Positions 1 to 64,000 of a stretch of DNA of 64,000 bases are shown here, in pieces; the stretch's first letter is position 1; the number at the start of each line of letters is the position of its first letter. A model generated the notes under the pieces. That model was not told the origin of the DNA, searched no databases, and was given only the letters and a program-made list of their open reading frames with translations. The DNA is from Sinorhizobium fredii NGR234. Lineage in GTDB: Bacteria; Pseudomonadota; Alphaproteobacteria; Rhizobiales; Rhizobiaceae. The stretch is from positions 3,556,001-3,620,000 of the forward strand of contig NC_012587.1 in assembly GCF_000018545.1 (NCBI RefSeq), in the 5' to 3' direction. The position numbers were made by a program, and so were the translations under genes.

Positions 1-2
1 TC

Positions 3-275
3 ATCGCCTTCACCACCGGCCGCGGCAGTTGCTTCGGCTGTCGGCCGGCGCCGTCGATCAAGCTGACCAGCAACACGGCGCTCTATCGGGCGATGGAAGA
101 GGACATGGATATCGATTGCGGCGTGATCGCGTCCGGTGAGGCGACGATCGCCGAGCTCGGCCGTCGGATCTTCGACCTCATCATCGACACGGCTTCGGGC
201 CAAAAGACCAAGAGCGAACTTTTCGGTTACGGCGACAACGAATTCGTCCCCTGGCATCTGGGGGCGACGCTTTAG
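3..275 (+). CDS. UxaA-family sugar-acid dehydratase, C-terminal end (partial)
   Basis: Only the last 90 or so residues are present; the gene enters from the left edge in frame 3 and stops with TAG at 273-275. The run GRGSCFGCRPAPSIKLTSN followed by a Met-Asp-Ile-Asp-Cys segment and the ending FVPWHLGATL is typical of the C-terminal domain of altronate/galactarate-type dehydratases (UxaA family), which remove water from a sugar acid to give a 2-keto-3-deoxy acid. The following genes encode an aldose dehydrogenase, importer and lactonase, so the substrate is probably the acid they produce. Bacterial L-fucose clusters such as that of Campylobacter jejuni also use a UxaA-type dehydratase. The substrate is inferred, not seen. 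Confidence 0.8.
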   Translation: MAFTTGRGSCFGCRPAPSIKLTSNTALYRAMEEDMDIDCGVIASGEATIAELGRRIFDLIIDTASGQKTKSELFGYGDNEFVPWHLGATL

Positions 276-298
276 GGGGCGGCGGTTTCAGTGACATT

Positions 299-433
299 GC
301 CCCTCTCCTCGGGTTTAACCCGAGGACTAACCCTCTCCCCGCAGGCGGGGAGATGGGACGAGGGAGCGCCACGAGTCTCCTTCTCCCCGTCAGAACGGGG
401 AGAAGGTGGCCGGCAGGCCGGATGAGGGGCAAA
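299..433. repeat. Composite rhizobial intergenic palindrome
   Basis: Several nested inverted repeats: a TCGGGTTTAACCCGA core near 308-323, a CTCCCCGC/GCGGGGAG hairpin near 335-351 and a CTTCTCCCCGT/ACGGGGAGAAGG hairpin near 379-405, ending in GGATGAGGGGC. The same parts, in opposite order and orientation, lie at 53525-53654, and a shorter form at 10505-10620. It resembles the mosaic palindromes (RIME-like) known from rhizobia. It sits between the dehydratase end and the aldo/keto reductase and probably folds in the transcript. Confidence 0.75.
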
Positions 434-471
434 TGCGTGAAGGACGCATCCTTGCAGGGAGGAGACAAGGA

Positions 472-1491
472 ATGCAGACGAGAAAGATCGGCCGCACCAA
501 TCTGGCGGTGACCGAATACAGCTTCGGCACCGCCGGGCTCGGCGGCCTTTATCGCGAATGCACGCGCGAGGCGGCGATGGCGACGCTCGACTCCGCCTGG
601 GGATCGGGGATCCGCTACTACGATACGGCGCCCTATTATGGGCTCGGGCTTGCCGAGCGCCGCGTCGGCGATTTCCTGCGCGACAAACCGCGCGACAGCT
701 ATGTGCTGTCGACCAAGGTCGGCCGGTTGCTTCATCCGGTGGCGGACGACAAGGTGCCGGACTATTCCTACGTCAAGGCGCTGAATTTCGACGTCAGCTA
801 CGACTACGGCTATGACGCGATCATGCGCTCGGTGGAGATGAGCTACGCCCGCCTCGGCCTCAACCGCATCGACATTCTCTATGTCCACGATATCGGCGGC
901 TACACGCACGGGGCGGCAAGGAACGCCGTCTATCTCCGGCAACTGCTCGATTCCGGCCTCAAGGCGCTGGAGGAGCTGAAATCGAGCGGCGCCATCTCGG
1001 CCTATGGCCTGGGCGTCAACGAGGTGCCCGTCTGCCTCGATGTAATGCGCCACGCGGATATCGACTGCATCCTGCTTGCCGGCCGCTACACGCTTCTCGA
1101 CCGGTCGGCGGTCGCAGAGCTCATTCCGCTTTGCCAGAAGAAAGGGACCTCGCTCGTCGTCGGTGGCGTGTTCAACTCCGGCATTCTTGCCACCGGCCCC
1201 GTGGAAGGGGCGCATTTCGACTATATGCCGGCGACGGAAGAGGTCAGGACAAAGGTTGCGGCCATGAAGCGGCTTGCCGGCGAGCGCGGCCTGCCGCTTG
1301 CCGCACCCGCCCTGCAGTTTCCGCTTGCCACCCCTCAGGTCGCTTCGGTCCTGCTCGGCACTGCCAAGCCTTCGAGCCTGGAGCGGAACATGGAGCTGGC
1401 CCAGAAGACGATAACGGCGGAGGATTTCGCCGCCTTCGAGCCTTACACGCTGGTCGCCCCCGCGCTTGGCGCGGAGGCCGTGCGGGTCTGA
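472..1491 (+). CDS. Aldo/keto reductase, probable aldose 1-dehydrogenase
   Basis: 339 aa. An in-frame Met lies 22 codons upstream, but ATG 472 follows GGGAGGAGACAAGGA, a strong ribosome site, and gives the family-like start MQTRKIGRTNLAVTEYSFG. The AKR catalytic set is visible: Asp and Tyr in YYDTAPYYG, Lys in LSTKVGR and His in LYVHDIG. The closest subgroup I recognise oxidises D-threo-aldoses such as L-fucose, or pyridoxal, using NAD(P). Located between a UxaA dehydratase and a sugar importer, with a COG3618 lactonase further on, it is best read as the first pathway step, aldose to aldonolactone. The exact sugar is inference. Confidence 0.8.
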   Translation: MQTRKIGRTNLAVTEYSFGTAGLGGLYRECTREAAMATLDSAWGSGIRYYDTAPYYGLGLAERRVGDFLRDKPRDSYVLSTKVGRLLHPVADDKVPDYSYVKALNFDVSYDYGYDAIMRSVEMSYARLGLNRIDILYVHDIGGYTHGAARNAVYLRQLLDSGLKALEELKSSGAISAYGLGVNEVPVCLDVMRHADIDCILLAGRYTLLDRSAVAELIPLCQKKGTSLVVGGVFNSGILATGPVEGAHFDYMPATEEVRTKVAAMKRLAGERGLPLAAPALQFPLATPQVASVLLGTAKPSSLERNMELAQKTITAEDFAAFEPYTLVAPALGAEAVRV

Positions 1492-1795
1492 GTTTCCTGC
1501 TGCATGTTCCTTGAATCGGCGATCCAAGGGAAAACATGGAGCAATTCAAAGTGCTGCGGCGTCCTTCCTGCATCCGAGATGCACGGCGCTGTAGGCTCGT
1601 TGCCGAGGCGGCGGGCGATCCCGGTCGCGTCGTGGAGGAACGCGACGAAGGGAATAATCAATGAGGGCTTGCCAATTCGACTTGCCTGAATTAGCGTGCC
1701 CCGAAATGTTTTTTATTGATAAAAGACCATCTACAAGCACCTGGCGGATCGGTCTCGATAACGGAACAAGGTGTTAAATTGAGAGGAGAAACCTG
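1492..1795. other. Intergenic region with palindromic element and likely promoter of the sugar ABC operon
   Basis: 304 bp without a gene. The left third is a composite palindrome (1498-1594). The right part, about 1685-1760, is less GC-rich and contains TGTTTTTTATTGATAAAAGACC, a plausible promoter or operator zone, although I cannot fix -35 and -10 boxes. GAGAGGAGAAACCTG just before ATG 1796 is a strong ribosome site. Confidence 0.5.
1498..1594. repeat. Two-hairpin composite palindrome, copy 1
   Basis: First hairpin: CTGCATGTTCCTTGAATCGG paired with GATCCAAGGGAAAACATG. Second: AAAGTGCTGCGGCGTCC then an inverted GCATCC/GATGC stem and GGCGCTGTAGG. The same two modules recur at 28279-28379, 33482-33587 and 33680-33783, and the second alone at 8945-8994. 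The copy here is more decayed than the others. Confidence 0.7.
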
Positions 1796-2785
1796 ATGAG
1801 CATTGCCAGACGCATTCTTTCCCGCCGCGCCTTCAACGCGCTTGCCGGCGCAGCCTTTGTCGCCGCCCTGGCGCCGGTGCCGTCCTTCGCGCAGGACGTC
1901 ACCGTCCCGATCATCGTCAAGGACACCACGTCCTTCTATTGGCAGATCGTCTTGGCCGGCGCGCGCGCCGCAGGCAAGGACCTCGGCGTCAACGTGCCGG
2001 AACTCGGCGCGCAGTCGGAATCGGACATCAACGGCCAGATCAGCATCCTCGAGAACGCCGTCGCCGGAGCGCCGGCCGCGGTCGTCATCGCCCCGACCGA
2101 GTTCAAGGCGCTTGGCAAGCCGATCGACGAGGCCGCCAAGGCGGTTCCGGTCATCGGCATCGATTCGGGGGCGGATTCAAAGGCCTTCTCGTCGTTCCTG
2201 ACGACCGACAACGTCCAGGGTGGTCGCATCGCCGCCGACGGCCTTGCCGCGGCAATCAAGGAAGCGACCGGCAAGGAAGAGGGCGAGGTCGCCATCATCA
2301 CCAGCCTGCCGGGCGTCGGTTCGCTCGACCAGCGCCGCGAAGGCTTCCTCGATCAGGTGAAGACCAAGTATCCGGGCCTCAAGGTTGTTGCCGACAAATA
2401 CGCCGACGGCCAGGCGACGACCGGCCTCAACATCATGACCGACCTGATCACCGCCAATCCGAACCTCGTCGGCGTCTTCGCCTCCAACCTGATCATGGCG
2501 CAGGGCGCCGGCCAGGCGATCGCCGAGAACAAGCTCGGCGACAAGATCAAGGTCATCGGTTTCGACAGCGACGAAAAGACCGTCGGCTTCCTCAAGGAGG
2601 GCGTGCTCGCCGGGCTGGTCGTGCAGGATCCCTATCGCATGGGCTATGATGGCGTGAAGACGGCGCTCGCGGTTTCGAAGGGCGAGAAGGTCGAGGCCAA
2701 TGTCGATACCGGCGCGAACCTGGTCACCAAGGCCAACATGGCCGAGCCGAAGATCGACGCGCTGCTGAACCCGAAGGTCAACTGA
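1796..2785 (+). CDS. Sugar ABC transporter, periplasmic substrate-binding protein
   Basis: 329 aa, ribose/xylose-type (type 1) periplasmic binding protein. The N-terminus MSIARRILSRRAFNALAG followed by a hydrophobic run and a likely AFA-like cleavage before QDVTVP is a signal peptide; SRRAFN resembles a twin-arginine motif. Mature hallmarks include TSFYWQIVLAGARAAGKDLG, ALVIAPTEFKALGKPI-like ligand contacts, GIDSGADS, FASNLIMAQGAGQAI and VIGFDSDEKTVGFLK, and the late QDPYRMGYDGV. It should deliver a monosaccharide to the ATPase and permease just downstream. The neighbours point to the aldose handled by the adjacent aldo/keto reductase. Substrate cannot be read from sequence. Confidence 0.88.
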   Translation: MSIARRILSRRAFNALAGAAFVAALAPVPSFAQDVTVPIIVKDTTSFYWQIVLAGARAAGKDLGVNVPELGAQSESDINGQISILENAVAGAPAAVVIAPTEFKALGKPIDEAAKAVPVIGIDSGADSKAFSSFLTTDNVQGGRIAADGLAAAIKEATGKEEGEVAIITSLPGVGSLDQRREGFLDQVKTKYPGLKVVADKYADGQATTGLNIMTDLITANPNLVGVFASNLIMAQGAGQAIAENKLGDKIKVIGFDSDEKTVGFLKEGVLAGLVVQDPYRMGYDGVKTALAVSKGEKVEANVDTGANLVTKANMAEPKIDALLNPKVN

Positions 2786-2876
2786 CCTGCCGCGATTGCG
2801 TCGTGGCGTGGGTGTCCTGCGCCACGACGCGTCTTTGGTGCGACGGCCGTCGCAGACCGGAAGTGAGGAGGGTGTG

Positions 2877-4418
2877 ATGACAGGGCTTCAAGAGGTCAGC
2901 CAACGGCACGAAGCCGAACTCGAGGCGGCCGTTGCGAAGGGCAAGCCGATCCTGGAGCTGCGCGGCCTGCAGAAGAATTACGGTGCCGTTCAGGCGCTGA
3001 AGCCCGCCACCATCACCTTCCTGTCCGGCGAGATCCACGCGATCGTCGGTGAAAACGGTGCCGGCAAGTCGACGCTGATCAAGCTTCTGACCGGCGTAAT
3101 TCCCCGGACGGCCGGCGAGGTGTTCTGGCAAGGAGAGCCGGTTCAGCTTGCCACCCCCACGGAGGCGATCAGCCGCGGCATCAATGCCGTCCACCAGGAA
3201 GTCGTGCTCTGCCCGCACTTGAGCGTCGCGGCCAACATGTTCCTCGGCGACGAGATGAACAACAGCGGCCTGATGCGCAAGCGGGCGATGACCGATGCAG
3301 CCCAGGGCGTTCTCGACGATCTCGGTTTCAACCTGCCCGCCGACGCGACGCTCGGCAGCCTGACGATCGGCCAGCAGCAGCTTGTCGCGACCGCGCGCGC
3401 CGCGATGCGCGGCACCCGCTTCCTGATCTTCGACGAGCCGACGGCCTATCTGACGCGGCAGGAATCCGCCCAGCTTTTCCGCCTCATTCGCCGGCTGCAG
3501 GGCGAGGGCGTCACCATCGTCTATATCAGCCACCGCCTCGAGGAAGTCTTCGAGCTCGCCGACCGCGTCTCGGTGCTGCGCGACGGCACGCATGTGGGTA
3601 CCCGCGATATCGGCGAGACCAACGAAGCGGAGCTGATCGCGCTGATGATCAACCGCACCATCGAGCAGATCTACCACAAGGAGCAGTTTGCCCTTGGCGA
3701 GACCATCGTCGAGGCGCGGGGGCTCTCCGGGCCGGGTTTCAGCGACATATCGCTCTCCGTCCGGGCCGGCGAGATCGTCGGGCTCTATGGCCTGATCGGC
3801 GCGGGGCGCAGCGAATTCGCGCTCGGCCTCTACGGTCGTCATCCGCTCACCGCCGGAGAGGTGTACTGGCAGGGCCGCAAGGTCGAGATCGGCAACGAAC
3901 GCAAGGCGATGGAACTGGGCATCGCCCTCGCCCCGGAAAGCCGCCGCGACCAGGGCCTTTGCCTCAACCTGCCGATCGGCCTCAACATCAACCTGCCGGT
4001 CTTTCGGAAACTGACGCGCGGGGTGACGATCAATCGCGCCGAGGAGGCCGCCAATGCCGACCGCCAGATCCGCGATCTGCAGATCAAGACACCGTCGCGG
4101 CGCGTGCTCGCCTCCGCCATGTCCGGCGGCAACCAGCAGAAGATCGTCATCGGCAAATGGCTGAGCCACGGCGCCAAGCTCTTCATCTTCGACGAACCGA
4201 CCGTCGGCGTCGACGTCGGCACCAAGGCGGAAATCTACCGGCTCTTCGCCCGGCTGCTGGAAAAAGGGGCGGGGATCATCCTGATCTCCTCCTATCTGCC
4301 GGAAGTCTACGAGCTTGCGGATCGCCTGCACGTGTTTCGGCAGGGACGGCTTGTGGCAAGCCACGACTACCGCGCCGCCAGCCACGAGGATGTCTTGGCG
4401 CAGGCGATCAATGCCTGA
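2877..4418 (+). CDS. Sugar ABC transporter, double ATP-binding protein
   Basis: 513 aa from ATG 2877, preceded by GTGAGGAGGGTGTG; an upstream in-frame Met at 2796 would add 27 unconserved residues without a good ribosome site. Two nucleotide-binding domains, as in RbsA/XylG. First: Walker A GENGAGKST, signature LTIGQQQLV, Walker B FLIFDEPTAYL. Second: degenerate Walker A GLIGAGRSE, signature MSGGNQQKIV, Walker B LFIFDEPTVGVDV. The degenerate second P-loop is usual in this family. It is 91 bp after the binding protein and 83 bp before the permease, so the three form one importer. Confidence 0.9.
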   Translation: MTGLQEVSQRHEAELEAAVAKGKPILELRGLQKNYGAVQALKPATITFLSGEIHAIVGENGAGKSTLIKLLTGVIPRTAGEVFWQGEPVQLATPTEAISRGINAVHQEVVLCPHLSVAANMFLGDEMNNSGLMRKRAMTDAAQGVLDDLGFNLPADATLGSLTIGQQQLVATARAAMRGTRFLIFDEPTAYLTRQESAQLFRLIRRLQGEGVTIVYISHRLEEVFELADRVSVLRDGTHVGTRDIGETNEAELIALMINRTIEQIYHKEQFALGETIVEARGLSGPGFSDISLSVRAGEIVGLYGLIGAGRSEFALGLYGRHPLTAGEVYWQGRKVEIGNERKAMELGIALAPESRRDQGLCLNLPIGLNINLPVFRKLTRGVTINRAEEAANADRQIRDLQIKTPSRRVLASAMSGGNQQKIVIGKWLSHGAKLFIFDEPTVGVDVGTKAEIYRLFARLLEKGAGIILISSYLPEVYELADRLHVFRQGRLVASHDYRAASHEDVLAQAINA

Positions 4419-4501
4419 TCGTTCGAGCGGATATACGCGGTTTCGCCGCCATCCCCGCTCAAGCTACAGATCGAAATAAAAGGGACTGCAGGGAGGGAAG
4501 A

Positions 4502-5479
4502 ATGAGTGTGGAAACGGTAGAAAGCGGTACAGGGCCGACGCCGAAGAGAGGGGTCAGCATCCTGTTCGGGCTTACACTTCTCGGCCTGCTGGTTGTCCTC
4601 TGGTTGCTCCTTGGCCTGGCGACGAGCGCCTTCTGGACGCCGAACAATATCAGCAACCTGCTGCGCCAGGGCGCGATGACCGCGATCCTCGCGGTCGGCC
4701 AGACCTTCGTGATCATCACCGCCGGCATCGATCTCTCGGTCGGCGCGGTCGTCGGCTTCACCAGCGTCATCGTCGCCTGGCTGCTCGCGGCCGGCGTGCC
4801 GCTCTGGCTGGCGCTCATTGCAACTCTCCTGATCGGTGTGCTGATCGGCGTATTCCATGCCTTCGGCATCGTCCGCATGGGCCTGCCGCCCTTCATCATC
4901 ACGCTCGCGACACTGACGTCGCTGCGCGGCATCGGCCTCTTGATCACCAACGGTTCGACGATCTCGATCACCAACGAGGCCTTCACCAATTTCTCCCGCG
5001 CCGACTTTCTCGGCGTCCCGAGCCTCTTCTGGATGGTGATCGTCGTCGCGGTTCCGGCCTACGTCTTCCTGCATCTGAGCCGTTTCGGCCGCTATCTCTT
5101 CGCCGTCGGCTCGAACAGCGAGGCGGCCCGCCTTTCCGGCGTCAACGTCAACCGGACGATCTATCTCGCCTATATCCTGTCGTCGACCTGCGCCGCCTTT
5201 GTCGGCCTGCTGCTCGCCTCGCGCATCGGCATCGGCAACGCCACGCAGGCGGAGGGCTGGGAACTGCAGGCGATCGCCTCGTCGGTCATCGGCGGCACCA
5301 GCCTGTTCGGGGCCGTCGGTTCCGTGCACGGGCCGCTGCTCGGCGCCTTCATCCTGGCGACGATCAACAACGGCGCCAACCTGTTGAACGTCAATTCCTT
5401 CTGGCAACGCATCATCACCGGTCTGCTGATCATCGTGATCGTCTATTTCGACCAGTTGCGACGCCGCGGGTCGCGTTGA
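4502..5479 (+). CDS. Sugar ABC transporter, permease (RbsC/AraH type)
   Basis: 325 aa from ATG 4502, with GCAGGGAGGGAAG as ribosome site. Many hydrophobic helices. Family signatures include GQTFVIITAGIDLSVGAVVG, the conserved MGLPPFIITLATLTSLRG, FAVGSNSEAARLSGVNV (ATPase-contact loop) and IASSVIGGTSLFGAVGSVHG near the C-terminus. It forms the inner-membrane channel, probably as a homodimer, with the preceding binding protein and ATPase. Confidence 0.92.
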   Translation: MSVETVESGTGPTPKRGVSILFGLTLLGLLVVLWLLLGLATSAFWTPNNISNLLRQGAMTAILAVGQTFVIITAGIDLSVGAVVGFTSVIVAWLLAAGVPLWLALIATLLIGVLIGVFHAFGIVRMGLPPFIITLATLTSLRGIGLLITNGSTISITNEAFTNFSRADFLGVPSLFWMVIVVAVPAYVFLHLSRFGRYLFAVGSNSEAARLSGVNVNRTIYLAYILSSTCAAFVGLLLASRIGIGNATQAEGWELQAIASSVIGGTSLFGAVGSVHGPLLGAFILATINNGANLLNVNSFWQRIITGLLIIVIVYFDQLRRRGSR

Positions 5480-5534
5480 ATAGCGCTTGGCCAAAGCCGG
5501 CCGGAACCGCGAACATCAAGCTACGGAACGCCCC

Positions 5535-6557
5535 ATGAAAGCTGTCGTCTGTTCAGAACCCGGTCGCCTTGAAATCACCGAACGCCCCGGCCCGTCGGCG
5601 CCCGCCGCGGGTTGGGTCCGCCTTGCCGTTCGCCGGGTCGGCATCTGCGGTACCGACTATCATATCTTCGAAGGCAAGCACCCCTTCCTCGAATATCCGC
5701 GCGTCATGGGCCACGAGATCTCCGCGACCGTGGTCGAGACCGGCCCGGGCTCCCGGCTGACGCCGGGAACTTTGGTGGTCGTCAATCCCTACATCTCCTG
5801 CGAAACCTGCGCCGCCTGCCGCAAGGGCAAGCCCAATTGTTGCACGGCGATCCGGGTTCTCGGCGTTCACACCGATGGCGCCTTCTGCGAAGAGATCCTC
5901 ATGCCGGAACGGAACCTCTATCCGGCGAACGGTCTTTCTCCCGAGTCCGCCGCGACGGTCGAGTTTTTGGCGATCGGCGCGCATGCCGTCCGGCGATCCG
6001 GCATGGCGCCCGGTGCCCGGTCGCTGGTGATCGGTGCCGGTCCGATCGGTCTCGGAACGGCGATCTTTTCCCGGATCGCCGGACACGAGGTGACGCTCCT
6101 GGACACCAGCGCCGAGCGATTGGCCTTCGCCGCGGACGAGCTCGGCTTTCCGGGCGGCCTTCTGGCCGGCGAGGGGCTGGAAAATGCCATTGGCGAAGCA
6201 ACGGACGGTAACGGCTTCGACGTCGTCTTCGACGCCACCGGCAATGTCATCTCGATGGAACGGTCCTTTACCCATGTCGCGCACGGCGGAACCCTGGTGT
6301 TCGTCAGCGTCGTGAAGAACGACATCCGCTTTTCCGACCCGGAGTTCCACAAGCGCGAGATGACACTGGTGGCGAGCCGCAATGCGACGCGCGAGGATTT
6401 CGATCACGTCATCGCCTCGATCGGCAACGGCCTGGTGCCGGTGGATAAGCTCGTCACACACAGGACGACCCTCGGCCAGGCCGTGCACGACCTGCCGCGT
6501 TGGGCGCACGACAAGGCGGGGCTCGTGAAGGCGGTCATCACGGTCGGTGCCACATGA
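5535..6557 (+). CDS. Zinc-dependent medium-chain alcohol/sugar-acid dehydrogenase
   Basis: 340 aa from ATG 5535; upstream in-frame codons from 5487 are not family-like. Catalytic zinc ligands lie in VGICGTDYHIFEG and GHEI. The structural zinc lobe is ISCETCAACRKGKPNCC, a CxxCxxCx7C pattern. The nucleotide fold is VIGAGPIGLGTAIF with an acidic end at LLDTS, favouring NAD. It resembles LgoD/RspB and other dehydrogenases acting on L-galactonate, sorbitol or similar. Its stop overlaps the next start (ATGA), so the two are coupled. In this operon it may oxidise the pathway acid or its keto-deoxy product. The exact substrate is unknown. Confidence 0.82.
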   Translation: MKAVVCSEPGRLEITERPGPSAPAAGWVRLAVRRVGICGTDYHIFEGKHPFLEYPRVMGHEISATVVETGPGSRLTPGTLVVVNPYISCETCAACRKGKPNCCTAIRVLGVHTDGAFCEEILMPERNLYPANGLSPESAATVEFLAIGAHAVRRSGMAPGARSLVIGAGPIGLGTAIFSRIAGHEVTLLDTSAERLAFAADELGFPGGLLAGEGLENAIGEATDGNGFDVVFDATGNVISMERSFTHVAHGGTLVFVSVVKNDIRFSDPEFHKREMTLVASRNATREDFDHVIASIGNGLVPVDKLVTHRTTLGQAVHDLPRWAHDKAGLVKAVITVGAT

Positions 6558-7390
6558 ACTTCATCGATTCGCACCAGCATTACTGGACGCTCGGTCTCGG
6601 CCACAACGACTGGCCCGGTCCGGATCTTCGACCCATCTTTCGCGACTTCGGGCCGGACGACCTGAAGCCGCACCTCACGGCTGCGGGCATCGGCAGCACC
6701 GTCCTCGTCCAGGCAGCGCCGAATGTCGCCGAGACCGACTTCCTGCTCGAGATCGCCGCACGCGAAGAAACGGTTGCGGCAGTGGTCGGCTGGGTCGACA
6801 TTCTCGGTTCCAGCGCCGGCTCCGAGCTTCAGCGACTGAAAGGGCATCCGAAGTTCAGGGGAATCCGGCCGATGCTGCAAGGCATCGCCGAGACCGCCTG
6901 GATCCTGCGGCCGGAAGCGATCGCGACGCTCGAGATGCTGCCGCACATGGATCTCCGTTTCGACGCGCTCATCCAGCCGCGCCACCTGCCGGTGATCGCC
7001 GCGCTCGCCGACCGCCTGCCGAACCTCCCGATCGTCGTCGATCACGGCGCCAAGCCGTTCATTGCCGAAGGCCGGCTGGAGCCTTGGGCGACGGATATGG
7101 CGGCGCTCGCCCGCCGCCCCAATGTCCACGTCAAGCTGTCGGGGCTCGTCACCGAGGCAGGCGGGAACTGGTCCGTTGAACGTTTGCATCCCTATGCCAC
7201 GCATCTCATCGGCGCGTTCGGGGCCGAGCGGGTCATGTTCGGCAGCGATTGGCCGGTTGTATTGCTCGATGCCGACTATGCAGAGTGGTTCGCTGCGGCC
7301 CAGGCGTTGACCGCGACCTGCTCGGAAGCTGAACGGCAGGCGATTTTCCTGGGGACGGCGGCCCGTTTCTACGGAATTTCGGCGGCCTGA
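6554..7390 (+). CDS. Amidohydrolase-type sugar lactonase (COG3618)
   Basis: 278 aa, starting at the ATG that overlaps the stop of the dehydrogenase. It begins MNFIDSHQHYW, the metal-binding HxH-type strand of the family, and continues with LVQAAPNVAETDFLLEIA, RFDALIQPRHLP, IVVDHGAKP, HVKLSGLVTEAG and VMFGSDWPV, the last holding the conserved metal Asp. This family includes L-fuconolactonase and L-rhamnono-1,4-lactonase. Sitting in one unit with an aldose dehydrogenase and a UxaA-type dehydratase, it most likely opens the aldonolactone. It is also called 2-pyrone-4,6-dicarboxylate hydrolase-like, but that reaction does not suit the context. Confidence 0.84.
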   Translation: MNFIDSHQHYWTLGLGHNDWPGPDLRPIFRDFGPDDLKPHLTAAGIGSTVLVQAAPNVAETDFLLEIAAREETVAAVVGWVDILGSSAGSELQRLKGHPKFRGIRPMLQGIAETAWILRPEAIATLEMLPHMDLRFDALIQPRHLPVIAALADRLPNLPIVVDHGAKPFIAEGRLEPWATDMAALARRPNVHVKLSGLVTEAGGNWSVERLHPYATHLIGAFGAERVMFGSDWPVVLLDADYAEWFAAAQALTATCSEAERQAIFLGTAARFYGISAA

Positions 7391-7460
7391 GGTACGAACG
7401 TCATAGCGCGACAGGCCCGCGCAATGTTATCTCAATATATTAGTAATATGATTCCCTGCA

Positions 7461-7495
7461 CAAAATGGCCCCAAATGCATGGGGGTCTTTTTGTT
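7461..7495 (+). terminator. Weak terminator-like hairpin after the sugar operon
   Basis: CCCC at 7469-7472 pairs with GGGG at 7481-7484 across AAATGCAT, followed by TCTTTTT. The stem is short, so it is a tentative rho-independent terminator. It lies in an otherwise AT-rich gap of 226 bp between the lactonase and phaZ. Confidence 0.35.
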
Positions 7496-7506
7496 GCACT
7501 GCACAA
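7491..7506. promoter_or_regulatory. Possible PhaR-type operator upstream of phaZ
   Basis: TTGTTGCACTGCACAA is an imperfect palindrome built on TGC/GCA half sites. PhaR repressors of PHB metabolism in alphaproteobacteria bind TGC-rich palindromes of this kind near phasin and PHB genes. It lies 110 bp before the phaZ start. The assignment depends on position and resemblance only. Confidence 0.35.
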
Positions 7507-7616
7507 GAAAAGTGGTAGTCTGCAAGCGATTGCGGACACCAAGACAAACACTCGCAAGGCTTGCGTCGGACCTGGGAGCGGCGCCGGGATTGATTGAAAC
7601 AAGGGGTACGCGTCCC

Positions 7617-8891
7617 ATGTTCTACCAGCTTTACGAAATGAACCATGCCATGATGGCACCGTGGCGCACGGCGGCGGATGCCATGCGGCTGGCCTTCAAG
7701 AATCCGATGAATCCGGTCTCGCACACCTATTTCGGCCGCGCCGCGGCCGCGGGGCTGGAAGTCTTCGAACGGGCCACGCGACGCTACGGCAAGCCGGAAT
7801 TCGGCCTGCCCGAGACGATTGTCGACGGCCAGACGGTGCCGGTCCGCGAGAAGATCGTCTGGCGGGCGCCCTTCTGCAACCTCATCCATTTCGAACGGTC
7901 GCTGCCGAAGGGGCGGGCGGCGGATCCGAAAGTGCTGCTCGTCGCACCGATGTCCGGCCACTATGCGACGCTGCTGCGCGGTACCGTCGAGGCGCTGCTG
8001 CCTCACTCCGACATCTACATCACCGACTGGCTGGACGCCCGCATGGTGCCGCTCAGCGAGGGTACCTTCGACCTCGACGACTATATCGACTACGTCATCC
8101 AGATCCTGCATCACCTCGGCCCCGATACCCATGTCATCGGCGTCTGCCAGCCGGCAGTGCCGGTTCTCGCCGCCGTCGCCCTGATGGAGGCGGACAACGA
8201 CCCGCTCTCGCCGGCGACCATGACGCTGATGGGCGGCCCGATCGACACGCGCATCAACCCGACCGCCGTCAACCAGTTGGCCGAGCAGCGGCCGGTCGAA
8301 TGGTTCCGCGATAACGTCATCATGCCGGTGCCGTGGCCGCAGCCGGGCTTCATGCGCATGGTCTATCCGGGCTTCCTGCAGCTCTCCGGCTTCATGTCGA
8401 TGAATCTCGACCGCCATCTGGTTGCCCACAAGGAATTCTTCGCCCATCTCGTCAAGAATGACGGCGATGCCGCCGACAAGCACCGCGATTTCTACGACGA
8501 ATATCTCGCAGTCATGGACCTGACGGCGGAATTCTACCTGCAGACGGTGCAGGTGGTGTTCATGCAGCATGCTTTGCCGAAGGGCGAAATGATGCATCGC
8601 GGCAAGCGCGTCGATCCGACGGCGATCCGCAGAACCGCACTGCTGACGGTCGAGGGAGAGAACGACGACATTTCCGGTCTCGGCCAGACCCAGGCGGCGC
8701 AGACGATCTGCAGCAATATCCCGGAGCATATGCGCCAGCACTACATGCAGCCGGATGTCGGCCACTACGGCGTCTTCAACGGCTCTCGCTTCCGCGGCGA
8801 GATTGCACCACGCATCGTCGCGTTCCAGCGCCAGCATTCGCGCCACTCAAGCCCGGTGAAGCAGATCATCAAGGGCGGCAAATCGGCCTAG
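7617..8891 (+). CDS. phaZ: Intracellular poly(3-hydroxybutyrate) depolymerase
   Basis: 424 aa from ATG 7617, which gives the family start MFYQLYEMNHAMMAPWR; the frame is open for 46 more codons upstream but they lack family features. Alpha/beta hydrolase with a cysteine nucleophile elbow GVCQPA where serine would be expected, as in the Ralstonia-type intracellular depolymerases. The acid is probably the first Asp of EGENDDISG and the base His is in PDVGHYGVFNG. No signal peptide, so it acts on cytoplasmic PHB granules and releases 3-hydroxybutyrate units when carbon is needed. It is single and followed by a hairpin-rich gap. Confidence 0.92.
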   Translation: MFYQLYEMNHAMMAPWRTAADAMRLAFKNPMNPVSHTYFGRAAAAGLEVFERATRRYGKPEFGLPETIVDGQTVPVREKIVWRAPFCNLIHFERSLPKGRAADPKVLLVAPMSGHYATLLRGTVEALLPHSDIYITDWLDARMVPLSEGTFDLDDYIDYVIQILHHLGPDTHVIGVCQPAVPVLAAVALMEADNDPLSPATMTLMGGPIDTRINPTAVNQLAEQRPVEWFRDNVIMPVPWPQPGFMRMVYPGFLQLSGFMSMNLDRHLVAHKEFFAHLVKNDGDAADKHRDFYDEYLAVMDLTAEFYLQTVQVVFMQHALPKGEMMHRGKRVDPTAIRRTALLTVEGENDDISGLGQTQAAQTICSNIPEHMRQHYMQPDVGHYGVFNGSRFRGEIAPRIVAFQRQHSRHSSPVKQIIKGGKSA

Positions 8892-8900
8892 CGCATTGGC

Positions 8901-8924
8901 CCGAAAATCGGAATCGATTTTCGG
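8901..8924. repeat. Perfect hairpin after phaZ
   Basis: CCGAAAATCG / CGATTTTCGG arms of 10 bp with a 4-nt loop, 10 bp after the phaZ stop. No U-run follows, so it may stabilise the 3' end rather than terminate alone. Similar CCGAAAATCGGAATCGATTTTCGG-type hairpins are common in rhizobial intergenic DNA. Confidence 0.6.
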
Positions 8925-8944
8925 AAGGCACGATGCGTAGATCG

Positions 8945-8994
8945 AAAGTGTTACAGCGTCCTCTGCGCGTCTGAAAAGACGCGCGGCGCTGTAA
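8945..8994. repeat. Composite palindrome, second module only
   Basis: AAAGTGTTACAGCGTCC, an inner GCGCGTCT/AGACGCGC stem with AAA loop, and GGCGCTGTAA. It matches the second hairpin of the two-module elements at 28279-28379 and 33680-33783, without the CTGCATGTTTCC module. The rest of the 284-bp gap before 9176 holds no gene I can support. Confidence 0.65.
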
Positions 8995-9175
8995 GCGCAA
9001 CGTCGCGCGGCCGATCCTGATCTCTTTCGGGCGCTCTGCGGCAGCGATTTGCTGCCGCAGAGTCAAGGGTTTGCCCGATTCCCATGCGGCGCATCTTGCA
9101 GACATCTCCGGGCTTTCCCACATCGTTTTCACCGGGCCGCAACGGGCGGCCCGCTGACTGCGAGGAATACTGAAG

Positions 9176-9613
9176 ATGAACCAATCTGCATTGATCCGTC
9201 CGGACTGGACGCCTGCGACCATTGCATTGATGGTGCTCGGTTTCATTGTGTTCTGGCCGCTCGGCCTGGCGATGCTCGCTTACATCCTCTTTGGCGACAA
9301 GCTGAAGAGCTTCAAGAAGGACGCCAACGACAGCGTGGACCGCATGTGCGCCGGCTTCCGCCGCAACAACCGGGCGCACTGGGCTCACCACCGGACTCAC
9401 CACCGGACTGGCAACGTCGCCTTCGACGACTGGCGCGAAGCGGAACTTGCCCGCCTCGACGAGGAGCGCCGCAAGCTTGACGAAATGCGCGAGGAATTCG
9501 ACGCCTATGTCCGCGAGCTCCGGCGCGCCAAGGACCAGGAGGAATTCGACCGCTTCATGCGCGAGCGCAAGAATGGCCGCCCCGGTCCGGAACCGGGCTT
9601 CGAGACGAACTAA
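9176..9613 (+). CDS. DUF2852 small membrane protein
   Basis: 145 aa. One strong hydrophobic segment at about residues 15-38 (ATIALMVLGFIVFWPLGLAM), then a charged, probably coiled-coil C-terminal half with LARLDEERRKLDEMREEFDAYV and FDRFMRERKNGRP. This arrangement matches the DUF2852 family found widely in Rhizobiales; function unknown. A 12-bp in-frame duplication at 9386-9409 writes His-His-Arg-Thr twice. It follows a gap of 284 bp and stands alone. Confidence 0.75.
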   Translation: MNQSALIRPDWTPATIALMVLGFIVFWPLGLAMLAYILFGDKLKSFKKDANDSVDRMCAGFRRNNRAHWAHHRTHHRTGNVAFDDWREAELARLDEERRKLDEMREEFDAYVRELRRAKDQEEFDRFMRERKNGRPGPEPGFETN

Positions 9614-9698
9614 TGGAATCGGCGTCCGGCGTTTCACATGAAACGCCGGACGCATACAGCCATGTGCTACCGGTCCGCGAATCGGTTAGAAAGGTCTC

Positions 9699-10454
9699 AT
9701 GTTCCCTTCCTTCAAGCGGCGCCGTGGCAGTGAAACCCGCATCGATGTCACCCGCGACATCGAGGTGGCCGGCAAGCGTCTTCCCTTGACCATCCGGCAG
9801 AACGCCCGCGCGACGCGGATGACGTTGCGCATCGAGCCCGGCGGGCGGGCCCTGAAGCTCACCGTTCCGGAAGGCCTGCCGGAGCGCGAGGTCAGCGCGT
9901 TCCTCACCCGCCATCAGGGCTGGCTGATGACCAAGCTCGCGCGCTTCTCCGGCGAAAGCGAGCTCGAGCACGGCGGAACGATCTTTGTCCGGGGTGTGGC
10001 CCATCGCATCGAGCGGACCGGCCGGCTTCGTGGCCTCACCGAAGCGGTGGTCGTCGATGACGAGGCCGTGCTGCGGGTCGGCGGCGCCGAGGAGCATCTG
10101 CGGCGGCGGATTGCCGATTTCCTGAAGAAAGAGGCGCGCTTCGAACTGGAGCGTCTCGTCGCCGTCTATGCCGGCCGGATCGGCCGCCGGGTGCGCTCGC
10201 TGAGCCTCAAGGATACCCGCAGCCGCTGGGGTTCCTGCTCCGCCGACGGGGATTTGAGCTTTTCCTGGCGGATCACCATGGCGCCGCCCAAGGTGATCGC
10301 CTATCTCGCCGCCCACGAGGTCGCCCATCTTCAGGAGATGAACCACGGCCCGGATTTCTGGGCGCTTTGTGAGAAGCTCTGCCCGGACACCAATGAGGCC
10401 AGGCGCTGGCTGAAGCGCAACGGCACCATGCTGCACGCCATCGATTTTGGTTAG
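9699..10454 (+). CDS. YgjP-like zinc metallopeptidase (DUF45/SprT-like)
   Basis: 251 aa. Ribosome site GAAAGG lies 6 nt before ATG 9699. The C-terminal part carries the zinc-protease helix YLAAHEVAHLQEMNHGPDFW, where HExxH and a downstream His bind zinc, and the preceding RSRWGSCSADGDLSFSW block is the YgjP signature. The N-terminal half has the usual beta-rich region with ARATRMTLRIEPGGRALKLTVPEGLP. Substrate unknown; the family is sometimes named M48-like or UTP pyrophosphatase-associated. Its left neighbour is a DUF2852 gene 85 bp away. Confidence 0.85.
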   Translation: MFPSFKRRRGSETRIDVTRDIEVAGKRLPLTIRQNARATRMTLRIEPGGRALKLTVPEGLPEREVSAFLTRHQGWLMTKLARFSGESELEHGGTIFVRGVAHRIERTGRLRGLTEAVVVDDEAVLRVGGAEEHLRRRIADFLKKEARFELERLVAVYAGRIGRRVRSLSLKDTRSRWGSCSADGDLSFSWRITMAPPKVIAYLAAHEVAHLQEMNHGPDFWALCEKLCPDTNEARRWLKRNGTMLHAIDFG

Positions 10455-10755
10455 AAGAGATCGATGCTGATGGGTTGGGCGGTCCCGCGCGTAGAGGATT
10501 AAGATTGCCCCTCACCCCAGCCCTCTCCCCGCGCGCGGGGAGAGGGGACCTCTGCGGTGCGGCATATCCCTTCTCCCCGCTCGCGGGGAGAAGGTCGCGG
10601 CAGCGGGATGGGGGGCAAGCCCACCGGCCGACGCGTTTTCCGTCAGTAGGATAAAATCGTCCGAGCTGGAAACGTCCGCGGCTTATGAAAGATCACGCCC
10701 TGCACTGCAACGGTTTTGCTCGACTCGCGCGGCATTTCGTGCAAGGTCGCTTCCC
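10455..10755. other. Intergenic region before trpF
   Basis: 301 bp with a composite palindrome at 10505-10620 and then about 135 bp in which the trpF promoter should lie. I see no leader peptide with tandem Trp codons and no clear terminator/antiterminator pair, so no attenuator is claimed. Confidence 0.5.
10505..10620. repeat. Composite rhizobial intergenic palindrome
   Basis: Two hairpins, CCCTCTCCCCGCG/CGCGGGGAGAGGG and CTTCTCCCCGC/GCGGGGAGAAGG, flanked by TTGCCCCTCAC and GATGGGGGGCAAG, which pair with each other. The inner hairpins match those at 379-405 and 53605-53620. Confidence 0.75.
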
Positions 10756-11430
10756 ATGAAAATGGACGTGAAAATATGCGGGCTGAAGACGGCGGAGGCC
10801 GTCGAGCATGCCGTTTCACTCGGCGCTTCGCACACGGGCTTCATCTTCTTCCCCAAGAGCCCGCGCAACATCGAGCCTGACGACGCCGGCCGGCTGGCCG
10901 AGCGCATTCGCGGCCGGGCGAAGATCGTCGCCGTCACCGTCGACGCGGACAATGACGATCTCGACGAGATCGTTTCCGCCCTGAAGCCCGACATCCTGCA
11001 GCTTCATGGTGGCGAGGATCCGGAGAGGGTGCTGACCGTCAAGGCGATCTATGGTCTTCCGGTCATGAAGGCGCTGTCGATCCGCGAAGCGTCCGATCTC
11101 GACCGGATCGACCCCTATCTCGGCATCGTCGATCGATTCCTTTTCGATGCCAAGCCGCCGGCCGGATCCGAACTGCCGGGCGGCAACGGCGTCTCTTTCG
11201 ACTGGAGACTGCTCGACGCGCTTGACGGAAGCGTCGATTACATGCTTTCCGGTGGACTGAATGCAGAAAATATCGGCGAGGCTCTTGCGCTGACCGGCGC
11301 GCGCGCCGTCGATACATCTTCCGGGGTCGAGAGCGCCCCGGGTGTCAAGGACTTGAAGCTCATGGATGCGTTTTTCGACGCGGTCCGCCGCGCCGAAGCC
11401 GTACGGCCACGATCAGGGAGCAAGACGTGA
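10756..11430 (+). CDS. trpF: Phosphoribosylanthranilate isomerase
   Basis: 224 aa. (Beta/alpha)8 barrel enzyme of tryptophan synthesis converting phosphoribosylanthranilate to CdRP. Catalytic Cys in [10 protein letters not shown] and Asp in [10 protein letters not shown] are in place; [28 protein letters not shown] and [14 protein letters not shown] form the phosphate-binding face. ATG 10756 has AAGG about 9 nt upstream; Met 10762 is an alternative. The stop overlaps the trpB start by 3 nt (GTGA), so the two are translated together. Confidence 0.96.
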
Positions 11431-12647
11431 ATCAGCCGCTAAAACCGAACTCCTTCAGGGCCGGACCGGATGAGGACGGCCGTTTCGGTATTTTCGGCGG
11501 CCGTTTCGTCGCCGAGACCCTGATGCCGCTGATCCTTGACCTCCAGGACGAATGGAACAAGGCAAAGAATGACCCGGTGTTCAAGGCGGAGCTCGAGAAG
11601 CTCGGCGCCCACTATATCGGGCGTCCGAGCCCGCTCTATTTCGCCGAGCGCCTGACGGCCGAGCTCGGCGGCGCGAAGATCTATTTCAAGCGCGAGGAGC
11701 TGAACCACACCGGCTCGCACAAGATCAACAATTGCATCGGCCAGATCCTCTTGGCCAAGCGCATGGGCAAGACCCGTATCATTGCCGAGACCGGCGCCGG
11801 CCAACACGGCGTGGCTTCGGCAACCGTCGCGGCCCGCTTCGGGCTTCCCTGCGTGGTCTACATGGGCGCCACCGACGTCGAGCGCCAGGCGCCGAACGTC
11901 TTCCGCATGAAGCTTCTCGGCGCCGAGGTGAAGCCGGTGACCGCCGGTCATGGGACACTGAAGGACGCCATGAACGAGGCGCTGCGCGACTGGGTGACGA
12001 ATGTCGACAGCACCTATTACCTGATCGGCACGGCCGCCGGCCCGCACCCCTATCCGGAGATGGTCCGCGACTTCCAGGCGGTCATCGGCCAGGAGGCCAA
12101 GGAACAGCTTCTCGCGGCCGAGGGCCGCTTGCCCGACCTCGTCGTTGCGGCGGTCGGCGGCGGCTCCAACGCGATCGGCATCTTCCATCCCTTCCTCGAC
12201 GACGACGGCGTCAGGATCGTCGGCGTCGAAGCGGGCGGCAAGGGGCTGGACGGCGACGAGCACTGTGCCTCGATCACCGCCGGCTCTCCGGGCGTGCTGC
12301 ACGGCAACCGCACCTACCTGCTTCAGGACGGCGACGGCCAGATCAAGGAAGGCCACTCCATCTCGGCCGGTCTCGATTATCCGGGCATCGGTCCGGAACA
12401 TGCCTGGCTCAACGATATCGGCCGGGTCGAATATGTGCCGATCATGGACCATGAGGCGCTCGAAGCCTTCCAGACGTTGACCCGCCTTGAAGGCATCATC
12501 CCGGCGCTCGAGCCGTCGCATGCGCTCGCCGAGGTCATCAAGCGCGCGCCGAAAATGGGCAAGGACGAGATCATCCTGATGAATCTCTCCGGTCGCGGCG
12601 ACAAGGACATCTTCACCGTCGGCAAAATTCTGGGAATGGGGCAGTAA
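11427..12647 (+). CDS. trpB: Tryptophan synthase beta chain
   Basis: 406 aa, GTG start at 11427 overlapping the trpF stop, with GGGAGC upstream. It joins indole and serine using PLP. The PLP lysine is in [32 protein letters not shown] and the phosphate loop VGGGSNAIG are intact, and [10 protein letters not shown] closes the fold. It is 5 bp from trpA, whose product channels indole to it. Confidence 0.97.
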
Positions 12648-12652
12648 CGAGT

Positions 12653-13492
12653 ATGACCGCACGCATGGAACAGAGGTTCGCCGACGTTGCGGCAGAGGGC
12701 CGTCCAGTTCTTGTCACTTATTTCATGGGCGGCGATCCCGATTTCGAGACGTCGCTTTCGATCATGCAGGCGCTGCCGAAGGCCGGCGCCGACGTGATCG
12801 AGCTCGGCGTTCCCTTTTCCGATCCGATGGCCGACGGCCCGGCGATCCAACTCGCCGGCCAGCGCGCGCTCAAAGCCGGACAGACGCTTGCCAAGACGCT
12901 CGAACTCGCCCGCCGCTTCCGGGCCGAGGACCAGCGCACCCCTATCGTGCTGATGGGCTACTACAACCCGATCTATATCTATGGCGTCGAGCGGTTCTTG
13001 AACGATGCCGTCGAAGCCGGCGTCGACGGGCTGATCGTCGTCGATCTGCCGCCGGAAATGGACGACGAGCTGTGCATCCCGGCGCTCAAGAAGGGCATCA
13101 GCTTCATCCGCCTGGCAACGCCAACGACCGACGACCGCCGCCTGCCCAAGGTTCTCGAAAATACCTCCGGTTTCGTCTATTACGTCTCGATGACCGGCAT
13201 CACCGGTTCCGCTCTGCCCGATCCGTCGCGGATCGCCGGTGCGGTGGCGCGGATCAAGTCGCACACGTCGCTGCCTGTCTGCGTCGGTTTCGGCGTCAAG
13301 ACCGCCGAGCATGCGCGGGTGATCGGCGCCTCTGCCGACGGTGTCGTGGTGGGGACGGCGATCGTCAACCAGATCGCCTCGAGCTTGACGGAAGAAGGCC
13401 GCGTCACCGAGGCGACGGTGCCGGGCGTCGAGGCGCTGGTTCGGGGCCTTTCGGCCGGGGTGCGGGCGGCACGCCTTGCAGCAGCCGAATAA
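12653..13492 (+). CDS. trpA: Tryptophan synthase alpha chain
   Basis: 279 aa. Cleaves indole-3-glycerol phosphate to indole, passed to TrpB. Catalytic Glu is in [18 protein letters not shown] and Asp in [11 protein letters not shown]; the phosphate site is [11 protein letters not shown] and GVVVGTAIV. Starts 5 bp after trpB. An intact trpF-trpB-trpA set is continuous with accD. Confidence 0.97.
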
Positions 13493-13543
13493 TCGCCCAT
13501 ATTGGCGCGCAGAAGCCGAAGGACAGCTTCAGGAGTCTACTAA

Positions 13544-14458
13544 GTGAACTGGATCACAAACTACGTTCGGCCGAAGATCAATTCGATGCTTGGCCGCAGG
13601 GAAGTTCCGGAGAACCTCTGGATCAAGTGCCCTGAAACCGGCGAGATGGTGTTCCATCGCGATCTCGAAGAGAACAAGTGGGTCATCCCGCAGTCCGGCC
13701 ATCACATGAAGATGCCGGCCAGAGCCCGTCTCAAAGATCTTTTCGATGGTGGAATCTATGAAACGCTGCCGCAGCCGAAGGTGGCGCAGGATCCGCTGAA
13801 GTTCCGCGATTCGAAGAAATATCTCGACCGCCTGCGCGACAGCCGCGCCAAGACCGAGCTCGAGGACACGATCGTCGCCGGCCTTGGCCTCGTCCAGGGC
13901 GTCAAGCTGGTCGCGGTCGTGCACGAGTTCAACTTCATCGGCGGCTCGCTCGGCATGGCGGCCGGCGAAGCGATCATCAGGGCCTTCGAGAAGGCGATTG
14001 CCGAAAAATGCCCGCTGGTGATGTTCCCGGCCTCGGGTGGCGCCCGCATGCAGGAAGGCATCCTGTCGCTGATGCAGCTTCCGCGCACCACGGTCGCGGT
14101 GAACCTGCTAAAGGAAGCGGGGCTTCCCTATATCGTCGTGCTCACCAACCCCACCACCGGTGGCGTAACCGCATCCTATGCGATGCTGGGCGACATCCAC
14201 CTCGCCGAACCCGGTGCGGAGATCGGCTTTGCCGGCAAGCGGGTCATCGAGCAGACGCTGCGCGAGAAGCTGCCCGACGGCTTCCAGACCTCCGAATACC
14301 TCCTGGAGCACGGCATGGTCGACATGGTCGTCAAGCGCCACGACCTCCCGGCGACCCTTGCGCGCGTGCTGAAGATCCTGATGAAGAAGCCGGTGGAGGC
14401 GGCAAGGCGTGAAAGCGGCTCCCAGGTTTCGGCCTTGCCGGTCGCAGCCCGGGCCTGA
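13544..14458 (+). CDS. accD: Acetyl-CoA carboxylase carboxyltransferase beta subunit, reduced zinc ribbon
   Basis: 304 aa, GTG start 13544 after CAGGAGTC. With AccA it transfers carboxyl from biotin to acetyl-CoA, the first committed step of fatty acid synthesis. The carboxyltransferase core is intact: [50 protein letters not shown] and [18 protein letters not shown] loops. The N-terminal zinc ribbon is odd: of the four usual cysteines only Cys29 remains, with Thr32, Ile48 and Ser51 in the other positions (LWIKCPETG and VIPQSGHH). It lies 51 bp after trpA. Confidence 0.95.
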
Positions 14459-14596
14459 TCGCCGCCCGACCCAATCCGACACCACATTGAGTGCTGCGCG
14501 TCCGTTCGGAGGCGCAGGTGTCGCTGTAAGTGTTTTGATTTGCTGCGATTCCGTTTTAAGGAATCCTGCGCGGATCATCTTTTTCGAGGCAGGAAC

Positions 14597-15940
14597 ATGG
14601 CGGCGGCACAGGTCAGCGAGGCGGCGCAGGAGATCGAGAAGCTTCTTGCCCTCCATCCCAAGGGCTTCGACCTGTCGCTCGACAGGATCACGCGGCTGCT
14701 GGCGGCGCTGGGAAACCCTGAGACTCGCCTGCCGCCGATCATCCATGTCGCCGGTACCAACGGCAAGGGCTCCGTCACCGCGTTTTCGCGGGCGATCCTC
14801 GAGGCGGCCGGCCTCAGCGTCCATGTGCACACATCGCCGCATCTGGTGAACTGGCACGAACGCTATCGGCTCGGTGCCAAGGGCGGCAAGGGTGCGCTTG
14901 TCAGCGACCCGGTCCTCGCCGATGCGGTACGCCGCGTGGCGGAAGCCAATGCCGGCCAGAAGATCACCGTCTTCGAAATCCTGACGGCGGTCACCTTCGT
15001 CCTGTTCGCCGAGCATCCGGCCGATGTCGTGATCCTCGAGGTCGGTCTTGGCGGTCGCTTCGATGCGACCAACGTCATCGCCCGGCCGGCCGTTTCCGTC
15101 ATCATGCCGATCTCGCTCGACCACCAGGCCTATCTCGGCGACCGGGTCGAACTGATCGCCGCGGAAAAGGCCGGAATCATGAAGCGCGGCTGCCCGGTGG
15201 TGATCGGCCATCAGGAGGAAGACGGCGTGCGCGACGTGCTCGTCGATACCGCCGAACGGCTCGGCTGCCCGACGTCCGTCTACGGTCAGGATTTCATGGC
15301 GCATGAAGAGTTCGGCAGGCTGATCTTCCAGGACGAGAACGGGCTTGCCGACCTGCCGCTGCCGCGCCTGCCGGGCCGGCACCAATATGCCAATGCCGCG
15401 GCGGCGATCCGTGCCGTCCGGGCGGCCGGATTCGACGTTCCCGAGGCGGCGATCGAGAAGGGCCTGGCGGGCGTCGAGTGGCCGGGGCGGCTGCAGCGTC
15501 TTGCCGGCGGCAAGCTCGCGCACTACGGGCCGCCGGCCGCCGAAATCTGGATCGACGGCGGCCACAATCCCGGCGCCGGCCAGGTGATCGCCGAAGCGAT
15601 GGCCACATTCGAGGAGCGTGATCCGCGGCCGCTCTTCCTGATCATCGGCATGATCAACACCAAGGATCCGGTCGGCTATTTCAAGGCCTTCCTCGATCTC
15701 GCCGAGCAGGTCTTCACCGTGCCGATTCACGGATCGGATGCGGGACTCGATCCGGTCGCACTGGCCGCCGATGCCGCCGCCGCAGGCTTGGAGGCGAATG
15801 CCACATCCTCGGTTGCGGAAGCACTCGGCCTTATAGCCGAACTGACCGAAGAGGATCCCGGGCCGCCACGCATCCTGATCGGCGGTTCCCTCTATCTCGT
15901 CGGCGATGTGCTTTCCGACAACGGCACGCCACCTCGGTAG
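14597..15940 (+). CDS. folC: Dihydrofolate synthase / folylpolyglutamate synthase
   Basis: 447 aa from ATG 14597, which follows CGAGGCAGGAAC; an upstream Met at 14540 has no such site. Mur-ligase fold: P-loop HVAGTNGKGSVTAFS, HTSPHLVNWHERYR, EVGLGGRFDATNV, the metal/lysine region SLDHQAYLGDRVELIAAEKAGIMK and WIDGGHNPGAG in the C-terminal domain. Adds glutamate to dihydropteroate and folates. The gene follows accD by 138 bp, an arrangement also known in other bacteria, and converges with trxA. Confidence 0.95.
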   Translation: MAAAQVSEAAQEIEKLLALHPKGFDLSLDRITRLLAALGNPETRLPPIIHVAGTNGKGSVTAFSRAILEAAGLSVHVHTSPHLVNWHERYRLGAKGGKGALVSDPVLADAVRRVAEANAGQKITVFEILTAVTFVLFAEHPADVVILEVGLGGRFDATNVIARPAVSVIMPISLDHQAYLGDRVELIAAEKAGIMKRGCPVVIGHQEEDGVRDVLVDTAERLGCPTSVYGQDFMAHEEFGRLIFQDENGLADLPLPRLPGRHQYANAAAAIRAVRAAGFDVPEAAIEKGLAGVEWPGRLQRLAGGKLAHYGPPAAEIWIDGGHNPGAGQVIAEAMATFEERDPRPLFLIIGMINTKDPVGYFKAFLDLAEQVFTVPIHGSDAGLDPVALAADAAAAGLEANATSSVAEALGLIAELTEEDPGPPRILIGGSLYLVGDVLSDNGTPPR

Positions 15941-16244
15941 AGGTGATAGGGCGCAGCCACCCTCCGGCGTCATCCTCGGGCTTGACCCGAGGATCGATCC
16001 TGCCAGCATTCCAGCAATCAAACGCACAGGATTTTGCTGAGTATTCACTGAGTCGATGATTCGACCATTCGTGGCATCGCACAACGGTTATGCCGGAGCC
16101 GGCGCTTGCGCCTGGATCCTCGGGTCAAGCCCGAGGATGACGATGCCAAGCGAGAGATTACCGGGCCGACAAGGGCAACCGCAAGTGCGGCCAAAAAAAG
16201 CCCGGGCAAAGCCGGGCTCTTTCAGGTCTTGCTTGCGCCGCGCT
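15941..16244. repeat. Convergent folC/trxA gap with a pair of inverted repeats
   Basis: 304 bp. CATCCTCGGGCTTGACCCGA near 15971-15990 and CCTCGGGTCAAGCCCGAGGA near 16118-16137 are each palindromic and are inverted copies of one another, so they can pair either locally or with each other across about 130 bp. The core ATCCTCGGG(T/C)(C/T)... is a common rhizobial intergenic palindrome. The trxA terminator occupies 16192-16221. Confidence 0.7.
16192..16221 (-). terminator. Rho-independent terminator of trxA
   Basis: Read on the minus strand: AGAGCCCGGC-TTTG-CCCGGGCTTTTTTT, a GC-rich stem of 8 to 9 bp closed by seven T residues, 23 bp after the trxA stop. A textbook terminator. Confidence 0.88.
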
Positions 16245-16568
16245 TCAAGCCGAGGCGTTGGAAATCCACGAGCTCAGCGCCGTCTTCGGCGCCGCGCCGA
16301 CCTTGATGTCGGCGACTTCGCCGGCCTTGAACAGGGCGAGCGTCGGGATCGAGCGGACGCCGTACTGGGCCGCCAGTTCAGGGTTTTCATCGATATTGAG
16401 CTTGGCAACCTTGACTTTGCCGGCAAGCTCGGTGGCGATCTCTTCGAGGCTCGGTGCGATCATTTTGCACGGGCCGCACCATTCGGCCCAGAAGTCGACG
16501 ACGACCGGCTCGGCGGAATTCAGGACTTCTTTCTGAAAATTGGACGCATCGACTTTTACAGTTGCCAT
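16245..16568 (-). CDS. trxA: Thioredoxin
   Basis: 107 aa. Redox motif WCGPC with Cys31 and Cys34, cis-Pro in RSIPTLALF, and a buried Asp in VVVDFWAEW. Size and sequence are those of cytoplasmic thioredoxin 1, general protein disulfide reductase. It is 81 bp downstream of addA, on the same strand, with its own strong terminator. Confidence 0.97.
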
Positions 16569-16649
16569 CGGCTGCTCCTTCGGAATGGCATTGTCCAGAT
16601 GTTGTGCCTCATGTGAGGCCTCGCCACCGGATTTTCAATATCGTGTATC

Positions 16650-19600
16650 TCACTTTGTCGCGAGCTCTTCAAGGCTCCGATCCAGCATCGTGTCGGGAAG
16701 CACCCGGACGGCCGGACCCTCCGTGAAGATCAGCACTGAGCGGAATTGCTTGCCGGGATAGAGCGGCTTCAGCAGATCACGGTAGATGGCGAGCTGCCGT
16801 CGGTAGACGGACGGAACGTCGTCGACCGAGGCCGGCACGTCGCGATTGGTCTTGTAATCGGCGATCGTCACCGTGTCGCCGGCAATCGCCAGGCGGTCGA
16901 GGCGGCCGGATATTGCGAACTCCTGGCTCCCGAGCTTGAGCGTTCCCATGACGGAGACTTCGGCTCGGCTCTGTTCGCCGAAGAGCGGCTGCAGTTCCGT
17001 ATGATCGAGCACATCCATTACGGCGGCGGTCAGCGCCCGCCGCTCCGTCTCCGGCCAGCCCGGCACGGCGCGCCCAAGGTAGCGTTCCGCCGCCTCCCGG
17101 CGCTTAGCCTCCTCGATCGTCGGGAGCACCTGCAGCAGCCGGTGCAGGATGGCGCCGCGCAGCATCGAGAATTTGGGCGTGGCCTGCTCGGCAAAGAGCG
17201 CCGAGCCGACGATCGCCTCCCGGTCCGGATCGTCGATGGCGACGCTGGTACCAGAAGGGGCGAGCGGCCGCGGCAGGCGGCGCGGCGGCGGCAAGGGCGT
17301 GAAGAGCGCCGGCGGCAGGATCGACGCAGCCGCGTCCGGCTTGCTCTTTGCGTCGCCACTCTCCGGGATGGTTACCGGCACAGGCGCTTCACGCCAGGCA
17401 TGGCCCGTCCATTCTTCGCCGCCGGCTGAAAAGTCCGTCGGCACCGCCCTGCCTTTCGGATCGTGCGCCAGCGTCCCCTGGACCATGGCATGCCAGGTAT
17501 CGAGGTTCTGCCGCTGGCCGCGATAACCGCAGACGATCAGCCGATCCGCCGCCCGTGTCATGCCGACATAGAGGAGGCGGCGATACTCTTCCTCCGCCAG
17601 CCGCTTCAGCCGCTCGTTGTCGGCGGCGATCAGCGAATTGGACGCCGAGCCGGGCGCCCGCCAGACCGGCACGATGACCGGAGCGCCGCCGGCCTGCGGC
17701 TTCTCCAGGAGGCGCAGGTCCGAGACCTGCTGGCGTACGAATGCCTCGCCGCCGCCGTCGACCAGGAAGACCACCGGTGCCTCGAGCCCCTTGGCGGCGT
17801 GCACGGTCATGACGCGCACCTCGTCGCGTTCCTTGTCCTGCTCGCGCTTGACGGTCGGCGCTTCGATCTCGAGCGTCGAGATGAAGGCCTGCAGGCCGGG
17901 CAGGCCGCTCCGCTCGTGGTCGAGCGCGAAGGTGAGGAATTCGTCGAGAATGTCGCTGACCTCGCTGCCGAGCCGCGCCAGGAAGGCACGTCGGCCGCCA
18001 TGGGCGCCGAGCACCCGGGCGTAGAAGTCGTGCGGCAGCAGATCGCGGGCAAGTTCGCCATAGCCGGCGAGGATCCGCACGACGCGGCAATATCGGCTTT
18101 TTTCCTCCGCACCGAGCTGCTGCAGCCGCTGCCAGAGGCTTTCGCCCTCCGCCCGCCGCGCCGCCAGGTCGAAGACGTCGTCCTCGCCGAGATTGACGAG
18201 CGGGCTTTTCAGCAGTGCGGCGAGCGACAGGTCATCTTCGGGCAGGAGCACGAAGCGGCCGAGCGCCAGGAGATCCTGGATGGCGATGTGGTTGGTCAGT
18301 ACCAGCCTGTCGGCACCGGCGACTGGAATGTTGCCGCGGCGCTTCAGCGCCCGCGTCAGCGCGTTGACGAAGGCATCGCGCTTGCGCACCAGCACGATGA
18401 CGTCGCCGGGCCGCATCGGCCGCCGGACGCCCTTCTCGATCACGGTCTCCTTGCCGATCCAGTCTTCGAGCACGGCCGCGATCCGCCGGGCGAGAATGTT
18501 GACCGGGGCCCGCTCGGGCGTCGCGTCGAAGGGTGCCGTCCAGTCGTCTTCGGAGGTGGTCGGCTCGGGCGCGATGATGTCCCAGATGTCGACCGCTCCG
18601 GGGTGGCCGATGCGGTTCGAGGCATGGACGATTGCCTCGTTCCTGGCGCTCAGGCCTTTGGCATTGCCCGGGTTGGCAAAGACCGTGTCGACTGCGGAAA
18701 GCACGTCGAGGGTGGAGCGGAAGGAGAGCTGCAGCCGGATCGGGCTGAAATACTTGTTGCCGGCGCGGACCCGACGCTCGGTCAGCACGCTTTCGCGCGA
18801 AAAGCGCTCCGGCCGAGCGCCCTGGAAGGAATAGATCGACTGCTTCTCGTCGCCGACCGCAAAGATCGTCCGGTCGTCGGCCCGCGCTGTTTCGCCGGCG
18901 AAGAAATCGGCGGCGAGCGCCTGGATGATCGTCCATTGCGCCGGGCTGGTGTCCTGCGCCTCGTCGACGAGGATATGGTCGATGCCCTGGTCGAGCTTGT
19001 AGTGGACCCAGGCGCCGACGTCGCTGCGCGAAAGCAGCGCGGCCGTGCGGTTGATCAGGTCCTCGAAATCGAGCTGGCTGCGCCGCTTCTTGAGGTCTTC
19101 GTAATCCCCGTTGAGCCTTTCCGCGAGGATCAGTGCCGCCCGCGTCGCCTCATACATGCGCACGATGCTGAGGCGATCGGCAGTTGAGACGATGTGTTGG
19201 CGTGCTTCGTCGATCAGCGGTGCGAGATGCGGCGCCTGCGCCAGCATCGCCTTGTTGAAGAAGGCAGACTCGGCCTTCGGCTTGCCGCCGCCGTTGAAGA
19301 ACACGCTCAGCAGCGAGGCGAAGCGCTCCTCCGCGTCCTTGACCTTGCAGGCTGCCTTCAGGCCCTCGGCGATTTCGACGGGTTTCGCGCCGCCGAGGCT
19401 GAGCGCGAGCCCGATATATTGCTCAAGCGCAGCGCCGTTCAGACCGGCCAGCGGCCAGGCGCCGGCCATGACGCTCTCGGCCGATTCCGTCGGAGCAAGG
19501 CCAAGCGCCGCACGCAGTTGCCGTTCGCGCCCGCTTTGCGCGGAGGCGTGGTCGAGAAAGGCCTGGATGGGCGCGCGGTTTGCGACGATCGCCTGAAGCA

Positions 19601-20219
19601 GTTTTTCAAGGCCGGTATCGTCGGCGAGATCGAGGACCGTTGCGAAGGCCTCGGCAAGCTCGGTCTCGCCCTCGGCGGCCGTCGCGCTCAGCAGGGCGCG
19701 GCGCGCATCGGCAAGCAACACAGCCGCGGCACGATCGTCGAGGACCGAAAAATGTCCCGCCACGTTGGCTTCGAGCGGAAATTGGTGCAGCAAGGCCTCG
19801 GAGAAGGCGTGGATCGTCTGGATCTTCAGCCCGCCGGGCGTTTCGAGCGCCTTTGCAAAAAGCCGCCGGGCTTCGTGGATCTTCGCAAGGGGAGGCCGTT
19901 TGCCCTCGATCGTCTCGATCCGTTTTTCAAGCGCGGCATCATCGAGCGTCGCCCATTCGGCGAGGCGCTCGAAGATGCGGTTCGACATCTCGGAAGCCGC
20001 CGCCTTCGTATAGGTCAGGCAGAGGATCGCGGATGGCCGGCACCCGGCGAGCAGCAGCCGGATGACCCGCTGCGTCAGCACATGCGTCTTGCCGGAGCCG
20101 GCATTGGCCGACACCCAGGCCGATCGGGCCGGGTCGGAGGCGAGCGACTGGCGCTCCGTCGTCCAGTCGAGCCACGCCTTGGGCGTCCTCTCCTCCGTCC
20201 CGAAGGTGTCATTCCTCAT
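16650..20219 (-). CDS. addA: Double-strand break repair helicase-nuclease AddA
   Basis: 1189 aa from ATG 20219, which overlaps the end of addB by 11 nt; an in-frame Met 20 codons upstream lies deeper inside addB and is less likely. UvrD-type helicase motifs are all visible: SANAGSGKTHVLTQRV (Walker A), LCLTYTKAAASEM, ILVDEAQDTSPAQW (Walker B), VGDEKQSIYSFQGARP and VMTVHAAKGLEAPVVFLVD, YVGMTRAADRLIV. The C-terminal nuclease domain has ISGRLDRLAIAGDTVTIADY followed by KTN. With AddB it resects DNA ends for RecA loading. Confidence 0.95.
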   Translation of the reverse strand: MRNDTFGTEERTPKAWLDWTTERQSLASDPARSAWVSANAGSGKTHVLTQRVIRLLLAGCRPSAILCLTYTKAAASEMSNRIFERLAEWATLDDAALEKRIETIEGKRPPLAKIHEARRLFAKALETPGGLKIQTIHAFSEALLHQFPLEANVAGHFSVLDDRAAAVLLADARRALLSATAAEGETELAEAFATVLDLADDTGLEKLLQAIVANRAPIQAFLDHASAQSGRERQLRAALGLAPTESAESVMAGAWPLAGLNGAALEQYIGLALSLGGAKPVEIAEGLKAACKVKDAEERFASLLSVFFNGGGKPKAESAFFNKAMLAQAPHLAPLIDEARQHIVSTADRLSIVRMYEATRAALILAERLNGDYEDLKKRRSQLDFEDLINRTAALLSRSDVGAWVHYKLDQGIDHILVDEAQDTSPAQWTIIQALAADFFAGETARADDRTIFAVGDEKQSIYSFQGARPERFSRESVLTERRVRAGNKYFSPIRLQLSFRSTLDVLSAVDTVFANPGNAKGLSARNEAIVHASNRIGHPGAVDIWDIIAPEPTTSEDDWTAPFDATPERAPVNILARRIAAVLEDWIGKETVIEKGVRRPMRPGDVIVLVRKRDAFVNALTRALKRRGNIPVAGADRLVLTNHIAIQDLLALGRFVLLPEDDLSLAALLKSPLVNLGEDDVFDLAARRAEGESLWQRLQQLGAEEKSRYCRVVRILAGYGELARDLLPHDFYARVLGAHGGRRAFLARLGSEVSDILDEFLTFALDHERSGLPGLQAFISTLEIEAPTVKREQDKERDEVRVMTVHAAKGLEAPVVFLVDGGGEAFVRQQVSDLRLLEKPQAGGAPVIVPVWRAPGSASNSLIAADNERLKRLAEEEYRRLLYVGMTRAADRLIVCGYRGQRQNLDTWHAMVQGTLAHDPKGRAVPTDFSAGGEEWTGHAWREAPVPVTIPESGDAKSKPDAAASILPPALFTPLPPPRRLPRPLAPSGTSVAIDDPDREAIVGSALFAEQATPKFSMLRGAILHRLLQVLPTIEEAKRREAAERYLGRAVPGWPETERRALTAAVMDVLDHTELQPLFGEQSRAEVSVMGTLKLGSQEFAISGRLDRLAIAGDTVTIADYKTNRDVPASVDDVPSVYRRQLAIYRDLLKPLYPGKQFRSVLIFTEGPAVRVLPDTMLDRSLEELATK

Positions 20220-23200
20220 CGTCGTCCTCCCCGTCGGCCGTCGCCCATTCCGCGACGCGTGCCAGGTGGTCGTATTCACCGCCGTAGTCCCGTTCCTTCT
20301 GGACGATCAGGCGCGAGGCGAAGCCGTATTTTCCGCTGGTCAGCGCGGCGAGCAGCTTCCTCAGTTCGGCAAGCGATTCCTCTGCCAGTTGCTCGGCGGT
20401 TTTGGTCTCCCTCGACTTGCTGTTCTCGTTGTTGACCGTGTCGACGGCAAAGCGGCTGCCGGGCTTGAGGCGAACATAGCGCAGCGCATGCGGCCGGGCC
20501 GGCCCGATCGTGCCGAAGGCGCCCGCCTTGAGCGCCGCCGCCTCGAGCGCGAGCTGCGGGTCGAGCAGCGCCCGCGCTTCCTTCGCCGAAGGGCTGGAGC
20601 CCGTCTTGTAATCGATGATGTCGACCGTACCGTTCGCCAGCCGGTCGAGCCGATCGGCGATCCCGGTCAGTCTGATGTCCGAGACACCGACATCCATCGC
20701 GGCAGGAGCCTCGGTGAAGGACCTGACGATCGTGTGCCGGCGCTCCCGCTCCCAGGAAAGAAACGCCCTTGCCACCGCCTCGAAGCGCGGCCGCCAGATC
20801 GTGTCGATGTGAGCCGGGAGTTGCTCCTCGTCGAAGGCTTCCCGGATCAGTCGCACCATCGCCTCTTCCCCATCGCCGGAGGCGGGGTCGAAACCGCCCT
20901 TGACGAAGCGGTCGACGATCCGGTGGTAGAGCAGGCCGCGTTCGGCGGCGCCCGGATCACGGTTGAAGGAATCGATCGGCTCCAGCCGCAAGATGCGGCG
21001 CGCATAGATGGAATAGGGGTCGCGGCGAAGCTTGGTCACCTCGCTGAAGGAGTATTTGCGTGGCTGCAACTCGACTGGCGGCTTCGGCTGCGGCCGCTCG
21101 CTGAGCGGCTGGCGCTCGCCGCCGTCTAGGATGCGCATCCAGTGAAGATAGCTGGCGCCATTCGCCTTGAGCTGTTCGGTCAAAGTTTTGCCGCCAAGCG
21201 CCTGCAGCCGCTGCACCCATCGCGAGGCGACGGTCGGCGCGGAGCCCTGGCGCATGGAGCGGGAAAGAATCAGACGGCGCGTTCCGCAGGCCATCTGGAA
21301 ATCATGGGCGAGCTGACCGATGCGCCGCTCCGGCGGTTCGAGGCCGATGCCCGACTTCATCGTCCGCGACAGGAAAGGGTCGTTGGAGGTCTGTCCCGGC
21401 CAGGTGCCCTCGTTCAGGCCGCCCAGCACGACGAGATCGACGCTTTGCAGGCGCGATTCCAGCGCCCCGAAGATGAAGACGCGCGGGTGTCGCATCGATC
21501 GCGGTTTGACCGCTTCGCTGGCGGCAAGCGCCACGACGATATCGCACCATTGCCGTCCGTCGGCCTCCATCTGCCCGTCGGTCTCGATGATGCTTCGCAG
21601 AAGCGTTGCCAATGCTTCGCCGGCTTCCGACCCCCAAAGCTCGCCGAGGCTGCCGCGCTCGTCGATGGCGACAGCCTCCAGCGCCCGACCGGTACGTTCC
21701 GCCCAGTCGGCGAGGGTCAGGACCATGGAGTGATGGCGGCCACCTTCCGACCCGCCGGCGTTGGTGCTGGTCAGCGGCTCGACGGCCGTTGAAATGCGCC
21801 CCGCAAGTGCCCGTGCGCGGGCGATATCGCCTTGATCGATGCCGCGGCGCCAAGGTCTCGGGTGCCGCTCGGTGCGCTGCCTGGCGAGTGCCTTGTCGAG
21901 CACGGCTTCGAGGCCGGAGATATCGGAAAGGTCGGTGCCGCCGCGCAGCGCCAGAAGCTCCAGCACGTCGGCCGCCCGCCGGGTATCTACGGCCGTCTGG
22001 CCGAAGCGGGCGAGCGGATGCTTGAGCAGCGCCACCAGGGCCACCGGATCGTCGGGTCTGAGGGTCGCCTCGATCAGCAGCCGCGCCAGCGCGCCAGCCG
22101 ACGTCGCCGAGAGCGGCACGCCGGCGGAGTCATCGGCTTCGATGCCGAACCGGGCGAGTTCCGCCCCGACGCGCCGCGCCAGTCCCCGATCCGGAGTGAT
22201 CAGCGCCGCCTGGCTCTCTTCGTCGCCTTCGAGCGCCAGCCGCAGCGCAATGGCGATCGCGGCCGCCTCCTCGCGCTCGTTCGCCGCCTCGATCAGCGCC
22301 ACGTCGGCGAAGGCCGCAAGGAGCTTCTCCGGCTCGAAACCGCCGCGCGCCTCAGTCCAGCCGTCAGTGGCCTCGGCCGGGAGCAGCGCCCGCGAAAGCA
22401 CCGCGCCGCGATAACCGAGGTCATCGTCGAGCGATCCCAAAACCGGCACGTCGAGACGTTCGATGCGCATGCGCTTCAGAAAGCGGTGGAAGCCATACTG
22501 CGGATGGGTGCGGCTTGCCGGGCCTCTTGCAGGCGGGCCTGAAGCGGCGACCTCTGCGATAAGCTCCCATTCCGTCTCGCTCATCACGAGGTCCAGGCCG
22601 GGAAGCACGATCGTGCCGTTCGGCAGCGTCTTCACCGCGGCTATCAGGGCGGCGGTCGCGGGGATCGAGCCGGTCGAGCCGGCGATGATGATTGGCCCGC
22701 TTACCTTGCCGGCGGCAATCCGCTGTGTTTCGGCTTTGAGCATCGCGTTGCGATGCCGCGCCGGCGAGGAATGCTTGAGTTCGTCGAGCCGTTCCGGCCA
22801 ATAGATCCGGGCAATCTTCAGGAAGGCCAGTGTCAATTGCCACCAGAGCGCATGCTCGCCGCCATCAAGCCCGTCGAGCGCGTCCCAGTCGAGCTCCTCC
22901 GTCTCGATCGCGTCTATCAGCTCGGCGAGATTGCGCGCCAGCCAGATGGCATCGGCCGGGCTCGCCGGCGCGATCAGCGGGCTTTCGGCATGAATGTCGA
23001 GGACCACCTGCGGCAGGCGGTTGCGCCAGGCAAGGATCAGCCGGCCGAGCTCGATCAGCCGTTGGGTGCCGGAAAGCGGCGGCGCCAGATCGAGGATCGC
23101 CGGCATCTCGGCGTCGAAGAAGCCGCTGTCATCGTCCGTCTCGCCAAGCGGGCGGATCACCGGCAGGATCGCCGAGCGGCCGCCGAGCAGGTCGACGAAT

Positions 23201-23388
23201 TCCGAGCGCAGGACGCGGGCCGCACGCCGCGTCGGCACGAAGATCGTCACGCCGGCGAGCGCCAGCGGATCGGCCGATTCGTATTGGAAGTCCGGCGTCA
23301 GCACGCCGCCCAGGAGTTTTTCCGCCAGCGTCTTTAGGAAAGGCAGGCCGGCAGGAATCGTGAAGACGTTGGAGGCTCGTCCGGGCAC
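20209..23388 (-). CDS. addB: Double-strand break repair protein AddB (alphaproteobacterial type)
   Basis: 1059 aa, GTG start at 23388 only 1 bp after the murU stop; the murU tail GGAGGGTAGG serves as ribosome site. Inactivated helicase-like N-terminus plus a C-terminal RecB-type nuclease, IADRLDRLANGTVDIIDYKT with metal Asp and Lys. I do not see the four-cysteine iron-sulfur pattern found in Bacillus AddB; very few cysteines are present, in line with the distinct alphaproteobacterial form. Partner of AddA. Confidence 0.94.
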   Translation of the reverse strand: MPGRASNVFTIPAGLPFLKTLAEKLLGGVLTPDFQYESADPLALAGVTIFVPTRRAARVLRSEFVDLLGGRSAILPVIRPLGETDDDSGFFDAEMPAILDLAPPLSGTQRLIELGRLILAWRNRLPQVVLDIHAESPLIAPASPADAIWLARNLAELIDAIETEELDWDALDGLDGGEHALWWQLTLAFLKIARIYWPERLDELKHSSPARHRNAMLKAETQRIAAGKVSGPIIIAGSTGSIPATAALIAAVKTLPNGTIVLPGLDLVMSETEWELIAEVAASGPPARGPASRTHPQYGFHRFLKRMRIERLDVPVLGSLDDDLGYRGAVLSRALLPAEATDGWTEARGGFEPEKLLAAFADVALIEAANEREEAAAIAIALRLALEGDEESQAALITPDRGLARRVGAELARFGIEADDSAGVPLSATSAGALARLLIEATLRPDDPVALVALLKHPLARFGQTAVDTRRAADVLELLALRGGTDLSDISGLEAVLDKALARQRTERHPRPWRRGIDQGDIARARALAGRISTAVEPLTSTNAGGSEGGRHHSMVLTLADWAERTGRALEAVAIDERGSLGELWGSEAGEALATLLRSIIETDGQMEADGRQWCDIVVALAASEAVKPRSMRHPRVFIFGALESRLQSVDLVVLGGLNEGTWPGQTSNDPFLSRTMKSGIGLEPPERRIGQLAHDFQMACGTRRLILSRSMRQGSAPTVASRWVQRLQALGGKTLTEQLKANGASYLHWMRILDGGERQPLSERPQPKPPVELQPRKYSFSEVTKLRRDPYSIYARRILRLEPIDSFNRDPGAAERGLLYHRIVDRFVKGGFDPASGDGEEAMVRLIREAFDEEQLPAHIDTIWRPRFEAVARAFLSWERERRHTIVRSFTEAPAAMDVGVSDIRLTGIADRLDRLANGTVDIIDYKTGSSPSAKEARALLDPQLALEAAALKAGAFGTIGPARPHALRYVRLKPGSRFAVDTVNNENSKSRETKTAEQLAEESLAELRKLLAALTSGKYGFASRLIVQKERDYGGEYDHLARVAEWATADGEDDDEE

Positions 23389-23389
23389 C

Positions 23390-24121
23390 CTACCCTCCCG
23401 GTTCGAAGCGCCGGACCACGGCCTCCGCCTCCTCGATGGCGTCAGGCGTGCCGACGGTCATCCACTGGCCGTCGAGCATCAGCCCGAAGAGACGGCCTCT
23501 GTCGATCGCCCGGTCGAAATAGATATTGAGGTTGAAGGCATCGGTGGGGGCATCGGCGAACAGCCGTGAATCCATGGCGATTGCGCCCGCATAGACCACC
23601 GGATTTTCCATGCCGTCCGCGTAGCGCGTCAGCGCCCCCTCCTCGGACAGCGAAAAATCCTTCTTGCCGTTGTGCCCCGTCGTGTCCTCCAGGCGCACGC
23701 AGAGCAGCGCCATGTCCATGCGCTCCGGATCGAAGAAGGCGGCGAGCCGCTGCAGGTTGCAGGGTTGCCCGGCCTTCTCGCCGACCCAGAAGAGATCGGC
23801 ATTCATCACCAGCACCGGTCCGTTGTCGAGCAGCTTCAGCCCCTTGGCAAGCCCGCCGCCGGAATTCATCAGCGCCTCACGCTCGTCCGAAACCAGGATG
23901 CGCGGCGTCTCGCGCCGGCTGAGATGGGCCTCCATCTGGTCGGCGAAGTGGTGGACGTTCACGGCGGCCTTGGTGACGCCGGCGGCCGCGAGCAGGTCCA
24001 GCACGTAGTCGATCATCGGCTTGCCGGCGATCTGGACGAGTGGCTTCGGCAGTGTGTCGGTGATCGGCCGCAGGCGGGTGCCCAGTCCGGCCGCAAGCAC
24101 CATGGCATTGGTGATCGACAT
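23390..24121 (-). CDS. murU: N-acetylmuramate-1-phosphate uridylyltransferase
   Basis: 243 aa nucleotidyltransferase with MVLAAGLGTRLRPITDTLPK followed by PLVQIAGKPMIDY, LVMNADLFW (metal Asp) and TVGTPDAIEEAE. MurU makes UDP-MurNAc from MurNAc-1-phosphate and UTP in the peptidoglycan recycling shortcut first shown in Pseudomonas. The strongest support is context: it lies 9 bp after a gene whose second half is AmgK-like, the kinase that makes MurU's substrate. A mannose-1-phosphate guanylyltransferase is the alternative name often given to this family. Confidence 0.86.
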   Translation of the reverse strand: MSITNAMVLAAGLGTRLRPITDTLPKPLVQIAGKPMIDYVLDLLAAAGVTKAAVNVHHFADQMEAHLSRRETPRILVSDEREALMNSGGGLAKGLKLLDNGPVLVMNADLFWVGEKAGQPCNLQRLAAFFDPERMDMALLCVRLEDTTGHNGKKDFSLSEEGALTRYADGMENPVVYAGAIAMDSRLFADAPTDAFNLNIYFDRAIDRGRLFGLMLDGQWMTVGTPDAIEEAEAVVRRFEPGG

Positions 24122-24130
24122 GATTTCCTG

Positions 24131-25636
24131 TCAGTTGGCTGATTCGCTAGCCAGGATTCCAGCCTTAATGCACCAATCGCGCAAGGGTGTCAGCACTTCA
24201 TGCGTCAGTGCATGCTGAAGATAGCCGAAGGTGCGCGGCATGTGCTTCATGTAGCCGGGCTTGCCGTCGCGCTCTTTCAGTCGCACCCAGATGCCGGCGA
24301 GCTTGCAGTTGCGCTGCGCCGCCATGATATGCCAGTCGCGCAGGAAGGCCGTCTCGTCGAAGCTTCCGGAAGCCTTGCGCTCGGCGATGTAGGTGCCCAT
24401 CAGCCTGTCTGCCAGCTCGCGGTCGATCGTGACGCGGGCGTCCTGCACCAGCGAGGCAACGTCGTAAGCCGTCGGCCCGATCATCGCGTCCTGGAAATCG
24501 ATGATGCCGATGCGGTCGAGGCCATCGCGCTCCGCCCGCCACAGGATGTTGGGCGAGTGGAAATCGCGCAGCAGCAGGTTCTTTTCGGTTGAGCCGAGAC
24601 TATCGATCAATCGGTCCCAGATCGCGAAGTACTCGCTTCGCTCCGCGTGCGATGCAGGCCGTCCGCGCTTCCAGGGCAGGTACCAGTCGATCAACAGGCT
24701 CGTCTCGATCTTGATTGCCGTGCGGTCGAAGTCGGGAATGTGATGGACGATGCCGTCGGCGACCGCGATGTCGCGCTCGGGTGGCGCGGCATGGAGACGG
24801 CCAAGCAGCCGCACGGCCTCGCTATAGCGCTCGACGACGGGCCGGCCTTCGGCGTCGAGAATGCCCTCGGCACCCAGATCCTCGATGAGCAGCAGTCCCA
24901 GGTCGAGATCGCGGGCGTAGATCGCCGGTGCTGCGAAGCCGCGTTGGCGCAACAGTTCGGAAATGGCGACGAAGGGGACGACGTCCTCGGCGATATGGGC
25001 GAGCTGCTGGTAGTATTTGCCGTCCTGGAGGATCGGGCCGGGCTTGTGCCTGGCCGCGTCCATCATGATTTTCGCCGGCTCACCGTCGTGGATCCGCTCA
25101 TAGGCCCGCACCGAGGCATCGCCGCTCAGGTGCCGTCGGCCTGCGTGCGGATAACCGGCATCCGACAGGAAGGCCCGGATGGCAAGCGAACGGGCGATCC
25201 GCTCGAAGGCCGCGTCAGGCCCAGTGATCCGGACGCGCCGCCCTTCGCCCTCATGCGTGAAGCTCAGCATGATACGCTCGGCAGGCAACGCTTCGGCGGC
25301 CTTCTCGGGCCATTCGACAAGACAGATGCCTTCCGCGAGCGCCTCGTCGAAGCCGAGTTCGTCGAGCTCGGAAGCGTCGGCGAGACGGTAGAGATCGAAA
25401 TGCGCGACGGGGATCCGAAGCTCGTAGCTCTGCACGACGGTGAAAGTGGGGCTCGGCACCTCGAGCCCTTCGTCGTCTGCCATCGCCCGGAGGAAGGCGC
25501 GCGCGAAGGTCGACTTGCCCGCCCCAAGGTCGCCCGAGAGGCCGACGCAATCGCCTTTTTTCAGGGCCAGCGCCAGGTCTTCGCCGAGCTCGATCGTCGC
25601 GGCTTCGTCCTTCAGCAGGCGTTCGAGAGACTTCAT
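24131..25636 (-). CDS. TsaE-AmgK fusion: tRNA t6A ATPase subunit joined to anomeric amino-sugar kinase
   Basis: 501 aa, two domains in one frame. Residues 1 to about 150 are TsaE: Walker A GLSGDLGAGKSTFARAFL, SPTFTVVQSYE, HFDLYRLADASELDELG and CLVEWPE, needed for threonylcarbamoylation of A37 in ANN-decoding tRNAs. Residues from about 165 on are an aminoglycoside phosphotransferase-like kinase: LSGDASVRAYERI, GLLLIEDLG, catalytic LLLRDFHSPNILW and metal-binding IGIIDFQDAMIGPTAYDVAS, matching AmgK, which phosphorylates MurNAc/GlcNAc at C1. It is 7 bp after divL and 9 bp before murU. No frameshift or weak linker is apparent. Confidence 0.9.
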   Translation of the reverse strand: MKSLERLLKDEAATIELGEDLALALKKGDCVGLSGDLGAGKSTFARAFLRAMADDEGLEVPSPTFTVVQSYELRIPVAHFDLYRLADASELDELGFDEALAEGICLVEWPEKAAEALPAERIMLSFTHEGEGRRVRITGPDAAFERIARSLAIRAFLSDAGYPHAGRRHLSGDASVRAYERIHDGEPAKIMMDAARHKPGPILQDGKYYQQLAHIAEDVVPFVAISELLRQRGFAAPAIYARDLDLGLLLIEDLGAEGILDAEGRPVVERYSEAVRLLGRLHAAPPERDIAVADGIVHHIPDFDRTAIKIETSLLIDWYLPWKRGRPASHAERSEYFAIWDRLIDSLGSTEKNLLLRDFHSPNILWRAERDGLDRIGIIDFQDAMIGPTAYDVASLVQDARVTIDRELADRLMGTYIAERKASGSFDETAFLRDWHIMAAQRNCKLAGIWVRLKERDGKPGYMKHMPRTFGYLQHALTHEVLTPLRDWCIKAGILASESAN

Positions 25637-25643
25637 CGAAAAA

Positions 25644-28127
25644 CTATTCCGCCGCGATGATCTTCGGCATTTCGGCGGAGGGGATGCGGCAGGTGACTTC
25701 GGTGCCTTCGCCTTCCTTGCTGCGGATCGAGACGGTGCCGTGATGCAGGCTGACGAAACTTTCGACGATCGACAGGCCGAGGCCGGCGCCGCCGCGCTGG
25801 CCGTAGCTTTCGAAGCGGTTGAACACGGTGTTCAGCACGTCCTGCGGGATGCCCGGTCCGGTGTCGCTGACCGAAAAGACGAAATCGCCGCCTTCGCGCC
25901 GGCATTTGAGGTCGATGGCGCTGCCGTCGGGTGCGAAATTGGCGGCATTGGTCAAGAGCTTGATGAAGACCTGCTTTAGCCGCTGTTGGTCCGCGACGAT
26001 GCGTCCGAGATTGTCGGCGGCATCGATTCGCAGCGAAGCGCCGCTCTCCGTCAGCCTGTCGGCCATCTGCTGCGCCACGTCGTCGAGCAGGTCCAGAAGG
26101 TTCACCTCGGACATGTCGAGCTCGACGATGCCGGCATCCACCGTCGCAAGGTCGAGAATGTCGTTGACGATCGTCAGCAGCAGCGCCGAGGAGGTGGCGA
26201 TGTGATCGACATATTCCGCCTGGCGGTCGTTGAGCGCGCCGAAGGCCGGTGTCTTCAGGAGGTCGGCGAAGCCGATGATGTTGGTCAGCGGCGAGCGCAG
26301 CTCGTAGGAAACATGATGGACGAAATCGTTCTTCAGCGCATCGGCCTTGCGCAAGGCTTCGTTCTTCTCCGTCAGCGCCCGCTCGACCCGCACGCTGTCG
26401 GTGATGTTGACGAAGGTCAGCATCGTCTGGGCGTTGGGCAGTGGAATGACCGCATAGTCGAGGATCAGCCCGGTGCGAAGCTCGAGGATGCCGCGGCTCG
26501 ACGGCCGCTCGTCGTCGAAGCTGGTGATGATATGGGCGAAACGCTTCCAGCCATCCGGCTGGTCGTAGGAGGAAAGGCACGCCTGCTCGACGGCGCGGAT
26601 ATGGGTGCCGGGCTTCGCTTCCACCTCGCTGATGCCCCAGATCGCCCGGAAGGCCGGATTGGACAGCCGGATGCGGCCGTCCGGCCCGAACACCGCGACG
26701 CCCTCGGCAAGGTGGTCGATCGTTTCGCCTTGAACCTGCACCAGCGTGTTGTAGCGGATTTCGAGATCGACTTTTTCGGTCAGGTTCTCGAAGACCCAGG
26801 TCGCGCCGCCTTGGGGTCGCGCCGTGGCGAAGACGCGCAAGGTCTGCCCGTTCGGCAGGTGCCAGAGGTCGGACTGCGTGTCGAGGGCCTGGTAGACCGA
26901 CAGCGCGTTCGCCTTCCATTGCTTCCAGTTCAGCTGTTCCGGCAGCTTGTTGCCGGCCCGCAGCCGGTCGAGCACTTCGCCATTGTCCGGCTTGCGCTCC
27001 AGGAATCCCATGTCCAGTTCCCAGAGACGCTGGAAAGCCTGGTTGTAGAACTGCAGGCGCTGATTGCCGTCGAAGATCGCCACGGGCGTTGCCAGGTGGT
27101 CGAGCGTTTCGGCGTGGCTCTTCAAGGTGCGCGCCAGTTCCTCGCGCACTGCTTCGATGCCCGAAACGTCGATGGCGATGCCCGCCGAGCCGGCGTGCGT
27201 GCGGGCATCGACGACGTCGAAGAAGGTCCGGTTGCCCTTGACGACGGTGGAGAGCTTGTCGCGGAAGGGCGTTTCGAAGCTCGAGACGGCGCGGATTTTT
27301 TCGCGCGCCGCGGTCGCCAGCAATTCGCGCCCCTCGGAGGCCGCCGCTGCCGGGCTGCGCGCGTCGACCGCCTCGGCATAGGCCTCGTTGACCCATTCGA
27401 GTTTGCCGTCCGCGCCGCGCTGCCAGACCGGCAGGTCGATCGCATCGAGAAGGGTGCGGAAGGTCGAGAGCGAGACATGCAACTGGTCGCGATCGAGCTT
27501 CAGCTCGGCGAGCTCAGCCCGCAGATTGTTGAGCGCGATGAAGCGCACGAAGGCGCGTCCGCCCGAGACGCGGCCCTGCGCCTCCAGCACCTCGTTGCGC
27601 TGCGTTTCGAGCACCAGGTCGAAGCTTTGCGCCTGGGCGCGCAAGGCCTCGATCGCTTTCTCGAGCTGGCCCGCCGATTGCGGCTTGATCCAGCGGCCGA
27701 AGGCAAGAAAATCCCGGTCGTCTTGCGGCGCGCCGGTCTCGAGCGGAAGCTGTCCGAGGAATTCCGGGCGCTCCGCCAGACCGTCCCAGACGACGATCCG
27801 CCGGTTCTTGTCGGCAATCAGCGCCTGGAAACGGGAAATCCGCTGGTTGGCGTCCGAAAGATCGGCGCGCAGCGCACGATTCTCCGCTTCGATGTTGCCG
27901 CGCTGGCGGATCAGCCAGATTGCCGAAAGCATGGCTGCGGAGATCACCCCGATCAGCACGGAAAAGGTCACGACTTCGGACGTGCCGAAAATCGATCTGG
28001 CGACCGGAGCGGAAGCCTGGGCGGCCGCATCGGTTGCCGCAAGAAGGGTCGTGCCGGCGAGCAGGCGCCGCATCAGCCGGGAAGCCTTGCGGCCGTCGCC
28101 GAAAAAGCTGGCTCGTTCTCTTTTCAT
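25644..28127 (-). CDS. divL: DivL-like PAS-domain pseudo-histidine kinase
   Basis: 827 aa from ATG 28127; the frame stays open 64 codons further up but that part overlaps repeat DNA. One membrane segment at about 52-73, a coiled stretch to 98, then four PAS-like segments starting near 100, 222, 350 and 480, DHp region, and HATPase_c with GGAGLGLSIVESFV. In the H-box, VSYELRSPLTNIIGFADLL, tyrosine (Tyr608, codon at 26304-26306) replaces the usual histidine. This is the hallmark of DivL, which in Caulobacter controls CckA and so CtrA and cell-cycle progression. It heads the tsaE-amgK/murU/addBA run. Confidence 0.85.
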   Translation of the reverse strand: MKRERASFFGDGRKASRLMRRLLAGTTLLAATDAAAQASAPVARSIFGTSEVVTFSVLIGVISAAMLSAIWLIRQRGNIEAENRALRADLSDANQRISRFQALIADKNRRIVVWDGLAERPEFLGQLPLETGAPQDDRDFLAFGRWIKPQSAGQLEKAIEALRAQAQSFDLVLETQRNEVLEAQGRVSGGRAFVRFIALNNLRAELAELKLDRDQLHVSLSTFRTLLDAIDLPVWQRGADGKLEWVNEAYAEAVDARSPAAAASEGRELLATAAREKIRAVSSFETPFRDKLSTVVKGNRTFFDVVDARTHAGSAGIAIDVSGIEAVREELARTLKSHAETLDHLATPVAIFDGNQRLQFYNQAFQRLWELDMGFLERKPDNGEVLDRLRAGNKLPEQLNWKQWKANALSVYQALDTQSDLWHLPNGQTLRVFATARPQGGATWVFENLTEKVDLEIRYNTLVQVQGETIDHLAEGVAVFGPDGRIRLSNPAFRAIWGISEVEAKPGTHIRAVEQACLSSYDQPDGWKRFAHIITSFDDERPSSRGILELRTGLILDYAVIPLPNAQTMLTFVNITDSVRVERALTEKNEALRKADALKNDFVHHVSYELRSPLTNIIGFADLLKTPAFGALNDRQAEYVDHIATSSALLLTIVNDILDLATVDAGIVELDMSEVNLLDLLDDVAQQMADRLTESGASLRIDAADNLGRIVADQQRLKQVFIKLLTNAANFAPDGSAIDLKCRREGGDFVFSVSDTGPGIPQDVLNTVFNRFESYGQRGGAGLGLSIVESFVSLHHGTVSIRSKEGEGTEVTCRIPSAEMPKIIAAE

Positions 28128-28278
28128 GGCGCCGTCCCCGTTGATCCGCAAAGTGCTGCCGACCGCGCGTCGCCATGCCCGAAACCCTCGAGGAGGGTTT
28201 GCGTCCGTTCCGATTGCATCCCCGGTCTGTCTCCGTCTGTTTGCCGCTTCCGACAAGACATCCCCGCTCGCAACGCCA

Positions 28279-28379
28279 CTGCATGTTTCCTTAAATCGCC
28301 GATTCAAGGATAAAAACATGCAGCATCCAAAGTGCTACAGCGACTTTTGTGCGTCTGGAAAGACGCACAACGCTGCAGG
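28279..28379. repeat. Two-hairpin composite palindrome, copy 2 (best preserved)
   Basis: Module one: CTGCATGTTTCCTTAAATCG with GATTCAAGGATAAAAACATG then CAG. Module two: AAAGTGCTACAGCG, a GTGCGTCT/AGACGCAC stem with GGAA loop, CGCTGCAGG. Same layout as 1498-1594 and, inverted, as 33482-33587 and 33680-33783. Confidence 0.78.
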
Positions 28380-28486
28380 CCCCGCACCATGCCGCTCTTC
28401 AATCCTTCGACTGAAAATCCGCACCAGCGTCACGAATCAATGACTTAAACAATACTTCTTTGAAGATTCGCCGCAAAGTGCGTGGC

Positions 28487-28528
28487 CCAAAAAAGCGGCC
28501 GCGATCTCTTGTCAAGATCGCGGCCACA
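28487..28528 (-). terminator. Rho-independent terminator of ahcY
   Basis: Minus strand: TGGCCGCGATCTTG and CAAGAGATCGCGGCCGCTTT form a stem of more than 10 bp (GGCCGCGATC/GATCGCGGCC) followed by TTTTTT. It begins about 28 bp after the ahcY stop. Strong call. Confidence 0.9.
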
Positions 28529-28555
28529 AGATGTTGTGGATTTCCCGGGTAAGGA

Positions 28556-29956
28556 TTAGTACCGGTAGTGTTCGGCCTTGAACGGACCCTGCGGCTTCAC
28601 GCCGATATAACCGGCCTGCTCTTCCGAAAGCTCGGTCAGCCTGGCGCCGAGCTTGGCGAGATGCAGGCGGGCGACCTTCTCGTCGAGCTGCTTCGGCAGG
28701 ATGTAGACTTCGTTCTTGTAGTTGCCGCCCTTGGTAAAGAGCTCGATCTGCGCCAGCACCTGGTTGGAGAAGGAGGCCGACATGACGAAGGACGGGTGGC
28801 CGGTGGCGTTGCCGAGATTCAGGAGGCGGCCTTCCGAAAGCAGGATCAGCCGGTTGCCCTTCGGGAACTCGATCAGGTCGACCTGCGGCTTGACGTTGGT
28901 CCACTTGAGGTTCCGGAGCGCGGAAACCTGGATTTCGTTGTCGAAGTGGCCGATATTGCCGACGATCGCCATGTCCTTCATCGCGCGCATGTGCTCGATG
29001 CGGATGACGTCCTTGTTGCCGGTGGTGGTGATGAAGATGTCGGCGGTCGAGACGACGTCCTCGAGCTGCACCACTTCATAGCCGTCCATGGCGGCCTGCA
29101 GGGCGCAGATCGGGTCGATCTCGGTGACCTTGACGCGGGCGCCGGCGCCCTGCAGCGAGGCGGCCGAGCCCTTGCCGACATCGCCATAGCCGCAGACCAC
29201 GGCGACCTTGCCGGCCATCATCACGTCGGTGCCGCGACGAATGCCGTCGACGAGCGATTCCTTGCAGCCGTACTTGTTGTCGAACTTCGACTTGGTGACG
29301 CTGTCGTTGACGTTGATTGCCGGGAAGGGCAGCAGGCCCTTGGCCTGGAGCTGGTAGAGGCGGTTGACGCCGGTGGTCGTCTCTTCGGTCACGCCCTTGA
29401 TGGCGTCGCGCTGCTTGGTGAACCAGCCCGGCGAGGCGGCAAGCCGCTTCTTGATCTGGGCGAAGAGGATTTCTTCTTCCTCCGAGCCGGGGTTGGTCAG
29501 CACGTTCTCGCCGGCTTCGGCGCGGGCGCCGAGCAGGATGTACATGGTGGCGTCGCCGCCATCATCGAGGATCATGTTGGAGACGCCGCCATCGGCCCAC
29601 TGGAAGATCTTGTCGGTATAGGTCCAGTATTCCTCGAGGGTCTCACCCTTGATGGCGAAGACCGGGACGCCGCTTGCAGCGATCGCCGCTGCGGCATGGT
29701 CCTGCGTCGAGAAGATGTTGCAGGACGCCCAGCGGACCTCCGCGCCGAGCGCCACCAGCGTCTCGATCAGGACGGCGGTTTGGATGGTCATGTGCAGCGA
29801 GCCGGTAATCCGCGCGCCCTTCAGCGGCTTCGATGCGCCGAACTCCTCGCGGCAGGCCATCAGGCCCGGCATTTCCGTTTCGGCGATGGCGATTTCCTTG
29901 CGGCCGAAATCGGCAAGCCCGATGTCGGCGACAATATAGTCCTGAGTTGCGGTCAT
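28556..29956 (-). CDS. ahcY: S-adenosylhomocysteine hydrolase
   Basis: 466 aa from ATG 29956, preceded by CTGGAGAACTCC; 17 more open codons upstream were not used. Splits SAH to adenosine and homocysteine, keeping methylation running. Features: [36 protein letters not shown], the NAD fold [23 protein letters not shown] and the C-terminal HYRY ending that closes the partner's NAD site. It also has the roughly 40-residue insert typical of the long bacterial/plant-like form. A perfect palindrome 126 bp upstream is a likely operator. Confidence 0.97.
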
Positions 29957-30081
29957 GGAGTTCTCCAGGCTGGTTCCTTGGGCGCGCCGCGTCGTGTTCC
30001 GCGGCATGACAATGCCTCCCGCGCTTCAAGCTGACGGGGAGAGTGCGCCCGGTCTATCAGGAATCAGAGGGGAGGGCAACT

Positions 30082-30107
30082 AACATATAAAGAGGTCTTT
30101 ATATGTT
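30082..30107. promoter_or_regulatory. Perfect 26-bp palindrome upstream of ahcY, likely SahR-type operator
   Basis: AACATATAAAGA and TCTTTATATGTT are exact inverse complements separated by GG. AT-rich ATAT...ATAT palindromes with AAAGA/TCTTT cores upstream of ahcY fit the binding pattern of ArsR-family, SAH-responsive regulators (SahR) described in Proteobacteria. It is strikingly AT-rich against the surrounding GC-rich DNA. The position, 126 bp before the ahcY ATG, is close to where the promoter should be. No SAH riboswitch fold was recognised. Confidence 0.62.
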
Positions 30108-30190
30108 TATATCAGCTGCATTCGGTTCGGCTCGGAGCGGCCCCTCATCCGACCTGCCGGCCACCTTGCAGCATATCGCCGAAACGGATT

Positions 30191-30481
30191 TCACATCTCT
30201 TCGCCGAACTTGTCGCGCACCAGCGCGTCGAGGGCGTTCAGAGCCTCTTCGGCCTGGTTGCCGCTGGCAGTCACGAAGACCGTGCAGCCGGTGCTGGCCG
30301 CCAGCATCATCAGCCCCATGATCGACGTTCCGCCGACGGTCATGCCGTCCTTGGAGACGGTGATCTCGGCATCGTAGGCCTCGACCGTCTGCACGAATTT
30401 CGCCGAGGCCCGCGCATGCAGGCCGCGCTTGTTGACGATCAGCAGCTCGCGCGTCAGCGCCGTGTCGGAGAGGTGGTCCAT
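30191..30481 (-). CDS. ptsH: HPr-like phosphocarrier protein
   Basis: 96 aa. The phosphorylated histidine is His22 in VNKRGLHARASAKFV and the regulatory serine is Ser53 in GGTSIMGLMML, the target of HPr kinase. Its ATG shares one nucleotide with the manX stop (TAATG). No EIIB or EIIC gene is nearby, so this is the regulatory, non-transporting phosphorelay of alphaproteobacteria. It is fed by EI-Ntr encoded elsewhere. Last gene of the chvI-chvG-hprK-manX-ptsH set. Confidence 0.95.
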   Translation of the reverse strand: MDHLSDTALTRELLIVNKRGLHARASAKFVQTVEAYDAEITVSKDGMTVGGTSIMGLMMLAASTGCTVFVTASGNQAEEALNALDALVRDKFGEEM

Positions 30482-30882
30482 TATTTGCCACTCAGGACGC
30501 GGCTGGCGACATTGATGTATTTGCGGCCCGCCTCGGAAGCCTCGACAAGGGCCTTGTCCATGTCGCTTTCGCCCCGGACGCCGGCGAGCTTGATCAGCAT
30601 CGGCAGGTTGACGCCGGCAATCACCTCGACGACGCCGCTGCGCATCACGGAAATAGCGAGATTGGAGGGCGTGCCGCCGAACATGTCGGTCAGGATGATC
30701 ACGCCGTTGCCTTCGTCGGCACCTTCGACCGCGTCGAGGATATCCTGACGCCGCTGGTCCATGTCGTCCTCGGGGCCGATGCACACCGTCTCGATAGCTT
30801 TTTGCGGACCGACGACATGCTCCAAGGCAAGCCGAAACTCATCCGCCAGCTTGCCATGGGTGACAAGCACAAGTCCGATCAT
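30481..30882 (-). CDS. manX: PTS EIIA component, mannose family
   Basis: 133 aa. His9 in GLVLVTHGKLADEFRLAL is the phosphorylation site; ILTDMFGGTPSNLA is the family signature loop. It stands without EIIB/C/D, so it is probably a regulatory end point of the HPr relay rather than a sugar transporter part. Stop overlaps the ptsH start; 155 bp separate it from hprK upstream. Confidence 0.93.
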   Translation of the reverse strand: MIGLVLVTHGKLADEFRLALEHVVGPQKAIETVCIGPEDDMDQRRQDILDAVEGADEGNGVIILTDMFGGTPSNLAISVMRSGVVEVIAGVNLPMLIKLAGVRGESDMDKALVEASEAGRKYINVASRVLSGK

Positions 30883-31037
30883 GGGTATCTTTGCTCCAAC
30901 TGCAGTGCAACTCGTCGATGGTCAGATATCGCAATGCAGCAATTTCGTCCACCTGTTGGGGCGGCCATCTTGGCAAGGAAAAGCTGAAGTGCAAGCCAAA
31001 AATGCCGAAAAAGCAGCCGACCTGCCTCTCATTAAGG

Positions 31038-31496
31038 CTAAAGACCTAGTTTTTGCGGCAGCAATGCCGCGAGTGCATCGACCGGCCCGAGCGGAGTTTC
31101 AATCGGAAGACGCAGCATCGGCAGACTTCGCCCGATCTCAAGCTTCAGTTCCTCCTGTTCCGGAGGCAGGCGCGGATCGAATGGCGCGCGCACCGGCAGG
31201 ATCGCCCATTCGAGGACGCAGGCGGGCAGAGTTTCGACTTCAGCAATGCCGCTGCCACGGATCTCGATCAGCCCGCGGATCGATGCGGGGCAGCGCGCCA
31301 CGATCCGCTCGTTCGCAAGCGTGAGGTCGACCCGGTCGTCGGCAATGAGCGCCGCGAAGCGGCCGCGGCGCCTGACCTCGGAAATCAAGGCGAGCGCCAG
31401 GGCAGATTTTCCCGATCGGGAAGGGCCGGTGACGAGGAAGCCGGTCGCGCCGAGCACCATGGCGGTACCGTGGATGTTGCAGATTGGCGTCGTCAC
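31038..31496 (-). CDS. hprK: Short HPr kinase/phosphorylase
   Basis: 152 aa, GTG start at 31496 overlapping the chvG stop (GTGA). Only the catalytic domain is present, about half the length of the Firmicutes enzyme, the usual alphaproteobacterial form. P-loop GPSRSGKS at residues 24-31, LIADDRVDL, and the family signature RGLIEIRGSGIAEV. It phosphorylates and dephosphorylates Ser53 of HPr. The C-terminal PLGPVDALAALLPQ tail is family-like. Coupling to the chvG sensor kinase links envelope sensing with the phosphorelay. Confidence 0.93.
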   Translation of the reverse strand: MTTPICNIHGTAMVLGATGFLVTGPSRSGKSALALALISEVRRRGRFAALIADDRVDLTLANERIVARCPASIRGLIEIRGSGIAEVETLPACVLEWAILPVRAPFDPRLPPEQEELKLEIGRSLPMLRLPIETPLGPVDALAALLPQKLGL

Positions 31497-33280
31497 GCGT
31501 GCGGCTCGGCTGGGAGGGCGAGGATGAAGCGGGCACCGGTCACCTCGCCGCCCCGGCCGACGATGTTTTCCGCCTTGAGCGTGCCGCCATGCGCCTCGGC
31601 GATCTGGCGCGAAATCGACAGGCCGAGACCGGAATTCTGACCGAAATCCTCGCCTTCCGGTCGGTCCGTGTAGAAGCGCTCGAAGATCCGGTCGATGTCT
31701 TCCGCCTGGATGCCGGGTCCGTTGTCCTCGACATAGACAAGGCAGCGCGACCGCGAGCGGGCCAGGCGCAGGATGATCCGGCCGTTCGGCTCCGGCACGA
31801 AGGAGCGGGCGTTCTCGATGAGGTTGGTGATGATCTGGCCGATGCGCAGGTCGTAGCCGCTGACGATGAAGTTCGCCTTCGGATTGTCCTTGCGGTCGAC
31901 GACGAAGTCGAGCAGCACGGGCTTCTTCTTGCCGCGAATCTGTCGGGAAATGTCGACGAGGTCGCCGAGCAGTTTCTCGAGGTCGATCTTCTTGGCATCG
32001 CTGCGCGCCAGTTCGGCATCGAGCCGCGAGGCGTCGGAAATGTCGCTGATCAGCCGGTCGAGGCGACGGACGTCGTGCTGGATGATGTCGAGGAGCCGCT
32101 TCTTCGAGTCGTCGGTGCGCGCCAGCGGCAGCGTCTCGACGGCGCTCCTGAGCGAGGTAAGCGGGTTCTTGAGCTCGTGGCTGACGTCGGCGGCGAAGGC
32201 CTCGATCGCCGCGATGCGGTCGTAGAGCGCCGTCGTCATTTCCCGGAGCGCCACCGAGAGATTGCCGATTTCGTCCTGGCGGGAGGAGAAATCCGGGATT
32301 TCCTCGCGCTCCTTGGCGCCGCCGCGGCGCACCCGGATGGCGGCGGCCGACAGCCTGCGCAAGGGATTGGCGATCGTCGACGACAGGAGCAGCGACAGGA
32401 TGACGTTGACGAGCGCCGCCACCCCGAAGACGCGGATGATCGCCAGGCGTTCCGCATGGACGATCTTGTCGATGTCGCCCGCCTGGGTGGAGAGCAGCAA
32501 CACGCCGAGCACGGCGCGGAAGCGCTGCACCGGCACCGCCACGGAGACGATCAGCTCGCCCTTCTCGGTGACGCGCACCACCGCGCCACGCACGCCGGTC
32601 AGCGCATTCATCACCTCCGGATAGATCGAGCCATTGCCGCCCGGCGGCTCCTTGTAGAGCGGCAGGTCGCCCGGCTGCAGCAAGCGGTTGAACCAGGTGC
32701 CGATCTTCTCCGAAACGCTCGACGTCTCCGGATCGACGGGCGGGAGGTCGAAACGCAGCACCTGGCCGCCGCTATAGAGATGGCGCGAGTCGAGCAGCAG
32801 GTCGGCGTCGGCATCGAACAGGCGGGCGCGGGTGCGGGTCGGCGAGATCAGCCGCCTGAGGACCGGCGCGACCCGCTCCTGGATGATCGGGAATTCCAGG
32901 TCCTCGTCGCTCGGCAGTGGAGTTATGCTTTCGCCGGCCTGCAGTTCGAGCAGTTTTTGCGGATCGATGGTGATCGAGTTGGTGTCGACCGACGCCGAAG
33001 CGGAGATGGCGCCGGCGATGATCTCGCCTTGCGTCAGCAGGCTTTCCACGCGGGCGTCGATGAGACCCTCGCGGAATTGGTTCAGGTACATGATCCCGCC
33101 GACCAGAACGACGAGCGCGACGAGGTTGAAGAAGACGATGCGCCGCGTCAGGCTGGAGAAGACGGCGTTGCCGAACAGCCTGCGGATCAGCGTGAACGGA
33201 TGCGCCCACCGGCGCCTTCCACGCAGCGCCGACGACCGCCCGTCCGAATCTTCGATCTCGCCCTGCAAGACTTCTACCAA
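31493..33280 (-). CDS. chvG: Sensor histidine kinase ChvG/ExoS
   Basis: 595 aa from TTG 33280, preceded by GTGGGAGCGGAAGAC; this length fits the known S. meliloti ExoS. The frame is open up to an ATG at 33424, so a longer form is possible. Two membrane helices (RIVFFNLVALVVLVGGIMYL and IIRVFGVAALVNVILSLLLS) flank a periplasmic sensor of about 250 residues; then HAMP, H-box FAADVSHELKNPLTSLRS, and HATPase with NLIENARSFVP, DNGPGI and GLGLSISRQI. Pairs with ChvI to control exopolysaccharide, motility and acid response. Confidence 0.93.
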   Translation of the reverse strand: MVEVLQGEIEDSDGRSSALRGRRRWAHPFTLIRRLFGNAVFSSLTRRIVFFNLVALVVLVGGIMYLNQFREGLIDARVESLLTQGEIIAGAISASASVDTNSITIDPQKLLELQAGESITPLPSDEDLEFPIIQERVAPVLRRLISPTRTRARLFDADADLLLDSRHLYSGGQVLRFDLPPVDPETSSVSEKIGTWFNRLLQPGDLPLYKEPPGGNGSIYPEVMNALTGVRGAVVRVTEKGELIVSVAVPVQRFRAVLGVLLLSTQAGDIDKIVHAERLAIIRVFGVAALVNVILSLLLSSTIANPLRRLSAAAIRVRRGGAKEREEIPDFSSRQDEIGNLSVALREMTTALYDRIAAIEAFAADVSHELKNPLTSLRSAVETLPLARTDDSKKRLLDIIQHDVRRLDRLISDISDASRLDAELARSDAKKIDLEKLLGDLVDISRQIRGKKKPVLLDFVVDRKDNPKANFIVSGYDLRIGQIITNLIENARSFVPEPNGRIILRLARSRSRCLVYVEDNGPGIQAEDIDRIFERFYTDRPEGEDFGQNSGLGLSISRQIAEAHGGTLKAENIVGRGGEVTGARFILALPAEPHA

Positions 33281-33481
33281 GTCTTCCGCTCCCACGACGA
33301 AATATTCGCCGCCCGTTTCATTTGCGCGACCGCCTGGGGCCGAGCTGCCTCTGCTGCGCTCGGAATGTCTCCCGCCGGCCGCCGTTTCCGCGAGCGAGCA
33401 ACGAGCTCCCCGGCTCGAGGTCAATTGCGCTGCCTTCCGCCGAAACCCGCCTTGTCCGGCGGAATCGCTCGCAGCTATGAT

Positions 33482-33587
33482 CCTGCAGCGCCGCGCGCCC
33501 TAATCAGGCACGCAAAGGTCGCTGAAGCACTTTGAGCTGCTGCATGTCTTTCTCCTTCAATCCAAGGCGATTCAAGGAGATATGCAG
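33482..33587. repeat. Two-hairpin composite palindrome, copy 3 (inverted)
   Basis: Reads CCTGCAGCGCCGCGCGCC, AGGCACGCAAAGGTCGC, GCACTTTGAGCTGCTGCATG, then a TCCTTCAATC/GATTCAAGGA hairpin and ATGCAG. It is the reverse-strand version of the element at 28279-28379, with a partly decayed second stem. Confidence 0.72.
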
Positions 33588-33679
33588 TAGCCCGCGGCGC
33601 GGCCAGTCGTGAGCTGCGATCCGCTTCGGCCGCCGCGCCGGTTCTCAATGATCCACAATAGGGGCGAAGGCAAGCCCCG

Positions 33680-33783
33680 CTACAGCGCCGTGCGTCTCAT
33701 CAGACGCACAAAGGTCGCTGTAGCACTTTGAATTGCTGCATGTTTTTATCCTTAAATCGGCTAGGATTTAAGGAAACATGCAG
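33680..33783. repeat. Two-hairpin composite palindrome, copy 4 (inverted)
   Basis: CTACAGCGCCGTGCGTCT with CAGACGCACAAAGG and CGCTGTAG, then CACTTTGAATTGCTGCATG and a CCTTAAATC/GATTTAAGG hairpin ending in CATGCAG. Both hairpins are well preserved. It lies just after chvI. Confidence 0.75.
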
Positions 33784-33793
33784 CGGCACCGCC

Positions 33794-34519
33794 TCAGGCG
33801 GACTCGCGGAAGCGATAGCCAACGCCATAGAGCGTCTCGATCATATCGAAGTCGACGTCGACCATCTTGAACTTCTTGCGAAGCCGCTTGATGTGGCTGT
33901 CGATCGTCCGGTCGTCGACATAGACCTGTTCGTCATAGGCGGCATCCATCAGCGCGTCGCGGCTCTTCACGACGCCGGGGCGCTGTGCCAGCGAATGCAG
34001 GATGAGAAATTCGGTGACCGTGAGGGTGACCGGTTCGCTCTTCCAGGTGCAGGTGTGGCGCTCCTGGTCCATGACCAGCTGTCCGCGCTCCAGCGAGCGC
34101 GATGGCGCGTCGGCGCTCTTGGCGGCGCCGGCGACCCCGGCCGCGGCTGCGTCGCGGGCCGGTGCGCGGCGCAGGATCGCCTTGACGCGCTCCACCAGCA
34201 GTCGCTGCGAGAACGGTTTCGTGATGAAATCGTCGGCGCCCATCTTCAGGCCGAAGAGCTCGTCGATCTCCTCGTCCTTGGAGGTCAGGAAGATCACCGG
34301 CAGATCGGATTTCTGCCGAAGCCGCCGCAGCAGTTCCATGCCGTCCATGCGCGGCATCTTGATGTCGAAGATCGCAAGGTGCGGCGGGCGCGCCAGCAGG
34401 CCCTCGAGCGCGGAAGCGCCATCCGTATAGGTTTCGACCTTGTAGCCCTCGGCTTCCAGCGCGATGGATACCGATGTCAGGATGTTGCGGTCGTCATCGA
34501 CAAGCGCGATGGTCTGCAT
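33794..34519 (-). CDS. chvI: Two-component response regulator ChvI
   Basis: 241 aa OmpR-class regulator. Acidic pocket VDDD at 7-10, phospho-acceptor Asp52 in [13 protein letters not shown], Thr in [10 protein letters not shown] and Lys in [10 protein letters not shown]. The C-terminal winged helix has [33 protein letters not shown] and [10 protein letters not shown]. Partner of ChvG; essential or near-essential in Sinorhizobium and needed for envelope and symbiosis genes. It reads away from pckA, so the two promoters share the 34520-34852 gap. Confidence 0.96.
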
Positions 34520-34852
34520 CGTGTTTCAACTCCGTCTTTATGGGTCCGGCGCCGCAATCCGCTCTTCGAAGCGGCGGCAACCGCGAGTCACGCTGCGTTA
34601 CTTGAGTATAAAGGTGGAACAAATTGTGGCGAAGCCCAAAAAGCCCGGGGTGGGAGTGCCAGGCGCAGGGGTCTCAATCGGACATTTGCATGGCGCGATT
34701 CAACCGATTAAAAAATGCATATTTTTCTTTAAATCGATTAATATACTGATATCATTACTCTTTTAGACTTAGCTATCTTGTGTTCAGCAAACCGAGCCGG
34801 TATGTTCCGATGAAATTCAACGCCATTGGCCAGAGACGAAGGAAGCTTGACC
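34520..34852. promoter_or_regulatory. Divergent chvI/pckA promoter region
   Basis: 333 bp. GC-rich on the chvI side, then a marked AT-rich block at about 34700-34775 containing AACCGATTAAAAAATGC and TTTAAATCGATTAATA. The second is centred on CG with core AATCGATT (34732-34739), the shape of a LacI-family operator; pckA of S. meliloti is known to be under a LacI-type regulator. The pckA ribosome site is GAAGG before ATG 34853. Exact promoter boxes are not assigned. Confidence 0.5.
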
Positions 34853-36463
34853 ATGGAGCAACTCGGTACCCGCAACCCCTCGAACGGATTGGAAACGATC
34901 GGTTTTTCCGACCTCTCGGTCGTTCGCTACAACTTCGAGGCAGCGGAGCTTTACGAGGAAGCCCTTCGCCGCGGCGAGGCGCAATTGACGGCCCATGGCG
35001 CGCTTTGCGCTCGCACCGGCCAGCACACCGGCCGCTCGCCCAAGGACAAATACGTCGTGCGTGACGCGGCGACCGGCGATCAGATCTGGTGGGACAACAA
35101 CAGCGCCATCTCCCCGGAAAACTTCGAGCGCCTCCGCCAGGACATGCTGGCGCATGCCAAGGGCATGTCGCTCTATGTGCAGGACCTCGTCGGCGGCGCC
35201 GATCAGGAAAATGCGTTGCCGACGCGCGTCGTCACCGAATTCGCCTGGCACTCGCTGTTCATCCGCAATCTGCTGATCCGTCCGCCGCGTGAGGCGCTGG
35301 CGAGCTTCCTGCCGAAGCTGACGATCATCGACCTGCCGAGCTTCAAGGCCAACCCGGAACGCCACGGCTGCCGCGGCGAGACGATCATCGCCTGCGACCT
35401 GACCAAAGGGCTCGTGCTGATCGGCGGTACGTCCTATGCCGGAGAGATGAAGAAATCGGTCTTCACCGTGCTCAACTACCTGCTGCCGAACAAGGCCGTC
35501 ATGCCGATGCACTGCTCGGCCAATGTCGGCCCGGCCGGCGACACCGCCATCTTCTTCGGCCTCTCCGGCACCGGCAAGACGACGCTTTCGGCCGATCCGA
35601 ACCGCACGCTGATCGGCGATGACGAGCATGGCTGGAGCGACAAGGGCGTCTTCAACTTCGAAGGCGGTTGCTACGCCAAGGCGATCCGTCTGTCGGAAGC
35701 GGCCGAGCCGGAGATCTTCGCGACGACGCGGCGCTTCGGCACCGTCATGGAGAACGTCGTTCTCGACGAGCGGCGCGCACCCGACTTCGACAATGGCTCG
35801 CTGACCGAAAACACCCGGATCGCCTATCCGCTTGATTTCATTCCGAATGCCAGCGAGACCGGCACGGCGCCGCAGCCGCGCACCATCATCATGCTGACGG
35901 CCGATGCCTTCGGCGTGCTGCCGCCGATCGCCAAGCTGACGCCGGAACAGGCCATGTACCACTTCCTTTCCGGCTACACCGCCAAGGTCGCCGGCACCGA
36001 GAAGGGCGTGACGGAACCGGAAGCGACCTTCTCGACCTGCTTCGGCGCCCCGTTCATGCCGCGTCATCCGTCCGAATACGGCAACCTGCTGAAGGACCTG
36101 ATCGCCAGGAACGGCGTTACCTGCTGGCTCGTCAACACCGGCTGGACCGGCGGCGCCTACGGCACCGGCAGCCGCATGCCGATCAAGGTCACCCGTGCGC
36201 TTCTTTCGGCGGCACTCGACGGATCGCTGAACAGCGCCGCCTTCCGCACCGACGCGAATTTTGGCTTCGCCGTGCCGGTCTCGGTGCCGGGCGTCGACGA
36301 CCGTATTCTCGACCCGCGCTCGACCTGGTCGGACGGCCAAGCCTACGATGCCCAGGCCCGGCGGCTGGTCGACATGTTCATCGCCAACTTCGCCAAGTTC
36401 GAGAGCCATGTCGACGGCAGCGTGCGCGATGCCGCTCCGGGCACCAAACTGGCCGCCGAGTAA
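34853..36463 (+). CDS. pckA: Phosphoenolpyruvate carboxykinase (ATP)
   Basis: 536 aa from ATG 34853 ([17 protein letters not shown]), the length known for the Sinorhizobium enzyme; nine more open codons upstream were not used. Converts oxaloacetate to PEP, essential for growth on C4-dicarboxylates. P-loop [23 protein letters not shown] metal site, [26 protein letters not shown] and [15 protein letters not shown] are intact. A clean terminator follows the stop. Confidence 0.97.
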
Positions 36464-36486
36464 GATTACAGGCCATGATTCACGTG

Positions 36487-36513
36487 AAACCCGGCCCTCG
36501 CGGCCGGGTTTTC
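36487..36513 (+). terminator. Rho-independent terminator of pckA
   Basis: AACCCGGCC-CTCGC-GGCCGGGTTTTCG: a 9-bp stem with a 5-nt loop and T-rich tail, starting 24 bp after the pckA stop. Confidence 0.88.
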
Positions 36514-36564
36514 GCGTTTGCCTGATTGTTTTCAAGGTGCGATAGAACGGCCGAGGAACAATCG

Positions 36565-36999
36565 ATGGCAAGCGAACCGCTCTATATCAACGAAAACATC
36601 GTCATCGCCGGCTGGGAACTTGCCGAACAATTCGTGCTGGCCGGCGGTCCGGGCGGCCAAAACGTCAACAAGGTGTCGACGGCCGTCCAGCTTTTTTTCA
36701 ACATCCAGGCATCACCGGCTTTGCCGGACCGCGTCAAGGCCAATGCCCTGAAGCTTGCCGGCCGCCGGGCCTCGAAGGACGGCGTGCTGATGATCGAGGC
36801 CAGCCGTTTCCGCAGCCAGGACCGCAATCGCGAGGACGCCCGCGAGCGGCTGAGGGAACTGATCCTGAAGGCGGCCGAACCGCCACCGCCGCCGCGCAAG
36901 AAGACGAAGCCGACGTGTGGTTCGATCGAGCGGCGGCTGAAGGAGAAATCCGGCCGCGGCGAAATAAAGAAACTGCGCGGCCGTCCGGCCGGCGACTGA
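36565..36999 (+). CDS. arfB: Peptidyl-tRNA hydrolase ArfB (ribosome rescue)
   Basis: 144 aa from ATG 36565; ribosome site CGAGGAACA. Single release-factor-like catalytic domain with the GGQ loop in LAGGPGGQNVNKVSTAV, but no codon-recognition domain. The basic C-terminal tail (PPRKKTKPT...RRLKEKSGRGEIKKLRGRP) is what enters the empty mRNA channel of stalled ribosomes. Frees ribosomes from non-stop messages as a backup to tmRNA. Confidence 0.92.
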   Translation: MASEPLYINENIVIAGWELAEQFVLAGGPGGQNVNKVSTAVQLFFNIQASPALPDRVKANALKLAGRRASKDGVLMIEASRFRSQDRNREDARERLRELILKAAEPPPPPRKKTKPTCGSIERRLKEKSGRGEIKKLRGRPAGD

Positions 37000-37085
37000 G
37001 CGACGCTCGAATCGTTCGGTCGCTCCCTTGCCTTTTCACCGCCGCGCCCTCTTTTTCCCGAATATGCTGCGCAAGGGAGGCGACA

Positions 37086-37559
37086 ATGGGTCTGTTCAGC
37101 TTCATCAAAAACGCTGGCAAGAAGCTCGGTATCGGCGACGACGATAGCCCGCCGGATGCGGCGACCGTCGAGAAGGAGCTCGCATCGCACGATCTCGGCA
37201 CCAAGGACGTCAAGGTCGAGGTCGTGGACGACAAGGTGGCCCTCAAGGGTGTCGTCGAGGACCAGTCGATTTTCGAGAAGGCCGTCGTCGCCGTCGGCAA
37301 TACGCTCGGCATATCGGCAGTCGAAGCCTCGGATTTGAAGGTGGCCGAGGGCGCCGCGGCGCCGGCGCCGGCCAAGGCTCCGGTCTTCTATACCGTGAAG
37401 AAAGGCGACAATCTCTGGAAGATCGCCGAGGCGCAGTACGGCAAGGGCAAGGGCGCCAAACACACGGTGATCTTCGAGGCGAACAAGCCGATGCTGACGC
37501 ATCCGGACAAGATCTATCCCGGCCAGGTGCTGCGCATTCCGGACCTCGACGCCGTTTGA
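37086..37559 (+). CDS. BON-LysM protein (YgaU/Kbp-like)
   Basis: 157 aa from ATG 37086 after AAGGGAGGCGACA. BON domain at about 22-85 (ATVEKELASHDLG...KVALKGVVEDQS), an Ala/Pro linker, and a C-terminal LysM domain, VFYTVKKGDNLWKIAEAQYG through HPDKIYPGQVLRIP. No signal peptide. The closest known family is E. coli YgaU (Kbp), a cytoplasmic potassium-binding protein; domain order and length agree. Function in rhizobia is not established. Confidence 0.86.
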   Translation: MGLFSFIKNAGKKLGIGDDDSPPDAATVEKELASHDLGTKDVKVEVVDDKVALKGVVEDQSIFEKAVVAVGNTLGISAVEASDLKVAEGAAAPAPAKAPVFYTVKKGDNLWKIAEAQYGKGKGAKHTVIFEANKPMLTHPDKIYPGQVLRIPDLDAV

Positions 37560-37679
37560 CCAAGCGATTTTCGGGTCGCGTTCGGCTCCGGCGAACGCTA
37601 CATGTCTGTCGCGTCCCGTCGCCGTGCAGTTCCTTCTGCGCGAATGGGCCGGTGGATCTTGGGCGATAGGATTTCCAGA

Positions 37680-38291
37680 ATGCAGGTGCTGCCGAAAGGC
37701 GTCAGGCATATTCCCGGTTTTCTTGACCGGTCGCGTCAGGAGGCGCTCATCGAGGCCATCCGCGGCGTGGTCGCCGCCGCCCCGCTCTACGTTCCGGAAA
37801 TGCCGAAGACCGGCAGACCGATGTCGGTGCAGATGACGAACTGCGGCTCGCTCGGCTGGGTCACCGATCGCGAGCGCGGCTATCGCTATCAGCCGGATCA
37901 TCCCGTCACCGGCAAGCCGTGGCCGCCGATTCCGAACGTCCTGATCGACATCTGGCGGGCGGTTTCGGCCAGCGACAAGCGGCCCGAAGCCTGTCTCGTC
38001 AACTTCTATTCCGCCGAAGCCCGCATGGGCCTGCATCAGGATCGGGATGAGCGCGATCTCGAAACGGCCGTCGTGTCGATCTCGCTCGGTGATACCTGCC
38101 TGTTCCGCGTCGGCGGACGAACGCGCGGCGGCCAGACCATGTCCTTCAAGCTTGAAAGCGGCGATGTCGTCGTGCTCGGCGGCGAGGGGCGGCTTGCCTT
38201 TCATGGGGTCGACCGGATCTATCCGAACACCTCGACGCTCCTGAAGAACGGCGGCCGTGTCAATCTGACCCTGCGGCGCGTCAATCTTTGA
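37680..38291 (+). CDS. alkB: AlkB-type 2-oxoglutarate/Fe(II) dioxygenase, DNA repair
   Basis: 203 aa from ATG 37680 (MQVLPKGVRHIPGFL). The frame is open to 37602, and ATG 37644 is another option; no start has a strong ribosome site. Iron ligands are His and Asp in MGLHQDRDE and the distal His in LAFHGVDR; the 2-oxoglutarate Arg is in RVNLTLRRV. NFYSAEARMGLH and PEACLVN are family features. Removes alkyl lesions such as 1-methyladenine by oxidation. Confidence 0.9.
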   Translation: MQVLPKGVRHIPGFLDRSRQEALIEAIRGVVAAAPLYVPEMPKTGRPMSVQMTNCGSLGWVTDRERGYRYQPDHPVTGKPWPPIPNVLIDIWRAVSASDKRPEACLVNFYSAEARMGLHQDRDERDLETAVVSISLGDTCLFRVGGRTRGGQTMSFKLESGDVVVLGGEGRLAFHGVDRIYPNTSTLLKNGGRVNLTLRRVNL

Positions 38292-38303
38292 GGCTTTCGA
38301 AAA

Positions 38304-38474
38304 GACCCCTCCCCAACCCCTCCCCACAAGGGCCCACAAGTGGGAGGGCTTCAGCGACCGCGGCGGGCGCAGTTGCCAGTTCCAACGGTCTGAGCTTTCG
38401 GAATGGCTGAAAAAAGAAGGAGCGGGCGCGTCATCGCGAGCCCCTCCCACCTGGGGAGGGGTTGGGGAGGGGTC
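38304..38474. repeat. Large inverted repeat between alkB and coaA
   Basis: GACCCCTCCCCAACCCCTCC on the left and GGAGGGGTTGGGGAGGGGTC on the right are exact inverse complements of 20 bp. Inner arms GTGGGAGGG and CCCTCCCAC add to the structure. This could fold into a long stem bounding 130 bp. It lies between two convergent genes and may serve as a two-way terminator. The enclosed sequence has no gene I can support. Confidence 0.8.
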
Positions 38475-38499
38475 TTTTTCCAAAAGAGAACCCTAACCT

Positions 38500-39495
38500 T
38501 TAGAGCTTCCTCAGCGCCACCGTCTGAGTGAGGTGGCTCGGCCCCTTCTGCAGGATGAGATCGGCGCGCGGTCGCGTCGGCTGGATGTTCTGGTGCAGGT
38601 TCTTCAAATTGATGTTGTGCCACAACCCTTCGGCGATCGCCCGCGCCGCGTCCTCGCTGATCGTCGAATAGCGGTGGAAGAAGGATTGCGGATTCTGGAA
38701 GGCGGTCTCCCTGAGCCGCATGAAGCGGCTCACATACCAGTTGTGGATCAGGCTTTCCTCGGCGTCGATATAGATCGAGAAGTCGAAGAAGTCCGACACC
38801 ATCGGCACGATCTTGCCGTCGGCCGGCAGGTCGCGCGACTGCAGGACGTTGATCCCCTCGAAGATCAGGATGTCCGGCCGGTCGATAAGCTGGAACTGGT
38901 CGGGGATGACGTCATAGGTCAGGTGCGAATAGGTCGGCGCCTTGACGTTCGGCCGGCCGGCCTTGATCGCCGAGAGGAAGCGCAACAGCGCGCCGATGTC
39001 ATAGCTCTCGGGGAAGCCCTTGCGATCCATCATGTTGTCGCGCTGCAGGATCGCATTCGGGTAGAGAAAGCCGTCGGTGGTGATGAGATCGACCTTCGGG
39101 CTCGACGGCCAGCGTGCCAGCAGCTCGGCGAGGATGCGGGCGGTCGTCGACTTGCCGACGGCAACCGAACCGGCGATGCCGATGACGAAGGGCGTTTTCG
39201 TCTCGTCCGACATGCTGAGGAAGCGCTTGCGCTGTTGGAAGAGGATCTGCGACGCTTCCACATGGGCGGAGAGCAGCCGCGACAGCGACAGATAGATGCG
39301 GCGCACCTCGCCGAGATCGACCGGGTCGTTGAGAGAGCGCAGCCGCTTGACCTCTTCTCCCGTCAGCGTCAGCGGCGTATCGGCGCGAAAGCGCGACCAT
39401 TCCTCGGCGGAGAAGACGTGATAGGGCGAAAATTCGCCCCCGGTGAGATTGCCCGGAATATCGCCCGGTTCGATGTCTTTCGCGGCGATGCTCAT
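38500..39495 (-). CDS. coaA: Pantothenate kinase, type I
   Basis: 331 aa. First step of coenzyme A synthesis. P-loop [29 protein letters not shown], the [11 protein letters not shown] region and [10 protein letters not shown] match bacterial CoaA; C-terminal [19 protein letters not shown] is also typical. Its ATG overlaps the hisE stop (ATGA), so it ends the his operon. The link of CoaA with hisE is common in rhizobia. Confidence 0.95.
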
Positions 39496-39815
39496 GGATT
39501 CTGCCGGTTTGCCTTCTCCTGCAGGCCGGACTGGCTGGTCCGCCTGGCCAGTTCGCTCATCACATCCTGCAACGGGACGGCGGCGATATTCAATACGACC
39601 ATAAGATGATAGAGGAGATCGGCGCTCTCATCGATCAGATTCTTGCGGTCGCCGCTGACCGCCGCGATCACCGTTTCGACCGCCTCCTCGCCGAGTTTTT
39701 TCGCCGCCTTCGGCTGACCGGCAGCAACCAGCTTGGCCGTCCAGGAGTCTTCCGGCGCCGCCCCGGCGCGGGTCGCCACGATCTGTTCGAGGTCGGAAAG
39801 AGTTAACTCGGTCAT
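39492..39815 (-). CDS. hisE: Phosphoribosyl-ATP pyrophosphatase
   Basis: 107 aa. Second step of histidine synthesis. Alpha-helical metal-binding motif [13 protein letters not shown] followed by [16 protein letters not shown] is the MazG-like signature. Stand-alone, not fused to HisI as in enterobacteria. Separated from hisF by 11 bp and overlapping coaA. Confidence 0.95.
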
Positions 39816-39826
39816 CACGAAATCCT

Positions 39827-40603
39827 TCAATCGAGCCGCATGGCGATGCCGCGCTCGGCCATGTAGCGCTTCGCCTCGCCGATGCTGTAGGTGCCGAAGT
39901 GGAAGATGGATGCCGCAAGCACCGCCGTCGCATGGCCGTCGCGAATGCCTTCCACCATGTGGTCGAGCGTTCCGACGCCGCCCGACGCGATGACCGGCGC
40001 CCGCACCGCATCGGCAATGGCGCGCGTCAGCGCGATGTCGTAGCCGCTCTTGGTGCCGTCGCGATCCATCGAGGTCAGGAGGATTTCGCCGGCGCCGAGG
40101 TCGACGACCTTCCTGGCGAAGTCGATCGCGTCGATGCCTGTCGGCTGGCGTCCGCCATGGGTGAAGATCTCCCATCGGTCGGTTTCGCCGGCGGCCGAGA
40201 CCTTCTTCGCGTCGATGGCGACGACGATGCACTGGTTGCCGAACTTGTCGGCGGCCTCGGCAACGAATTCCGGGTTCTTCACGGCGGCCGTGTTGATCGA
40301 CACCTTGTCGGCGCCGGCCAGCAGCAGCTTGCGAATATCCGATACCTGGCGCACGCCGCCGCCGACGGTGAGCGGCATGAAGCATTGTTCGGCAGTGCGG
40401 GCGACGACGTCGAAGATCGTCTCGCGATTGTCCGACGAGGCGGTGATGTCGAGGAAGCAGAGCTCGTCGGCACCGGCGGCGTCATAGGCCTTTGCCGCCT
40501 CTACCGGATCGCCGGCATCGATCAGGTCGACGAAGTTGACGCCCTTGACGACGCGGCCGTCCTTGACGTCGAGGCAGGGGATTACGCGGGCTTTGAGGGT
40601 CAT
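39827..40603 (-). CDS. hisF: Imidazole glycerol phosphate synthase cyclase subunit
   Basis: 258 aa (beta/alpha)8 barrel. Catalytic Asp in [19 protein letters not shown] and second Asp in [28 protein letters not shown] and [11 protein letters not shown] bind phosphate. Uses ammonia from HisH to make IGP and AICAR. 4 bp after hisA. Confidence 0.97.
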
Positions 40604-40607
40604 CGGT

Positions 40608-41345
40608 TCATGCCTTTCGCGCGGCGCGGATCAGGGCCAGCGCCTCCTTCGGATCGATCCGACCGTCATAGAGCGCCCGGCCCGAGATCGCCCCTTCGAG
40701 CTTGGCGGCATCCGGAGCGGCCAGGCGGCGGATGTCGTCCATCGAGGCAAGCCCGCCCGAGGCGATCACCGGAATGGAGACCGCATTGGCGAGTTCCAGG
40801 GTCGAATCCCAGTTGATGCCGGTCAGGATGCCGTCGCGGTCGATATCGGTATAGATGATCGCCGAGACGCCGGCGCCCTCGAACTTCTTCGCAAGCTCGA
40901 TGACGCCGAGTTCGGAGGCCTCGGCCCAGCCCTCGACCGCCACCTTGCCGCCCTTGGCATCGATGCCGACCGCCACCCGGCCGGGGAACTTGCCGCAGGC
41001 CTCGATCACCAGCGCCGGGTCGCGCACCGCGACGGTGCCGAGGATGACGCGCGCAAGGCCGTGTGAAAGCCAGTTCTCGATATGCTCGAGCGTGCGGATG
41101 CCGCCGCCGAGCTGCACCGGGTTCCCGGTCGCCTTGAGGATGGCGTCGACCGCCGCGCCGTTTACCGTCTCGCCGGCAAAGGCGCCGTTCAGGTCGACGA
41201 CATGCAACCACTCGAAGCCCTGTTCCTCGAAGGCGCGGGCCTGGGCGGCCGGATCCGGGTTGTAGACGGTCGCCTGGTCCATGTCGCCGAGCTTCAGGCG
41301 CACGCATTGGCCGTCTTTGAGGTCGATTGCGGGAAAGAGAATCAT
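40608..41345 (-). CDS. hisA: ProFAR isomerase
   Basis: 245 aa barrel. Catalytic Asp pair in [17 protein letters not shown] and [13 protein letters not shown]; phosphate loops [10 protein letters not shown] and [11 protein letters not shown]. Isomerises ProFAR to PRFAR. 29 bp after hisH. Half-barrel similarity with HisF is evident. Confidence 0.96.
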
Positions 41346-41374
41346 CTGTTCGTCCGATCAGGTGGCGCGAAGCC

Positions 41375-42025
41375 TCAAGGCTTCCAGCGCAGGAAATTCG
41401 AAATGAGGGCGAGGCCGAGCGTCTGGCTCTTTTCCGGGTGGAACTGCGCGCCGGCCTTGTTGCCGCTTGCGACGAAGGCTGTCACCGGGCCGCCATACTC
41501 CGTCTCGGCGATGACATGCTCCGGGTTCTCGGCGGCGAGGTGATAGGAATGCACGAAATAGGCGTGCAGCCCGGAGTCGCCGGTCGGAATGCCCTCGAAG
41601 AGCGCGTGCTTTCGGTTGAGCCGCAGCGTGTTCCAGCCGATCTGCGGGATCTTCAGCGACGGGTCGCCGGGCGTCATCTCCACGACATCGCCCGGAATCC
41701 AGCCGAAGCCATGGGTGATCGTCTTTTCCAGCCCGCGTGACGACATCAGCTGCATGCCGACGCAGATGCCGAGAAACGGCCGTCCTTCCTTCTCGACGAC
41801 CTCAGCGAGTGCCTCTTCCATGCCGGCGACGGCGTCGAGGCCGCGGCGGCAATCGGCATAGGCGCCGACGCCGGGCAGCACGACGCGGTCGGCCGAGGCC
41901 ACCCGTTCCGGCTTGTCCGTCAGGTCTATTTCTGCGTCGATGCCGGCCTCGCGCGCCGCCCGCTCGAAGGCTTTGGTGGCCGAGCGCAGATTGCCCGAGC
42001 CGTAGTCAATGATGGCGACCCGCAT
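41375..42025 (-). CDS. hisH: Imidazole glycerol phosphate synthase glutaminase subunit
   Basis: 216 aa from ATG 42025, sharing one base with the stop of the DUF2628 gene (TGATG). A TTG one codon earlier is less likely. Class I glutaminase triad: Cys in [11 protein letters not shown], His and Glu in AQFHPEKSQ; oxyanion strand [12 protein letters not shown]. Supplies ammonia to HisF. Confidence 0.96.
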
Positions 42026-42501
42026 CAACGCTCTCCATAGGATTCAAAGAGACCCAGTCCGGCGGCTTTTTCCGGCCGCCCAGACTTGGGCCATTCGATC
42101 GACTGCAACGAAGTTGCGCATTGATGCTGCGCCGTCGCTGTCGTGTTCGAGAAATAGATCTCCTCGGCCGTCTCGATATTGCGGGCCGGCACGATCGAGC
42201 GAAGCGTCCAGTCCTCGGCCGCGAGCTTCCGGGCGATGAAAAGCGGCCCTTCCAGCGATACAACGAGGCTGAGCGCCAGTTGCAGGATCAGCGCGGCGAT
42301 CAATCCGCCGGGCAGCGTCGACACAAGGATTAACAAGATCTGCAGAACGGCAACGGAGATTCCAAGCAGCCAGGCTCGCTTGGCGATCAGCCAGAGCGCG
42401 GGAAAAAAGAACGCGGTCCAGGAGAACCCGTCGGCGATGAACCGCGCCCTTTCGTCGTCGGCCGCAGCACCCGGCGGTGTCAGGATCAGATAGGAGGCCA
42501 T
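42025..42501 (-). CDS. DUF2628 membrane protein inside the his operon
   Basis: 158 aa. Opens [20 protein letters not shown], then a Phe/Trp-rich amphipathic part [21 protein letters not shown] and two or three hydrophobic helices to about residue 90, and a soluble tail. This is the DUF2628 pattern. Function unknown. It lies 24 bp after hisB and is coupled by one shared base to hisH, so it will be made with the histidine enzymes. I see no motif tying it to histidine synthesis. Confidence 0.8.
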
Positions 42502-42525
42502 GGTTTTCAGCCAGACTTGGCCGGC

Positions 42526-43134
42526 TCAGGCAAGCGTGCCCTTCGTCGAGGGAACGCGTCCAGCCTGGCGCGGATCGATTTCGGTTGCCGTGCGCAGCAC
42601 GCGGGCGACGGATTTGAAGCAGGTCTCGGCGACATGATGGTTGTTGGCGCCGTAGATGTTCTGCACATGCAGCGTGATGCCGGCGTGCTGGGCGAGCGCC
42701 TGGAAGAATTCGCGCACCAGCTCGGTGTCGAAGGTGCCGATCTTCGGCGAGCTGAAGGTCACGTTCCAGACGAGGAAGGGGCGGCCGGAAACGTCCACGG
42801 CGGCGCGCGTCATCGTCTCGTCCATGGCGAGATCGAGCGAGGCGTAGCGGGTGATGCCGCGGCGATCGCCGAGCGCCTTGGCGATCGCCTGGCCGATGGC
42901 AATGCCGGTATCCTCGACGGTGTGATGATCGTCGACATGGAGGTCGCCTTCCGTCTTGATCTCCATGTCGATCAGCGAGTGGCGCGCGAGCTGGTCGAGC
43001 ATATGATCGAAGAAGCCGACGCCCGTCGCAATCTTCGACACGCCCGTGCCGTCGATATTGACGGAGACGGACACGGCCGTTTCATTCGTCTTTCGCGAAA
43101 CCTGGCCGGTACGGCTCAGCGTCACGTCTGCCAT
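42526..43134 (-). CDS. hisB: Imidazoleglycerol-phosphate dehydratase
   Basis: 202 aa, single-function form without the phosphatase domain found in enterobacteria. Duplicated metal-binding His clusters: [30 protein letters not shown], and [14 protein letters not shown]. First gene of the minus-strand his unit; divergent from hslV. Confidence 0.97.
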
Positions 43135-43428
43135 CAGGCTCTCCTGTCTGCACGCGATAAACCGGAGCGGACGATGGCGACGGAACGCCTTCCGGCCCGC
43201 CTCACCCGGTTCCAGAGCCGCTCCATATCAGGCGAGGCAGGAAATATCCAGAACTGCGAAGGGAGATTCGATCGGCGCCGGGCGGCCGGCCTGAGCCGCG
43301 TCAGGAGGACGGACCGCGGTGATTTGAGCCGCGCATTTGCAATCGCGTCGCACTAACTTACATAGGCCTCAAGCAACCAGGCTTTTTCGGCCGCAACGCC
43401 TCGGATTTCGGGGCCGACAGGTTTTTTG
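43135..43428. promoter_or_regulatory. Divergent hisB/hslV promoter region
   Basis: 294 bp. On the plus strand TTGCAA (43337-43342) and TACATA (43359-43364) are 16 bp apart, a possible vegetative-type promoter for hslV. I looked for a clear heat-shock sigma promoter (CTTGAA and CCAT-like boxes) and did not find a convincing one. A weak GC-rich stretch precedes hisB on the other strand. No gene is seen. Confidence 0.35.
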
Positions 43429-43986
43429 ATGAGCGAACACAATCCTTACGGAACGATGCATGCCACCACGATCATCACGGTGCGCAAGGGCGGCAAGGTG
43501 GTGATGGCGGGCGACGGCCAGGTGAGTCTCGGCCAGACGGTGATGAAGGGCAATGCGCGCAAGGTCCGGCGCCTGTCGAAGGGCGACGTGATCGCCGGCT
43601 TCGCCGGCGCGACCGCGGACGCCTTCACGCTTCTGGAGCGGCTCGAGGCGAAGCTCGAACAATACCCCGACCAGCTGATGCGGGCCGCCGTCGAACTCGC
43701 CAAGGACTGGCGCACCAACAAATACCTGCGCAATCTCGAGGCGATGATGCTGGTCGCCGACAAATCGGTGACGCTGGCGATCACCGGCAATGGCGACGTG
43801 CTAGAGCCGGAGCACGGGACGATCGCGATCGGCTCCGGCGGCAACTATGCGTTTGCCGCGGCGCGCGCGCTCATGGACAGCGACAAGTCGGCCGAAGAGA
43901 TCGCCCGGCGCGCCCTGCAGATCGCCGGAGACATCTGCGTTTACACCAACCACAATGTCGTCATGGAGACGCTGGATGCCGACTGA
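43429..43986 (+). CDS. hslV: ATP-dependent protease subunit HslV
   Basis: 185 aa from ATG 43429. Threonine peptidase of the HslVU complex. The catalytic N-terminal Thr ([19 protein letters not shown]) is Thr13 in this reading, so a 12-residue leader [12 protein letters not shown] must be removed; E. coli HslV only loses Met. Also visible: [33 protein letters not shown]. The end overlaps an acetyltransferase by 11 nt. Confidence 0.96.
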
Positions 43987-44497
43987 CCGGGCAGATGTCA
44001 GCTTCGAGCCGGTGGCCGAGCGCCACCTGCCGATGCTGCTTGCCTGGCTTTCGGAGCCGCATGTCCGACAATGGTGGGGCGACCCGGATGTGGAACTCGG
44101 GCTGATCCGCGAGGGCTGTTCCACCGGCGAGGTCGACGGGTTCGTCTTTCACTTGGCGGGCGAACCGGCCGGTTACATCCAGTCCTGGATTCCCTCGCAA
44201 TATGACGAGGAACCGTGGGCCAAGGATTTGTCATCCGACACGCCCGGCGTCGATATCTTCGTCGGGCCCCCTGAAATGACCGGCAAGGGCGTCGCGGCCC
44301 TCGCGCTCAGGGCCTTCGCCGGAAGACTGTTCGAAAAGGGCGCCGCCCGCATCGTCATCGATCCGGATGCCGGCAACCGTCGAGCTGTCAGAGCTTATGC
44401 GAAGGCCGGTTTCGTGCCCTTCGCCGAATGGATAGACGAGTCCGGCCGGACCCTCCTCATGGAGCTGACGCGGACCGAGTTTGAGAGGAATTCATGA
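43976..44497 (+). CDS. GNAT acetyltransferase, AAC(6')-like, within hslVU
   Basis: 173 aa from ATG 43976, inside the hslV tail; its stop overlaps hslU (ATGA). GNAT features: [52 protein letters not shown] (acetyl-CoA loop) and [20 protein letters not shown]. The pattern WWG...GYxQS...DP..NxRAxRxYxKAGF is that of aminoglycoside 6'-N-acetyltransferases and their relatives, but a drug-resistance role is not implied; many chromosomal members have other or unknown substrates. Overlap with both neighbours puts it firmly in the hslVU operon. Confidence 0.86.
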
Positions 44498-45798
44498 CCA
44501 ACTTTTCACCCAGAGAGATCGTATCCGAGCTCGACCGCTACATCATCGGCCAGAAAGACGCGAAACGCGCCGTGGCGATTGCGCTGCGCAACCGCTGGCG
44601 CCGCCAGCAGCTCAGCGACGAACTGCGCGACGAGGTCATGCCGAAGAACATCCTGATGATCGGCCCGACCGGCGTCGGCAAGACGGAGATTTCCCGCCGC
44701 CTCGCCAAGCTGGCCGGTGCGCCCTTCGTCAAGGTCGAGGCCACCAAGTTCACCGAGGTCGGCTATGTCGGCCGCGATGTCGAACAGATCGTCCGCGACC
44801 TCGTCGAGGTCGGCATCACGCTGGTGCGCGAAAAGAAGCGCGCCGAAGTCAAGGCCAAGGCGCACCAGAACGCCGAGGAACGCGTCCTCGACGCGCTGGT
44901 CGGCACGACGGCATCGCCTGCAACCCGCGATTCCTTCCGCAAGAAACTGAGGGCCAATGAGCTCGACGAGAAGGAAATCGAGATCGACATTGCCGAAACC
45001 GGTGCGCCCGGCGGCTTCGAGATCCCCGGCATGCCGGGCGCCAATATCGGCGTTCTGAACCTGTCGGAAATGTTCGGCAAGGCGCTGGGCGGCAGGACCC
45101 GGAAGGTCAAGACGACGGTCAAGGATTCCTACGAGCTGCTCGTCAACGATGAATCGGACAAGCTGCTCGACAACGAGCAGATCCAGCGCGAGGCGATGGC
45201 GGCGGCGGAAAACGACGGCATCGTCTTCCTCGACGAGATCGACAAGATCGCCGCCCGCGACGGCGGCATCGGTGCCGGCGTCTCGCGCGAGGGCGTCCAG
45301 CGCGACCTCCTGCCGCTGGTCGAGGGCACGACGGTCGCGACCAAATACGGGCCGATGAAGACGGATCACATCCTGTTCATCGCCTCCGGCGCCTTCCACG
45401 TGTCGAAACCGTCCGATCTTCTGCCGGAGCTCCAGGGCCGCCTGCCGATCCGGGTCGAGCTGCGTGCCCTCACCAAGGAAGACTTCCGCCGCATCCTGAC
45501 GGAGACGGAGGCAAGCCTCATCCGCCAGTACAAGGCGCTGCTCGAGACGGAAGGCGTGGCGCTCGACTTCACCGAGGATGCGATCGACGCGCTGGCGGAA
45601 GTCGCCGTGCAGCTCAACGCCAATGTCGAGAACATCGGCGCCCGCCGCCTGCAGACGGTGATGGAGCGCGTCCTCGACGACATCTCCTTCAACGCGCCCG
45701 ATCGCGGCGGCGACACGCTGATGATCGATGCCGACTATGTCCGCAAGCATGTCGGCGACCTTGCCGCCAATACCGACCTGTCGCGCTACATTCTGTGA
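44494..45798 (+). CDS. hslU: HslU ATPase subunit of the HslVU protease
   Basis: 434 aa AAA+ unfoldase. Opening [20 protein letters not shown], Walker [16 protein letters not shown], pore motif GYVGRD, intermediate domain from about 110 to 240, Walker [14 protein letters not shown], sensor [13 protein letters not shown] and the C-terminal LSRYIL that docks in HslV. Unfolds substrates for HslV. Starts in the ATGA overlap with the acetyltransferase. Confidence 0.97.
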
Positions 45799-45847
45799 CG
45801 CCCGCGCCGCAGTGGCGCGCCAAATAGCGTCGATCACCGCACTCTGG

Positions 45848-45880
45848 GGCGCCTGTCACTCGACAGGCGCCTTTATTTTA
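45848..45880 (+). terminator. Rho-independent terminator of the hslVU operon
   Basis: GGCGCCTGTC-ACTC-GACAGGCGCC, a perfect 10-bp stem, followed by TTTATTTTA. It lies 50 bp after the hslU stop. Confidence 0.92.
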
Positions 45881-45988
45881 TCTAGAGCGAACGGTGATCG
45901 GTCGAAAACTGGGCATTATTCCGACATGATTCTGCCCTAGGTGGCCGCGCCCGGACGAATCGGGCCCAGCTTCACAGGAAAATTGAAC

Positions 45989-46939
45989 GTGCGCCTCACC
46001 GCCTGCCTGCTTCTTATCGCCACGCTTTGCTTCTCCGCGGCGCAACCGGCCGCGGCCGAGATTCGTGTGGTCCCGGAAGGCAACCGGCATGCCGAGCAGC
46101 CACGCGTTCCCGGCGCTTCCCTTCGCCGCACCAAGGCCGGCCGGACCTCTTTCGACGCGAAGTACGAGAAGGTGCGCGAGCTGCTCGCCAACGACCGCAA
46201 ACTGGTGGCAAAGATCAAGTCGACCGCCGCCGCTTACGGCATCGCTCCGATCCATATGATCGGCGCCATCGTCGGCGAGCACACCTACAATGTCGACGCC
46301 TATGACCGCCTGCAGGCCTATTACGTCAAGGCGGCCGCCTATGCCGGCAACAGCTTCCACTTCGGTTATGACGGCGAGTCGGTCGACGAATTCGTCAAGC
46401 GCGCGCAATTTGCCGACTGTGCCGGCGAGAAGACGTCCTATGCGCTGTGGAGCTGCCGCGAGCGGGTCTGGGAGCACGAGTTCCGCGGCCGGACCGTCGG
46501 CGGGCAAACCTTCCCGAACAACCGCTTCAGCGCCGTCTTCTTCCAGCCCTTCTTCGCCGGCCAGACCTTCGGGCTCGGCCAGATCAATCCGCTGACCGCC
46601 CTGATGCTGACGGACATGGTGTCGCGCGTCTCCGGCTATGATCGCCTCGACGAGAACAATGCCGGCGCCGTCTACGAGGCGATCATGGATCCGGACGTGT
46701 CGCTCGCCTATATGGCCGCCTCGATCCGCCATTCGATCGATGCCTACCGGTCGATCGCCGGCGTGGATATCTCCCATAATCCCGGCCTGACGGCGACGCT
46801 CTACAATGTCGGCAACCCGGATGAGCGCGCCGCGTCACTTGCGGCGAGGAACGCTGGCGGCGAAGTCCAATGGCCGGAAGAAAACTATTATGGCTGGCTG
46901 GTCAACGACAAGCTCGCCGAACTCGAGGCCCTGCTTTAG
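45989..46939 (+). CDS. DUF1402 secreted protein
   Basis: 316 aa with GTG start 45989, preceded by CACAGGAAAATTGAAC. The frame is open to 45941, but the GTG gives a clean signal peptide, MRLTACLLLIATLCFSAAQP with AAAEI cleavage. The mature part has a lysozyme-like look: IKSTAAAYGIAPIHMIGAIV, GEHTYNVDAYD, FGLGQINPLTALMLTD and ATLYNVGNPDERA resemble Glu-containing soluble transglycosylase motifs, but this is an impression only. DUF1402 has no known role. Stop TAG is the first base pairs of a palindromic repeat. Confidence 0.78.
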   Translation: MRLTACLLLIATLCFSAAQPAAAEIRVVPEGNRHAEQPRVPGASLRRTKAGRTSFDAKYEKVRELLANDRKLVAKIKSTAAAYGIAPIHMIGAIVGEHTYNVDAYDRLQAYYVKAAAYAGNSFHFGYDGESVDEFVKRAQFADCAGEKTSYALWSCRERVWEHEFRGRTVGGQTFPNNRFSAVFFQPFFAGQTFGLGQINPLTALMLTDMVSRVSGYDRLDENNAGAVYEAIMDPDVSLAYMAASIRHSIDAYRSIAGVDISHNPGLTATLYNVGNPDERAASLAARNAGGEVQWPEENYYGWLVNDKLAELEALL

Positions 46940-46987
46940 AGCGGGATGAGGAAAAGTGTGCGCGGTTTTCCGCCCGCATCCCGCTCT
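46938..46987. repeat. Palindromic element identical to the 56-bp array unit
   Basis: AGAGCGGGATG at left pairs with CATCCCGCTCT at right; inner GGAAAA/TTTTCC forms a second stem around GTGTGCGCGG. The central 42 bases equal those of units 1 and 3 of the tandem array at 50925-51141, 4 kb away. It starts within the stop codon of the DUF1402 gene. Confidence 0.85.
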
Positions 46988-47001
46988 AACCTATTAGAAT
47001 C

Positions 47002-47046
47002 GATCACGATGATTTTAGGTCGATCCGACCTAAAATCATCGTGATC
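47002..47046. repeat. 21-bp perfect inverted repeat with 3-nt loop
   Basis: GATCACGATGATTTTAGGTC plus G, loop ATC, then CGACCTAAAATCATCGTGAT plus C: every base of the 21-bp arms pairs. It lies between DUF1402 and the P450 gene, 105 bp before the P450 start, right after another palindrome. It can act as a bidirectional transcript-end or cruciform. Confidence 0.85.
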
Positions 47047-47150
47047 TAGTCCGTCAGGCCGCTCGCCTTATCGAGACTGCTCCATATGAATCATCTTCTT
47101 GATTGCACCGTAAAAACCTGAAACGGTAGGCGATCAGGAAAGGCATCGAC

Positions 47151-48551
47151 ATGGACACGCGACCGGAGCCCTTCGAGCCGCCCGCGCCCGTCCCGCGCAC
47201 CCACATCCCATCGCGGATCGAGATCATCCGCACGGTGCTGCGCAATCCGCTCGAGCTCTGGGGTGAGCCTTCCTATACGCTGCCCTGGATCGAGACGAAG
47301 TTCATCAACCAGCGCACATTGATCGTCAACGATCCGGGTCTCATCCGCTACATTCTCGTCGAGAATGCATCCAATTACGAAATGTCGAACGTGCGGCGGC
47401 TGATCCTCCGGCCGATCCTGCGCGACGGCCTGCTGACGGCGGAAGGCGATGTGTGGAAAAGGTCGCGCAAGGCGATGGCGCCGGTCTTCACGCCCCGCCA
47501 CGCCAAAGGCTTCGCCGGCCAGATGCTGCGCGTCTCGGAGCATTTCAGGGAGCGCTACGAGCGCGCCGCTTCCGAGCCCTTCGTCAGCAATGTCGCCGTC
47601 GACATGACGGAACTCACCTTCGAGATTCTGGCCGAGACGCTCTTTTCCGGCGAGATCGCCGTCGAGAAGGAAGGCTTCGCCGCCAATGTCGAGGAACTGC
47701 TGCACCGGATGGGCCGCGTCGATCCGATGGATCTTCTCGTGGCGCCGCCGTGGGTACCGCGCCTCACCCGGATCGGCGGCAGGAAGGTGCTTGACCGCTT
47801 CCGCGGTGTCGTCTCTGCGACGATGGCCGAGCGCCGGCGGCGCATGGCGGACGAGCCCGACAAGGTCCCCAACGATTTCCTGACGCTACTGCTGCAGCTC
47901 GAGAGGCCGGAGGGACTTTCGACCTCCGAGATCGAGGACAACATCCTGACCTTCATCGGCGCCGGCCACGAGACGACGGCCCGGGCGCTCGCCTGGACGC
48001 TCTATTGCATCGCCAACACGTCGGCCTATCGCGAGACGATGGAAAAGGAGATTGATTCAGCGCTGGCGAGCGGCGCCGAGCCGGTCGAGTGGCTGGAACG
48101 GATGCCGCATGTGCTCGCCGCCTTCGAGGAAGCGCTGCGGCTCTATCCGCCGGCCCCGTCGATCAACCGCGCCGCGATCGAGGAGGATGCGTGGACCTCG
48201 CCGGAAGGTGAGGTCGTGCCGATCCGCAAGGGCATATCGGTGCTGATCATGCCCTGGACGCTGCATCGTCACGCGCTCTACTGGCAGAAGCCGCGCGCCT
48301 TCATGCCCGAGCGTTTCCTTCCGGAAAACCGCGACAAGATCAACCGCTTCCAGTATCTCCCCTTCGGCGCCGGCCCGCGCGTCTGCATCGGCGCGACCTT
48401 TGCGCTGCAGGAGGCGGTGATCGCGCTCGCCGTCCTGATGCACCGCTTCCGCTTCGACCTGACCGAGGCGACCCATCCCTGGCCGGTGCAGAGGCTGACC
48501 ACCCAGCCGAAGGGCGGGCTGCCGATGAAGGTGTCGGTGCGGGCGGCGTAA
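47151..48551 (+). CDS. Cytochrome P450
   Basis: 466 aa. I-helix oxygen-binding GAGHETTARALAW, ExxR in EALRLYPPAP, PERF motif FMPERFLPE, and heme loop FGAGPRVCIG with Cys412 as the iron ligand. It lacks a membrane anchor, so it is soluble. The sequence looks closer to CYP4/CYP102-like or fatty-acid hydroxylating types than to camphor-type P450s. No ferredoxin or reductase gene is adjacent, so it must use shared redox partners. The N-terminal start at ATG 47151 follows AAGGCATCGAC. Substrate unknown. Confidence 0.9.
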   Translation: MDTRPEPFEPPAPVPRTHIPSRIEIIRTVLRNPLELWGEPSYTLPWIETKFINQRTLIVNDPGLIRYILVENASNYEMSNVRRLILRPILRDGLLTAEGDVWKRSRKAMAPVFTPRHAKGFAGQMLRVSEHFRERYERAASEPFVSNVAVDMTELTFEILAETLFSGEIAVEKEGFAANVEELLHRMGRVDPMDLLVAPPWVPRLTRIGGRKVLDRFRGVVSATMAERRRRMADEPDKVPNDFLTLLLQLERPEGLSTSEIEDNILTFIGAGHETTARALAWTLYCIANTSAYRETMEKEIDSALASGAEPVEWLERMPHVLAAFEEALRLYPPAPSINRAAIEEDAWTSPEGEVVPIRKGISVLIMPWTLHRHALYWQKPRAFMPERFLPENRDKINRFQYLPFGAGPRVCIGATFALQEAVIALAVLMHRFRFDLTEATHPWPVQRLTTQPKGGLPMKVSVRAA

Positions 48552-48574
48552 AATCCTTGCGTCATTCCGCGGAA

Positions 48575-48770
48575 GACCCCCCTCTGCCCTGCCGGGCATC
48601 TCCCCCACAAGGAGGGAGATTGGCCGGACACCAAGCCCTGCCCGACAGAAAGCTCGCGAGTGCCGAAATTGCTGAATAGTCGTCGACGCTCAACAGATTG
48701 GTGGCACGACACATTGCGCTTGCCGATCTCCCCCCTTGTGGGGGAGATGCCCGGCAGGGCAAAGGGGGGT
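48575..48770. repeat. Pair of inverted rhizobial repeats (RIME-like)
   Basis: CCCCCTCTGCCCTGCCGGGC then ATCTCCCCCACAAGGAGG at 48578-48618, and CCCCTTGTGGGGGAGATGCC then CGGCAGGGCAAAGGGGGGTG at 48731-48771 are inverted copies. They can pair over about 105 bp of enclosed DNA and also form local hairpins. The pair fills most of the 288-bp gap between the P450 and hyuA-like genes; nothing coding is seen. Confidence 0.82.
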
Positions 48771-48839
48771 GGCGTCACCCGCTTTCGCTGCTAACTGGAT
48801 TCCCGCTCTGATGCGACGTGTAAGGGTCACCGTCAGGCG

Positions 48840-50936
48840 ATGGTTTTTTATCGGAATATGCCCTATCAATCGATCTCTTCCCATCCGGGCGTCGTCCCGG
48901 TTTCCAACACTGGACTTAAGCAGAAATTGACCTCGCATCTTCTTCTCGGCATCGATACCGGCGGCACCTATACGGACGCCGTCCTCTTCAGCGAAGCAGC
49001 CGGTGTCGTCGCCAAGGCCAAGGCGCTGACGACGCGGCACGATCTTGCCGAGGGAATCTCTGGCGCGGTGGAAGCGGTGCTGGAAAAGGCCAAGGTGCCG
49101 GTCTCGGCGATCAGCCTCGTCTCGCTCTCGACGACGCTCGCCACCAACGCTCTCGTCGAGGGCCAGGGCGGGCGCGCCGGGCTGGTGATGATCGGCTTCG
49201 GCCCCGAGGATCTGAAGCGCGATGGCCTGCAGGAAGCGCTGGGGTCGGATCCGGTGATCTTCCTGCCGGGCGGCCACAACGTCCATGGCGGCGAAACGCC
49301 GCTCGACATGAGCGCGCTCGACGCGGCGCTGCCGACGCTTGCCACTGAAGTATCGTCCTTCGCGATCGCCGGCTACTTTGCCGTCCGCAACCCGGATCAC
49401 GAGAAGCGGGTGCGCGAGCGCATCCGCGAAGTCTCGCATCTGCCGGTTACCTGCAGCCATGAACTCTCCTCCAAGCTCGGCGGTCCGCGCCGCGCGCTGA
49501 CGACGCTGCTCAATGCCCGGCTGGTGTCGATGATCGACCGGCTGGTCGGCTCCTGCGAGGAATTCCTGAAGACCCGCGGCATTGACGTGCCGATGATGGT
49601 GGTGCGCGGCGACGGCGCGCTGATCTCGGCAGCCGAGGCGCGGCTGCGGCCTATCGAGACGATCCTTTCCGGGCCCGCCGCGAGCCTCGTCGGGGCGCGC
49701 TATCTGACCGGGCTCGAAAATGCCGTCGTCTCCGATATCGGCGGCACGACAACGGATGTCGCCGTGCTCGATGCCGGCCGCCCGCGGCTCGATGCGGACG
49801 GGGCCGTCGTCGGCGGCTTCCGCACCATGGTCGAGGCTGTCGCCATGCGCACCTACGGCCTCGGCGGCGACTCGGAGGTGAAGATCAACGACCGCGGCCT
49901 CAAGGCGAAGATCGATCTCGGCCCGCGCCGCTTCCTGCCCTTGAGCCTTGCGGCGGCGCTCTATGGCGATGCGGTGCTGTCGGTGCTCGACAGGCAGCTG
50001 CGCGCCACCCATGCCGGCCGTCACGACGGCCGACTGGCGGTCCGCACCGGTCTGCCCGACCATCTGGCGAGCGGCCTGCAGCCGCAGGAGCAGGCCCTTT
50101 ACGACCGGATCGGCACGGTGCCGCTGGCGCTCGCCGACCTCATCGTCAGCACGCCGCAGAAGGCGACGCTCGACCGGCTCGTCGCCCGTGGGCTCGTGCA
50201 TATCTGTGCGCTGACGCCGTCCGACGCGATGCACGTGCTCGGCAAGCAGTCGCAGTGGGATGCCGAGGCTGCCCGGCTCGGCCTCAAGATCGCCGCCCGG
50301 AGCAAGGACGGCTCGGGCCAGCCGATCGCCGGTTCTCCCGAAATGCTGGCGCGGATGATCGTCGACCGGCTGACGCGGCAATCCTCGGAAGTCATTCTCC
50401 AGGCCTGCCTCAACGAGGATGGCGCCGGCGCCATCGACCCGTCTGCATCACTGGCCGTCGATCGGGCACTGAAGCGCCAGCCCGGCATCGTCCGCTTTGC
50501 GCTCGGCCTCGACCGGCCGCTGGTCGGGCTCGGGGCCTCGGCACCGGTCTACTATCCGGCGATCGCCGGGATGCTGGCGACCGAAGCGGCAATCCCGGCG
50601 GAGGCCGACGTCGCCAATGCCGTCGGCGCTGTCGTCGGCCAGGTGCGCGCCACCGTAACTGTCTTCGTGACGACACCTGAGGAGGGGATCTTCATCGTCA
50701 ACGGCGCCGGCCCCAGCGAGCGCTTCATCGATCAGGACGAGGCTTTTGGCGTCGCCCGCCGCCGCGCCGCGACGATGGCGCTGGAGACGGCGCACGCAAA
50801 TGGCGCTGAAGAACCCGCCGCGACGGCCTGGGAAGAGATCGATGCGCCGGAGATCGAGGGCGGCCGCAAGCTGGTCGAGGCGCGCTTCATCGCTTCGGCG
50901 AGCGGCCGGCCGCGCATCGCGCATAGAGCGGGATGA
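48840..50936 (+). CDS. HyuA-like hydantoinase/oxoprolinase family protein
   Basis: 698 aa; ATG 48840 or 48858 may be the start. ASKHA-type ATPase: LLLGIDTGGTYTDAVLF in the N-terminal domain, SLSTTLATNALVEGQGG, and VVSDIGGTTTDVAVLDAGRP in the second, as in N-methylhydantoinase A / 5-oxoprolinase alpha. A HyuB-type partner is not nearby. The last residues HRAG and TGA stop are written by the first palindrome of the following array, so the natural C-terminus may have been shifted. Substrate not inferable. Confidence 0.84.
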   Translation: MVFYRNMPYQSISSHPGVVPVSNTGLKQKLTSHLLLGIDTGGTYTDAVLFSEAAGVVAKAKALTTRHDLAEGISGAVEAVLEKAKVPVSAISLVSLSTTLATNALVEGQGGRAGLVMIGFGPEDLKRDGLQEALGSDPVIFLPGGHNVHGGETPLDMSALDAALPTLATEVSSFAIAGYFAVRNPDHEKRVRERIREVSHLPVTCSHELSSKLGGPRRALTTLLNARLVSMIDRLVGSCEEFLKTRGIDVPMMVVRGDGALISAAEARLRPIETILSGPAASLVGARYLTGLENAVVSDIGGTTTDVAVLDAGRPRLDADGAVVGGFRTMVEAVAMRTYGLGGDSEVKINDRGLKAKIDLGPRRFLPLSLAAALYGDAVLSVLDRQLRATHAGRHDGRLAVRTGLPDHLASGLQPQEQALYDRIGTVPLALADLIVSTPQKATLDRLVARGLVHICALTPSDAMHVLGKQSQWDAEAARLGLKIAARSKDGSGQPIAGSPEMLARMIVDRLTRQSSEVILQACLNEDGAGAIDPSASLAVDRALKRQPGIVRFALGLDRPLVGLGASAPVYYPAIAGMLATEAAIPAEADVANAVGAVVGQVRATVTVFVTTPEEGIFIVNGAGPSERFIDQDEAFGVARRRAATMALETAHANGAEEPAATAWEEIDAPEIEGGRKLVEARFIASASGRPRIAHRAG

Positions 50937-51141
50937 GGAAAAGTGTGCGCGGTTTTCCGCCCGCATCCCGCGATTGAAAAAAACCGGGATGAGGAAAAGT
51001 GTGCGCGGTTTTCCGCCTGCATCCCGCGATTGAGAAAAAGCGGGATGAGGAAAAGTGTGCGCGGTTTTCCGCCCGCATCCCGCGATTGAAAAAAACCGGG
51101 ATGAGGAAAAGTGTGCGCGGTTTTCCGCCTGCATCCCGCTC
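50925..51141. repeat. Tandem array of four 56-bp palindromic units
   Basis: Units start at 50929, 50985, 51041 and 51097. Each begins CGGGATGAGGAAAAGTGTGC, continues GCGGTTTTCCGCC(C/T)GC and ends with ATCCCGC; spacers are GATTGAAAAAAAC or GATTGAGAAAAAG. Units 1 and 3 have GCCCGC and units 2 and 4 GCCTGC, so the array is really two 112-bp dimers. It begins inside the last codons of the hyuA-like gene. Spacers do not vary as in CRISPR. Confidence 0.93.
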
Positions 51142-51235
51142 CTCAACTCATCTATCTTTTCCAATTTGGAAACAATTTTTCGCATCCTTGCGGAATTGAC
51201 AGGGAACTGGCTGATAGGAGACTGTTCGCGCGCGT

Positions 51236-51285
51236 GAGCGGGATGGGGAGGCGGAAAACGCTTTCCCGCATCGATCCCGCTCCTA
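51236..51285. repeat. Diverged single copy of the same palindrome family
   Basis: GAGCGGGATGGGGAGGCGGAAAACG ... CGATCCCGCTC: same outer arms GAGCGGGAT/ATCCCGCTC as the array, different inner stem. It lies 40 bp before the malate synthase start. Confidence 0.65.
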
Positions 51286-51325
51286 TCTATTGGATTCTGG
51301 CATAGAGAGCCTCAGGAGTTACCGA

Positions 51326-53500
51326 ATGGACCGCGTTGAGAAACATGATCTGAAGATCGATGCGGGCCTTCACCGCTTCCTGGTCGATGAGGCGATGCCG
51401 GGCACCGGGATCGATCCGGAGCATTTCTTTGCCGCTCTGTCGGCGCTCGTTCACGATCTCGCGCCGAAGAACCGCGCCCTTCTCGCCAGGCGCGACGAGC
51501 TCCAGGCGAAGCTCGACGCCTGGTATCGCGAGCATGGCGCCCCGGTCGACCTCGACGCCTACCAGGCCTTCCTGAAGGAGATCGGCTATCTCCTGCCGGA
51601 AGGACCGGACTTTTCCGTGTCGACCGCCAATGTCGATGCCGAGATTGCCACCATTGCCGGCCCGCAGCTGGTCGTGCCGGTGATGAATGCCCGCTATGCG
51701 CTGAACGCCGCAAATGCGCGCTGGGGCTCGCTCTATGACGCGCTCTACGGCACCGATGCCATTCCCGATGCGGATGGGGGGACGCGCGGCAGAAGCTACA
51801 ATCCGGCGCGAGGTGCGAAGGTCATAGCCTGGGCACGGGATTTTCTCGACGCAAGCGTTCCGCTTGCCGCAGGCCGCTGGAGCGATGTCGGCGGGCTGGC
51901 GATCGACGGGACTGCTCTCTCGTTGACACTGACGAACGGCACCAAGACGACGCTTCGCAATCCGGCCCAGTTCGCCGGCTATTCCGGCTCGGCCGAGGCG
52001 CCTTCGCAAATCGTCCTCCGCCAGAACAACCTTCACGTCGTGATCGTCCTCGATGCGACGACGCCGATCGGCCAGGCCGACCCGGCCGGTATTTCCGACA
52101 TCATCCTCGAATCGGCGATCACCACGATCATGGACTGCGAGGATTCCGTTGCCGCGGTCGATGCCGAGGACAAGGTCGTCGTCTATCGCAACTGGCTGGG
52201 GCTGATGAAGGGCGATCTCGCGGAAGAGGTCGCCAAGGGCGGCCGAACGTTCACGAGAAAGCTGAATGCCGACCGCGTCTTCACCAGACCAAATGGCGAA
52301 ACGCTGACCCTGCCCGGCCGCGCGCTGATGCTGGTGCGCAATGTCGGCCACCTGATGACCAATCCGGCGATCCTCGACCGCGACGGCCGCGAGGTTCCGG
52401 AAGGCCTGATGGATGCCATGGTGACGGCGCTGATCGCCCTGCACGACATCGGCGCGAACGGCCGCCGGGCAAACTCGCGCGCCGGTTCGATGTATGTGGT
52501 CAAGCCGAAGATGCATGGTCCCGAGGAAGTTGCCTTCGCCTGCGAGATTTTTTCGCACGTCGAGGCGGCGCTCGGGCTGCCGGAAAACACCATCAAGATG
52601 GGCATCATGGACGAGGAGCGGCGCACGACCGTCAACCTCAAGGAATGCATCCGCGCCGCCCGCGACCGCGTCGTCTTCATCAATACCGGTTTCCTCGACC
52701 GCACCGGCGACGAAATCCACACCTCGATGGAAGCCGGCCCGATGATCCGCAAGGGCGACATGAAGCAGGCGGCCTGGATCGGTGCCTACGAGAACTGGAA
52801 TGTCGACATCGGCCTCGAATGCGGGCTTTCCGGCCGAGCCCAGATCGGCAAGGGCATGTGGGCGATGCCCGACCTGATGGCCGCGATGCTGGAGCAGAAG
52901 ATCGCCCATCCGAAAGCCGGCGCCAACACCGCCTGGGTTCCCTCGCCAACGGCCGCGACGCTGCATGCGACGCACTATCACCGGGTCGACGTCGCCGAAG
53001 TGCAGGCGGGCCTCGGGAGCCGGCCGCGCGCCAGGCTCGCCGATATTCTCTCGGTGCCCGTGGCGGCGCGGCCGAACTGGACGGAAGAGGAGATCCAACG
53101 CGAACTCGACAACAACGCGCAAGGGATTCTCGGCTATGTCGTGCGCTGGGTCGACGAGGGCGTCGGCTGCTCCAAGGTTCCGGACATCAACAATGTCGGG
53201 CTGATGGAAGACCGCGCGACGCTGCGCATCTCCGCGCAGCACATGGCCAACTGGCTGCACCACGGCATAGTCAGCAAGGTGCAGATCGTCGAGACGATGA
53301 AGCGGATGGCGGAAATCGTCGACCGGCAGAATGCCGGCGATCCGAGTTACGTGCCAATGGCCGGACGTCTCGAACAATCGATCGCCTTCCAGGCGGCGCT
53401 CGATCTGGTCCTCAAGGGCCGCGAGCAGCCGAACGGCTATACCGAACCGGTGCTGCACCGCCGCCGGTTGGAGTTGAAGGCGAAGCAACGGGCGTCGTGA
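51326..53500 (+). CDS. glcB: Malate synthase G
   Basis: 724 aa from ATG 51326, after CTCAGGAGTTACCGA. Size matches the G isoform, not A. Condenses glyoxylate with acetyl-CoA. Visible blocks: [74 protein letters not shown], and the C-terminal catalytic Asp area [19 protein letters not shown]. It has no isocitrate lyase next to it. Promoter is likely between the palindromes near 51150-51235. Confidence 0.96.
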
Positions 53501-53524
53501 GAATACTGTCTCCGTCCTCGCATC

Positions 53525-53654
53525 GCCCCTCATCCGCCTGCCGGCACCTTCTCCCCGCCAGCGGGGCGAAGGGGGCATGCCGCACCGCCCAATTCCGCTC
53601 TCCCCGCTGCGGGGAGAGGGCCAGTCCTCGGGTTAAACCCGAGGAGAGGGGCAA
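53525..53654. repeat. Composite rhizobial intergenic palindrome, inverted relative to 299-433
   Basis: GCCCCTCATCCGCCTGCCGG, a CTTCTCCCCGCC/GCGGGGCGAAGG hairpin, CTCTCCCCGCTGCGGGGAGAG and CCTCGGGTTAAACCCGAGGA, ending AGGGGC. The same three blocks stand in the opposite orientation at 299-433. It follows the glcB stop by 24 bp. Confidence 0.78.
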
Positions 53655-53684
53655 ATCAATTCGGGACCACCACCGTTGATGGCA

Positions 53685-53720
53685 AACGAAAGGCCGCCGG
53701 CATTCGACCGGCGGCCCTTC
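53685..53720 (-). terminator. Terminator of the L,D-transpeptidase gene
   Basis: Minus strand: GGGCCGCCGG-TCGAATG-CCGGCGGCCTTTCGTTTG. An 8 to 9-bp GC-rich stem with a T-containing tail, 21 bp past the stop codon. Confidence 0.75.
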
Positions 53721-53740
53721 GCATTTCAAGCTGCGGATAA

Positions 53741-54415
53741 CTACTGCTGCACGACGACCCGCGCATTGCGACCCGGGCGAACCCGCGAATAAAGGTCGAT
53801 GATGTCCTGGTTCATCAGCCGGATGCAGCCGGACGAGGCGGCGGTGCCGATCGAGGACCATTCTGGCGTGCCGTGCAGGCGGAAGAGCGTGTCCCTGCCT
53901 TCCTCGTTGAAGAGGTAGAGCGCGCGGGCACCGAGCGGATTGGTGATGCCGGGGCCCATGCCCTCTTCGACATATTTGGCGACTTCCGGCTTGCGCTCGG
54001 CCATCTCCTTAGGCGGGTGCCAGGTCGGCCATTCCTGCTTCCAGGCGACATAGGCCTCGCCTTCCCAGGCGAAACCCGCCTTGCCGACGCCGATGCCGTA
54101 GCGCACTGCCTTGCCGCCCGGCAAAACGTAATAGAGGAAGCGATTCGGCGTGTTGACGACGATCGTGCCCGGCCGCTCCCTGGTGTCATAGTTGACGATC
54201 TGGCGGTGGAATCGCTGGTCCAGGCGGTTGATCGGAATGGCCGGCAACGGATAGCCGTGGTCCTCGACGGCGCCATAATTGCTTGTAAAGATCTGATTCG
54301 TCGCGACTTTCTGGCCCTCGGGAGCGGAGCCTGCGGTGGACGTCGTTTGCGAGCAGCCGGCGATGAAGACAGTCGCCGCCAGACTGCACAAAAGGAGGGC
54401 GTTGCGGAAGCGCAT
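53741..54415 (-). CDS. L,D-transpeptidase (YkuD/ErfK family) lipoprotein
   Basis: 224 aa. Signal ends at a lipobox, FIAGCS, so it is anchored by Cys21 to a membrane. The catalytic site is FRLHGTPEWSSIGTAASSGC followed by IRLMNQD, with His and Cys of the YkuD fold. Forms 3-3 cross-links in peptidoglycan or links lipoproteins to it. It reads divergently from mmcB, with a 176-bp gap and its own terminator. Confidence 0.9.
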   Translation of the reverse strand: MRFRNALLLCSLAATVFIAGCSQTTSTAGSAPEGQKVATNQIFTSNYGAVEDHGYPLPAIPINRLDQRFHRQIVNYDTRERPGTIVVNTPNRFLYYVLPGGKAVRYGIGVGKAGFAWEGEAYVAWKQEWPTWHPPKEMAERKPEVAKYVEEGMGPGITNPLGARALYLFNEEGRDTLFRLHGTPEWSSIGTAASSGCIRLMNQDIIDLYSRVRPGRNARVVVQQ

Positions 54416-54591
54416 GGGGGTCTCGTAAAAGGGAATCAGGAAAATCGGGGGGAGAGTGCCCGGCCGTCAGCTTATTTGCGATTGCAGTGCACTGCGCAAG
54501 GGATTGCGCCGCCGCAATTCGGCCGAAATGTGCAAATTCCGTGACGATGGCTTTTTTGCAACAAGGGATGTGACGTGGACGGGAGTGGCCG

Positions 54592-55134
54592 ATGACGATC
54601 CTATCGATCCATGGCGACAATCCCCTCGCCGACGGGCGCCAGTCCGAGCGGGCGCTGAAGGTGCGCCGCGGCGTGCAGCGGTTGTTCATGGAATTGCGCC
54701 ACGCGGTGCTGCCGGAATTGACGCTCGCCAGCGGCCGGCGTGCCGACCTGATCTCGATTTCCCCGAAGGGCGAAATCTGGATCGTCGAAATCAAGACCTC
54801 GATCGAGGACTTCCGTGTCGACCGCAAGTGGCCGGACTACCGGCTTCATTGCGACAGGCTGTTCTTCGCCACCCATGCGCAGGTGCCGCTCGACATCTTT
54901 CCGGAGGAATGCGGCCTCCTGCTCTCCGATGGCTATGAAGCGCACATGCTGCGCGAGGCGCCGGAACATCGGCTGGCGCCGGCGACGCGAAAGTCGGTGA
55001 CGCAGGCCTTTGCCCGCACCGCGGCGCAGCGGCTGATGCTCGCCGAATGGGCGGCGGAGCGCAACGGCGAACTCGGCGAATCGATCCGCGATATCGTCGG
55101 CGGTTCGCGCGATGCAGCCGCCGAGGCGGATTGA
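54592..55134 (+). CDS. mmcB: MmcB-family PD-(D/E)XK DNA-repair protein
   Basis: 180 aa. Nuclease-like core ASGRRADLISISPKGEIWIV followed by EIKTS gives the Asp, Glu and Lys of the PD-(D/E)XK fold; later KWPDYRLHCDRLFFAT and FPEECGLLLSDG are family marks. MmcB is a small alphaproteobacterial protein for mitomycin C damage repair in Caulobacter. It stands alone here and converges head-on with actR, ending 1 bp short of the actR stop. Confidence 0.85.
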   Translation: MTILSIHGDNPLADGRQSERALKVRRGVQRLFMELRHAVLPELTLASGRRADLISISPKGEIWIVEIKTSIEDFRVDRKWPDYRLHCDRLFFATHAQVPLDIFPEECGLLLSDGYEAHMLREAPEHRLAPATRKSVTQAFARTAAQRLMLAEWAAERNGELGESIRDIVGGSRDAAAEAD

Positions 55135-55716
55135 CTACTTCGGTGCGCGCTTCGCCAGGATGCGCTGCAGTGTGCGGCGGTGCATGTTGAGCCGCCGCGC
55201 CGTCTCCGAGACGTTGCGTTCGCACATCTCGTAGACGCGCTGGATGTGTTCCCAGCGCACCCGATCGGCCGACATCGGATTTTCCGGCAGCTCGACGCGC
55301 TCGCCCTGGCGACGCACCAGGGCGGCGAAGATTTCGTCGGCATCGGCCGGCTTGGCGAGATAGTCGAGCGCCCCCAGCTTCACCGCATTCACCGCCGTGG
55401 CGATGTTGCCATAGCCGGTCAGCACGATCATCCGTGTGTCGCCGCGCCGGCCGCGGATGGCCTCGATGACGTCGAGGCCGCTGCCGTCGCCCAGCCTCAG
55501 GTCTATGACGGCGTGCTTCGGCGGGTTCGTCTTGGCCTTGGCGATGCCCTCGGCCACGGATTCGGCGATTTCGACCGTGAAGCCGCGGGCCTCCATGGCG
55601 CGCGCCAGGCGACGCAGGAAGGGACCGTCGTCATCGACGATCAGAAGCGTTTTATCCGCTCCGATCAGTTCGGCATCTGCAGGGGTGGCGTGGGCGCCCG
55701 TCGATTTTTCGCTCAT
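55135..55716 (-). CDS. actR: Response regulator ActR (RegA/PrrA family)
   Basis: 193 aa. Receiver with acidic VDDD at 27-30, Asp72 in HAVIDLRLGDGSGLDVI, MIVLTGYGNIATAVNAVKLG and Lys in DYLAKPADADE. A short linker leads to a Fis-type helix-turn-helix, VRWEHIQRVYEMCERNVSET followed by ARRLNMHRRTLQRIL. This is the RegA signature. Partner of ActS in redox, acid, nitrogen and CO2 gene control. 84 bp after actS. Confidence 0.95.
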   Translation of the reverse strand: MSEKSTGAHATPADAELIGADKTLLIVDDDGPFLRRLARAMEARGFTVEIAESVAEGIAKAKTNPPKHAVIDLRLGDGSGLDVIEAIRGRRGDTRMIVLTGYGNIATAVNAVKLGALDYLAKPADADEIFAALVRRQGERVELPENPMSADRVRWEHIQRVYEMCERNVSETARRLNMHRRTLQRILAKRAPK

Positions 55717-55800
55717 TCTTTCAAATCCGGAGCCACAATTGGGCAGTTGCGCTGAAATTATGTGGGTTTTCCTATCAGGTCTTCAATAAACTGCCAAAAA

Positions 55801-57114
55801 TCATTTCGCCAGTTTCGTATCCATCAGGGCGCGCGGCCATTCGACGCTGACCCGGGCACCGGGAGCATTTTCAAAGCGAAGCCGAGCGCCGGATCGCTCC
55901 AGCAGCGTCTTGGCGATGAAGAGGCCGAGCCCGAGCCCGCCGGCGCTGTCCTCCTTTTGCCGCCGCGTCACGTATGGTTCGCCGATTCTCGCGAGGATAT
56001 CCGGAGAAAAGCCGTCGCCATCGTCCTCGATCGTCACCTTGACGCGCTCCGTGGTGTGTTCGACGGTCACCGTCACGGCCTCGCGCGCATAGTCGACGGC
56101 ATTTTCGAGAAGGTTTCCGAGGCCGTAGAGGATACCCGCATTGCGGTTGCCGACGGGCTCGCTGGCCCGGTCGCCTTTCTCGACGAGCTTGATCTGGATG
56201 CCGAATTCGCGATGCGGCGCCATCACCTCCTCGATCAGCGAGGAAAGCGGCAAGAGCCGCATATGCTCCTCGCTCTCGGAGGACAGCGTCGTCAGTCGTT
56301 TCAGGATGTCGCGGCAACGCTCGCTCTGGCTGCGCAGCAGATGGACGTCCTCGCCGAAGCGAGGGTCGTCGCCAAGCTCCCGCTCCATCTCCTTGGCGAC
56401 AACGGTAATCGTGGCAAGCGGCGTGCCGAGTTCGTGGGCGGCGGCCGCCGCGAGCCCGTCGAGTTGCGACAGGTGCTTTTCGCGCTGGAGCACCAGTTCG
56501 GTCGCCGTCAGCGCCTCCGAGAGCTCGCTCGCCTCGAGCGACACACGATAGGTGTAGAAGGCGGCAAAGGCCGTCATCGAGACGATCGCGAACCAGACGC
56601 CGGCCGTCAGCACGCGCGGCATCAACAGGACGGTGCCGGGATACCAGGGCAGCGGAAAGGGCGAGAACGCGAGCGCCGTGACGCCGATTACCGCGAACAC
56701 GGCGAGCACGATGCTGTGCGGCTTCGGCTGCGAGGCGGACGAGATGATCACCGGCACGCAGAGCAGCGGCGCAAACGGATTGGTGAGCCCGCCGGTGATG
56801 AACAGGAGTGCCGTCAGCTGTGCCAGATCGAGACCGAGCAAGGCGAAGGCGGCCGGCGCAGTCAGGCGATGCGTCGGCGGGAAGCGAATGGTGAGAAAGA
56901 CATTGAGCAGCGCCAAGCTGGCGATCAGCAGCGAGCAGGAGACGAGCGGCAGTGGGAACCGCAGCCACAGCGCCGTGACGATGACGGCCACGGCCTGGCC
57001 GCCGACCGCCAGCCAGCGCAGCCGCACCAGTGTCTGCAGCCTCAGGCTGCGATTGCTGTTGATCTCATTGTGGTCGAGTGTCATCGTCGCCATTCTGCCT
57101 ATCCGTTCCCCCAT
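55801..57114 (-). CDS. actS: Redox sensor histidine kinase ActS (RegB/PrrB family)
   Basis: 437 aa from ATG 57114 with GAAGG 5 nt before; ATG at 57093 or 57084 are alternatives. Six N-terminal membrane helices. The quinone-sensing loop GGLTNPFAPLL, with the GGxxNPF pattern, lies in helix pair 3-4. H-box LAAAAAHELGTPLATITVVA follows, then QSERCRDILKRL with the redox-active Cys of RegB, and HATPase GGLGLGLFIAKTLL. So both sensing sites of RegB are kept. Confidence 0.95.
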   Translation of the reverse strand: MGERIGRMATMTLDHNEINSNRSLRLQTLVRLRWLAVGGQAVAVIVTALWLRFPLPLVSCSLLIASLALLNVFLTIRFPPTHRLTAPAAFALLGLDLAQLTALLFITGGLTNPFAPLLCVPVIISSASQPKPHSIVLAVFAVIGVTALAFSPFPLPWYPGTVLLMPRVLTAGVWFAIVSMTAFAAFYTYRVSLEASELSEALTATELVLQREKHLSQLDGLAAAAAHELGTPLATITVVAKEMERELGDDPRFGEDVHLLRSQSERCRDILKRLTTLSSESEEHMRLLPLSSLIEEVMAPHREFGIQIKLVEKGDRASEPVGNRNAGILYGLGNLLENAVDYAREAVTVTVEHTTERVKVTIEDDGDGFSPDILARIGEPYVTRRQKEDSAGGLGLGLFIAKTLLERSGARLRFENAPGARVSVEWPRALMDTKLAK

Positions 57115-57161
57115 GCGCCTTCTTTGAAAGTCTAGCGCGATCCGCGAATGACAAACCAGCT

Positions 57162-59624
57162 TTATGTGCCGCGCGGCTTGGCGCGCGCCGTCGGCAGGGC
57201 GTTGGCCGGATCGTCCGGCCAGGGATGCTTGGGATAGCGGCCGCGCATGTCGGCCCTGACGTCCTTCCACGATCCCGCCCAGAAGCCCGGCAGGTCGCGC
57301 GTCGTCTGGATCGGCCGATGGCCGGGCGAGATCAGTTCGAGCAGCAGCGGCAGCCGCCCGTCGCCGATGGTCGGATGCGACTTGAGACCGAACAGTTCCT
57401 GGACGCGGATCGAAAGCAGCGGCTCGTCGCCGTCGTAGTGGATCGGGTGGCGCTGCCCGGTCGGCGCTTCGAAATGCGTCGGGGCGAGCTTGGCGAGGTC
57501 GCGCTGCAGACCATAGGGAACGAGCGACAGAAGACCTTCGGCGAGATCGCGGCCCTTGATCCCGTCAATGCCGCCCGCCTCTCCCTGAAACGGCACGAAC
57601 CATTCCTCGAGGCGGGTAAAGAGCGCCGCATCCGACATGTCCGGCCAGGGCTCGCCGATCGACCGATGCAGAAAGCCGATGCGGTCGCGCAATTGATCCA
57701 CATCCTTCGGGAAGGGGATGGCGGCGAGGCCCAACTGGCGCACCCCGTCGGCGAGCGCCCGCGCCGCCGCCTCGCCGCGCGGCCGCGGCAGCGGCGCCTC
57801 GTCGAAGACGATCACCCCCAGGCGGGTCACCCGGCGGGCTCTGACCTGGCGGCTCGCCCGGTCGAAGAAGCTCTGTTCCTCGGTGACGATCGCCTCGGGC
57901 AGGTGCGCTTCGACCTCCGCCCTGGTGATCTCCGCCGCTGCCAGCACCCGCTGCGCCCCGGCGCGTCCCGTCAGGTCGGCGATCACCAGCATCCCGGCCG
58001 CCGCCAGCCGTTCGGTCTCCGGCACTTCCGCACCGCGTCCGTTGGCCATGACGAAGCGGCCGCGACCGCCACGCTGCAGAGCGATGCGATCCGGGAAGGC
58101 GTGCATCAGCAGCGCCCCCGGCAGGGCGGCCTCGCCCTTGATCCTTGACGCCGTGAGGCCCGCTGCCATGCGTCTGGCAAGCCCGCGCGCCGCCTCCGCC
58201 CGGTCGCTGCGTTCGCTCCGGAACCGGCGCAGCCGATCCTCGATGTCGAGGCTGCTGCCGCCAAGGCCCTGTTCTGTGAGCATCACCGCGATGAGGCAGG
58301 CTTCCGCAGCCAGACCCTCTTCGGCCGCCGATACGGCCATCGCCGCCAGTCGGACAGGCAACGCCAGATCACGGATCTGGTGCCCCCTCGGAGTCAATGC
58401 CCCATGTGCATCGAGGGCCCCCAGTTCGACCAGCAGGCTGCGGGCTTCACGCAGCGTCGTGTCGGGGGGCAGATCGATGAAGCAGAGTGACCCCGGGTCG
58501 GCAACACCCCAATGGGCAAGATCCAGCAAAAGTCCGGAAAGGTCGCTGGCAAGAATCTGCGGCGGGGTGAAGGCGGCAAGGGCCGCCGTCTGGCCGGCGT
58601 GCCATAGCCGGATGGCGACGCCCGGCTCGGTTCGCCCGGCGCGGCCGGCGCGCTGGTCGGCCGAGGCCCGCGACACGCGCACCGTTTCGAGCCGCGTGAT
58701 CCCGGTCGAGGCTTCGAACACCGGAAGCCGCTGCAGGCCGCTGTCGACCACGATGCGCACCCCGTCGATGGTGATCGAGGTTTCGGCGATCGAGGTCGCC
58801 AGCACGATCTTGCGGGTGCCCTTCGGCGCCGGTTGGATCGCCGCATCCTGCTCCTTCTGGCTGAGATTGCCATAGAGCGGCACGATCATCGTGTTCTGGT
58901 CGAAACGCCCGGCCAGGCGCTCGGCCGTCCGGGTGATCTCGGCCTGGCCCGGCAGGAAGGCGAGGATCGAGCCTTGCTCGGACCGGTGCGCCGCGACGAT
59001 GGTGCGAACCACCGCATCCTCGACCCTTTCATCGGTGGTTCTGCTCTCGTATCGGACATCGACCGGATAGCTGCGTCCTTCGCTCTGAAGGACCGGCGCA
59101 TCGCCGAGCAGTCCGGAGACGCGCTCGACATCGAGCGTCGCCGACATGACGATGATCTTCAAATCGCCGCGCAGCGCCGATTGCACGTCGAGCGCCAGCG
59201 CCAGGCCGAAATCGGCATCGAGCGATCGCTCGTGGAACTCGTCGAAAAGCACTGCCGACACGCCGGAAAGCTCCGGATCGTCGAGGATCATCCGGGTGAA
59301 GACGCCCTCGGTCACCACCTCGATCCGCGTCTTCGCCGAGACGCGGTTGTCGAGCCGCATCCGGTAGCCGACCGTCTCGCCGACCTTTTCCGCGAGCAAT
59401 TCGGCCATCCTTCCGGCCGCGGCGCGCGCCGCCAGCCGGCGCGGCTCCAGGAGGATGACCTTGCCGCCGTTCAACCACGTCTGGCCGAGGAGGAAGAGCG
59501 GCACCAGCGTCGTCTTGCCGGCCCCGGGCGGCGCGGACAGCACCACCGACGGAGACGTTTCAAGCGCTTCGCCAAGCGCCGGCAGGATTTCGCGCACGGG
59601 CAGGGATGGAAGCTCGACCGTCAT
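57162..59624 (-). CDS. hrpB: ATP-dependent helicase HrpB
   Basis: 820 aa DEAH/RHA-type helicase. Walker A SAPPGAGKTTLVPLFLL, DEFH box LFDEFHERSLDADFG, SAT motif VMSATLDVERV, motif VI region VSRASADQRAGRAGRTEPG. The long C-terminal HrpB domain is present, ending with GFWAGSWKDVRADMRGRYPK and HPWPDDP. RNA/DNA target unknown. Its ATG overlaps the ABC ATPase stop upstream (ATGA), and its stop is 47 bp before actS. Confidence 0.95.
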   Translation of the reverse strand: MTVELPSLPVREILPALGEALETSPSVVLSAPPGAGKTTLVPLFLLGQTWLNGGKVILLEPRRLAARAAAGRMAELLAEKVGETVGYRMRLDNRVSAKTRIEVVTEGVFTRMILDDPELSGVSAVLFDEFHERSLDADFGLALALDVQSALRGDLKIIVMSATLDVERVSGLLGDAPVLQSEGRSYPVDVRYESRTTDERVEDAVVRTIVAAHRSEQGSILAFLPGQAEITRTAERLAGRFDQNTMIVPLYGNLSQKEQDAAIQPAPKGTRKIVLATSIAETSITIDGVRIVVDSGLQRLPVFEASTGITRLETVRVSRASADQRAGRAGRTEPGVAIRLWHAGQTAALAAFTPPQILASDLSGLLLDLAHWGVADPGSLCFIDLPPDTTLREARSLLVELGALDAHGALTPRGHQIRDLALPVRLAAMAVSAAEEGLAAEACLIAVMLTEQGLGGSSLDIEDRLRRFRSERSDRAEAARGLARRMAAGLTASRIKGEAALPGALLMHAFPDRIALQRGGRGRFVMANGRGAEVPETERLAAAGMLVIADLTGRAGAQRVLAAAEITRAEVEAHLPEAIVTEEQSFFDRASRQVRARRVTRLGVIVFDEAPLPRPRGEAAARALADGVRQLGLAAIPFPKDVDQLRDRIGFLHRSIGEPWPDMSDAALFTRLEEWFVPFQGEAGGIDGIKGRDLAEGLLSLVPYGLQRDLAKLAPTHFEAPTGQRHPIHYDGDEPLLSIRVQELFGLKSHPTIGDGRLPLLLELISPGHRPIQTTRDLPGFWAGSWKDVRADMRGRYPKHPWPDDPANALPTARAKPRGT

Positions 59625-60286
59625 GGCTTCTCCTCCTCGCCGATCCGGATCACCCTGCCGCCCGCCGCCTCGGCATCGGCGCTGTCATGGGTGACAAGAA
59701 TGGCGGGCAGGCCTGCTGCCCTGGCTCTGGAAAAGACCAGTTCGCGCATCTGTTGCCTGAGGGTCGCGTCGAGTTTCGAAAAGGGTTCGTCCAGCAGCAG
59801 AAATTGCGGAGCCGAGACGAGAACCCGCTGTAGCGCCACCCGCGCCTTCTGGCCGCCGGAGAGCGTTTCCGGGTCGCGGTCGAAGAAACCGGCGAGCCCG
59901 ACCTCGTGGAGGGCCCGCTCGGCAAGGGCGTGCCTTGCCTTACGTCCTTTGATCGAGGGCGGTATGGCGAACAAGATGTTGCCGCCGACCGAGAGGTGCG
60001 GAAACAAGAGGGGATCCTGGAACAGGATGCCGGCGTGGCGCCGGTTGGCGGGCATGTCCGTCACGTCTTCCCTGCCGATCAGCAGGCGCCCGCCGGCGTC
60101 GAAGGCCGGATCGAGGAAGCCGCCTGCGAAGGCGAGCAAGGCGGACTTTCCGGAGCCGGACGGCCCCATGATGGTCAGCACCTCACCAGGCATGACCGTT
60201 GCCGAAACGGCAAGCAGGGTTCGCTCCGCCAGCCGTATCGTCACGTCCGCCAGCGTCAGGGGTCTGGTCTTGGCGATTTCCAGCAT
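59621..60286 (-). CDS. ABC transporter ATP-binding protein (YnjD-like)
   Basis: 221 aa, one NBD. Walker A MGPSGSGKSALLAF, Q-loop LFQDPLLFPHLSV, signature LSGGQKARVALQRVL, Walker B FLLLDEPFSKLD and switch VTHD. The closest recognised set is E. coli YnjBCD. It starts directly after the permease stop and its own stop overlaps hrpB. Substrate unknown; YnjBCD is distantly related to thiamine and iron importers. Confidence 0.86.
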   Translation of the reverse strand: MLEIAKTRPLTLADVTIRLAERTLLAVSATVMPGEVLTIMGPSGSGKSALLAFAGGFLDPAFDAGGRLLIGREDVTDMPANRRHAGILFQDPLLFPHLSVGGNILFAIPPSIKGRKARHALAERALHEVGLAGFFDRDPETLSGGQKARVALQRVLVSAPQFLLLDEPFSKLDATLRQQMRELVFSRARAAGLPAILVTHDSADAEAAGGRVIRIGEEEKP

Positions 60287-61993
60287 TCACGTCCTCATTG
60301 CCCGGCGCTTGCGGAATAGCAACTGGGGGGCAAGCGAGGCAATGAGAAATACCAGGAAGGGCAGGGATGCCTGGACGAGCGCATGGATGCCGATCACCCG
60401 CCTGTCGCCGCCCGACGAAAGCGCCACCGCCTCGGTGGCGATCGTCGTGAGCCGCCCCGCGCCGATCAATAGCGTCGGAAGATAGAGGCTGACCGAGACC
60501 GAGAAGCCGACCGCAAAGGCGGTGAGGCAAGCCCGCAGCAGGAGCGGCAGGCGGACGGTCAGAAGGGTTTGCAGCGCCGACTTGCCGAAGCCCGCCGCGA
60601 TCCTTTCGAAGCGTGGATCGAGCTCGCGCCAGGGTGCTGCGAGCGACAACAGCACGTAAGGCAGGACGAACAGGAAATGCACCGCCAACACGCTTCCAAA
60701 GGCTGGCTTGAGACCCGCCGCGACGATCAGGATCTGCAGGCCGAAAACGAAGCTGATCTCCGGCAACAGCAGGGGCAGATAGAGCAGTCGATGGCCGGTT
60801 CCGCTTGCGCGGCCGTTGCGATGGAGCAACAGAACGGCAAGGAACAGGGCGAGCGACGCCGATGAGAGTGCGAGTGCGATCGTGGTGCGAAGCGCTGGCC
60901 AGAGCTGCGGCAGCGTCCGCAGCCAGGCTTGCGGTGTGAGTTTTGCCGGCCAGGCATCCGGAAACTGCCAGAGTCCCGCGATCGACCAGACTCCGAGAAT
61001 GGCGATGCCGACGAAGATGAGAGCCGCACAGGCGGCCATTGCGAAAGCCGAGATGAGCCGCGGCACGGCGTCGTTTCTCAAGCGCCGTCCTGAATAGGTC
61101 AGCCGGGCGAGGACAAAGCGTCCGATTCGTTCGATCAGGAGCCAGATCACCACCGCCGCAAGGACGACGGCAAGCTGCAGCAGGGCGGCCGCCGAGGCGA
61201 GAAACCGTGCGCGGAGGTCGTCATCCGCGGCCCATTGCGCAATCCGCACCGGTAGCGTTGCGGGCAGTTGCGGTCCCAGGATGATGGCGACATCTACGAC
61301 GGAGACCGAGTAGACGAGGACCGCGAAGACGGCCAGGCGCATCTGGCGATAGAGGGCCGGCCAGAGGCTGACGAGAAAGCCGCTCAGGCGCCCATAGCCG
61401 AGCGCTGCCGTCAATTGCCTCGATTGGCGAAGAGGCAACTGCGACAATGCGGCAAGCGCGATCAGGAAGAGGAAGGGGGCCTCCTTAGTGATGAGCCCCG
61501 CGACCATCGACAGCGCAAGCGGATCGTTGGGAACGAGCCATTGCGGCGGCCGCGTGAAGCCTGTCAGTTCCGGCGAAACCAGCCGAATGACAAAGCCCGA
61601 TGGCGCAACGAGGAATGCCAGCGCGAAGGCGGCAGCCGCATGCGGAACCGCAAGCAGCGGCGACACCAGGTGCTGGATGCGGGAGAAGATCGGCGTCCCG
61701 GCGAAGCCTGCCAGAAAGGTGCCGACGATCGCCACGACAGTGCAGGTCGTGGCCAGCCCCGCCACGACACCGGTGAGGGCGGAGCGCAGGATGTGCGGCT
61801 GGCCGGCAAGCTCGGCAAAATGGTCGAGCGTGACGCGCGAGCCGCCGAGCGCCGGCAGATATCCGAAGGCAGGCAGAATGATCCCCGCCACGCCGGCGAG
61901 GATCGGCAGCCCCAGGATGAGGGCAAGCAACGTGTTCGTGGTCAGACCGCGCGATCCTGTCTGCAGCGCCTTGATCCTAGTTGGCCGCCCCAT
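60287..61993 (-). CDS. ABC transporter fused permease (YnjC-like)
   Basis: 568 aa, about 12 hydrophobic helices in two similar halves, each with its own ATPase-contact loop (KSALQTLLTVRLPLLLRA in the second; SLWPALYRQMRLAVFAV in the first). This double permease layout is that of ThiP/FbpB/YnjC. The start at ATG 61993 overlaps the binding-protein gene by 17 nt. A shorter start is not obvious. Confidence 0.85.
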   Translation of the reverse strand: MGRPTRIKALQTGSRGLTTNTLLALILGLPILAGVAGIILPAFGYLPALGGSRVTLDHFAELAGQPHILRSALTGVVAGLATTCTVVAIVGTFLAGFAGTPIFSRIQHLVSPLLAVPHAAAAFALAFLVAPSGFVIRLVSPELTGFTRPPQWLVPNDPLALSMVAGLITKEAPFLFLIALAALSQLPLRQSRQLTAALGYGRLSGFLVSLWPALYRQMRLAVFAVLVYSVSVVDVAIILGPQLPATLPVRIAQWAADDDLRARFLASAAALLQLAVVLAAVVIWLLIERIGRFVLARLTYSGRRLRNDAVPRLISAFAMAACAALIFVGIAILGVWSIAGLWQFPDAWPAKLTPQAWLRTLPQLWPALRTTIALALSSASLALFLAVLLLHRNGRASGTGHRLLYLPLLLPEISFVFGLQILIVAAGLKPAFGSVLAVHFLFVLPYVLLSLAAPWRELDPRFERIAAGFGKSALQTLLTVRLPLLLRACLTAFAVGFSVSVSLYLPTLLIGAGRLTTIATEAVALSSGGDRRVIGIHALVQASLPFLVFLIASLAPQLLFRKRRAMRT

Positions 61994-63203
61994 AGCGCCG
62001 GATCCATTCCGCCTCGATCCTGGTCATCCAGTCCGGGTGCGGTTCTTCGAGCGCCGGCCCGAGTTCGTTGGGCTTCAGGGTAGCGATGCCGAGGTCCAGA
62101 CGTTCGAAGGCGGATCGATCCTCGGCCGAAAGCTTTGCCAGCGAAAGGACTGTCGGGTCGCCCCAGATCTTCGGATCCTGCTTGCGCAGCTGCGCTTCGG
62201 GCGAAAGCAGGAAGTCGGCAAGCACCAGCGCGCCGGCCTTGGCGGTGGCGTTATAGGGAATGGCGAGAAAATGCGTGTTGCCCAGCGTACCGCCGGAAAA
62301 GACGAAGGAGCGCACCGTGTCCGGGAGCTCGCCATTGGCGATTGCGGAGGAGGCTTCCGCCGGGTTGAAGGCGAAGATGATGTCGAGCTCGCCGTCGGCG
62401 AGCTTCTGCTTCATGTCGGGATAGTTCTGCGGATAGGCCTTGCCCTGCCGCCACAGGAGCGGCGTCAGCTTGTCGAGATAGGCGAACAGGGGCGCAACAT
62501 CCGCAGCGAAGGTCGCCTCGTCGACCGGCCCTAGCAGCCTGGTCCGGTCGCCGATCAGCTCGATCAACACCTGCTTCAGGAAGGACGTGCCGGTGAAATC
62601 CGGGGGCTGCGGATAGGAGAAGCGGCCCGGATTGGCCTCTGCCCATTTCAGGAGGCTTGCGGCCGAATCGGGCAGGTCGGCTTTCCGCGTTCGCGCCGAA
62701 TCGTGGAAGAACACCAGCTTGGCGCCGCCCCAGGGGCTCTCCAGCACCTCGGTCGGAATGGTGAAATCCTTAAGCACCGTCGGCTTGGTCTCGTGATCGA
62801 CATAGCGCCAGTTCGGCAGCTTCGTCGCCCAGCCGGGGCCGAAGAGAAGGCCTTCGCGCTTCATCGCCGCAAAATTCTCGCCGTTGATCCAGATGAGATC
62901 GACGGCCCCGTCGTCGTTCTTCCCGGCCGCCTTTTCGGCGACGACGGTCGCCACTGCCTTCGCCGTGTCGTCGAGCTTCACGTGCACGACGTTAACCCCA
63001 TAGCGGGACTTCATTTCGCCGCCCGCCCAGCGAATATAGGCGTTGATGGGTTCGGAGCCGCCCCAGGCGTTGAAATAGACCGTCTGGCCCTTGGCGTCGG
63101 CGACGACGGCATCCCAATTGCCGGCATCGGTGGCGGAGACCTCGCCGGCAAGGCCAAGCGCCAGCATCGCCGCCAGGATGATTTTTCCTGCCCGTCCGGT
63201 CAT
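61977..63203 (-). CDS. ABC transporter substrate-binding protein (YnjB-like)
   Basis: 408 aa with signal peptide MTGRAGKIILAAMLALGLAG, likely cleaved before TDAGNW. YnjB-like blocks: VYFNAWGGSEPINAYIRWAG, VDLIWINGENFAAMKREGLL, ESPWGGAKLVFFHDSA, FTGTSFLKQVLIEL, IIFAFNPAEASSAIANG and DPKIWGDPTVLSLAKLS. It delivers an unknown solute to the fused permease. Nothing in the immediate neighbours names the solute. Confidence 0.84.
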   Translation of the reverse strand: MTGRAGKIILAAMLALGLAGEVSATDAGNWDAVVADAKGQTVYFNAWGGSEPINAYIRWAGGEMKSRYGVNVVHVKLDDTAKAVATVVAEKAAGKNDDGAVDLIWINGENFAAMKREGLLFGPGWATKLPNWRYVDHETKPTVLKDFTIPTEVLESPWGGAKLVFFHDSARTRKADLPDSAASLLKWAEANPGRFSYPQPPDFTGTSFLKQVLIELIGDRTRLLGPVDEATFAADVAPLFAYLDKLTPLLWRQGKAYPQNYPDMKQKLADGELDIIFAFNPAEASSAIANGELPDTVRSFVFSGGTLGNTHFLAIPYNATAKAGALVLADFLLSPEAQLRKQDPKIWGDPTVLSLAKLSAEDRSAFERLDLGIATLKPNELGPALEEPHPDWMTRIEAEWIRRYGAAN

Positions 63204-63333
63204 GTGGCTGTCGCTCCTCCCACCTCGCTGTCGGCCGAGGGTACGGCAAGGCCATGCCGCGTCAATGCGGGCCGCACCAGGCCGACGTCACGTTTCGGTG
63301 AAGCGCCCCGCCGGACGAGGCGAGCGCGGGGAC

Positions 63334-64000
63334 CTATGCCTTGGACCGGTGCGCCTCGAAGGCCAGCACGGCGCCGGCGAGATCCTCGAGGGCGGCGCCG
63401 ACCGATTTGAACAGCGTGATCTCGTCGGGCGCCGTGCGGCCGCGATGTGTGCCGCGGGCAAGCTCGAAAAGATCGGCGCGGATCGCCGCTTCCGTGATGA
63501 CGCCGGCTTTGAGCGGCTGGACGATGTCGCCGCCTTCGCTGAGCGCTCCGTCGCGCGTATCGACGAAGATGCTGGCGCGGGCGACGGCGCGATCGTCCGT
63601 TTCGCGCATCGTCGGCTTGAAGGCGCCGATCAGATCGAGATGGGCGCCGGGCTTCAGCCAGTCGCCGCGGATCAACGGCTCGGACGACAACGTCGCGCAG
63701 GAGATGATGTCCGCCTGGCGCGCGGCCGCCTCGAGATCCGTCGCCACCGAAACCGTGATGCCCTGAAGGTCGAGTTCCTTCGCGGTCGCCTCGGCCTTCC
63801 TCGGGTCGCGTCCCCAGATCGCGACGTCGCGGATGGGGCGGACGGAGGCATGCGCCTCAATGACATTGGCCGAAAGCCGCCCGGTGCCGACCATCAGGAG
63901 CCGGCTCGCATCGTCGCGCGCCAGGTAGCGGGCCGCGAGCGCCGAGGCCGCGGCGGTCCGGCGTGCCGTCAGCTCGCCGCCGTCGAGGATCGCCAGCAGC
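63334..64000 (-). CDS. Ornithine cyclodeaminase / mu-crystallin family protein (partial)
   Basis: The C-terminal 220 or so residues are present; the start lies beyond 64000. LLAILDGGELTARRTAAASA leads to DDASRLLMVGTGRLSANVIE (NAD-binding glycine loop), ISCATLSSEPLIRGDWLKPG, HLDLIGAFKPTMRETDD, and VFVDTRDGALSEGGDIVQP-like segments. These define the OCD/mu-crystallin family, which includes ornithine cyclodeaminase, alanine dehydrogenase and pyrroline-2-carboxylate reductase. The exact reaction cannot be fixed from the fragment. 130 bp separate it from the YnjB-like gene. Confidence 0.86.
   Translation of the reverse strand, partial: LLAILDGGELTARRTAAASALAARYLARDDASRLLMVGTGRLSANVIEAHASVRPIRDVAIWGRDPRKAEATAKELDLQGITVSVATDLEAAARQADIISCATLSSEPLIRGDWLKPGAHLDLIGAFKPTMRETDDRAVARASIFVDTRDGALSEGGDIVQPLKAGVITEAAIRADLFELARGTHRGRTAPDEITLFKSVGAALEDLAGAVLAFEAHRSKA

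Follow-up and report, generated by a model that had tools for sequence, protein, structure and literature searches.

We consider it very probable that the gene described here, from Sinorhizobium fredii NGR234, encodes a two-headed enzyme that came about by the merger of two overlapping neighbour genes, tsaE and amgK. TsaE is essential in bacteria; the N-terminal half would be the TsaE of this cell, the ATPase resetting TsaD-TsaB in the synthesis of t6A. The C-terminal half would be the AmgK of the order (Rhizobiales), placing a phosphate onto C1 of N-acetylmuramic acid (MurNAc) and probably also of GlcNAc, and MurU, encoded 9 bp on, would convert the AmgK product to UDP-MurNAc. Both enzymatic activities of the fused protein are what we infer from its sequence.

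The fused gene and its neighbourhood

On the minus strand, positions 24131-25636 of the window (the whole stretch of 64,000 nucleotides analysed here) form a single open frame of 501 aa, and the plus-strand translation of the same positions contains stops. An earlier note on this DNA had described an uninterrupted frame joining TsaE to a kinase, leaving the strand unstated; the frame is borne out over 501 codons, and all motifs quoted in that note (GDLGAGKST, HFDLYR, VEWPE, LRDFHSPNILW and IGIIDFQDAMIG) are read in it. Among the matches listed, proteins with 80% identity or more mostly belong to Sinorhizobium, with one 'Mesorh' entry, and Ensifer aridi reaches 83%. The AlphaFold2 model of the fusion consists of two domains (mean pLDDT 92.5; pTM 0.88, the one measure behind their relative placement), with one continuous helix predicted to span the joint between them. 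Since a codon scan of the window gene found no in-frame ATG, GTG or TTG at residues 126-175, there is no separate kinase start in this region, and translation of the kinase on its own from an internal start was rejected for this gene. A Met somewhere in the joint occurs in 27 of 58 fused rows of the alignment, and for some of those an internal kinase start is conceivable.

Table 1 Position of the fused gene, its parts and its neighbours in the window
Feature	Position	Strand	Remarks
TsaE half, residues 1-140	25217..25636	minus	Walker A GDLGAGKS at residues 35-42
Bridge, residues 141-159	25160..25216	minus	Helix in the AlphaFold2 model, leading from TsaE into the kinase; pLDDT of the block 95-96
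AmgK-like sugar kinase half, residues 160-501 and stop	24131..25159	minus	Catalytic loop RDFHSPN at 357-363; metal site DFQD at 380-383
MurU-like nucleotidyltransferase, 243 aa	23390..24121	minus	NF045697, E 7e-69; starts 9 bp after the stop of the fusion
addB	20209..23388		Placed only by position and by eye; unannotated in the S. meliloti Ak57 record
Sensor histidine kinase gene (putative)	25644..28319	minus	Just upstream of the fusion; S. meliloti Ak57 has here an 'ATP-binding protein' gene with 90.5% identity
Syntenic block chvI-chvG-hprK-IIA-HPr-ahcY-HK-tsaE/amgK-murU-(addB)-addA-trxA	16263..34519	minus	tblastn

The MurU-like gene lies where the earlier note had placed it, directly behind the fusion (Table 1). 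NF045697 is its best NCBIfam match, but the MurU naming cut-offs (370 and 250 bits) are not reached (231.8 and 139.7 bits). As the MurU model gave matches in all 14 control genomes, in one of them above the cut-off, weak matches were not taken for MurU in any of the counts. AnmK is encoded elsewhere in the genome (E 6e-83), and because AmgK and MurU are present by sequence as well, the salvage route appears plausible in this organism.

The window has counterparts of all 11 genes annotated between chvI and trxA, these two included, in the S. meliloti Ak57 record; their order is the same and their identity 80-97% (tblastn; the transposase of that record was excluded). In Brucella, the bvrRS operon comprises 16 co-transcribed genes, one of them in the place of the fusion, and the positional counterpart of the upstream histidine kinase gene is named DivL there (PMC9491525); operon transcription is what we infer for the NGR234 locus, too. 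The separate tsaE-amgK-murU block of other Alphaproteobacteria, for example Sphingomonas, has the same gene order, with ahcY and a PAS protein before it and a nuclease-family gene behind it, but consists of three separate overlapping genes, in contrast to the fusion plus murU seen here.

Identity of the two halves

A domain search placed TsaE at residues 9-133 (PF02367, E 2e-36) and AmgK at residues 154-489 (NF045698, E 1e-63), and the profile matches uphold the identities which that note had given to TsaE, AmgK and MurU. Both TsaE models exceed their curated cut-offs (125.2 versus 26.6 bits for PF02367, 112 versus 60.1 for TIGR00150); the Walker A lysine and the conserved H, D, E and W are kept in 58 of 58 aligned rows, and no other gene of this genome exceeds the TsaE cut-off. 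The Walker A, HxDxYR and EW motifs, the fold and the single copy above cut-off are thus common to this half and TsaE (YjeE), the ATPase of the t6A complex; it differs in that TsaE accounts for no more than residues 1-140 of the 501 aa, with a terminal helix running on, in the model, into the kinase.

In the kinase half, the two best NCBIfam models are both AmgK, NF045698 with 215.9 bits being followed by NF045759 (E 2e-32, 112.7 bits), and the general APH family matches as well (PF01636, E 8e-21). The APH-type catalytic residues D358 and N363 and the metal-binding D380 are invariant (58 of 58 aligned rows), and the genome contains no AmgK other than the fused gene. With the AmgK of Pseudomonas and Caulobacter it has in common the best NCBIfam match, the residues of the catalytic loop and of the metal site, a murU gene immediately behind it and AnmK in the genome; unlike these, it is not a free protein, being fused behind TsaE, and it stays below the curated naming cut-offs (500 and 550 bits), which none of 140 genomes of the order and only two of 241 genomes of the class reach. 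As the scores of AmgK and MurU both fall short of the NCBI cut-offs, automatic naming would miss the two of them.

The scores below the curated cut-offs would also fit a C-terminal half that is a different kinase of the APH type, or one that is inactive and serves as a scaffold, and structure comparison also lists, at lower Z, corramycin phosphotransferase as well as homoserine, choline and aminoglycoside kinases. We regard this as highly improbable, given that both leading models are AmgK, that MurU is encoded next door and that the catalytic residues are kept throughout. Genetic data on genes taken as orthologues point in the same direction: the fosfomycin Tn-seq study of A. tumefaciens names Atu0026 AmgK and Atu0025 MurU (PMC9790009), and amgK mutants of Caulobacter are reported to be fosfomycin-sensitive (PMC13046382; PMC11980594), with MurNAc accumulating in one study. 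In Pseudomonas, AmgK and MurU and their part in intrinsic fosfomycin resistance are established (PMC5371407).

The structure closest to the kinase half is PDB 3csv from Silicibacter, deposited as 'putative aminoglycoside phosphotransferase', which may itself be an unrecognised AmgK.

Distribution in the order

The earlier note had suggested a survey of the fusion across Rhizobiales, and among 140 evenly drawn genomes of the order, each at least 95% complete, it turned out to be order-wide. AmgK was found in 131 and TsaE in 138 of them, and both matches lie within one open frame in 128 of the 131 AmgK-bearing genomes; of the other three, two (G352, G255) are cut by contig ends and in one (G302) the frame is broken. 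Named genera with the fusion are Ensifer, Rhizobium, Mesorhizobium, Bradyrhizobium, Rhodopseudomonas, Methylobacterium, Xanthobacter, Bartonella and Roseibium, taken from the best 80 of at least 590 confirmed stretches, which were chosen by patterns of the kinase half alone and among which Agrobacterium is absent. Both halves were matched in 79 of these 80 loci, the 80th starting at a contig end; by script the frame is clean and single in 77, and in two more with nothing but an ordinary final stop at codon 497. Chance, or a frameshift or sequencing artefact, is ruled out by the one frame shared among 128 of 131 AmgK genomes and 79 of the best 80 named loci.

Behind the fusion, a MurU match follows within 400 bp in 64 of the 80 loci and at a greater distance, of up to about 950 bp, in another 15; in the one from Ferranicluibacter rubi (L108, 4491-7491) the fusion is present and no MurU match was found within 3 kb behind it. 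A protein of 651 aa (P0319) was considered as a triple TsaE-AmgK-MurU fusion and rejected: its TsaE starts after the Walker A motif, its MurU is truncated and, by eye, the frame seems to shift at the joint. The triple frame is probably an assembly or frame-shift error. Three genomes (G278, G254 and G348; loci L088-L090) possess a second, free-standing AmgK-like kinase beside the fusion.

Origin of the fusion

In the class sample of 241 genomes, AmgK was matched in 184 and TsaE in 238, and in some of these genomes (e.g. G001, G186, G179, G214), among the matches listed, tsaE and amgK are situated on different contigs. Of the 30 best-scoring AmgK loci, 28 are separate pairs, from other orders, and tsaE directly precedes amgK in all 28. 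In 25 of them the nearest candidate for the amgK start, which was by rule the one nearest to the tsaE stop and may differ from the true start, lies at most 20 nt from that stop and in a different frame; in a Sphingomonas record, tsaE, kinase and nucleotidyltransferase genes overlap by 4 bp each. Because such neighbours overlap in different frames, a small indel can fuse them, and the passage from side-by-side tsaE and amgK genes to one fused gene would have taken this route. Repeated small indels in an overlapping gene pair would explain the fusion wherever it is found.

The fusion arose more than once. Outside the order it occurs in eight genomes of five other families, and one of these eight (G053, 90% complete with 5% contamination) contains a separate pair as well. 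In a tree of 69 loci (41 fused), which came from a short search, the label changes five times between fused and separate, with only two of these changes forced by well-supported branches; a single origin of all fusions was rejected on this tree (AU test against a single fused clade, p 0.00096). The fused rows of the order form one clade (SH-aLRT 92, short of the star mark). Within the order, a single merger probably preceded its radiation, and other lineages would have acquired the fusion anew.

A kinase retained without AnmK and MurU

Members of one genus (g194) shed further light on the kinase half. The fused protein of one of them (G372) is nearest to the named Bartonella loci (56 and 51%). 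Among the 61 genomes of this genus, 40 have the full fused kinase, four have remnants with stops and 17 have none. The genomes with AnmK and those with a strong MurU match (E < 1e-50) are an identical set of 13, each carrying the fusion, and 27 genomes (including locus L087) carry the fused kinase with neither AnmK nor a strong MurU match. In these 27, the catalytic D358 is kept in all but one (N in G406), and N363, D380, Q382 and D383 are kept in all. Median pairwise dN/dS is 0.169 for the kinase half and 0.172 for the TsaE half (347 of 351 pairs passing the dS filter), and 13 non-overlapping pairs range from 0.133 to 0.217 for the kinase: the fused kinase of the pathway-less genomes is under purifying selection. 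The 13 holders of AnmK and MurU have values of 0.113 for the kinase and 0.096 for the TsaE half (30 of 78 possible pairs, 57 being computable), and since the TsaE half rises likewise, the higher dN/dS in the pathway-less genomes is not specific to the kinase. When the 40 fused proteins were placed in a quick tree, which gave long-branch warnings, the 27 stood on one side of a branch. The loss of AnmK and MurU was therefore probably a single event, after which the kinase has been kept.

As the kinase survives in these 27 genomes without AnmK and MurU, feeding MurU cannot be its only use there. It is possible, if on balance somewhat doubtful, that the kinase half acts more broadly as a sugar 1-kinase, handing GlcNAc 1-phosphate to GlmU or removing free sugars, with MurU as one customer among others, which would be compatible with the merger of neighbouring genes. 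The selection on the kinase and the near-invariant D358 in the pathway-less genomes would fit, as would the report that the AmgK of Pseudomonas makes GlcNAc 1P (PMC5371407); by analogy with that acceptance of GlcNAc, a role as GlcNAc 1-kinase would be the simplest reading of the pathway-less kinase. Against it, 21 of the 61 genomes have lost the kinase (17 without a match and the four with remnants), and the pathway-less clade shows variation at a few positions that are conserved elsewhere, G172 being kept in 14 and R452 in 22 of 27. Only tentatively, and as rather unlikely, do we put forward that the kinase half outlived AnmK and MurU through a second job, be it the supply of GlcNAc 1-phosphate for GlmU or that of a wall-sugar-sensing partner adjusting the attached TsaE, which would link wall turnover to t6A.

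Independence of the two halves

The earlier note had taken the fusion to make the t6A factor and wall recycling stoichiometric. As a requirement, such a 1:1 ratio is unsupported, since TsaE persists without the kinase and the kinase without AnmK and MurU. Within the sample of 140 genomes, nine are without AmgK; eight of these have a free-standing TsaE in frames of 146-183 codons, and in the remaining one (G313) the profile search gave no TsaE match. Directly behind the free-standing TsaE, MurU follows in G368, G287 and G345, and an addB-like gene (named by eye) comes after MurU in G368 and G287 and after TsaE in G317 and G282. Strong matches to the MurU model (E < 1e-39) without detectable AmgK are present in G244, G287, G345, G366 (family f141) and G368, those of G244 and G366 lying elsewhere in the genome and being weaker (E 2e-43 and 7e-40). 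In the four remnant genomes of the Bartonella-like genus, TsaE is intact over 148 residues (70-72% identity) and the kinase is in pieces. TsaE is therefore independent of the kinase, standing free in most AmgK-less genomes and intact beside a decayed kinase in four. In 23 hand-picked genomes of the 140, AnmK was present in 12 of 13 with intact AmgK versus five of 10 with AmgK missing or broken (Fisher p 0.05), which is only suggestive of AmgK and AnmK being strictly lost together throughout the order.

The same data bear on a regulatory fusion, in which the kinase half, on binding sugar or ATP, or wall stress acting via the ChvG-ChvI block, would tune TsaE and so couple wall turnover to tRNA modification and translation. 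Such coupling would agree with the joint frame in nearly all AmgK genomes of the order and its repeated origin, with the fixed geometry suggested by the predicted helical bridge and the pTM of 0.88, and with the purifying selection on the kinase half in the pathway-less genomes. Co-transcription of the Brucella bvrRS operon, including the gene in the place of the fusion (PMC9491525), and the rise of chvG and chvI transcripts reported for Agrobacterium on depletion of PBP1a (PMC9731437) could be seen in the same light. However, TsaE does without the kinase in eight of nine AmgK-less genomes and beside four decayed kinase halves, and the overlap of the two genes makes their fusion mechanically easy, for which reasons we find regulation of this kind quite improbable. 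That the fusion is nearly fixed in the order could also point to a benefit from it. Under the merger of overlapping neighbours, which we favour, the fusion would seem to be cheap and tolerated, and not to have been favoured because it lets tRNA modification and wall recycling communicate.

Annotation and implications

The supposition of the earlier note that the gene may be annotated as TsaE alone holds in part. It applies to the S. meliloti Ak57 record, to the table of the Brucella operon, where the gene in the place of the fusion is listed as 'TsaE' and the next one as 'mannose-1-phosphate guanylyltransferase' (PMC9491525), and to many sister NCBI entries among those listed. It does not apply to some JGI entries, named 'N-acetylmuramate 1-kinase', nor to NCBI entries P0004, P0025 and P0156, which are the same two-domain protein under the name 'bifunctional tRNA (adenosine(37)-N6)-threonylcarbamoyltransferase complex ATPase subunit type 1 ...'; from these names it follows that annotators have already met the two-domain protein. 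In the main text of the Tn-seq paper (PMC9790009), the words 'TsaE' and 'fusion' are both absent. A literature search, mostly of papers outside subscription, found no paper containing both TsaE and AmgK, nor one in which TsaE occurs along with the words phosphotransferase, fusion and bifunctional.

Our preferred reading of the fusion is a merger of long standing that has been tolerated; the salvage pathway is a known one, residing in a fused and often under-annotated gene. In rhizobia and related genera, probably agrobacteria too, one gene would then provide both a tRNA factor and the fosfomycin-bypass kinase, often under the name TsaE only. Essentiality and knock-out data for this gene would mix two functions: insertions near the start would be expected to affect t6A, and those further along wall recycling alone. 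The 27 genomes in which the kinase is under selection and both AnmK and MurU are missing offer a concrete test of a role of AmgK beyond UDP-MurNAc; if the kinase does have a second job there, and if this were general to the order, the fusion would be a true coupling device and AmgK not only a feeder of MurU.
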